Source: an uncultured Verrucomicrobiota bacterium
Lineage (GTDB): Bacteria; Verrucomicrobiota; Kiritimatiellia; RFP12; UBA3636
DNA length: 39,901 nucleotides
Assembly: GCA_947169825.1 (NCBI GenBank)
Contig: CAMVRE010000007.1
Span: forward strand, 1 to 39,901
Reading direction: 5' to 3'
A program made the position numbers and the translations under genes. Below are positions 1 to 39,901 of the stretch, in pieces; the first letter of the stretch is position 1; the number at the start of each line of letters is the position of its first letter. The notes below the pieces were generated by a model. That model did not search any database and was not told where the DNA came from. It was given only the letters and a program-made list of their open reading frames with translations.

Positions 1-90
1 CGGCGCGCCGGGCGCGCGAGCGAGCACGGCGCGGTCGAGGCGGCCGGCGCCGGCCCCCTCCTCGGTGCAGCGGAACGCGCAGTCGAGCAT
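1..90 (-). CDS. N-terminal fragment of a minus-strand gene truncated by the left edge (MLDCAFRCTEEGAGAGRLDRAVLARAPGAP...); product unknown
   Basis: ATG (cat at 88-90) opens a frame with no stop to position 1; a -10-like TATCCT lies just upstream on the minus strand. Confidence 0.35.
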   Translation of the reverse strand, partial: MLDCAFRCTEEGAGAGRLDRAVLARAPGAP

Positions 91-250
91 GGATGCGGGC
101 GAGGATAGCAGATGCGCCTCGCGCCCGCAAGCGCGTTAACATGACAGAGTAAGAGGGGGCGCGCTTACTCTGGCAAGCGGCGTTTACTTTGGCGAGTCAC
201 CCGCCCGCAAGCGCGGTGGACTTCCCGCGGGCTTTCTGCTAGCATTCCGG

Positions 251-318
251 CACGAACGACCGAACGGCCAGGACCGTTCGACCGAAAGACCGAAAGACCG
301 CCAGACCGAAAGACCCGA
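251..318 (+). repeat. Degenerate 8-bp array (GACCGAAA words) filling the upp 5' UTR
   Basis: gaccgaaa gaccgaaa gaccgcca gaccgaaa gaccc, preceded by hairpin cgaacgg(ccagga)ccgttcg at 261-280. Confidence 0.8.
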
Positions 319-319
319 C

Positions 320-940
320 ATGCACACCGTCGTCCAGCACCCGCTCCTGCAGCACCGCCTCGCCATCCTCCGCGCCACCAAGACCGACCCGAAGCTCTTC
401 CGCGAGCTTGTCCACGAGATGACGCGCCTCATCGCGTTCGAGGCGCTGCGCGACCTGCCGACCGTCCCGGTCTCCGTCCGCACGCCGATGGGCGACGCGG
501 CGGGCGTGAAGATCGAGGGGCACATGGTCGTCGCGCCGATCCTGCGCGCCGGCATGGGCATGCTCGACCCGATGCTGGAGCTGCTGCCCTACGCGACGGC
601 GGGCGTCATCGGCACGAAGCGCAACGAGGAGACGGCCGAGCCGATCCCCTACTACCTCAACCTCCCCAAGCCCTTCCCGGACAGCTTCGTCGCGCTCGTC
701 GACCCGATGCTCGCCACCGGCGGCAGCGCGTGCGACGCGATCGCGACGCTCAAGAAGAACGGCTTCCAGCGCATCGTCTTCCTCAACATCATCGCCTGCC
801 CCGAGGGCATCGCCCGCGTCGAGAGGGAGCACCCGGACGTCCCGATCTTCACCGCCGCGATCGACGACCACCTCAACGACCGCCACTACATCGTCCCCGG
901 CCTCGGCGACGCCGGCGACCGCCTCTTCGGCACGCTCTAG
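320..940 (+). CDS. upp: Uracil phosphoribosyltransferase
   Basis: 206 aa; HPLLQHRLAILR, PILRAGMGM, DPMLATGGSA and YIVPGLGDAGDR match UPRTase motifs. Confidence 0.95.
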   Translation: MHTVVQHPLLQHRLAILRATKTDPKLFRELVHEMTRLIAFEALRDLPTVPVSVRTPMGDAAGVKIEGHMVVAPILRAGMGMLDPMLELLPYATAGVIGTKRNEETAEPIPYYLNLPKPFPDSFVALVDPMLATGGSACDAIATLKKNGFQRIVFLNIIACPEGIARVEREHPDVPIFTAAIDDHLNDRHYIVPGLGDAGDRLFGTL

Positions 941-941
941 C

Positions 942-998
942 GCGGTTTCAACGATTCCGTGGCCGCCGGGACGGCGGCCATCTCCTTTGTGGAACCGC
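942..998. terminator. Convergent hairpin between upp and the sigma factor gene
   Basis: TGGCCGCC(gggac)GGCGGCCA at 960-980 nested inside GCGGTT...AACCGC (942-947/993-998). Confidence 0.55.
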
Positions 999-999
999 T

Positions 1000-1587
1000 C
1001 TAGCGCGCAAGCTCCTCCGCCAGGGCGCGGAGCTTCCTCGTGGCGCGGGCGCGGATCTGGTCGACGGCGTTGCGGTCGATCCCGTAGGCCGCCGCGACGG
1101 CCTCGGGCCTCTCGCCGCCCAGCGCGACGCGCAGGAAGACCTGCTTCGTGCGCTCCTGCACCGACGGGTCCGAGAGATACTGCTCCAGCGCGACCTCGTA
1201 GGCCGCGTGTCGCCATTCGCGAAGCTCCTCCTCCGTCGGGTCCGCCGCCGCGGACGCACGCTCCGCGGCGCCCGCGAGCGCGTCCTCCTCGCGGAGGCGC
1301 CGGCGGATCTCGTCCGCCGCCTTGAACCGCAGGATTCCCGCGAGGTAGCTGCGGAAGTGCCCCTTCTCGTCCGGCGCGTGGCGGTAGTCCGGCAGACGCT
1401 TCGCGAGCGCGAGGAACGTCTCCTGCACGAGGTCGTCCGCCGCGTCGGCGAGCGTCGGGAACTTCGCCGCGAGGAACGAGAGCAGCGCGGGACGATAGCG
1501 CGCGACGAGCTCCGCCCACCGCGGCGACTGCGCGTCCGCGCCGAGGTCCTTCAGGAGCGTCGTGGATGTGGTGGGAGGAACGGGCAT
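1000..1587 (-). CDS. ECF-type RNA polymerase sigma factor
   Basis: 195 aa beginning MPVPPTTSTTLLKDLG; DDLVQETFLALAKR (region 2) and AVAAAYGIDRNAVDQIRARATRKLR (region 4 HTH). Start chosen at 1587 inside the longer listed ORF. Confidence 0.8.
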   Translation of the reverse strand: MPVPPTTSTTLLKDLGADAQSPRWAELVARYRPALLSFLAAKFPTLADAADDLVQETFLALAKRLPDYRHAPDEKGHFRSYLAGILRFKAADEIRRRLREEDALAGAAERASAAADPTEEELREWRHAAYEVALEQYLSDPSVQERTKQVFLRVALGGERPEAVAAAYGIDRNAVDQIRARATRKLRALAEELAR

Positions 1588-1595
1588 CGGGCGCC

Positions 1596-1970
1596 TCAGA
1601 TCGCGGAACGGGGCAGATACCGCCGGACGAACGGATCGTGCGTGACCAGAAGGAGGTTTTCGATCCGGGACTGGGCCACCAGGATCCGGTCGAACGGATC
1701 GCGGTGGATCGGCGGCAGAAGCCGCAGCGCCCGGACGTGCTCCGCGCGGACGGGCAGCCACTTCACGCCGAACTCCTCCGTGCGTTCCATCCAGTCGTCG
1801 GGGGCATCGAGCTTCCCGATGCCGCGCTTGATCTCGATTTCCCAGGCGGAGGCGACGCTGAGGAACAGCTCGTTGCCGGGGTCGCGGAGCGCGGCGCGCT
1901 CCTTCGCGGCCAGGCGCGACGGTTCCGTCCGGCTCCAGAGGTAGACGTGCGTGTCGAGGAGCAGTTTCAC
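1596..1970 (-). CDS. PIN-domain toxin (VapC-like)
   Basis: MKLLLDTHVYLW, SVASAWEIEIK and DPFDRILVAQS match PIN acidic/core motifs; GTG start overlaps the antitoxin stop. Confidence 0.85.
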   Translation of the reverse strand: MKLLLDTHVYLWSRTEPSRLAAKERAALRDPGNELFLSVASAWEIEIKRGIGKLDAPDDWMERTEEFGVKWLPVRAEHVRALRLLPPIHRDPFDRILVAQSRIENLLLVTHDPFVRRYLPRSAI

Positions 1971-2407
1971 GAGGCGGTCCCTCCGCGCATTCCGAACGCC
2001 TCCGCGAGATCGTCGGGCCAGTCGTCGAAGTCCGGCGCGATGCGGACGAGCCCCTTCCAGTCGCCCAGTTCGCGCGGCATCGGCTTCGCGCCGTCCGCGG
2101 ACAGGCCCGCGAGGAAGTCGCGGACCAGGCGGACGACGGACGTCCCGCGGGCGCGGGCGGCGGCCCGCGCCCGTTCGAGGACGACGGAGTCGACGACGAG
2201 GGAGAGATTGGGCGCTTCGCCCGCGAACGCGTCATAGACGGCTGCGGGCTCCCGGACGGAAGCCGCGCCCCCCAGTCCGTCTTCGCGCGCGGCGTTGCGC
2301 AGCGCGCGCTTGATGACCTGGTTGAGGCTCAAGTCTTCGTCCTCGGCCGCGCGGCGGATCGCGGCCCAGGTCGCTTCGTCCAGATCGTGGAGGGTGATGT
2401 CGGGCAT
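1967..2407 (-). CDS. Antitoxin with two apparent RHH (Arc/CopG-like) segments and a C-terminal toxin-binding-like tail
   Basis: N-term ITLHDLDEATWAAIRRAAEDEDLSLNQVIKRALRNA; second segment NLSLVVDSVVLERARAAARARGTSVVRLVRDFLAGL; tail WKGLVRIAPDFDDWPDDLAEAFG; 4-nt overlap with the PIN gene. Confidence 0.75.
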   Translation of the reverse strand: MPDITLHDLDEATWAAIRRAAEDEDLSLNQVIKRALRNAAREDGLGGAASVREPAAVYDAFAGEAPNLSLVVDSVVLERARAAARARGTSVVRLVRDFLAGLSADGAKPMPRELGDWKGLVRIAPDFDDWPDDLAEAFGMRGGTAS

Positions 2408-2487
2408 ATCGTTCTCCGTGGTTCAAAACGGTTCACAGTCTACCGCGCTCCGTTCCGGAAATCAAGTCGAAAACGCGCGAGAGATGG

Positions 2488-4479
2488 CTATTCCGGGACG
2501 AGGCGGAGGCGGACGCCGACCTCGTGGCCGGGCGGCGCCCAGAGATCGGACAGGAACCGGAACGTAAAAATGTGCGGGCCCGGGGCGCCGACGGAGAAAT
2601 CGTTCCACTCGATTCCATCGGACGGCCGGCCGTCGTGGGCGTCGACGTCGACGGTCTGGTAGTCGGCGTCCACCACGAAGCTTCCGCCGCGTCCCCCGTG
2701 GTTTTCCTTTCCCGCGTAGTATTTCGCATATTCCCAGCGGAACGACTGGGGCCTGGTGTTGGAAACCGTGACACGCGATTCCCCGAGGCCTCCCGGAAGC
2801 GCAAGCCAGACCGTTCCGTCCCCGGCCGAGGCGAGGCGGGCCGGCCGGTCCGATCCGGTGAAGAAGAAGACGCCGTTCGTCCATCCCAGCGCCTCGCCGA
2901 TTTCCGGCGCGGGGATGTCGCGGTCCTCCGCGGCGCGTGCCGTCGCCTCCGCGAGAAGCTCGCGTTCGAGCGCCATCTGTGCGCCGAGCGACGTCTCGGC
3001 GGTCGAGAAGCGCAGCGCGCGGTCGCCGGCCTTCGGGTTCTCCGGGTCCGGCTCGTCGTAGGGCTCGGCGAAGTCGCCGGGGAAGACCGAAAGCACGTTC
3101 GGCAGCGTGACGAACGCGCCCGGCCCGAGCCGGAAGCGCGGGCTGTGCGCCGGGTCTGGATCCTCCGTCGCGTCGATCACGGCGGCGTCCCGCACCGTGA
3201 CGAGCGTCTCCGGCGTGCCCGCGATCGCCGCGTCGAGCCGCCCCGGCCCGACGATCTCCACGGTCTGCGGCTCCGCGAGGTCCAGCGGGCGCGCGAGCGC
3301 GACGTGCCGCCCTTCGAGCCGCACCCGAACGAGCGGACGCCCGTCATAGACCGAATACGTCGCGATCTCCCGCCACGCCGGCTCCGCCTCCGCCTCGAGC
3401 CGCTCCGCGAGCGTCCGCGCGGCGGAGAGGTCCGGTCGCTCTAGCGACTCTAGCGATTCTAGCGGCTCTAGCGATTCTAGCGGCTCTAGCGGCTCTAGCG
3501 ATTCTATCGGCGGAGCCGCCTCCGGCCGCAAAGCCGCCCGGCCCGCGACCATGACTGCGGCGATTACCACGGCGGCGGCAGCCAGCGCCGCCTCCGCTGG
3601 CGCGTGGCGGCGCCGCACGGCGCGCGCCAGCGCCTCCGCGGTCGCGAAGCGCTCCGCGGGGAGCGCGCTCGTCGCGCGCCGCAGGAGCGCGCGCCAGCAC
3701 CGCGGCGGCCGGTGGTCGAAGCAGGCGTCCGCGAGGACGCCGAGCGCGTAGGTGTCGCTCGCGGGCGTCACCTCGCCGCCGGCGAACTGCTCCGGCGCGG
3801 CGTAGCCCGGCGTGCCGACGCCCTTCGCACGCCCGTCGACGACCGACAGGGTCGAGACGCCCGGCGGCCCCGCGGCCGCAGCGCCGACGGGCGCCCCAAG
3901 GCGCTTCGCGAGCCCCAGGTCGATCAGCACGGGCGATCCGTCCGCGCGGAAGAGGACGTTGGAGGGCTTCACGTCGCGATGGACGAACCCGAGTGCATGC
4001 AGGTGCGCCACGCCGCCGCAAAGCGCGAGAAGAAAGCGCGCCACGTCGCGGTCGCGGCGCGGCAGCTCGCGCTTCTCCAGCTCCTCCACCGCCATCCACG
4101 GCTTCCCATCCGCCGTCTCGCCCGCGCCGAAGAACCGAGGCAGCGCCGGATGCGGATGCTCGCGCAAAATCTCCGCTTCGCGCCGGAACCGCGCGACGGC
4201 GGCGAAATCCGACTTATGGAGGATCTTGATCGCGACGCGGGGAGCCGATGCCTCTGCGCTCTCTGCGTGAGACACCCCCTCTGCGCTCTCTGCGCTCTCT
4301 GCGTGAGATACTCCCTCCGCGCCCTCCGCGTGATAGACCTCCCCGCTCCCGCCGCGCCCGAGCAGCCCGCCGACGATCCACGGTCCCATCCTCGCCCCTT
4401 CGGGCACGAGCCGCTCCGTCCGCGGCGCGCCTCCGCGTGCCGCGAGCCATTCGTCGAATCCGGTGGCGGGGTCGTTCAC
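2488..4479 (-). CDS. Ser/Thr protein kinase with one TM segment and a C-terminal extracytoplasmic domain
   Basis: LLGRGGSGEVY, VAIKIL, HRDVKPSNVLF, IDLGLAK, GTPGYAAPEQF; TM AALAAAAVVIAAVMVAGRAAL; C-terminal ~300 aa of unknown fold. Confidence 0.9.
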   Translation of the reverse strand: MNDPATGFDEWLAARGGAPRTERLVPEGARMGPWIVGGLLGRGGSGEVYHAEGAEGVSHAESAESAEGVSHAESAEASAPRVAIKILHKSDFAAVARFRREAEILREHPHPALPRFFGAGETADGKPWMAVEELEKRELPRRDRDVARFLLALCGGVAHLHALGFVHRDVKPSNVLFRADGSPVLIDLGLAKRLGAPVGAAAAGPPGVSTLSVVDGRAKGVGTPGYAAPEQFAGGEVTPASDTYALGVLADACFDHRPPRCWRALLRRATSALPAERFATAEALARAVRRRHAPAEAALAAAAVVIAAVMVAGRAALRPEAAPPIESLEPLEPLESLEPLESLESLERPDLSAARTLAERLEAEAEPAWREIATYSVYDGRPLVRVRLEGRHVALARPLDLAEPQTVEIVGPGRLDAAIAGTPETLVTVRDAAVIDATEDPDPAHSPRFRLGPGAFVTLPNVLSVFPGDFAEPYDEPDPENPKAGDRALRFSTAETSLGAQMALERELLAEATARAAEDRDIPAPEIGEALGWTNGVFFFTGSDRPARLASAGDGTVWLALPGGLGESRVTVSNTRPQSFRWEYAKYYAGKENHGGRGGSFVVDADYQTVDVDAHDGRPSDGIEWNDFSVGAPGPHIFTFRFLSDLWAPPGHEVGVRLRLVPE
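3439..3509. repeat. In-CDS degenerate 9-bp array (CTCTAGCGA / TTCTAGCGG words)
   Basis: Encodes IESLEPLEPLESLEPLESLESLERP just after the kinase TM segment. Confidence 0.85.
4251..4335. repeat. In-CDS degenerate 9-bp array (CTCTCTGCG words)
   Basis: Encodes HAEGAEGVSHAESAESAEGVSHAESAEA between the kinase Gly loop and VAIK. Confidence 0.85.
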
Positions 4480-4489
4480 GGGAGAAACG

Positions 4490-5695
4490 TCAGTGGAGAA
4501 ACCCGAAGAGCCAGAGGGGGATGCGGTTCCCGAAGCCGGCTTCGAGGTCGTCCGCGGCGACGAAGCTCTCGGGGATGTCCTTGATCTGCGCGAAGCCCTT
4601 CTTTCGGCCGCCCACCTCCACCCGGTAGCGCCCGTCGACGGTGAAGTCGCCCCGGTCGGCGCAGACGACCGCGTGGCCGGCGGCGCGGAGCTGGTTCACG
4701 AAGAACGTCTCGCGGATCGTCCCTTCGTCGGCGCGCGAAACGAGCGCGTGCATCAGGTTCGGGTTGGCGCAGAAGATCTTCTCCGGGCGCGAGAGGTTCT
4801 TGAGCGAGTTCTTGCCGGACGGCACGAGCGCGAGGAGTCCGGCGCGTTCGAGCACCGACAGCATCTTGAGGCCTTGGTTGCGGTCGGTCTCGAGCTCGCG
4901 GTAGAGCGCCGACATGTTCGGCTGCTGCGGACAGCTCGCGGCGAGCACCGCGAGCATCTTCTTCGTCTTTCGGATCGTGGCCGGCGTGACGTCCTCGACG
5001 GCGGGCCAGTCGCTGTCGAGGACCTTGTCGACCGTCGCGGCGACGCGCTCGTAGTAGCCGGAATGCTCGGTCTTGTAGAACGGGTAGAAGCCCGTGGCGA
5101 GGTAGCGCTCGAAGAGGGGGAGGACGCGGATCTTCCTCGCGACGTCCGCGGCGATCCGGACGTGGTCCGCGAGCACGGCCTCCAGCGGGACCGGTTCCGC
5201 GTCGAGCGCGCCCTCGTAGGCGAGGAACTCGCGGAACGAGAGCCCATCGAGCGTGTAGGCCATCTGACGGCGCGAGAGGTCTCCCTCGCGGTTGTCCATC
5301 TTGAGGAGGGACGAGCCGCTGTAGACGACGGACATCTCCGGGTAGAAGTCCGTGAAGTTCTTGATGGCGGTCTGCCAGTGCTCGACGTGGTGGACTTCGT
5401 CCACGAAGAGGTGCGTCACGCCCTGCTTGTGCATCTCCTCCGCGAATTCGAGCGGGGAATGGGTCTTGAACCAGTAGTGGTCGAACGAGACGTAGATCGC
5501 CCGCGGGTCGAGGCCGAACCGCTCCTTCGCGCTCTGCCGGAGCATCGTCGTCTTGCCCGTCCCGCGGGGCCCCTTGATGCACACGAGCCGGTTCTCCCAG
5601 TCGACCGATCGGTAGAGGCGGCGGTGGAACGCCGTCGGCGTTTCATCGATCAGGCGGTTGGAAATCAGCCGCATCCGTGCCAGTTCTTGATCCAT
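4490..5695 (-). CDS. AAA (AAA_14-type) ATPase with DUF4143-like C-terminus
   Basis: KGPRGTGKTTML Walker A; THLFVDEVHHVEHW Walker B; VYSGSSLL sensor-like; 401 aa. Confidence 0.85.
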   Translation of the reverse strand: MDQELARMRLISNRLIDETPTAFHRRLYRSVDWENRLVCIKGPRGTGKTTMLRQSAKERFGLDPRAIYVSFDHYWFKTHSPLEFAEEMHKQGVTHLFVDEVHHVEHWQTAIKNFTDFYPEMSVVYSGSSLLKMDNREGDLSRRQMAYTLDGLSFREFLAYEGALDAEPVPLEAVLADHVRIAADVARKIRVLPLFERYLATGFYPFYKTEHSGYYERVAATVDKVLDSDWPAVEDVTPATIRKTKKMLAVLAASCPQQPNMSALYRELETDRNQGLKMLSVLERAGLLALVPSGKNSLKNLSRPEKIFCANPNLMHALVSRADEGTIRETFFVNQLRAAGHAVVCADRGDFTVDGRYRVEVGGRKKGFAQIKDIPESFVAADDLEAGFGNRIPLWLFGFLH

Positions 5696-5714
5696 TGGAG
5701 TTATCCCCTTTTCA

Positions 5715-5763
5715 TGTTTCTGTTCACGAATTGAAATGTCGAATTAGTGTTTTCATTCACGAA
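5715..5763 (-). promoter_or_regulatory. Two direct 16-bp repeats (TTCGTGAA..GAAACA-like) upstream of ATPase 1
   Basis: + strand tgtttctgttcacgaa (5715-5730) and tgttttcattcacgaa (5748-5763), 13/16 identical; -10-like TAGTCT (minus) at 5772-5777. Confidence 0.5.
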
Positions 5764-5833
5764 CGGCCACGAGACTACCATATCCAAAACGAAGATGCAA
5801 GCGAAATTGCTGGTGCGGCACCTTCCAACGCCC

Positions 5834-5873
5834 TCCGTGGCGGGGTGCGGGCGAGCTCGCACCCCGCCACGGA
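5834..5873. repeat. REP-like perfect 16-bp-stem palindrome
   Basis: tccgtggcggggtgcg - ggcgagct - cgcaccccgccacgga. Confidence 0.85.
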
Positions 5874-5998
5874 AGACTTGCGCGCCCACGTAAGATTTCC
5901 GTCCTTTGGACGGGTAAGGGGTAGAGCATCGGCATCCCGCCGGCGCCTGGTCCGGAAACCCTTTGGAGATCACCCCGAGAGAGAAGCGCGAAACGGAG

Positions 5999-6027
5999 TT
6001 GAATCCGAGGCGCGAGTCTGCTAGACT
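5999..6027 (+). promoter_or_regulatory. Sigma70-type promoter with no obvious downstream gene
   Basis: TTGAAT (5999-6004), 17-bp spacer, extended -10 TGC-TAGACT (6022-6027). Confidence 0.6.
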
Positions 6028-6033
6028 ATGCGC

Positions 6034-6194
6034 CAATCGATTTGCTCCGCTGCAAACCGTCGATCGTCCGAAACCTGGAAAACTTCGAGATCAAGACGGC
6101 AGGCAGGCAGGCGCGTGCGCAAGCACGTCCTTCCTTCGCGCTTCTTGATCGGGCTTTCCAGGGCCTCGGACGAAACGCGAAGGAAGGGCCTTTT
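6034..6194 (+). ncRNA. Candidate ~160-nt small RNA (promoter plus terminator-like hairpin)
   Basis: Starts just after the 5999-6027 promoter; CCTTCCTTCGCG (6129-6140)/CGCGAAGGAAGG (6176-6187) stem followed by TTTT at 6191. Confidence 0.3.
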
Positions 6195-6238
6195 GAATCC
6201 GTCGACTCCACAGCTTTTGATAGGGCGTCTCGCCAGGC

Positions 6239-6316
6239 GAGGGCGCCTCGCGCGGCGTCCGCCGCGCCGGCGCCCGTCGGAGCTCGCTCCGCTCGGCCCC
6301 TTCGATCCTTCGGCGG
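6239..6316. repeat. ~78-bp direct repeat, copy A (downstream flank of ATPase 2)
   Basis: gagggcgcctcgcgcggcgtccgccgcgccggcgcccgtcggagctcgctccgctcggcccc... matches 7597-7674. Confidence 0.85.
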
Positions 6317-6318
6317 GA

Positions 6319-7479
6319 CTAGAACGCGGCCAGCGGCGGACGGCCCGGGACGAGGGCCCGGAGGAAGTCCTCCACGGGCAGGACGAGGATGCCGTCGCTC
6401 AGGAAGCGCTCCTCCCCGCGGTAGAGCAGGACCGGACGCGCCTCGGGGTAGTCCTCCCGGAAGGACTTGAGCCCGGCGAAGTCGTCGGGCCGGAGCACGG
6501 CGGCGTTCTTCACCTCGATGGCGGCGAAGTCGCGCTCCCCGTAGAGGACGAAGTCGACCTCGACGCCCGCCCGGGTGCGCCAGTATCCGAGCGTGTCCGG
6601 TGCGCCGGAGCAGTCGTTCCAGGCGCGCAAGTGCTGGAAGACGAGCCCCTCGAGGGCGGCGCCGTCGATCTCCGACGGCCGGTCGAGCGGCCCCTTCGGA
6701 CGGAGGGCGCGGAAGACGCCGCAGTCGAAGAAGTAGAACTTCTCGTGCGCGACGAGCTCCCGCTTCGCGCGCTTGGAGAAGACGGGAAGCCGGACGCCGA
6801 TCATCAGGTCCTCGAGGATCTTCAGGTAGCCGTCGACCGTGGTGCGGCCGACCTGGCAGTCGCGGGCGATGTCCGTGGAGACGAGCTGCGAGCCGTGCGA
6901 GAAGGTCGCGGCCTCGAGGAAGCGCGCGAACGGGTCGAGGGAGCGGACGAGCCCCTCCTGCACGACCTCCTCCCGGATGTAGAGGTCGAGATAGGCGGCC
7001 AGCGTCGCCGTGGCGGACTTCGCCCCGGCCACGACGGGAAGGAGTCCGTTCCGCAGGGCCCGGTCGAGGGAGAATGCGTCCCCCAGCTCCGCCGCCAGGA
7101 AGGGATGCATGGAAAGCCTGAGCGCGCGGCCGGCGAGAAGGTCGACGCCCGCCTTCTTGAGCTTCCGCGCGCTGGAGCCCGTCAGGACGAAGCGGACCTT
7201 CCGGTGTTCCTCGATCAGCGAGTGGACCACGTCGAGGATGGCGGGGACGCGCTGGACTTCGTCCACCACGAACGTCCTGGCCTTGGGGTGCGCGTCGACG
7301 AACTCGCGGAACCGTTCCGGATGGGGCTGGAACATCCGGAGCGTGGCGGGCTTGAGAAAGTCGAGGAACACGGCGTCGGGCAGCGTCTGCTTGAGCCAGG
7401 TCGACTTGCCCGTGCCGCGCGGGCCGAACAGGAAGAAGTGGTCCCTGGGTGCGGAAAGAAAACGGCGGATGGCTTTCAT
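6319..7479 (-). CDS. AAA (AAA_14-type) ATPase with DUF4143-like C-terminus
   Basis: FLFGPRGTGKSTWLKQ; TFVVDEVQRVPAILDVVHSLIE; RFVLTGSSARKLKKAGVDLLAGRA; GVEVDFVLYGERDFAAIEVKNA. Confidence 0.92.
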   Translation of the reverse strand: MKAIRRFLSAPRDHFFLFGPRGTGKSTWLKQTLPDAVFLDFLKPATLRMFQPHPERFREFVDAHPKARTFVVDEVQRVPAILDVVHSLIEEHRKVRFVLTGSSARKLKKAGVDLLAGRALRLSMHPFLAAELGDAFSLDRALRNGLLPVVAGAKSATATLAAYLDLYIREEVVQEGLVRSLDPFARFLEAATFSHGSQLVSTDIARDCQVGRTTVDGYLKILEDLMIGVRLPVFSKRAKRELVAHEKFYFFDCGVFRALRPKGPLDRPSEIDGAALEGLVFQHLRAWNDCSGAPDTLGYWRTRAGVEVDFVLYGERDFAAIEVKNAAVLRPDDFAGLKSFREDYPEARPVLLYRGEERFLSDGILVLPVEDFLRALVPGRPPLAAF

Positions 7480-7488
7480 GAGGTCGGC

Positions 7489-7517
7489 ATTCTCCCACGG
7501 AATCCGTTCGTTGTCAA
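7489..7517 (-). promoter_or_regulatory. Sigma70-type promoter of ATPase 2
   Basis: Minus strand TTGACA (7512-7517), 17-bp spacer, GAGAAT (7489-7494), 9 nt before the ATG. Confidence 0.7.
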
Positions 7518-7520
7518 CGA

Positions 7521-7579
7521 AAATCCGCCATCGCTAATGGCGGATTTGCTTCGATTCCGCCAATTGGAATGGCGGATTT
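7521..7579. promoter_or_regulatory. Four alternating 11-bp half-sites with 5-bp spacers abutting the ATPase 2 promoter
   Basis: AAATCCGCCAT-cgcta-ATGGCGGATTT-gcttc-GATTCCGCCAA-ttgga-ATGGCGGATTT. Confidence 0.75.
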
Positions 7580-7596
7580 CCGGCCACTCTTCCCTC

Positions 7597-7674
7597 GAGG
7601 GCGCCTGGCGATGCGTCCGCCGCGCCGGCGCCCGTCGGCGCTCGCTTCGCTCGGCCCCCTCGTTCGTTCGGCGA
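7597..7674. repeat. ~78-bp direct repeat, copy B (upstream flank of ATPase 2)
   Basis: gagggcgcctggcgatgcgtccgccgcgccggcgcccgtcggcgctcgcttcgctcggcccc... matches 6239-6316. Confidence 0.85.
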
Positions 7675-7691
7675 CCGGGGCGCGACCTTTT

Positions 7692-7799
7692 GTCCTGTCG
7701 TCGTTTCGTCCTGTCGTCGACCGGCCGTGGAAGGGGGAAGGCCTTCCCCCGGCGAACGGCCAAGGACGACAGGATGACAGGACGACACGACGACAGGAT
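7692..7799. repeat. Inverted pair of degenerate CCTGTCGTC / GACGACAGG arrays around an 18-nt palindrome
   Basis: Left tcctgtcgtcgtttcgtcctgtcgtcgaccggccgt; apex gggggaaggccttccccc (7733-7750); right acggccaaggacgacaggatgacaggacgacacgacgacaggat. Confidence 0.8.
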
Positions 7800-7916
7800 C
7801 ACCCCCGCCCGCCTTCGGGACGAGGGGGACGATTTCTCGTCGTCCCGTCAGCTCGTCGTCTCGTCGTCCTCGCAGGATGCGCATCCAGATAACTTTCGAA
7901 AGAATCAATTGACCCC

Positions 7917-10900
7917 ATGAAAACCACCCTCCACCCCCTCCTTCCCGCCCTCGCGGCTCTTCTTCTTCCCTGCCCCAGTTTTGCCGAGATGCAACGCATA
8001 GGGAATTACATGTGGTTCTATTCGCTTTCTGACGATTCGGCGATAGTTACTGGAGTTACCCCCGAATCGGGCATCCTGGCAATTCCGAATTCCCTAGGAG
8101 GCAAAGCTGTGACGAGCATCGGGAATCGTGCGTTTTACGATTGTTCCAGACTGACGTCGGTCACGATTCCGGACAGCGTGACGAGCATCGGGTCCTCAGC
8201 GTTCCGGGGTTGTTCCGGGCTGACGTCAATCACGATTCCGGATGGCGTAACGAGCATTGGATACGATGCGTTCTACAATTGTTCCGGGCTGACATCGATC
8301 ACGATTTCGGATGGCGTAACGAGCATTGGATACGATGCATTCCGAGGATGTTCCGCGCTGACGGAAACTCGAATCAATATCACCGACAATGCGAAATGGG
8401 CCGAAAACTCTATCAATTCCAAACTGATGGGTGAAAGGCGACTTTTTGTCAATGGCGAAGAAGTCGCGAACTTCGTCATTCCAGATGGCGTGACGAGCAT
8501 CGCAGCCAATGCGTTTTCTGGTTGTTCCGGTCTGACTTCGATCACAGTCCCTGACGGCGTAACGAACATCGAGAATTCGGCGTTTTTCGGTTGCTCCGGA
8601 CTGACTTCGGTCACAATCCCGGACAGCGTGACGAGAATCGGAAACTTGGCATTTTCCGGTTGTTCCGACCTTCTGTTCGATACAAATACCATTTCCAACG
8701 TCAAGCTTGTCGGCGAATGGGTAATTGGATGTTCGGAATTACTATCCGGCGAATTAAATTTGACGGGGATCCGAGGAATTGCAGGTGGTGCATTTTCCGG
8801 TTGTTCCGGGTTGACATCGATCTTGATTCCGGACGGCATGACGAGCATCGGTGACTCCGCGTTTGAAGGATGTTCCGGGCTGATGTCGATTACGATTCCG
8901 GACAGCGTGACGCGCATCGGGAATTCGGCGTTTTCGGAGTGTTCCGGGCTGATGTCCGTCACGATTGGAGCGGGGCGTACTTCACTTGAAGGCGTCCCCA
9001 CATCCGTCTACGAATTCCACATTGACGGTGATTCTGAATTTTTAACTGAAATCGGCGGCGTGCTGTTCAGTAACGACGAAAGAAATCTGATTCGGTTTCC
9101 GGAGAAACAAACTGGCGAGTATTCCATTCCGGACAGCGTGACGAACATCGAAAAGTCGGCGTTTTCCGGTTGTTCCGGATTAACGTCGATCTCGATTCCG
9201 GACTGTGTGACAAGCATCGGAGACGGGGCGTTTCAGAGTTGTTCCGGGCTGACGTCAATCTCGATTCCGGACGGCGTGATGAGCATCGGAGGCGATGCAT
9301 TCTCCGATTGTTCCGGGCTGACATCGATCACGATTCCGGACAGCGTGACAAGCATCGGAAGCGGCGCGTTTGAAGGTTGTTCCGGGCTGACATCGATCAC
9401 GATTCCGGACAGCGTGACAAGCATCGGAAGCGGCGCGTTTGAAGGTTGTTCCGGGCTGACATCGATCACGATTCCGGACAGCGTGACGAGCATCGGAGGC
9501 GGGGCGTTTCAGAGTTGTTCCGGACTAACGTCAATCTCGATTCCGGACAGCGTGACGAGCATCGGGGACAGCACGTTTTCCAGATGTTCCGGGCTGACGT
9601 CAATTACGATTCCGGACAGCGTGACAAGCATCGGGTATTACGCGTTTTACAATTGTTCCGGGCTGACGTCGATCACGATTCCGGACAGCGTGACAAGCAT
9701 CGGAGACGGCGCGTTTGAAGGTTGTTCCGGGCTGTCATCGCTTGTAATCGGAAAAGGCGTTACGAACATCAGGACATATGCGTTTCGGGGTTGTTCCGGA
9801 CTGGTATCGGTTGCGATACCGAGAAGCGTTACCAGTATCGGACAGGGAGCATTCTACGGTTGTTCAAGTCTAGGGAAGATTCTTCTTCCTTCATCCTTTG
9901 ATCTTGGGTCGGACAACTGGAGATTGGCGGGATCCCAAATTACCCGGTATCAGATTGCTGTCGATTTCTCCGCGAATTCCGGAACGTTAGCGGGACAAAA
10001 AACATGGTTGCCTGTCGAGGTTCTGTCAGAATATGGGAAATTTGGCAGTTTTCCAAGCCCTTCTAGATTGGGATACCTGTTTTCAGGATGGGAATTACAT
10101 GGAGCCATCATTCAGACAAACAATATCGTGAATGAGACAACAAACCATGTCGTTATAGCAAGATGGGCCCCCATTGAATACCGCGTTACATTTGATGCAA
10201 ACGGAGGAATGCTTGGCGAGGGCGAAGAATCGAAAGTGGTGGCGTTCGGCGCGGCGTATGGTGTGCTGCCCACGCCGACATTCGAGTCACACTCCCTCAA
10301 GTGCTGGAGTCTTGACGGTTCAGCCGTCACCGGGCAGACCATCGTTGCCACGCCTTTTAACCACGTCCTCGTCGCTGAATGGAACATCGGTATTGGCGAC
10401 GGCGTCTGGGAGTTTCCGGAAGGAGATGGCCCCATCGCGCTCGGCGAACCGCTCGTCGCGCCGTCGGGCGAGATCGTGATCCCCGACAAGATCGACGGGC
10501 GGCCGGTGGTGGAAATCGGCGCGGACGCCTTCGCGGGGAACGCGTCGATTACCTCGATCACGATTCCGTCGAGCGTGACGAACATCGCGGACGGCGCGTT
10601 CGCGGGATGTACGGGGCTGAAGACGGTTGCGGTCGATTCGCTGCGCGGCAACCGTTTTGCGGCGTTCCTGCCGGACCTCGCGGAAACGGTGGAGCGCGTG
10701 GTCTTCCGCGACGGCGTGACGGCGATTCCCGACAACTTCTTCAAGGGCTGCACAGCGCTGCGGACGATGGACCTCGCGGAGAGCGTGGTCGACATCGGGA
10801 CGAACGTGTTCGAGGCGTGCAGCGCGCTGGAGACGGTCGTCTCGAACGGACTGGAAATCTGCGACGGATGGGTGCTCGGGATGGCGAACGGCGCATCGGC

Positions 10901-13900
10901 ACCGGCGGATCTGGTAATCCCCGAAGGCGTCCGCGGGATCGCCGCGGGGGCGTTCGAGGGCGAATGGGGCATCGGGACGATGTCGCTGCCGGAATCGCTG
11001 CGGTTCGTCGGCGCGCGGGCGTTCAAGGACTGCACGTCGTTGGAAAGCATCTCGGTGCCGGAGGGCGTCGCGAAGATCGACCGGGAGGCGTTCCGCAACT
11101 GTACCTACGCGCAGGGGCTCGCGCTGCCCGGGACGTTGCGCGAGATCGGGGACGGCGCGTTCGCGAACGCGTCGATGCTGATGGGCGCGACGATTCCCGA
11201 CGGGGTCGTGTCGGTCGGCGAATGCGCCTTCTCGAACTGCTGGCGGATGCTGTCGGTCGCGATCCCGCAGAGCGTGGAGCGCGTCGGCGACGGCGCGTTC
11301 GCGGACTGCCGGCGCGTCGCCGGCGTCACGGTGCCGCTGCACGTGCGGCCGATGTCGGAGCTCTTCCCGGCGGCGTATGCCAGCCTCGAAACCATTTCGA
11401 TTTCGAGGCTGGATCTAGAGGCGCTAGAGCATCTAGAAGGTCTAGAGAGCGAAAACGCCATTCAGGCATACATCGCCTCGCGGCAGATGGTGCCGGACGT
11501 GTTCAAGGGGTGCGCGGCGCTGGAGGGGATCGAGCTGCCGGCGTGGGTGCGCAACGTGTCGGACGGGGCGCTGGAGGGATGCTCGGCGATCGCGTCGCTC
11601 GAGCTTCCGGATGCCGTGACGAACGTCGGCGCCCGGGCGTGCGCGGGGATGGCGGCGCTCGAATCGGTCGCGCTACCGGCGTCGCTCGTCTCGATCGGGG
11701 ACGAGGCGTTTGACGGCGACGCGGGGCTCGCGGCGCTGAACCTGCCGGAGGGGCTGCGGACGATCGGCGAGCGGGCGTTCCGGGGGCTCGTGCCGCTGGC
11801 GCGGGCGGAGATTCCGGGAAGCGTCCGGGCGATCGGCGACGGAGCGTTCGCGGGATGCGCGTCGATCCGCGCGGTGTCGATCCCGGGCGATGCGGGGACG
11901 GTCGCGGCGGCGTTCCCGGACTGCTACGCGGACATCGTGTCCGCGACGGTCGTCGCGGAGGACGGCTCGCCCGGAGAGCTCGCCCCGCCGAAACTGACGG
12001 CGGGGCTGTTCGAGGGGTGTGCGGCGCTTACGAGCGTGGAGCTGCCGGCGGAGCTGGCGGAGATCGGCGCGGAGGCGTTCGCGGACTGCACGTCGCTCGC
12101 GGAGATCGGCCTCCCGGCGGCGGTGACGAACCTCGGAGAGCGGGCATTCGCGGGGTGCGGGACGCTTTCGTCGATCGCGCTCCCGAAGAGCCTGGAAGAG
12201 CTGCGGGACGGGACCTTCGCCGGGTGCGCGGCGATGGCGGAGATCGTCGTGCCGGAGAGCGTCCGGCGGTTCGGGAACGGGATATTCTCCGGCTGCACGC
12301 TGCTGCGGTCGGTGCGGTTCGTCGGGAACGCGCCGGACTACGGCACGGCGGACGGCGGCCCCTACGCCGGCGTTCCGGCGGGCGCGAAGAGCTACGTGGC
12401 GAACGGCTCGAAGGGCTGGGACGGCATCGCGACGTCGATGGCGCTGCCGGAATACTGGCCGGCGGACACGACCTACGAGATCGCCTTCTGGACGCCGAAC
12501 CGCTGCGCCGTGTCGTTCGACGCGAACTACGAAGGGGCGGGCGAGCCCGCCGAGGTGGAGCAGGTGACGGGCACGAGCTACGTGCTGCCCCCGAATCCCG
12601 TGCGTCTCGGCGCGCGATTCGACGGCTGGTGGACGGCGCCGGAGAACGGCGCGCGGATCACGGCCTCGACGCAGGTGACGGCGACGCGTCCGCACACGTT
12701 CTACGCGCACTGGACGATGAACCGCTACTACGTGCACTTCGACGCGAACGGCGGGAGCGGGACGGCGGAGCCGGTCGAGATGACGGTCGGGACGCCGGCG
12801 CCGCTGCCGCCGTGCCCGTTCGCGAAGGTGGCCCACGACTTCGCGGGCTGGGCGACGGAGCCGGGCGGCGAGGTCGTCTACGCGGACGGCGCGCAGGTCG
12901 CGGACCTGGCCTACACGCAGAATGCGGCCGTGACGCTCTACGCGGTCTGGCAGGCGCGCGACTGGACGCTCGCCGACTACCTCGACGCGCCGGGGCTCGC
13001 CTTCGAAACGGCGGGCGGCGGCGCGTGGGGCCCGGACTGGAACGACGCCAAGGCGGGCGGCGTGTCGTTGCGATGCGACGGGCTCCCACCCTCTGCCGCC
13101 GGAGGAACCGTCGAGGCCACGCTTCGCTCGACGGTCGTCGGCGCGGGCACGCTCTCCTTCTGGTGGAAGGCGAGCTGCGAAGAGATGGACGACGAATACG
13201 GCGACTGGTTCGACTACGCGGCCTTCTCGGTCGACGGCGTCGAAACCGCGAAGATCGCCGGCGAGAGCGGCTGGCGGAAGGTCGAGTGCGCTGTCGAGGG
13301 CGCGGGCGAGCACGGGCTCGTCTGGGCCTTTGTCCGAGACGACTACGACGAGGATGGCGCCGACTGGGAGAACGCGCTCTGGGTGGACGGCGTCGAGTGG
13401 ACCCCGGCGCCGGTGACGCTCTCGTTCGACGCCGGCGGCGCCACGGAGGGCGCGCCGCCGGCGGCGGTCGTGAAATACGAGGGCTACGCGCTTGCGCTGC
13501 CCGGACCGGGCACGCTCGCCGATCCTCCGCGCGTCTTCGCGGGATGGAGCGACGGCGAGAGCGTCTACGCCGCCGGCGCGACCTATGTCTTCGGTTCGGC
13601 GGACGCCGTCCTTACTGCGGTCTGGACGCTCCAGACCTGGACGCTCGCCGAGGCGGTCGACGCGCCGGCGCTCGTCTTCGCGACGGGCGGCGACGCCGAC
13701 TGGGCGGTCGACGCGACGGCGGGCTGGACGAACGGCGTCTCCGCGAAGAGCGGGAGCGTTACGAACAGCCAGGCGTCCTGGATCGAAACGACGGTGAGCG
13801 GCGCCGGAACGCTCTCGTTCCGCTGGAAGGTGCTGGGCGGCATCTACCGCAACACCCCCTTCGCCTACGCCAAGGCAGAGGTGGACGGGACGCCGGCCTC

Positions 13901-15509
13901 CTCGACGCACCTCACGGACGGATGGGAGGCGCAGGCGCTCGACATCGTCGGCGCCGGGCCGCACACGATCCGATGGACCTACCTTCGGACGTCGGCCCGC
14001 GACTGCGATGGCGACTGTGCCTGGCTCGACGGCGTCGAATGGACGCCGACCGACGCCACGACCATCGTCGTGGAAGGCGTCTCGATCCCGATCTCGTGGC
14101 TCGACGAAGCGGCGGCAACCTTCGTCGCGGCGAACGGCGGCGACTACGCCGCCGCCGCGCGCGCGACGGCCGCCAACGGCCGCAACAAGGTCTGGGAGTG
14201 CTACGTGGCGGGACTCGACCCGACCAACGCGGCTTCGCGATTCCTCGCGACGATCGCTTTCGACGAGAACGGCGTGCCGGACATCGGATGGACGCCGGAT
14301 CTCGGCGGCGCGCGAGACTACGCGGTGGACGGCAAGCTTTCGCTCACGAACGACTGGAGCATCCCAGACGCAGACAGCCGATTCTTCCGCGTCCGCATCG
14401 CGATGCCCGGCGGCTTCGGATTCTACACGATTTCGTTCGATACGGACGGCGGAAGCACCCTCGCGGCAATCACGGCGGCCTACGGCTCGCCCGTGACGGC
14501 GCCGGAGCCGCCGACGAAGGACGGATACGACTTCGCCGGGTGGTCGCCGCCGCTTCCGGCGACGATGCCCGCGCGCAACCTGACGGCGGTCGCGCAGTGG
14601 ACGCCCATCGGCCTCTTCGTCGACGCGGAGTCCGGCGACGATGCCAACGACGGGAGGCAGCGGGCGACGGCCAAGAAGACGATCCAGGCGGCGATCGACG
14701 CCGCGCCGGACGGCGGGACGATCCGCGTCGCGCCGGGGGTCTACGGAACCATCGTCAATTCCGGATCGAAAGCCCTCCGGATCGAAAGCGAGGCCGGACC
14801 GGAGCGGACCGTCATCGATGGACAGGGCAGGAGGCGCTGCGCGAAACTGTCGAACCAGGAAGCGGCCCGCGATCCCTGCGCGACGCTCGTCGGCTTCACG
14901 CTGCGCAACGGTTGCCGAAACGACGCCGGCGTGGGCGGCGCGTATCTGGGGCGGCTGGAAAGCTGCGTCGTCTCAAACTGCGTCGCGGCGAACGAGGCGG
15001 CGGCCGCCGCCAACTGCGAGCTGCTGAACTGTCTCGTCGTCGGCAATGTCGCCAGCAATCTCAACGCCACGACCCGGGGATACATCTGCAACAATGCGGT
15101 TCTGCGGAACTGCACGGTCGTCGGCAACCGGACGGTCGAAGGAAACGGGGCTCCCCTGTTCCGGGGCGGCGTTCTCCGGAACTGCATCGTCTGGGACAAC
15201 GACCGCTTCGGAACGGCGGCGTTCTCGTCCGACACGACCGTGGACCACGTGGCGACGGACGCGGCGGGCGAAGGCGACATTCCGCTTTCGTCCTCGCCGT
15301 TCTCCGACGCCGCGAACGGAGACTACCGGCTCGCGGCGGGATCGCCATGCATCGACGCGGGAGCGGGGACGTTCGAGCCGGACGCGACGGATCTGGCGGG
15401 CAACCCGCGAGTTTCGGGCGCCGCGGTCGACGCCGGTTGTTACGAATGGCAACCGGTGTCGCCGGATTCCACCGGCCTTTCGATTCGCGATTCCGACATC
15501 GGCGAATAG
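7917..15509 (+). CDS. Giant secreted BspA-like protein: LRR_5 arrays, InlB-type B-repeats, jelly-roll-like modules, C-terminal right-handed beta-helix/choice-of-anchor-Q-like domain
   Basis: 2530 aa; signal peptide MKTTLHPLLPALAALLLPCPSFAE; many GCSGLTSITIPDSVTSIGxxAF units; FDANGG...W repeats; C-term SPCIDAGA...DLAGNPRVSGAAVDAGCYEW. Confidence 0.9.
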   Translation: MKTTLHPLLPALAALLLPCPSFAEMQRIGNYMWFYSLSDDSAIVTGVTPESGILAIPNSLGGKAVTSIGNRAFYDCSRLTSVTIPDSVTSIGSSAFRGCSGLTSITIPDGVTSIGYDAFYNCSGLTSITISDGVTSIGYDAFRGCSALTETRINITDNAKWAENSINSKLMGERRLFVNGEEVANFVIPDGVTSIAANAFSGCSGLTSITVPDGVTNIENSAFFGCSGLTSVTIPDSVTRIGNLAFSGCSDLLFDTNTISNVKLVGEWVIGCSELLSGELNLTGIRGIAGGAFSGCSGLTSILIPDGMTSIGDSAFEGCSGLMSITIPDSVTRIGNSAFSECSGLMSVTIGAGRTSLEGVPTSVYEFHIDGDSEFLTEIGGVLFSNDERNLIRFPEKQTGEYSIPDSVTNIEKSAFSGCSGLTSISIPDCVTSIGDGAFQSCSGLTSISIPDGVMSIGGDAFSDCSGLTSITIPDSVTSIGSGAFEGCSGLTSITIPDSVTSIGSGAFEGCSGLTSITIPDSVTSIGGGAFQSCSGLTSISIPDSVTSIGDSTFSRCSGLTSITIPDSVTSIGYYAFYNCSGLTSITIPDSVTSIGDGAFEGCSGLSSLVIGKGVTNIRTYAFRGCSGLVSVAIPRSVTSIGQGAFYGCSSLGKILLPSSFDLGSDNWRLAGSQITRYQIAVDFSANSGTLAGQKTWLPVEVLSEYGKFGSFPSPSRLGYLFSGWELHGAIIQTNNIVNETTNHVVIARWAPIEYRVTFDANGGMLGEGEESKVVAFGAAYGVLPTPTFESHSLKCWSLDGSAVTGQTIVATPFNHVLVAEWNIGIGDGVWEFPEGDGPIALGEPLVAPSGEIVIPDKIDGRPVVEIGADAFAGNASITSITIPSSVTNIADGAFAGCTGLKTVAVDSLRGNRFAAFLPDLAETVERVVFRDGVTAIPDNFFKGCTALRTMDLAESVVDIGTNVFEACSALETVVSNGLEICDGWVLGMANGASAPADLVIPEGVRGIAAGAFEGEWGIGTMSLPESLRFVGARAFKDCTSLESISVPEGVAKIDREAFRNCTYAQGLALPGTLREIGDGAFANASMLMGATIPDGVVSVGECAFSNCWRMLSVAIPQSVERVGDGAFADCRRVAGVTVPLHVRPMSELFPAAYASLETISISRLDLEALEHLEGLESENAIQAYIASRQMVPDVFKGCAALEGIELPAWVRNVSDGALEGCSAIASLELPDAVTNVGARACAGMAALESVALPASLVSIGDEAFDGDAGLAALNLPEGLRTIGERAFRGLVPLARAEIPGSVRAIGDGAFAGCASIRAVSIPGDAGTVAAAFPDCYADIVSATVVAEDGSPGELAPPKLTAGLFEGCAALTSVELPAELAEIGAEAFADCTSLAEIGLPAAVTNLGERAFAGCGTLSSIALPKSLEELRDGTFAGCAAMAEIVVPESVRRFGNGIFSGCTLLRSVRFVGNAPDYGTADGGPYAGVPAGAKSYVANGSKGWDGIATSMALPEYWPADTTYEIAFWTPNRCAVSFDANYEGAGEPAEVEQVTGTSYVLPPNPVRLGARFDGWWTAPENGARITASTQVTATRPHTFYAHWTMNRYYVHFDANGGSGTAEPVEMTVGTPAPLPPCPFAKVAHDFAGWATEPGGEVVYADGAQVADLAYTQNAAVTLYAVWQARDWTLADYLDAPGLAFETAGGGAWGPDWNDAKAGGVSLRCDGLPPSAAGGTVEATLRSTVVGAGTLSFWWKASCEEMDDEYGDWFDYAAFSVDGVETAKIAGESGWRKVECAVEGAGEHGLVWAFVRDDYDEDGADWENALWVDGVEWTPAPVTLSFDAGGATEGAPPAAVVKYEGYALALPGPGTLADPPRVFAGWSDGESVYAAGATYVFGSADAVLTAVWTLQTWTLAEAVDAPALVFATGGDADWAVDATAGWTNGVSAKSGSVTNSQASWIETTVSGAGTLSFRWKVLGGIYRNTPFAYAKAEVDGTPASSTHLTDGWEAQALDIVGAGPHTIRWTYLRTSARDCDGDCAWLDGVEWTPTDATTIVVEGVSIPISWLDEAAATFVAANGGDYAAAARATAANGRNKVWECYVAGLDPTNAASRFLATIAFDENGVPDIGWTPDLGGARDYAVDGKLSLTNDWSIPDADSRFFRVRIAMPGGFGFYTISFDTDGGSTLAAITAAYGSPVTAPEPPTKDGYDFAGWSPPLPATMPARNLTAVAQWTPIGLFVDAESGDDANDGRQRATAKKTIQAAIDAAPDGGTIRVAPGVYGTIVNSGSKALRIESEAGPERTVIDGQGRRRCAKLSNQEAARDPCATLVGFTLRNGCRNDAGVGGAYLGRLESCVVSNCVAANEAAAAANCELLNCLVVGNVASNLNATTRGYICNNAVLRNCTVVGNRTVEGNGAPLFRGGVLRNCIVWDNDRFGTAAFSSDTTVDHVATDAAGEGDIPLSSSPFSDAANGDYRLAAGSPCIDAGAGTFEPDATDLAGNPRVSGAAVDAGCYEWQPVSPDSTGLSIRDSDIGE
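9308..9445 (+). repeat. Exact tandem duplication of one 69-bp LRR unit (9308-9376 and 9377-9445)
   Basis: ttgttccgggctgacatcgatcacgattccggacagcgtgacaagcatcggaagcggcgcgtttgaagg repeated without change. Confidence 0.9.
11406..11450 (+). repeat. In-CDS degenerate 9-bp array (CTAGAG words)
   Basis: gatctagag gcgctagag catctagaa ggtctagag agc, encoding LDLEALEHLEGLES. Confidence 0.75.
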
Positions 15510-15535
15510 GGATACGGCATGTGGATTCAGTCCGC

Positions 15536-15559
15536 GCGCGCGGCGGCGCCGCCGCGCGC
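15536..15559. terminator. 24-nt perfect palindrome between BspA1 and leuS; possible hairpin terminator, no T-tract
   Basis: gcgcgcggcggc|gccgccgcgcgc. Confidence 0.35.
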
Positions 15560-15665
15560 CACCCGCCGGACTTCCGAAATCGGGGTGGAATCGCGGAGGG
15601 GATTGTGGTATTCTCCTCAGCACGCGCGCGTTCCTGGCGGAGCGCGCGCGTGGAAAGCGACACCG

Positions 15666-18199
<2,534 letters not shown>

Positions 18200-18203
<4 letters not shown>

Positions 18204-18940
18204 CGCCGTTCCCAGCGGCCGATGACGGGCGTGCCCAAGAGGCGCGTGAGGCCGACGGCCCGGCAGCAGCCCTCGAGGAAGGCGGAGAGCGGCTTGCACT
18301 TCAGCGCGCGGTGGACGACCATCGGGAGGAAGAACTGCGCGTAGCGGCCCGTCTCGCGGAAGCCCGCGGCGGCGAAGCCCTCGCGGACCTGGCGGTGCCG
18401 GAAGAGCGTCCAGTGGCGCGTGTTCTTCTCGAACTTCTTCTTGGCCTTGAAGAGCGCGGGCGCGATCGCGTTGAGACTCTGCGAGGTCGGGTAGTCCGTG
18501 ATCACGGGGCCGCGCGAGACGCGGCACATCTCCTTCACGAGCGTCGGCCACCGCTCGCAGTGCGTGAGCATGCGGACGGCGACGACGGCGTCGAAGCTCC
18601 GGTCCGGATACGGCAGCGCGACGACGTTGCCGACCTCGAACGAGCAGCGTCCGGCGTCGACGAGGTCCGCGATCCGGTGGCGGCAGCTCTCGGCGCTGCC
18701 GATCACGGAGACCCGGTAGCCGGCGTCCGCGAGCGGATGCGCGAGCTGGCCGTGGCCGCCGCCGACGTCGAGGACCGTCGCGCCCGGGACGGCCGCGCCG
18801 GCGAGCAGCTTCAGGACGCCGCGCTCCTGGACCTTCAGCATCCAGGCGCCCGTCGCGCCGCGGAAGCGCGTGGCGTAGTCGTCGTTGGAGGTCTCGATGT
18901 CGGCGGTCTCGGGGAACGGGGAGGGTGTGTCGTTTTCCAT
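18200..18940 (-). CDS. Class I SAM-dependent methyltransferase
   Basis: [50 protein letters not shown] at 18940. Confidence 0.85.
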
Positions 18941-19021
18941 GGCGTACGGGATTTGCGCCGAGTCTACCAGACCGCGGCGGCGACCGCAAGGAAGCGCGGC
19001 CACGGCGCCAAAAAAAGATTC

Positions 19022-19050
19022 TTGACACCCGGGGCGGGGGATGCTAACCA
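19022..19050 (+). promoter_or_regulatory. topA promoter
   Basis: TTGACA (19022-19027), 17 bp, TAACCA (19045-19050). Confidence 0.5.
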
Positions 19051-19128
19051 AGACGTGATGCGGCGCACGCGGGAGCGCGCGGGAAACGCCCGCGCATACG
19101 CGTGTAAGCCGCAAACGAAAGGCACCCC

Positions 19129-21789
19129 ATGAGCAAGCTCGTCATCGTCGAATCCCCCGCCAAGGCCCACACCGTCGGGCGCATCCTCGGCCCGGACTAC
19201 CGGGTCATGGCCTCCGTCGGCCACATCCGCGACCTGCCGGAGCACCAGGAGGGGATCAAGCGCGAGGAGCTGCCCGGCGGCGCGATGCGCTTCACGCCCG
19301 GCTACGTCGTCCCGCCCGAGAAGGAGAAGGTCGTCGCCGCCCTCGCCGCCGCCGCGCGGCAGGCGGACGAGATCTTCCTCGCGAGCGACCCCGACCGCGA
19401 GGGCGAGGCGATCGCCTGGCACCTGCGCGAGGAGCTGGGCCGCCGCCTCGGCGCCAAGTGCCCGCCCTTCCGCCGCATCGAATACCACGAGATCACGCCG
19501 CGCGCGGTGAAGGCCGCCCTCGCGAATCCCCACGACATCGACCAGGCCCGCGTCGACGCCCAGCAGGCGCGCCGCTGCATCGACCGCTACCTCGGCTTCC
19601 GCATCTCCCCCAAGGTCGCGCGCGCCGTCCGCGGCGGCTCCAGCGCCGGGCGCGTGCAGTCCGTGGCGCTTCGCCTCGTCCGCGACCGCGAGCGCGAGGT
19701 GCGCGCGTTCGTCCCGCAGCCCTACTGGGAGTTCGCCGTGAAGCTCGCCAAGCGCGGCCCCGGCGCCGGCGAGCCCTTCGCCGTGCGCCTGCGCAAGCTC
19801 GACGGGAGGAAGGCCGAGATCCGCGACGAGGCCGCCGCGAAGCGCGCCGAGGCGTTCCTCGGCGCCGCCGCCTACGCGGTGCGCGCGGTCGAGCCGCGCC
19901 AGGCGCAGAAGCGCCCCGGCCCGCCCTTCACGACCTCGACGCTCCAGCAGGCCGCCTCGAACGCGCTCGGCTTCTCGCCCGACCGCACGATGCGCCTCGC
20001 GCAGGACCTCTACGAGGCCGGCCTCATCACCTACATGCGAACGGACTCGACGAACATCGCGCCCGAGGCGCGCGAGGCCGCGGCGGCATACGTCGCGGGC
20101 GCCTTCGGCAGGGAATTCGCCGACCCGCACAACTACGCCACGCGCAGCAAGGGCGCGCAGGAGGCCCACGAGTGCATCCGCCCGACCGACCCCGCCGCGA
20201 CGCCCGAGCGCGCCGCGATGCCCGACGGCCGCGACGCCGAGGGCCTCGCGCGCCTCTACCGCCTCGTGTGGGAGCGCTTCGTCTCGTCGCAGATGGCGCC
20301 CGCCGTCTCCGAGGTGACGACCGCGACGGTCGACGCGACCGCCGCGCCCGGGCTCCTCCCGGCCGGCTCGCCCGCCGCCGCCGAGCTCACCGCCTCCGTC
20401 TCGCGCCTCGTCTTCCCCGGCTTCCTCGCGCTGCGCGGCGCCGAGGGCGTCGCCAAGGCCGAGTCCGCCGACGCGGCGAAGGACGGCGAGGAGACGAGCG
20501 ACGCGCTCGCCGCCCTCCCCCCGCTCGCGCCCGGCGAGGCGCTCGATCCGGCCGCGGTCCTGCCCGAGCGCAAGGAGACCAAGCCGCCGCCGCGCTTCAA
20601 CGAGGCCTCGCTCGTCCGCGAGATGGAGGCGCGCGGCATCGGCCGCCCCTCCACCTACGCCAGCACCGTCAAGACGCTCAAGGACCGCAAGTACGTCCTG
20701 AGCGAGCGCCGCGTCCTCTCCCCGACCGAGCTCGGAGAGAAGGTCTGCGACTGGCTCGTCGAGGCCTACCCCGACATGATGGACGTCGGCTACACCGCCG
20801 ACATGGAGCGCAAGCTCGACGACGCGCAGGACCCCGCCACGGCGACCGACTGGCAGGGGCTCCTCGCCGCCTTCTACCGCGAGCTCGAGGACTGGAACGA
20901 CCGCGCCAAGAAGTGGGCCGACCCCGCCGCCGTCGCGACGCTGCTCGAGGCCTTCCGCGACGTCCACGACTGGGAGCCGCCCCACAAGGCCGGCGCCCGG
21001 ACCTACGACGACAGGAAGTTCGTCCAGGACCTCGCCTACGACGTGATGGGCGAATCGCGCCCGCGCGCCAAGGACCGCCGTCCCGACGCCCCCTACCGCT
21101 TCGAGCGCCCCGCCTCATTCCCCGCGAAGTGCTGCACCGTCCCCCAGCTCCAGGCCCTCGCCCGCACGCTCCTGCGATACCGCGACCAGGCGCCCGGCGC
21201 CGAGGAGGCGCTCCGCGCCGCCGGCCTCGGCGATCTGCTCGCCGACGCCGCCGTCCCCGTCGCCGACGAGCGCTCCGCCGCGCTCCTCGACGCGCTCGCC
21301 AAGTACGGCGCCGCGCCCGACGACGAGCGCTTCGCCACGTCCCTCGCCGAGCAGGTCCGGCGCGGCAAGCGCCTCAGCCCCCGCCAGGCCGACTGGCTCC
21401 CGAAGCTCTTCCTCAACGCGCGCGACCGCGTCCCGGCCGACGAGTTCGAGGCCCTCTGCGCGAAGTTCGGCATCGAGCCGAAGGCCGAGGAGTCCGTCGA
21501 CCCGGAGCGCGCCGCCGCCGTCGTGGCCGCGCTCGCGGGCGTGACGGAATGGGCCGCGCCGGCCGCGCCGCGCAAGGGCGGGCGCGTCTACGACGACAAG
21601 AAGTTCTACGCGGACGTGGCCGCGCGCTTCGGCGCGCGCCGGACGATGTCGGCCAAGCAGCTCGGCGCGCTGGAGCGGATGCTGCTGCGCTACCGCGCGC
21701 AGATTCCGGGCGCGGACGAGCTCGCCGCCCGCTACGGCATCGAGGCCCGCCCCCGCCGCGCCCGCAAGGCCGGCGGGAAGAAGGCCTAG
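19129..21789 (+). CDS. topA: DNA topoisomerase I
   Basis: MSKLVIVESPAKAHTVGRILG; ASDPDREGEAIAWHL; ITYMRTDSTNIAPEA; 886 aa. Confidence 0.97.
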   Translation: MSKLVIVESPAKAHTVGRILGPDYRVMASVGHIRDLPEHQEGIKREELPGGAMRFTPGYVVPPEKEKVVAALAAAARQADEIFLASDPDREGEAIAWHLREELGRRLGAKCPPFRRIEYHEITPRAVKAALANPHDIDQARVDAQQARRCIDRYLGFRISPKVARAVRGGSSAGRVQSVALRLVRDREREVRAFVPQPYWEFAVKLAKRGPGAGEPFAVRLRKLDGRKAEIRDEAAAKRAEAFLGAAAYAVRAVEPRQAQKRPGPPFTTSTLQQAASNALGFSPDRTMRLAQDLYEAGLITYMRTDSTNIAPEAREAAAAYVAGAFGREFADPHNYATRSKGAQEAHECIRPTDPAATPERAAMPDGRDAEGLARLYRLVWERFVSSQMAPAVSEVTTATVDATAAPGLLPAGSPAAAELTASVSRLVFPGFLALRGAEGVAKAESADAAKDGEETSDALAALPPLAPGEALDPAAVLPERKETKPPPRFNEASLVREMEARGIGRPSTYASTVKTLKDRKYVLSERRVLSPTELGEKVCDWLVEAYPDMMDVGYTADMERKLDDAQDPATATDWQGLLAAFYRELEDWNDRAKKWADPAAVATLLEAFRDVHDWEPPHKAGARTYDDRKFVQDLAYDVMGESRPRAKDRRPDAPYRFERPASFPAKCCTVPQLQALARTLLRYRDQAPGAEEALRAAGLGDLLADAAVPVADERSAALLDALAKYGAAPDDERFATSLAEQVRRGKRLSPRQADWLPKLFLNARDRVPADEFEALCAKFGIEPKAEESVDPERAAAVVAALAGVTEWAAPAAPRKGGRVYDDKKFYADVAARFGARRTMSAKQLGALERMLLRYRAQIPGADELAARYGIEARPRRARKAGGKKA

Positions 21790-23150
21790 CCGGGCTCCGG
21801 CAGCGCGCGCTCGAGCGCCATCGAACGCGAGGCCTTGACGAGCACGAGGTCGCCCGGCTTCGCGAGGTCCGCGAGCGCGGCGCGCGCCGCGAGGGCGTCC
21901 GGCGCGCGATGGACGTGCGCGGCGGGGAGCCCCGCGCGCACGGCCTCGTCCGCGATCCACGCGGCGCGAGTCCCGACGCACAGCAGCTCGTCCGGCGCCG
22001 CGGCGGCCGCGGCGCGCCCGACGCGCCGGTGCAGCGCCTCCTCCGCGTCGCCGAGCTCGCCCATGTCGCCCAGCGCCGCGATGCGCCGTCCCGCGCACGG
22101 CGTCGCGGCGAAGGTCTCGAGCGACTTCTCCATGCTGATCGGGTTCGCGTTGTAGGCGTCGTTGATCCACGAGACGCCGCCGCGCTCGATCCGCTCCCAG
22201 CGCATCTTCGCGCCGGGCGTCGCGGCGAGCCGCTCCGCGATCTCCTCCCACGCCACGCCGAGCGCGCGCGACGCGGCGACGGCGAGGAGCGAGTTGCCGA
22301 TCTGGTGCGCGCCCGGCTGCGGCGCGCGCAGGGCGCGCGTTTCGCCCGTCGCCGCCTCGCGCGCCTCGAACGCGCCCGTGGCGGGGTCCGCCGAGACCGC
22401 GACGTAGTCCGCCGCCGTGGCGGGGTCCGCCGAGACGGAGACGACGCGGCAGCGCGGCTGCGCGCGCAGGAAGGCGAAGTGGCGGTTCGTCGCGTCGAGC
22501 ACGCAGAAGCCCTCCGCCGGCACGGCGCGCAGGAGCTCCGCCTTCTCGTCCGCGATGCGCTCCTCGGTCCCGAAGTTGCCGATGTGCACGGGGCCGACGT
22601 TCGTGAGGATCGCCGCGTCCGGCCGCATGAGCGCCGCGAGCGGCGCGATCTCGCCGGGATGGTTCGTGCCGGACTCCAGCACCGCGTAGCGCGTCTCCTC
22701 CGGCATCGCGAGGATGGACTTGGGGAGGCCGAGCCCGTTGTTCCAGTTGCCGCGGGTCCTCGCGACCGGCCCGAGAGCGCCCAGGAGCTGCGCCGCGAGC
22801 TCCTTCGTCGTGGTCTTGCCGACCGAGCCCGTGACGCCGAGGACGAACGGGTCGACCTTCGCGCGCCAGCCCGCCGCGAGGTCGCGGAGGGCGCGCGCGG
22901 TGTCGTCCACGCGCAGGGCCGGAAGCCCGGGCGGCAGCGACGCGGAGCGGTCGGCCACGACGCCCCCCGCGCCGGCCTCGACCGCCTTCGCGGCGAAGTC
23001 GTGGCCGTCGAAGTTCTCGCCGCGCAGGGCGAGGAAGAGGCAGCCCGGCGGAAGGTCGCGGGTGTCGGTGGAAAGGGACGGGAACGAGTCCGGGAGCGGG
23101 CCCTCCGGCGCGGCGCCGGACCAGCGGACGAGGTCTTCGAGCTTGAACAT
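21786..23150 (-). CDS. murF: UDP-N-acetylmuramoyl-tripeptide--D-alanyl-D-alanine ligase
   Basis: STDTRDLPPGCLFLALRGENFDGHDF; GVTGSVGKTTTKEL; INDAYNANPISM; start at 23150. Confidence 0.93.
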   Translation of the reverse strand: MFKLEDLVRWSGAAPEGPLPDSFPSLSTDTRDLPPGCLFLALRGENFDGHDFAAKAVEAGAGGVVADRSASLPPGLPALRVDDTARALRDLAAGWRAKVDPFVLGVTGSVGKTTTKELAAQLLGALGPVARTRGNWNNGLGLPKSILAMPEETRYAVLESGTNHPGEIAPLAALMRPDAAILTNVGPVHIGNFGTEERIADEKAELLRAVPAEGFCVLDATNRHFAFLRAQPRCRVVSVSADPATAADYVAVSADPATGAFEAREAATGETRALRAPQPGAHQIGNSLLAVAASRALGVAWEEIAERLAATPGAKMRWERIERGGVSWINDAYNANPISMEKSLETFAATPCAGRRIAALGDMGELGDAEEALHRRVGRAAAAAAPDELLCVGTRAAWIADEAVRAGLPAAHVHRAPDALAARAALADLAKPGDLVLVKASRSMALERALPEPG

Positions 23151-23193
23151 GGCGCGTATCCTACCACGCCCGCGCGGCGCGCCGCAAGGCGAT

Positions 23194-23222
23194 TTGCAAC
23201 CCCTCCGGGCTTCTGCTAGAAT
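23194..23222 (+). promoter_or_regulatory. pgk promoter
   Basis: TTGCAA (23194-23199), 17 bp, extended -10 TGC-TAGAAT (23217-23222). Confidence 0.7.
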
Positions 23223-23264
23223 CCTTTCCCGTCTTTCAACCCAAACCCACACCATACACAGACC

Positions 23265-24530
23265 ATGAACACCAAGACTCTCCGCGACGTCGACGTCCAG
23301 GGCAAGCGCGTCCTCATGCGCGTCGATTTCAACGTTCCCGTGAAGGAAGGCAAGATCAAGGACGACACCCGCATCGTCGGCGCCCTCCCCTCCATCCAGT
23401 ACGTGATCGAGCACGGCGGCAGGCTCATCCTCATGTCCCACATGGGCCGCCCCGACGAGAAGGGCATCACCCCCGACACCACGATGAAGATCGTCGCGGA
23501 CGCCCTCGCCGCCAAGCTCGGCAGGCCCGTCGCCTTCGCGGCCGACTGCGCCGCGGCGGACGCCGAGGTCGCCGCGCTCAAGGACGGCGACGTGCTCGTC
23601 CTCGAGAACACCCGCTACCACAAGGAGGAGCAGGCCAAGCGCAAGCAGAAGGACGGCGAGGACGAGGCGACCTTCAAGGCCGCCAAGAAGGCGCTCAAGG
23701 AGGAGCAGCGCAAGCTCGCCGAGAAGCTCGCCTCCTACGGCGACGTCTACGTGAACGACGCGTTCGGAACCGCGCACCGCGCCCACGCCTCCACCGCGGT
23801 CGTCACCGAGTTCATGAAGGCCAAGGGCGCCCCGTGCGTCGCCGGCTTCCTCATGGAGAAGGAGATCGAGTACCTCGGCAACGCGGTCGAGAACCCCGTC
23901 CGCCCGTTCGCGGCGATCCTCGGCGGCGCCAAGGTCTCCGACAAGCTCGCGGTCGTGAAGAACCTCCTCGGCAAGGTCGACACGCTCGTCATCGGCGGCG
24001 GCATGGCCTACACGTTCCTCAAGGCCCAGGGCCACGCGATCGGCGGCTCGCTCTGCGAGGACGACCAGCTCGACTACGCGCGCGAGATGATGGCGCTCGC
24101 GAAGGAGCGCGGCGTGCAGTTCCTCCTGCCCGTCGACAGCGTCGCGGCCGACAAGTTCGACCCCGAGGCCAACACGCAGATCGTCGGCGAGGACGTCCCC
24201 GACGGCTGGATGGGCCTCGACATCGGCCCCAAGTCGATCGAGCTCTTCTCCAACGCCGTGAAGACCGCCAAGACCGTGGTCTGGAACGGCCCGATGGGCT
24301 GCTTCGAGATGGAGAAGTTCGCGGCCGGCACGTTCGGCGTCGCGGCGGCCGTGGCCGAGGTCAAGGCCAACGGCGGCACCTCGATCATCGGCGGCGGCGA
24401 CTCCGTCTCCGCGGTGAAGAAGTCCGGCCTCGCCGAGAAGATGTCCCACATCTCCACCGGCGGCGGCGCGTCCCTCGAATACCTCGAGGGCAAGGTCCTG
24501 CCCGGCGTCGCCGCGCTCGACCAGAAGTAG
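23265..24530 (+). CDS. pgk: Phosphoglycerate kinase
   Basis: [65 protein letters not shown]. Confidence 0.97.
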
Positions 24531-24547
24531 GCCCTCCCCGATCCGCC

Positions 24548-24579
24548 CGGCCCGGCGGCGCCCCCGCGCCGCCGGGCCG
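24548..24579 (+). terminator. Strong hairpin after pgk (no T-tract)
   Basis: cggcccggcggcgc-cccc-gcgccgccgggccg, 14-bp perfect stem. Confidence 0.55.
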
Positions 24580-24594
24580 CACGCCCCCTGCCGC

Positions 24595-25860
24595 ATGAGA
24601 CCCGCGTTCCGGATCGCCGCGCTCCTTCCCGCCCTCCTCTGCGCCGCGCGCGCGGAGGACCTGCCGGTCGAGACCTACGAGGAGACGCTCGCGCGCATGC
24701 CCGCCTGGCTCGCCGAGCGCGCCCCCAGGGCCGCCGCGAAGGCCTTCTCGGTCGACCCCGCGCGCGTGCGGTTCCTGGACCTCGCGCCCTTCGCCAACCG
24801 ATCCTACGGCGACACCGTCGCGGGCGACGGCAAGGGCGGCTGGACCGACCAGGGCGAGAACCACCTGCGCCACGCGCCGTGGGGCCCCACGGACTGCAAC
24901 GGCGTGCCGTTCGACTTCATCCGCCCCGACCAGAACGACGACCGCGCGTGCGTGATGCTGCGCTCGAAGCACCTGCCCGACCTGCCCGACGCCGTGCGCG
25001 GCATCGCGGCGGGCTGCAAGGCCGAGGCGCTCTACTTCCTGCACGCCGGCGCGTGGGTCGAGAAGGACGCCGAAGGCTTCCGCTACGTGGTCCATTACGC
25101 GGACGGCGCCTCGGAGACCGCCCCGATGGTCGGGGGCGTCGACTTCGGCGACTGGTGGATCGACACGCGCCGCGCCGGCCTGGCGCGCACCACCCGCTAC
25201 CACACGGGCTGGGCCAACTCCGAGAGCAAGGGCTTCCACGTCCTGCGCTGGGAGAACCCGCACCCGGAGAAGACCATCGCGACGATCGACATCGAGAGCG
25301 CCTGCGGCGAAACGATCCCGATCATCGAGGCCATCACCGCGGAGCTGCCCGACGAATCGCCCTTCGCCCTGCGCCGCCTCAAGCTCAGGGGCTGGGGCGG
25401 CGCGAAGCCCGAGCGGCACGACGGAGCGCTCGAGATCGTGCTCCCCGACGCCTCCCGGGACTGGTGCGGCGCGAACCTGGACCTGCCCGAGCCCGCGCCC
25501 TTCCCGGCGGAGGACCCCGCCGCGTGCGACCTCGTCTTCGAGGCGAACGGCGGCCGCACGCCGCTCGGCGTCGTCGGCCCGGGCGGACAGCGCTTCCAGG
25601 TCGCCGCGCGCTTCCGCCTCGAGGACGGAACCGAAAAGAGCGGCCCCTACGTCCACCCGACGATCGAGGGCGATCGCATCGACGAGGACCCCGCCACGTG
25701 GCAGACCGTCCGCCTCCCGGTCCGGCTCCTCCTCCCGAAGAACGCCCCCTCCCCGGTCTCCTCCCTCTCGGGCCTCAACCTGCAGTATCGCATGCTGTCC
25801 TCCGACCGCGCGGCGCTCCGCGTCCGCTCGATCCGCCTCGAGCCGTCCGCCGCCCGATAG
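24595..25860 (+). CDS. Secreted protein of unknown function
   Basis: 421 aa; signal peptide MRPAFRIAALLPALLCAARA; no motif assigned with confidence. Confidence 0.7.
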   Translation: MRPAFRIAALLPALLCAARAEDLPVETYEETLARMPAWLAERAPRAAAKAFSVDPARVRFLDLAPFANRSYGDTVAGDGKGGWTDQGENHLRHAPWGPTDCNGVPFDFIRPDQNDDRACVMLRSKHLPDLPDAVRGIAAGCKAEALYFLHAGAWVEKDAEGFRYVVHYADGASETAPMVGGVDFGDWWIDTRRAGLARTTRYHTGWANSESKGFHVLRWENPHPEKTIATIDIESACGETIPIIEAITAELPDESPFALRRLKLRGWGGAKPERHDGALEIVLPDASRDWCGANLDLPEPAPFPAEDPAACDLVFEANGGRTPLGVVGPGGQRFQVAARFRLEDGTEKSGPYVHPTIEGDRIDEDPATWQTVRLPVRLLLPKNAPSPVSSLSGLNLQYRMLSSDRAALRVRSIRLEPSAAR

Positions 25861-25913
25861 CGCTCCGCATCCCGTCGCGCCCGAGCGCCCTTCTGTTTTC
25901 CGGGGCGTTCTGC

Positions 25914-25919
25914 TAGAAT
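25914..25919 (+). promoter_or_regulatory. -10 element TGC-TAGAAT of miaB, 8 nt before the ATG
   Basis: ttctgctagaatccgcgcccATG. Confidence 0.55.
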
Positions 25920-25927
25920 CCGCGCCC

Positions 25928-27394
25928 ATGCCCGCGCACCCCGCCTTCTCGATCCATACCTACGGCTGCCAGATGAACGTCCGCGACTCGGACCTCCTGG
26001 CGCGCCGGCTCCGCGCCGCGGGCTTCGCCGAGGCCGCGTCGGAGGACGAGGCGGACGTCGTCCTCGTCAACTCCTGCTCCGTCCGCGAGAAGGCCGAGGA
26101 GAAGGCGATCGGCAAGCTCGGCATGCTCTGCGCCGCCCGCCGCGACCGCCCCGGGCTCGTCGTCGGCCTCACCGGCTGCATGGCCAACCGCCTCGGCCCC
26201 GACGTCTTCGGCCTCGTCCCCGGGCTCTCCTTCTCCGTCGGCCCCCGCGCCGCCGGCCCCGCGATCGTCGGCCTCGTCCGCCGCGCCCTCGACGGCGCGA
26301 AGGGGATGTTCGTCCCCGACGCGGATGGTCGCACGGTCGCACGGTCACACGGTCACACGGTCGAGCAGTCGGACAATCTCGCGGTCTCACGGTCGGACCG
26401 TCAGACCGTCGGACCGTGCGACCGTGCGACCACGAAGGAGGCCGGCGCGGACGAGCCGCACGGCTCGTCCGCGCCGGCCTCCTTCGTGACGATCTTATTC
26501 GGCTGTAACCAGCGCTGCTCCTACTGCATCGTGCCGTCGGTGCGCGGCGGCGAGGAGAGCCGGGACCCGCGTGCGATCGTCGCCGAGGTCCGCGAGGAGG
26601 CGGCGCGCGGCGCGAAGGACGTGTGCCTCCTCGGCCAGAGCGTGATGCGCTACGGCCGCATGGGCTTCGCCTGGCCGGAGGGCCTCCCCTCCCCCATGGG
26701 CTTCTCGGAGCCGCTCCCGCGCCTCCTGGAATATATTGCGCGCGAGGTGCCGGAGGTGCGCCGGCTGCGGTTCACGTCGGGCCATCCCTCGGGCGTCACG
26801 GACGAGCTCGTCCGCGCGATGCGCGAGATTCCCGCCGTCTGCCCGCACCTGCACCTGCCGATGCAGAGCGGCTCGGACCGCATCCTGCGCGAGATGCGCC
26901 GGGGCTACGACTCCGCGCGCTACCTCGCCGCCGTCCGCCGCCTGCGCGAGGGCGTCCCCGACATCGCGATCACGACGGACATCATCGTCGGCTACCCGGG
27001 CGAGACGGAAGAGGACTTCGAGGACACGCGCCGCGTCATGGAGGAGGCGGGCTTCGACAACGCGTTCGTCTTCAAGTATTCGCCGCGCCCCGGCACGCCC
27101 TCCGCGCTCCTCGAGGACGACGTCCCCGACGAGGAGAAGCGCCGCCGCGACCAGGTCCTGCTCGCCGACCAGGACGCGCGCGGCCAGCGCTGCAACGACC
27201 GCTGGGTCGGCCGCACCGTCGAGGTCCTCGCCGAAGGCCCCTCCCTGCGCAACCCCGCGCGCTGGTCCGGCCGCACCGGACAGAACAAGATCGTCGTCTT
27301 CGACCCCGCCCCCGGCCTCCGCGCCGGCGACTTCGTCTGCGTCTCCGTCTCCTCCGCCCGCCCCCAGACCCTCTACGGTGAAATCGCCGGCTGA
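25928..27394 (+). CDS. miaB: tRNA-2-methylthio-N6-dimethylallyladenosine synthase (MiaB family) with expanded interdomain linker
   Basis: IHTYGCQMNVRDSD; NSCSVREKAEEK; GCNQRCSYCIVPSVRGGEESR radical SAM CxxxCxxC; TDIIVGYPGETEEDF. Confidence 0.95.
   Translation: MPAHPAFSIHTYGCQMNVRDSDLLARRLRAAGFAEAASEDEADVVLVNSCSVREKAEEKAIGKLGMLCAARRDRPGLVVGLTGCMANRLGPDVFGLVPGLSFSVGPRAAGPAIVGLVRRALDGAKGMFVPDADGRTVARSHGHTVEQSDNLAVSRSDRQTVGPCDRATTKEAGADEPHGSSAPASFVTILFGCNQRCSYCIVPSVRGGEESRDPRAIVAEVREEAARGAKDVCLLGQSVMRYGRMGFAWPEGLPSPMGFSEPLPRLLEYIAREVPEVRRLRFTSGHPSGVTDELVRAMREIPAVCPHLHLPMQSGSDRILREMRRGYDSARYLAAVRRLREGVPDIAITTDIIVGYPGETEEDFEDTRRVMEEAGFDNAFVFKYSPRPGTPSALLEDDVPDEEKRRRDQVLLADQDARGQRCNDRWVGRTVEVLAEGPSLRNPARWSGRTGQNKIVVFDPAPGLRAGDFVCVSVSSARPQTLYGEIAG
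26326..26432 (+). repeat. In-CDS inverted degenerate 8-bp array (GGTCGCAC / GACCGTGC words)
   Basis: Outer arms tggtcgcacggtcgcacggtc (26326-26346) and gaccgtgcgaccgtgcgacca (26412-26432) are perfect inverted copies. Confidence 0.85.
26431..26488. repeat. Perfect palindrome with 28-bp arms and 2-nt loop inside miaB
   Basis: cacgaaggaggccggcgcggacgagccg - ca - cggctcgtccgcgccggcctccttcgtg. Confidence 0.95.
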
Positions 27395-27412
27395 CCGATC
27401 GCCCATCTCCCC

Positions 27413-27439
27413 TCTCTCGTCACTCGTCACTCGTCACTC
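27413..27439 (+). repeat. 7-bp array (CACTCGT words) between miaB stop and hslO start
   Basis: ctctctcgtcactcgtcactcgtcactc. Confidence 0.8.
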
Positions 27440-27443
27440 CCCC

Positions 27444-28331
27444 GTGGTCAAGCCCCGCACCAACGACGCCGCCGTCGAGGCGTTCTGCCCCAAGACCCGC
27501 CTGCGCTTCCTCTACGCGGACGTGTCCGCGACGGCGCGCCGCCTCGCGAAGGCGCACGGCGACTCGCCCGCCGCCGCCGCGATCCTCGGCAAGGTGCTCG
27601 CCGGCACGGCCGCCGCGACGATCGACTTCAACGAGCCCGGCGAGCGGCTCGTCGTCGCGGCCAACGTCAAGGGCCCGCTCGGCGGCTGGCGCGCGGAGAT
27701 CTCCGGCGAGGGGTTCCTCACGGGCTCGCTCCAGGAGCACGACCCCGAGTCGCTGCGCAATGCGGGCGACGGCGCCGACGAGTGGTGCGGCCCCGGCGCC
27801 GCCGCCAAGGCGACGCGCCTGCGCGAGGACGGCACGATTCGCTCGCAGGTCTCCTTCGAGTGCAAGGGGGGCGCGCCCGAGTCCGTCTACGCCGCGCTCT
27901 TCTGCTCCGCCGTCCCGACGCGCCTGCGCCTCGTCTGCACGATGTTCGACGGCGAGATCGATCGCGCCCGCGCCCTCGCGCTGCAGCTCGTCCACGAGGG
28001 CTCGCGCCGCGCCTTCAAGCGCGTGGAGAAGCTGTTCGACGACGGCACCGTCGCCGACACGCTCGCCTTCGACGCGACGCTCCCGACGCTCCGCGAGATC
28101 CTCGGCGTCGAGGATCTCGTGACCGGCCCCACGCGCGCGATCGCCTTCGGCTGCACCTGCTCCGAGAAGCGCTTCCTCGACGCCTACGCCGCGCTCCCGC
28201 GCGAAACCCTTGAGGGGATGCTCCGCCCCCTCCGCCCCCGCGAGGAACGCTGCCACCTCTGCGGACGCCGCTACACCATCACCCCCGAGCAGCTTGTCCA
28301 AGTCCTCCAATCCAAAACCGAAACGAAATGA
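27444..28331 (+). CDS. hslO: Hsp33-family redox chaperone
   Basis: GTG start VVKPRTNDAAVEAFC; VAANVKGPLGGWRAEISGEGFLTGSL; C-terminal FGCTCSEKR...CHLCGRRY zinc cysteines. Confidence 0.85.
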   Translation: MVKPRTNDAAVEAFCPKTRLRFLYADVSATARRLAKAHGDSPAAAAILGKVLAGTAAATIDFNEPGERLVVAANVKGPLGGWRAEISGEGFLTGSLQEHDPESLRNAGDGADEWCGPGAAAKATRLREDGTIRSQVSFECKGGAPESVYAALFCSAVPTRLRLVCTMFDGEIDRARALALQLVHEGSRRAFKRVEKLFDDGTVADTLAFDATLPTLREILGVEDLVTGPTRAIAFGCTCSEKRFLDAYAALPRETLEGMLRPLRPREERCHLCGRRYTITPEQLVQVLQSKTETK

Positions 28332-28966
28332 AGATTCTCTTCCAGGGCGATTCCGTCACCGACTGCGGCCGCGGAAACAGCGGCGGCTGCGGCTACGAGC
28401 AGGGCCAGATGGGCCCGGGCTATCCCGGCCTGATCAAGTCCCGCCTCTCCTGCGACCGTCCCGACGCCGGGTTCGAGTTCGTCAACCTCGGCATCAGCGG
28501 CAACCGCATCGTCGACCTCTACGCCCGCTGGCGCGCCGACTGCCTCAACCACGAGCCCGACATCGTCTCGATCCTCGTCGGCGTGAACGACTCGTGGCAC
28601 GAGCAGCACCGCAACGGCGTCGAGGTCCCTCGCGCGATCCGCATCTACAACGAGCTGCTCGACTGGACGATCGAGAAGCTCCCCGCCGTGAAGCTCGTCC
28701 TGCTCGAGCCCTTCACCGCGGGCGAGTCCGACAACGGCAAGCTCTTCGGCGCCGAGGTGCGCGAGCGCGGCGCCGCCGTGAAGGCCGCCGCCGAGCGCCT
28801 CGGCCCCGACCGCGCCGTCTTCGTTCCCCTCCAGTCCATCCTCGACGACCTCCGCGCCCGCGCGCCCTGGCAGCACTGGACCGCGGACGGCGTCCACCCC
28901 ACCCCGGCCTTCCACCAGGCGATCGCCGATGCCTGGCTCCGCGCCGCCGCCCCCTTCCTCGGCTAG
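28328..28966 (+). CDS. SGNH/GDSL-type hydrolase
   Basis: MKILFQGDSVTDCGR; NLGISGNRIVDL; ILVGVNDSW; DGVHPTPAFHQ. Confidence 0.9.
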   Translation: MKILFQGDSVTDCGRGNSGGCGYEQGQMGPGYPGLIKSRLSCDRPDAGFEFVNLGISGNRIVDLYARWRADCLNHEPDIVSILVGVNDSWHEQHRNGVEVPRAIRIYNELLDWTIEKLPAVKLVLLEPFTAGESDNGKLFGAEVRERGAAVKAAAERLGPDRAVFVPLQSILDDLRARAPWQHWTADGVHPTPAFHQAIADAWLRAAAPFLG

Positions 28967-28975
28967 CCCGCTTCC

Positions 28976-29030
28976 GCTCGCCACTCGCCACTCGTCACTC
29001 GTCACTCGTCACTCGTCTCTCGTCACTGTC
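28976..29030 (+). repeat. 7-bp array (CACTCGT words) immediately upstream of the PHP gene
   Basis: gctcgccactcgccactcgtcactcgtcactcgtcactcgtctctcgtcactgtc. Confidence 0.85.
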
Positions 29031-30065
29031 ATGCGCAAGCACCTCCTCCCGCCGGACCGCAACTGGTACCGCGCGAACTTCCACTGCCACTCCCACCTCT
29101 CCGACGGCTACTGGCCGCCTGCGCGCCTCCGCGACGAATACAAGAAGGCCGGCTACCAGATCCTCGCCATCACCGATCACAACGTCCTCGTCGACCACTC
29201 GGACCTCAACGACCCGGACTTCCTCACGCTCACCTCCGTCGAATACGACATCACGGACTGGGACTCGCGCCTGCCCGTCGCCCGGCCGGACGCCAACGTC
29301 TGGAACTACCGCTTCCACGACACGTTCCACCTCAACCTCTTCTCCAAGGTTCCGAATCCCGCCGGCCCTCCCGCGCGCGACACGATCTGGGGCGTCCAGC
29401 ACAACTGCTTCGAGGGCTCCGAGGAGGAGAAGGCGCGGAAGAAGCCCTTTTCCCTGGACGCCGTGAACGAGGTGGTCGCGAAGGCGAACGAGGCCGGCTT
29501 CCTCGTCCAGTACAACCACCCGAACTGGTCGCGCAACGTCCGCTCCGACTGGCTCGGGCTGAAGGGGATCTGGTCGCTCGAGATCCTCAACTACGCCACC
29601 GAGTGCCTCACCGGCGGCGAATACTGCCCCTACGTCTACGACGACCTGCTCAACCACGTCTCGCCCCGCATCTTCTGCACGATGGGCGACGACAACCACA
29701 ACCGCGACGGCACCACGCTTCAGTCCTTCGGCGGCTCGACGATCATCGGCGCCGAGTCGCTCGACTACGCGTCCGTGATCCGCGCGCTGGAGAAGGGCGA
29801 GTTCTACTGCTCCTCCGGCAGGACCGACCCGCCGCGCATCCTCGCGCTCTACGTCGAGAGCGGCGTCGTCCACGTCGACTGCACGCCCGCCTCGTTCGTC
29901 TTCTTCGTGGGCGACGGCCGCCGCTACGCGAACAAGCGCGGCGAGGGCGTGACGCACGCCGAGTTTCCGCTCGGAAGGGACGACGGCTGGTTCCGCGTCG
30001 CCGTCCGCGACGACCGCGGCAACACCGCCCACACGCACGCCTACCTCGTCGACGAGTGCCGCTAG
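29031..30065 (+). CDS. PHP-domain metal-dependent phosphoesterase-like protein
   Basis: NFHCHSHLSDGYWP; ILAITDHNVLVDH; QYNHPNW; ATG at 29031. Confidence 0.8.
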   Translation: MRKHLLPPDRNWYRANFHCHSHLSDGYWPPARLRDEYKKAGYQILAITDHNVLVDHSDLNDPDFLTLTSVEYDITDWDSRLPVARPDANVWNYRFHDTFHLNLFSKVPNPAGPPARDTIWGVQHNCFEGSEEEKARKKPFSLDAVNEVVAKANEAGFLVQYNHPNWSRNVRSDWLGLKGIWSLEILNYATECLTGGEYCPYVYDDLLNHVSPRIFCTMGDDNHNRDGTTLQSFGGSTIIGAESLDYASVIRALEKGEFYCSSGRTDPPRILALYVESGVVHVDCTPASFVFFVGDGRRYANKRGEGVTHAEFPLGRDDGWFRVAVRDDRGNTAHTHAYLVDECR

Positions 30066-30085
30066 CGCCGCCCCCGGCGTTGTGG

Positions 30086-30091
30086 TATGCT
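30086..30091 (+). promoter_or_regulatory. -10 element TATGCT of nadD, 8 nt before GTG
   Basis: ttgtggTATGCTccgtgcccGTG. Confidence 0.5.
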
Positions 30092-30099
30092 CCGTGCCC

Positions 30100-31350
30100 G
30101 TGGAACGCATCGGCATCTTCGGCGGGAGCTTCGACCCCGTGCACGCCGGGCATCTGGCGCTCGCGCGCCGGGCGCTCGAGGCCGTGCCGCTGGACCGCGT
30201 GCTCTTCGCCCCGGCCGCCGACTCGCCCTTCAAGGTCGGGCGGATGAACGCCCCCGCGGAGGACCGCCTCGCGATGCTGGAGCTCGCGATCGCCGGCGAG
30301 CCGCGCTTCGGGATCTGCCGCGCCGACCTCGACCGCGGCGGCGTCTCCTACACCGTGGACCTCGTCGCCGACGTCCGCGCGGCGCACCCGGACTCGGAGC
30401 TCTTCTTCCTCCTCGGCGCGGACTCCCTCGCCGGCCTGCACCGCTGGCGCCGCGCCGCGGAGCTCGTCGCGATGTGCCGCTTCGTCGGCTTCGGCCGCCC
30501 CGGATTCCGCCTCGACCCGGACGCCCTCGGCTTCGACCCCGCCACGAACGCCCGTCTCGCGGCGGACTTCGTCCCCGACTTCGCCGAGCCCGCCTCCTCC
30601 ACCGAGGTCCGCGCCCGCCTCGCCGCCGGCGAGGACGTCTCCTCCCTCCTCCCCTCCCCCGTCGCCGCCTACATCCGCGACCGCGGCCTCTACCGCCCCG
30701 CTCCAGCACCGTCCGCGCCCCGCGCGAACGTCGTATCGATTCTTCTTCCCGTTCTCTGCTTCGAGTTGGCCGCCCTGTCCCTCGCCCTGGGCGTGGCGGG
30801 GTTGTTGCTCAGCCTCCCGTTTCTCGGAATCGCCTTTCTGTGGGCGGCCGGCGGATTCCTTCTGGCGAGCGTTGCGGTCCGCGCCGTCAGAGCCGGAAAG
30901 AACGGCGGAAAACGGACCTTGGCGTTCGCTTGCACGGCCGTTCTCGCCGTCGCTTCATTCTATTCGTTCTTTTCCGCGGTCTCTTCGTTCGCGGCGTGGC
31001 GGGCGCCTTACGACATCAGCGATGCGTTCGGAGACGACGCCTATCCGGGCTTGATCGAAATCGTCGGATTCCGCTACCACCCGCCGACGCCCTGGTCCGA
31101 GTCGTCCTACGAGGCGCGGACGGAATTCCGCGCCGCCAGCCCGCGCTTCTTCTGCGAAGAAACGGATTCGGGAGCGGAACGCGTCGGCGCCGACGTCGCC
31201 CGGCTCGCGATCCGGAAAGCCCGCAAGGCGTTCCGCGCCTTCCGTCCCGATTCCGGGGAAGCGGTGTTCGTCGTCGCACGGAACGGCGCCCCGCGCTGGA
31301 CGATCGTCCTCGGCGAAAACCCCTCCGAATGCGTCGTCCTCGCCGAATGA
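30100..31350 (+). CDS. nadD: Nicotinate-nucleotide adenylyltransferase fused to a C-terminal multi-TM plus soluble domain
   Basis: IGIFGGSFDPVHAGHLALAR; FFLLGADSLAGLHRW; SSTEVRARLAAGEDVSSLLPSPVAAYIRDRGLY, then ~190 aa with TM segments LLPVLCFELAALSLALGVAGLLLSLPFLGIAFLWAAGGFLLASVAV and LAFACTAVLAVASFYSFFSAVSSF. GTG start chosen; ORF track start is 30082. Confidence 0.88.
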   Translation: MERIGIFGGSFDPVHAGHLALARRALEAVPLDRVLFAPAADSPFKVGRMNAPAEDRLAMLELAIAGEPRFGICRADLDRGGVSYTVDLVADVRAAHPDSELFFLLGADSLAGLHRWRRAAELVAMCRFVGFGRPGFRLDPDALGFDPATNARLAADFVPDFAEPASSTEVRARLAAGEDVSSLLPSPVAAYIRDRGLYRPAPAPSAPRANVVSILLPVLCFELAALSLALGVAGLLLSLPFLGIAFLWAAGGFLLASVAVRAVRAGKNGGKRTLAFACTAVLAVASFYSFFSAVSSFAAWRAPYDISDAFGDDAYPGLIEIVGFRYHPPTPWSESSYEARTEFRAASPRFFCEETDSGAERVGADVARLAIRKARKAFRAFRPDSGEAVFVVARNGAPRWTIVLGENPSECVVLAE

Positions 31351-31363
31351 CCCGCTCCTCTCG

Positions 31364-31884
31364 AATTTTCAACTTCCAACTTTGAACTTTAAACTCCAAT
31401 GAGCCGCCCGCGCCCGCCCGGCGCTTGGCCGCGCCATCTTCCATTGTGCATTGTGCATTCTGCATTGTGCATTGCACACGGCGCCCGACTTCGTCGATTG
31501 CGTCGATTCGGTCGATTGGGTCGACCGGCCGCTCGCCGGGGAGGCCCGCCCCCGATTCCGGCCCGTCGACGACAGGACGACGGGACGACGGGCTGACGAG
31601 ACGACAAGATTGCGCCTCCAGGCGCTTCGCGGAAGCGAGGCCCGATTGCTCGTCGTCCCGTCTTCTTGTCATCTCGTCGTCCTCCAAGGCCGCGCCCTCC
31701 CCCATTGTGCATTGTGCATTCTGCATTGTGCATTGAACATAGCCGCGCCCGACTTCGTCGATTGCGTCGATTCGGTCGATTGCGTCGATTCGGTCGATTG
31801 CGTCGCCCGGCCGCACTCCGGGAAAGGCCTCCCCTGCCCCAGCTTCTCGACGAAACCGACGACGCCGACGACATCGACGAACCA
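31364..31884. repeat. Composite intergenic locus of 7-, 8- and 9-bp degenerate arrays
   Basis: CTTNNAA (31364-31400), CATTGTG (31441-31474), TCGATTG/C (31491-31524), GACGACGG (31566-31609), inverted CTCGTCGTCC (31649-31683), CATTGTG (31702-31735), TCGATTG/C (31755-31803), CGACGAxxC (31849-31884). Confidence 0.9.
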
Positions 31885-31945
31885 CGCACGGAAGACCGAA
31901 GACAAGGTGCGCCCGGAATCCGTCCCGCCGCGTTTCGCGCCGAGT

Positions 31946-32941
31946 TCAAGAAATGCCTCGCGAACCTTTTCGCTTCGACCGTTCCTTGAATTCGCACTTG
32001 CAGGTTTTCTTATTCGCCTTGCAATGGTCGCAATTCGACAGCATTCGAAGTTCTCCCGTGTACGAGCTCTTGTTGGAGCGATCGATGACGGCAGACAATG
32101 ACGACCAGTCGTCGTCATCGGAAGAATGTTTGCCACTGATGTTTCTCCGAAATAGCGCCTCGTCAAACCAAGGACCGAGAAGGATGTTGCTTCTGCCGGA
32201 ATTTCCTTTGTTTTCCAGCATCGCTTGAATGACGGACGTGAAGTCGATGTAAATCGAACCATTCATTTTTCCGGTCGGCCGTTTGTCGAACTCAACGACG
32301 ATCCTCGATTCCCGCTCGTAGGCCCAACCCCGGTTCTTCATAAACAACCCCAGTCCGACACCCGGCGCAGTTTTCGCAAAATCGGTCCAGCACTTTTTGT
32401 CGGGGCTCTTATGCATTCTTCCGTCGTGCTCCGCCAGATAGTCGCCGGGCATTCCTTTCCGAACGACGTACAAAACGTCCGCGAACCGAATCCGTGATGG
32501 AACGATGCTATGGAACGTTTTGTCTTTGGCAGAGTTTTTGATGAAACAAACGGAGGCCGGTTGTTTCTCCGCCTCTTCGCACCATCGGCGGATTGCACTC
32601 GACGGAAAGCGAAGGCGAACAGCTTCGCGCCGGGGAACGCCGTATGTCGTCCACATCGACACGTTTTCTTCAGGCCCGTATGAAAGGCTTAACACATAAG
32701 CATAAACGCCTTTTGCCTGCTCTGCCGTGTCGTTCAACGTCTCAAGTGAAGACAGTTTGAACAGATACTTCCTGTCCGTTCCAATCATCGCCGGCCAGAG
32801 AATCTTGGCGAGATAGCGCAGAACCGTCTGGTGGAAGAAGCCACGATTGTGCTTCATGGCTTGGTCGTGAAGCTTGGAAAACACGGAATCGGGCGTTTTC
32901 CCCAACCTTCTCAATGCTCTACCTTTTCGTTTCTTACTCAT
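31946..32941 (-). CDS. Uncharacterised protein, DUF2971-like
   Basis: 331 aa; FKLSSLETLNDTAEQ...VYAYVLSLSYGPEENVSMWTTYG resembles DUF2971; C-terminal CDHCKANKKTCKCEF; lower GC than neighbours. Confidence 0.55.
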   Translation of the reverse strand: MSKKRKGRALRRLGKTPDSVFSKLHDQAMKHNRGFFHQTVLRYLAKILWPAMIGTDRKYLFKLSSLETLNDTAEQAKGVYAYVLSLSYGPEENVSMWTTYGVPRREAVRLRFPSSAIRRWCEEAEKQPASVCFIKNSAKDKTFHSIVPSRIRFADVLYVVRKGMPGDYLAEHDGRMHKSPDKKCWTDFAKTAPGVGLGLFMKNRGWAYERESRIVVEFDKRPTGKMNGSIYIDFTSVIQAMLENKGNSGRSNILLGPWFDEALFRRNISGKHSSDDDDWSSLSAVIDRSNKSSYTGELRMLSNCDHCKANKKTCKCEFKERSKRKGSRGIS

Positions 32942-32959
32942 TCTCTCTTCCTTTCTATT

Positions 32960-35900
32960 TCAGCTCCTGAACGTTACCGTGCATCCATTCGGAATGTTCA
33001 TTCGGGACGTTTTTCCGCGGAAACGCCCAGGAAGCGAAAGCAATGTCAGCCCGGAACAATTTTCAAACACGTATTCCCCGATGCTCGTCACGCTGTCCGG
33101 AATCGTGAGCGACGTCAGCCCGGAACAACCCCAGAACGCAGCGCCCCCGATGCTCGTCACGCCATCCGGAATCGTGATCGACGTCAGCCCGGAACACCAG
33201 GCAAACGCATAGCCACCAATGCTCGTCACGCTGTCCGGAATCGTGATCGATGTAAGTCCGGAACAACCTGAAAACGCATCGCCACCGATGCTCGTCACGC
33301 TGTCCGGAATCGTCGTGTTCATGCACCCGACCACGAGGACATTATTCGCCGAATGGACGATTGCCATGCAATTGTCACGGGAGTCGTAAGCCGGGTTGTT
33401 TGGATCGACCGTGATCGACGTCAGCCCAGAACAACCGTTAAACGCGTGGTTCCCGATGCTCGTCACGCTGTCCGGAATCGTGATAGAGGCCAGCCCGGAA
33501 CAACCGGAAAACGCTCCGTCCGCGATGTTCGTCACGCTGTCCGGAATCGTGATTGAAGTGAGTTCGGAACAACCGGAAAACGCATAGTTCCCGATGCTCG
33601 TCACGCTGTCTGGGATCGTGAGCGACGCCAGCTCGGAACAACCGGAAAACGCAGAGTCCCCGATGCTCGTCACGCCGTCCGGAATCGTGAGCGACGTCAG
33701 CCCGGAGCAACCGTAAAACGTATAGTTCCCGATGCTCGTCACGCCGTCCGGAATCGTGATCGACGTCAGCCCGGAACACCAGGAAAACGCAGAGTCCCCG
33801 ATGCTCGTCACGCCGTCCGGAATCGTGAGCGACGTCAGCCCGGAACAAACGTAAAACGCAGAGTCCCCGATGCTCGTCACACTGTCAGGAATCGTGACCG
33901 ACTTCAGCTCGGAACAATTGGAAAACGCCTCACTCCCGATGCTCGTCACGGGCAGACCGTCGATTTCGGCTGGAATGACAAAGTCTCCGGTTGGTTCCTG
34001 CAGAGTTCCCGTAATCGTGACGGTGCCGCCTGAAACAGTCCAGGAGAGAACTTCTTCGGGCATCCACTGCGCCGTGAGCGTCGCGCCGCCGAGCGGCATC
34101 GTCGCCGGGAACGCCGGCGACCAGCCGGCAAACATAAAACCATCGCGCGTCGGGGGCGACGGTGCGGTCAGCGCCGCACCGTAGGGAGCCGTGATGGACG
34201 CGACGGCGCTGCCGCCGGCGCTGTCGAACGAAATCGTGTAGCTGCGCGGTGTCCACTGCGCCGTGAGCGTCGCGCCGCCGATCGGCATCGTCGCCGGGAA
34301 TGCCGGCGACCAACCGGTGAACGAGTAGCCGTCCCTCGTCGGGGCGTTTGGCGCGGCGAGGGCCGAACCGTAGGGAGCCGTGATAGGCTCGACCGCGCTG
34401 CCGCCGTTTGCGTCGAAACGCAGGGTGAAGACGTCCGGCGTCCAGACCACTTCGTCCACCCAGCCGCAGTCGGAGCCGGAGGAGCCGCTGCCATCCTTGT
34501 CGTAGCGCCAGCGCAGAACGTGGACGCCGGCGCCGGAGACCGGAAAGGATTCCTGCGCCCAGGTGCCGCCCGTCCCGCTGACGCCCGCCTGCTGCGATCC
34601 GTCGACGAAAAAGCGCAGGCAGTCACAGTCGTCTTCGCTCGAGGCCTTCCACCAGAAGCTCACCGCGCCGGGACCGGTCACCGTGGTTTCGATCCACGTG
34701 CTCTGGCCGTCGGCGATCGCGCCGCTACGAGCGGCGAAGACGCCGTCGTGCGTGTCGTCGCTTTGGACGAACCACTCGGCTGAGCCGCCCTTCGTGAAGA
34801 CGAGGTCCGGGTTGAGAGCCCGCGCAAGCGACACCTGCCATGCCGCCACGAGGGTCAAGTCGCACCACGGGACCGCGGTCGTTTCGTCCGCCGGCAGACC
34901 GCCCGTTGCGCGCGTCCGCCACCCGAAGAAGTCGTAGCCGTCCCGCACCGGCACCGGCAGCAGGCCGAGAGCGCCCGGCGCATCGTAGGTCCGCGTGGCG
35001 GGGTCCACGGTGCCGCCGGCCGGGTCGAAGGTCACGACGACCGAACCCGGCCAGGCGCGCTCGTCCACGCCGCTTGCGCTCCCGAGCGCCACGCGCACCT
35101 GGTAGAACCGGTGCGACGGCTCGACCGGGCACGACCATTCGTCCGCCAGGTCCGCCTTGCCCCAGACGGTATAGACGCGCCCTGCGACGTTCGACGGCCA
35201 CCACGTCACGACCGGTTCGCCGCCGTCCATGTCGATGAACACCCGGAAGTCGTCCTCCTTCGTCGGATCCAGCCCCGCCACGTAGCATTCCCAGACCGGG
35301 CGCCCGTTCTCCGCCGTGGCGAGGGCCGCCGCCTCGAACGCGGCGTCCGGCGCACCCTCCGCCGCGAGACCGTGCGAGACGAGCCAGTCGAGCGGCACCG
35401 GCGCGGGCGTCGTCGCCGTCGCGCCGGGAACCGCCGCGGCCCCGGTCCACGACACGCGGTCCAGATACCCGCGGTCCTCCGCCGATCCCATCTCGTTCCA
35501 GAAGACGAATCGGACCTCGTGCGATCCCGCGCCGGCAATCGCGACGGACACCTTGATCCAGGAGCCAGCCTCATCGCTTTCGATCCAGGTTTTCGTTACT
35601 TCGTCGACCACGAGGTCGATGCCGGAGCCGCCCGCTGAGTCGAGCCGCCACGACCAGGAGAGCGTGCCGGGACCGACGAGCGTCGTCGAGAGGATGCTGT
35701 CGTCGGCGGTTCCGGCCGGACCGCTCGCGGCGGCGTCCTCCCCGTCCGCCGTCGTCTTCGTCTGCGGCGTCCAGGCGTTGCTCCCCTCGCTCGTCCAGAC
35801 GAGTCCCGGAGCGTCGAGCGCCGTTGCCAGTCCCGTCGGCTGCGCCGTCAGCACGATGTTGCGCGGGCCGTCGCACGGGACCGCGATCGTCCGCGCCGCC

Positions 35901-38900
35901 GCATCCAGCGCCACGCCGTTCGTGTCGCCGCCGAGCGTCACGGCGCAGTCCCCCTCCCAGAAGACGTCGAACGCCACTTCGAGCGCCGTTCCCGCCGCGC
36001 GCCAGCCCGCCTCGAAGTCCGCTACGACCGGTCCCTTCGCTTCAAGCGAAATCCAGTGGTCCGTCCGCCAGTTCCACGCGAGCGTCGAATCCTCCTGCAT
36101 CGTGAACGAGACCGACGAGCCCGAGCCGCTCGCCGGGACGCTCCCCGTCCCGGTCCATCCCGTGCAGAGGCGTCGCGTGCCGTCCTCCTCCGGCGGTGCC
36201 GCCACGCTCGCGGTCACCATGTCGCCCCACGAGTGCATGTAGGTCCCCGGAGCCGGCGATGCCGTCCCGAACGCGCTTGACACCGCGAGCGAGACCTTGC
36301 GCTCCGTAATCGTCGCACGGATCGTCCGCGGACCGTCGGCCGGGACGGAGAGCATCGATCCGGAGCGTGTCACGCCCTCCGTATCGCCCGAGAGCGCCAG
36401 GTCGTAGAGCGTCCAGTCCGGAGAAAGCGCCACCGAAAGGATCGTTCCCTCCGCCGCCCATTGCGGCCGGATCGCCGTCGTCCCGCCGCTTTCCACCGCG
36501 ACGTCGATCCAATGCTCCGTCCGCCAGTTCCACGTAAGAGACGAATCCCCCTCGACCGTGAACGTCATGTTCGTTCCCGTGCCACTCGCCGGGACGCTCC
36601 CCGTCCCCGTCCAGCCCGTGCAGACGCGGCGCGTCTTTCCGCCCGCCGTCGGAGCCGGCGGCTCGACGCTTGCCGCGACCTTCTCCCCCCAATAGACGAC
36701 GTTCGTTCCAGCCGCCGGAGTCGGCGTGCCGTCCTTGCTCGACACCGTCAGCGCGTGGCGGGACTGCCAGCACACGTCGTCGAGGAACGCCGCGCCGCCC
36801 GCCCCCGAGCCTCGCTCGAATGTCCAGCGCAACGCGTGCTCGCCCGCCCCGAGCTCCAGTGGGCCGACCGCAGCCCAGTCCGTCGAGCGCGTGATCTCGG
36901 CCTTGTTCGTCCCGTCCACGTAGAAGCGGGCGTAGTCGCTGCGGTTCGCGGTAATCTTCCACGAGAACGAAATCCGCCCCGGGCCGACGACCGCCGTTTC
37001 GAGCGCGTTCGTCCCGCCCTGCGCCACTTCGCCGCTTTGCAGACAGAATCCGTCGGCCCGCGAGTTGTCCGCCACCGCGAACCAGGGCGCGTCTGCACCA
37101 TCCGACCACGGGAGCGGCTTGCCTGTTCCGCTCTCTCCCGCCTCGCCGCGCGTCAGCACATGCAGTCCCACCGCGCGCGGCCGGTCCGCCGGAATCGCGA
37201 TCGTCCCGATCGACGGGTCGACCGTAACGCCGTTCGCGTCACCGGACAGGACATACGAGAACGGCCGCGTGGCGGGCGCGAAGGCGAACACGGCCGCTTC
37301 GCCGTCCTTCCGGAACCAACCGCTTCCCGGTCCCGATAGCGCGGCGTCGCCCGACAACTCGCACTCGATCCAGACATTCGTCTCGCCCCACAACCATGTG
37401 ATCGACGAATCTTCGAGCATCAGCACGTCGACCCGGTTGCTCGTTCCGCTCGCCGGGACGCTCCCGGTCCCCGTCCAGCCAGTGCACACATAGCGAACGC
37501 CCGGGTTCCCGGAATCGACCACCGACGCCTCGGCCGAACAGCGGACGACGAAATTCGACGGAACCTTGTGCGTGCCGAGGAACGGATCCGCGCCGCCGTG
37601 TTCCGACACGACGGACAGATACACAGGATCGTACCGAATGATCGTGCAGCCCGACGGGACCGCCGGCGTTCCGGAATACGACCTCGACAGATACAGCGTT
37701 TTCAGTCCGGAACAACCGGAAAACGCAGAGTCCCCGATGCTCGTCACGCTGTCTGGGATCGTGAGCGATGTCAGCTCGGAACAACCGGAAAACGCAAAGC
37801 TCCCGATGCTCGTCACGCTGTCTGGGATCGTGAGCGACGCCAGCTCGGAACAACCGAAAAACGCGGAATCCCCGATGTTCGTCACGCTGTTCGGAATCGT
37901 AATCGACGTCAGTCCGGAACAACCGGAAAACGCGGAATCCCCGATGCTCGTCACGCTGTTTGGAATCGTAAACGATGTCAACCCGGAACAACCGGAGAAC
38001 GCACGGTTTCCGATGTTCGTCTCGCTGTCCGGAATCGTAATCGACGTCAGTCCGGAACAACCGGAAAACGCGGAATCCCCGATGTTCGTCACGCTATCCG
38101 GAATCGTAATCGACGTCAGTCCGGAACAACCGGAAAACGCGGAATCCCCGATGCTCGTCACGCTGTTTGGAATCGTAAGCGACGTCAACCCGGAACACCA
38201 GGCAAAGGCAGAGGCCCCAATGCTCGTCACACTGTCCGGAATCGTAACCGACGAGAAGCCGGAACAACCGGAAAACGCCGAGTTCCCGATGTACGTCAGA
38301 CCGTCCGGAATCATCAGGTCTTTGATTTCGGCCCCGTCCAGGAATAGACGATGTGCATAGCGGCAGGGGTTGGCATAGGGACCGGCAAAGTCAATGTCAC
38401 ACCATGCCGCCAAATCGGAGATGTGGACCGACGTAAGGCCGGAACAACCGGAGAACGCAAAACGCCCGATGCTCGTCACGCTGTCCGGAATCGTGACCGA
38501 CGAGAGCCCGGAACAACCGGAAAACGCCCGGGCCCCGATGCTCGTTACGCCGTCCGGAATCGTGATCGACGAGAGGTCCGAGCAACCGGAAAACGCCCAT
38601 TCCCCGATGCTCGTCACGCCGTCCGGGATCGTTGCAACGCCATGGATGCCGACAATCAGTTTTTTGGCATCTTTCGAGAGCAATAGCCCGTTTCTGGAAG
38701 AGTAGGTCGAATTGCTCTCGTCGACGACAACCGACGTCAACCCGGAACAACCGTAAAACGCCCCGTGCCCGATGCTCGTCACGCTATCCGGAATCGTGAC
38801 CGACGAGAGCCCGGAACAATCTCGAAACGCATCGCTTCCGATGCTCGATACTCCGCCCGGAATCGAAATCGACATGAGATCGGAACAACCGGAAAACGCC

Positions 38901-39901
38901 CGGTTCCCGATGTTCGTCACGCTGTCCGGAATCGCGACCGACGCGAGGCCGGAACAATCGGAAAACGCATCGTTCCCGATGATCGTCACGCTGCCCGGGA
39001 TCGTGACCGACGTCAGCCCGGAACAACCGGAAAACGCATCGTTCCCGATGCTCGTCACGGTGCGCGGAATGAGAAGTTCCGTGAGCTCTTCGCCATCGGC
39101 AAACAGTCGCCTGTTTCCTCTCAGTTTGGAATTGATGGAATTGGTGGCCCACTTTGCAATATCGGTGACGTTGATTCTCTTTTCCACCAGCCTGGAGCAA
39201 CCGGAAAACGCACGGCTCCCGATTCTCTTCATGCCATCCGGAATCGCGACCGATGTCAGCCCGGAACAACCATAAAACGCCCATTCGCCGATGCTTGTCA
39301 CACTGTCCGGAATCGTGACCGTCGTCAGTCCAGCGCAATTTTCAAACGCCCGGTCCCCGATTCTCGTCACGCCGTCTCCGATCGTGACCGACGTCAACCC
39401 GGAGCAATCTTCAAATGCAGATCCCCCGATGCTCGTCACGGAGTCGGGAATCGTAACCGACGTCAGCCCGCGACAATAGTCAAACGCATGATCCCCGACG
39501 CTCGTCACGCCGACCGGAATCATGATTGACGTCAGCCCGGAACAAACGTAGAACGCTCTGAACCCGATGTTCGTCACCGAGTCGGGAATCGTCACCGACG
39601 TCAGCGCGCGACAATAGTCGAACGCAGAATCCCCGATGCTCGTCACGCCGTCCCCGATCGCGACCGACGTCAGGCCGGAACAATCGTGAAACGCACCGCT
39701 CCCGATGCTTCTCACGCTGCCCGGAATCGTGACCGACATCAGCCTGGTGCAATTCTCAAACGCAGAGTCCCCGATGCTCGTCACGGAGTCGGGAATCGTG
39801 ACCGACGTCAACCCGGAACAACCTCGAAACGCACTGTCCCCGATGCTCGTCACGCCGTCCGGAATCGTAATCGACGTCAGCCCGGAACAACCGGAAAACG
39901 C
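32960..39901 (-). CDS. Giant BspA-like LRR_5 protein, N-terminus beyond the right edge
   Basis: Frame open to the window end; LRR arrays at ~37.7-39.9 kb and ~33.0-33.95 kb separated by jelly-roll-like, WTGTGSVPASG and InlB B-repeat-like modules. Confidence 0.9.
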   Translation of the reverse strand, partial: AFSGCSGLTSITIPDGVTSIGDSAFRGCSGLTSVTIPDSVTSIGDSAFENCTRLMSVTIPGSVRSIGSGAFHDCSGLTSVAIGDGVTSIGDSAFDYCRALTSVTIPDSVTNIGFRAFYVCSGLTSIMIPVGVTSVGDHAFDYCRGLTSVTIPDSVTSIGGSAFEDCSGLTSVTIGDGVTRIGDRAFENCAGLTTVTIPDSVTSIGEWAFYGCSGLTSVAIPDGMKRIGSRAFSGCSRLVEKRINVTDIAKWATNSINSKLRGNRRLFADGEELTELLIPRTVTSIGNDAFSGCSGLTSVTIPGSVTIIGNDAFSDCSGLASVAIPDSVTNIGNRAFSGCSDLMSISIPGGVSSIGSDAFRDCSGLSSVTIPDSVTSIGHGAFYGCSGLTSVVVDESNSTYSSRNGLLLSKDAKKLIVGIHGVATIPDGVTSIGEWAFSGCSDLSSITIPDGVTSIGARAFSGCSGLSSVTIPDSVTSIGRFAFSGCSGLTSVHISDLAAWCDIDFAGPYANPCRYAHRLFLDGAEIKDLMIPDGLTYIGNSAFSGCSGFSSVTIPDSVTSIGASAFAWCSGLTSLTIPNSVTSIGDSAFSGCSGLTSITIPDSVTNIGDSAFSGCSGLTSITIPDSETNIGNRAFSGCSGLTSFTIPNSVTSIGDSAFSGCSGLTSITIPNSVTNIGDSAFFGCSELASLTIPDSVTSIGSFAFSGCSELTSLTIPDSVTSIGDSAFSGCSGLKTLYLSRSYSGTPAVPSGCTIIRYDPVYLSVVSEHGGADPFLGTHKVPSNFVVRCSAEASVVDSGNPGVRYVCTGWTGTGSVPASGTSNRVDVLMLEDSSITWLWGETNVWIECELSGDAALSGPGSGWFRKDGEAAVFAFAPATRPFSYVLSGDANGVTVDPSIGTIAIPADRPRAVGLHVLTRGEAGESGTGKPLPWSDGADAPWFAVADNSRADGFCLQSGEVAQGGTNALETAVVGPGRISFSWKITANRSDYARFYVDGTNKAEITRSTDWAAVGPLELGAGEHALRWTFERGSGAGGAAFLDDVCWQSRHALTVSSKDGTPTPAAGTNVVYWGEKVAASVEPPAPTAGGKTRRVCTGWTGTGSVPASGTGTNMTFTVEGDSSLTWNWRTEHWIDVAVESGGTTAIRPQWAAEGTILSVALSPDWTLYDLALSGDTEGVTRSGSMLSVPADGPRTIRATITERKVSLAVSSAFGTASPAPGTYMHSWGDMVTASVAAPPEEDGTRRLCTGWTGTGSVPASGSGSSVSFTMQEDSTLAWNWRTDHWISLEAKGPVVADFEAGWRAAGTALEVAFDVFWEGDCAVTLGGDTNGVALDAAARTIAVPCDGPRNIVLTAQPTGLATALDAPGLVWTSEGSNAWTPQTKTTADGEDAAASGPAGTADDSILSTTLVGPGTLSWSWRLDSAGGSGIDLVVDEVTKTWIESDEAGSWIKVSVAIAGAGSHEVRFVFWNEMGSAEDRGYLDRVSWTGAAAVPGATATTPAPVPLDWLVSHGLAAEGAPDAAFEAAALATAENGRPVWECYVAGLDPTKEDDFRVFIDMDGGEPVVTWWPSNVAGRVYTVWGKADLADEWSCPVEPSHRFYQVRVALGSASGVDERAWPGSVVVTFDPAGGTVDPATRTYDAPGALGLLPVPVRDGYDFFGWRTRATGGLPADETTAVPWCDLTLVAAWQVSLARALNPDLVFTKGGSAEWFVQSDDTHDGVFAARSGAIADGQSTWIETTVTGPGAVSFWWKASSEDDCDCLRFFVDGSQQAGVSGTGGTWAQESFPVSGAGVHVLRWRYDKDGSGSSGSDCGWVDEVVWTPDVFTLRFDANGGSAVEPITAPYGSALAAPNAPTRDGYSFTGWSPAFPATMPIGGATLTAQWTPRSYTISFDSAGGSAVASITAPYGAALTAPSPPTRDGFMFAGWSPAFPATMPLGGATLTAQWMPEEVLSWTVSGGTVTITGTLQEPTGDFVIPAEIDGLPVTSIGSEAFSNCSELKSVTIPDSVTSIGDSAFYVCSGLTSLTIPDGVTSIGDSAFSWCSGLTSITIPDGVTSIGNYTFYGCSGLTSLTIPDGVTSIGDSAFSGCSELASLTIPDSVTSIGNYAFSGCSELTSITIPDSVTNIADGAFSGCSGLASITIPDSVTSIGNHAFNGCSGLTSITVDPNNPAYDSRDNCMAIVHSANNVLVVGCMNTTIPDSVTSIGGDAFSGCSGLTSITIPDSVTSIGGYAFAWCSGLTSITIPDGVTSIGGAAFWGCSGLTSLTIPDSVTSIGEYVFENCSGLTLLSLPGRFRGKTSRMNIPNGCTVTFRS

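Follow-up and report, generated by a model that had tools for sequence, protein, structure and literature searches.

The window is a 39,901-nt stretch of the genome of an uncultured Verrucomicrobiota bacterium (genome G000), and the locus studied here (31364-31884) lies between nadD and a downstream gene whose DUF2971 match is weak (E = 0.008, under the Pfam cut-off). A preliminary description of this nadD-to-DUF2971 region as a series of degenerate 7-, 8-, and 9-bp arrays was right about the arrays, but its name for the downstream gene is doubtful. At least eight arrays had been proposed and eight were present, seven of them recovered by period scans or TRF and the eighth by eye and by folding. 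The features of the locus are as follows.

31361-31399, unstranded: degenerate 7-bp array of ACTTTNA words, directly 3' of the nadD stop codon; found by a period-7 scan and kept in relative G006 bar one base.
31427-31560, + strand: block copy 1, consisting of a 7-bp array (CATTGTG words), a 9-bp array (CGTCGATTN words), a GTCGACCGGCCGC junction, and a G+C-rich tail.
31441-31474, + strand: 7-bp array of block 1, the 34-nt exact copy (period scan/TRF 31442-31474).
31482-31525, + strand: 9-bp array of block 1, containing the 37-nt exact copy (period scan/TRF 31492-31524).
31562-31686, unstranded: hairpin element with 8-bp GACGACNN arms (31566-31609 and 31649-31683), identified by BLAST to a dispersed family and by folding.
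31566-31609: 8-bp array, forward hairpin arm (period scan/TRF 31568-31605, period 8).
31649-31683: the eighth array, reverse-complement arm of the 8-bp array (by eye and fold).
31688-31835, + strand: block copy 2, a 7-bp array and a 9-bp array with two extra words (BLAST against block copy 1).
31702-31735, + strand: 7-bp array of block 2, the 34-nt exact copy (period scan/TRF 31703-31735).
31746-31806, + strand: 9-bp array of block 2, the 37-nt exact copy plus an 18-bp expansion that makes the two extra words (scan/TRF 31756-31805, periods 9/18).
31848-31881, unstranded: weak 9-bp array, CGACGAAAC / CGACGACNN (TRF score 40).

As had been reported, the 34-nt string at 31441-31474 recurred at 31702-31735 and the 37-nt string at 31482-31518 recurred at 31746-31782, both identical to the base. 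A single direct block duplication encloses both strings: BLAST aligned 31427-31524 to 31688-31788 with 92/101 identical columns and a 3-bp gap. None of the nine differing columns of this ~101-bp duplication (91%) fell within the strings, and identical columns made up 69/69 within them versus 23/32 outside (Fisher p = 1.3e-5, a value to be read with the caveat that the block alignment was anchored on the arrays). One plain duplication could account for both blocks in the window. An inverted 8-bp pair was correctly placed between the two copies, where the hairpin lies and where 31562-31690 folds at -64.9 kcal/mol (z = -4.1). Block copies elsewhere had also been envisaged, and a search of the genome found the full composite block nowhere else.

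The number of blocks at the locus was none in G008, one in G006, and two in the window. In G008, whose NadD is 96% identical, nadD stops normally and is directly followed by a glycerophosphodiesterase-like gene, without the tail and without arrays. G006, which is 97% identical in nucleotide sequence, carries the same nadD C-terminal extension, the first 7-bp array, an orthologue of block copy 1 (31427-31560; absent in G008), and the hairpin, which is followed by the downstream gene of G008 (GDPD-like). Block copy 2 (31688-31835) is absent from G006, and in the window it is followed by a different gene. The shared 7-bp array reads CATTGTG CATTGTG CATTCTG CATTGTG in the window and CATTCTG CATTGCG CATTGAG CATTGCG in G006, with all five differences at two free positions. 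Rather than gradual copy-number change alone, which the preliminary description had set against its own reading, syntenic relatives differed by the presence or absence of whole blocks and, at other sites, by swapped word families. The NadD C-terminal extension (window 30700-31347; ~216 aa, with hydrophobic stretches) is common to G006 and absent in G008, and Pfam gave it only a weak DUF6541 hint (E = 0.03).

Tandem short units exceeded chance, as do long simple sequence repeats of the 5-11-bp microsatellite class. Work on G000 used a 440-kb sample together with searches; in this sample, a lag-autocorrelation scan at a score of at least 17 found 17, 8, and 14 arrays of periods 7, 8, and 9, respectively, and none of periods 2, 4, 5, 10, 11, or 13, and shuffled sequence (second-order Markov) gave no array of period 7, 8, or 9 at that score. 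The only enriched unit lengths were 7, 8, and 9, plus multiples of 3. Three successive GCATTNN words (GCATTNNGCATTNNGCATT) matched 258 times in G000 and 155, 101, and 73 times in G006, G008, and G010; the reversed control matched 0 times in each of these four genomes, and most other genera of the order had no match to the GCATTNN pattern. Across 46 GCATTNN arrays (197 words), minor letters made up 2-9% of five core columns and 32% and 52% of the other two. The same layout was seen in ACTTTNN, CGAACCNN, GACGACNN, GGTTGAANN, and GTCGATTNN, and by our generalization a core plus about two variable bases would be the common word plan, giving units of 7, 8, and 9 bp.

Arrays of one word occupied many loci, and the words formed many separate families. 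Arrays elsewhere in the order had other words (CTCTGTT and CAAGCTTC in G021, CCTAGGNNN in G003), and word dialects therefore differ between species; 100 kb sampled from G011 had no period-7 or period-8 array. G003, a same-genus relative with a different dialect, also has long CCTAGG+NNN 9-bp arrays with hypervariable triplets (L466:14565-14760). The GCATTNN pattern occurred in more than 100 stretches from Cyanobacteria, Bacteroidota, Clostridia, Acidobacteria, and others, and we considered and rejected its being a universal word moved between phyla: in a viral collection, two control words of the same layout were found in 68 and 35 stretches versus 116 for GCATTNN, and since control words are likewise common, sharing across phyla is not good evidence of transfer.

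The hairpin at 31562-31686 belongs, as a diverged member, to a dispersed family of ~110 bp, for which BLAST found five full members in sampled G000 contigs outside the window plus one at 7767-7871 in the window, the less diverged of the two window members and part of a run of 8-bp arrays (7688-7868, unstranded). This family is itself separate from the word-array families. The idea of a dispersed, modular repeat element family thus held for dispersal and modularity but not for a single family, as there are many word families and the hairpin has its own. GACGAC pairs have a common loop and constitute the ~110-bp family, whereas the spacers of GCATT pairs were mutually unrelated. Opposite-facing arrays of one word no more than 150 bp apart had a fixed polarity, AATGC..GCATT in 9/9, GACGAC..GTCGTC in 7/7, and GGTCG or ACGGTC in 7/7 cases, counts of which some include one site in two relatives. 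RNA folds of inverted pairs were strong (z = -4.1 to -10.2). Perfect fold-back copying as the source of inverted pairs was rejected, as the arms differ at free positions (L003, by eye). In addition, 9-bp and 8-bp arrays repeatedly adjoined a CGGCCGGTCGAC junction beside a G+C-rich palindrome. The modules of the locus (arrays, hairpin, and junctions) recur elsewhere, and the locus is therefore a mosaic in which short-word arrays are combined with small hairpin modules, both of a type scattered through the genus, one sample of a genus-wide feature.

For ~40 array sites, we compared the orthologous positions in G006 and G008 and, in some cases, in G009 and G010. A different word family between intact flanks of the usual identity was found at 8 or more of the ~40 sites in relatives ~97% identical, a count based on alignments read by eye and on sites picked from arrays of one genome and then of one relative. 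Flanks at swapped sites were ~95-98% identical, which is the genome norm (e.g., 97/95.5%, 98/97%, 99.5/97%). The swaps, with alternative words separated by a slash, and one site that differs in copy number only, are as follows.

Histidine kinase gene: CATTGTG / CACTCGT, with CATTCAG in G006.
L012: GAATGCT pair / TGACGAG, with GGTTCGCA in G010 and no array in G009.
27394-27447 of the window, unstranded: 7-bp array between genes, CTCGTCA, with a CATTCAG array in G006.
L015: CATTCAG / CACTCGT.
L102:14792: 9-bp ATGGTCGTG / 7-bp GAATGCT.
L137:2325: 8-bp GGTCACAC / 7-bp GAATGCT.
carA: CTCGTCA / CCAACCA.
L129:8712: 8-bp / 9-bp.
28967-29031 of the window, unstranded: 7-bp CTCGTCA array directly before a start codon, with fewer copies in G008.

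A site in a solute-binding protein gene had a third state in G009. Other sites were unchanged (L023:2748, L123:8335) or empty in a relative (L011, L117:2300, L112:5502). Gain or loss of units within one word, the microsatellite pattern, described many sites at which copy number alone differed (among them L119, L138, and L102:18118) and failed at 8 or more of the ~40.

Arrays also lay inside genes, as placed by Pfam matches and orthologue frames: between HisKA and HATPase_c in a histidine kinase, between Helicase_C and HA2 in an HrpA-like helicase, after Toprim in DnaG primase, within the solute-binding-protein domain, within GATase in CarA, and in a PTPS-related membrane protein. Three further examples are in the window.

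26318-26436, unstranded: inverted 8-bp array pair, GGTCGCAC ... GTGCGACC, in frame in miaB, where it separates UPF0004 from Radical SAM; shared with G006 but missing from G008 and G009; fold z = -6.5.
3434-3513, - strand: 9-bp array, in frame in a Ser/Thr protein kinase gene; G008 has non-array sequence of equal length instead.
4251-4330, - strand: 9-bp CTCTGCGCT array, also in this kinase gene, close to where the kinase domain begins.

Length differences were multiples of 3 in 14/14 distinct comparisons at seven Pfam-supported genes versus 2/10 intergenic comparisons (p = 6e-5). Units of 7 and 8 bp are not multiples of 3, and these length differences therefore show selection on the reading frame. 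The array-carrying genes work, and their arrays are most likely translated; the CarA sequence, for example, is IRKILGLIPCDDSLVTRHSSLVTPMTGGPRPPVMGICLGHQ in G008 and IRKILGLSSHPTTQPPNHQTTKPIPVMGICLGHQ in G000. In dnaG, G000 (L025) has an inverted 7-bp array pair, in place of which G006 (L168) and G008 (L183) have a copy, likewise in frame, of the abundant dispersed G+C-rich palindromic repeat of the CCCCCTC...GGGGGAGC type.

The explanation that best fits these results, to which we assign a probability of roughly 50%, is strand slippage together with array-level copying or replacement between dispersed arrays, filtered by the reading frame. Ordinary slippage would alter copy number; array-level copying, by ectopic conversion or by template switching in break or fork repair, might use any dispersed array as donor and overwrite or seed arrays at tolerated sites; and selection would then purge frame-breaking outcomes. 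At the present locus, a recent local duplication would have put the 7-bp / 9-bp / GC-rich junction block beyond the hairpin element. First, a new word in every unit between ~97% identical genomes is not explained by slippage, which favors array-level copying. Second, independent re-insertion at one codon is unlikely, which we take to point the same way. The earlier claim that the arrays look copied or constrained as blocks and not made independently by slippage appears right at its core: arrays would be copied or replaced as units at least in part, but slippage clearly also acts, as at the many sites that differ only in copy number. A stronger proposal, that arrays at fixed sites, including codons of housekeeping genes, are actively overwritten from a genome-wide library of word arrays with no need for a reverse transcriptase, is tentative and somewhat doubtful. 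It is probable that the arrays themselves are neutral or mildly selfish; the mRNA hairpins, leader sequence, and linkers in proteins would be side effects.

Several alternatives deserve consideration. The swaps could go back to old alleles that homologous recombination has spread among strains, with no present replacement in place, and whole-allele import from unsampled strains could yield swaps without local copying. In the histidine kinase gene, the array of the more distant G009 and G010 is nearly identical to that of G000, an indication of allele exchange. Recombination as the whole account is nevertheless unlikely, as the flanks of swapped sites show the identity usual for the genome and the problem of how several word families first reached one codon is left unexplained.

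A reading in which a transposase such as Y1 (RAYT) mobilizes non-autonomous REP/BIME- or MITE-like hairpins, with the arrays as their arms, is unlikely by a similar measure. A dispersed family with 8-bp arms and a conserved loop, the fixed polarity (9:0, 7:0, 7:0), and Y1_Tnp genes in G000, G002, G006, G008, G009, and G010 are consistent with such elements. The spacers of most array pairs are unrelated, however, many arrays are single, and no target-site duplication of the MITE or IS kind was seen by eye at the empty sites compared. Moreover, array-rich G021 has no Y1_Tnp match and some genomes with Y1 have few such arrays; Y1 (RAYT-like) enzymes may therefore mobilize the hairpins, but arrays do not require them. 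That RAYT presence causes arrays was rejected, as it did not consistently track array content.

Slippage of degenerate microsatellites alone, with shared words and exact copies incidental, has a still smaller chance of being right. It accords with the many sites that differ in copy number only and with period 7 being the commonest long unit in bacteria (survey of Mrazek, 2007, as cited in PMC4679880). The recurrence of a word across many unlinked loci, the constant polarity of inverted pairs, and exact copies across diverged spacers speak against it, and as a full account it is contradicted by the swapping of whole word families at fixed sites in ~97% identical genomes; slippage stays part of the process. 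Retention of the arrays by selection for a function, as translation leaders, transcript hairpins, terminators, or protein-binding sites, is more improbable again: the conserved core with free bases, the strong hairpins, and several arrays directly before start codons, as proposed for TAACTGA (PMC4679880), would suit it, but gain, loss, and word change are fast at orthologous sites, arrays also lie in coding linkers, and no common gene class carries them. Misassembly of repeats is very improbable, for although all the genomes appear to be incomplete, fragmented drafts of hundreds of contigs, the arrays (30-140 bp) are short enough to fit within ordinary reads, independent genomes have the same states, and frame was kept in 14/14 comparisons. 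Template-driven addition by a reverse transcriptase (as a retroelement, DGR, or retron product), suggested by a unit regularity like that of templated repeats, is the least probable and largely refuted as far as drafts allow, with no RVT_1 (PF00078) in G000, G002, G006, G008, G009, G010, or G021, all array-rich and 66-95% complete.

Slippage with array-level copying and replacement can be set beside known repeat systems. Rickettsia palindromic elements are conserved 100-150-bp hairpin-forming repeats found in frame in many conserved protein genes; the hairpins here are likewise in frame in conserved genes (histidine kinase, HrpA, DnaG, MiaB, SBP, CarA), but the Rickettsia elements share element sequence, whereas here the recurring parts are the arms alone, which are word arrays, and the spacers of GCATTNN pairs are unrelated. 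The BIMEs and REPs of enterobacteria are dispersed mosaics of small palindromic modules and short motifs, with REP units being 20-40-bp palindromes that are tied to RAYT enzymes; these mosaics are not known to contain word arrays. Dispersed short palindromic modules are found here as well (the hairpin family and the GC-rich CGGCCGGTCGAC junction modules), and the difference is the word arrays. Y1_Tnp occurs in the present genus, and array-rich G021 has no match to it.

Close relatives differ in the Xanthomonas (GGGANTN)n repeats, and the GGGAATC / (GGGANTN)n arrays of Xanthomonas and Nostoc resemble ours in their partly fixed heptamers, inverted arrays, and changes of length and sequence between close relatives, but differ in having G-quadruplex words, an intergenic location, and a family identity that is kept at each site (PMC4692102). 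TAACTGA arrays of Beggiatoaceae are, like ours, numerous dispersed heptamer arrays, often directly before start codons, rarely inside ORFs, and patchy in distribution; they consist of one near-invariant word, mostly direct, and no word swapping, inverted pairs, or other unit lengths are reported (MacGregor, PMC4679880). Closest to our case is the P6b stem in the tRNA-Leu(UAA) intron of Nostoc, which is built of one of two degenerate heptamers, TDNGATT or NNTGAGT, one class having repeatedly replaced the other (PMC4476775). As here, degenerate 7-bp words with fixed and free positions form a stem, and classes replace each other at one site in related strains. There, however, two classes and one intron stem are involved; here, numerous words occupy many loci, unit lengths are 7, 8, and 9 bp, and some arrays lie in frame within protein genes. 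With respect to cyanobacterial STRRs generally, the dispersed degenerate heptamers with fixed and free positions match (46 GCATTNN arrays, 258 pattern matches), but the words are not the known ones, unit lengths are several, and the host is apparently non-cyanobacterial.

Short tandem arrays in bacteria are usually put down to slippage alone. Unrelated words at orthologous sites of nearly identical genomes, in genes for primase, helicase, tRNA modification, and pyrimidine synthesis and with the frame intact, call for a replacement process, which to our knowledge has so far been described at one intron stem in Nostoc. As far as could be checked, what is new here is the scale, the three unit lengths, and the in-frame replacement of words inside conserved protein genes. 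Dozens of sites per genome are available for studying array replacement, and conserved proteins can bear fast-changing linkers of array-coded peptide.

Some further observations concern the surroundings of arrays. In L102, the intergenic spacers at 1217-1340 and 2142-2250 are successive arrays that run from the stop codon, or just past it, to the next ATG; they are nearly G-free and might serve as unstructured leaders. A further dispersed G+C-rich palindromic repeat, of the CCCCCTC...GGGGGAGC type, is very abundant; it is found at L102:14255-14381 and 6788-6848, and its near-identical copies in G006, G008, and G009 number in the dozens, some of them adjoining 7-bp arrays. In the window, two neighboring AAA_14/DUF4143 ATPase genes (4493-5695 and 6322-7479, - strand) have hairpin-family arrays nearby, and two giant BspA-like leucine-rich-repeat ORFs with 69-bp (23-aa) repeats lie on opposite strands at 7917-15509 and 32960-39853.
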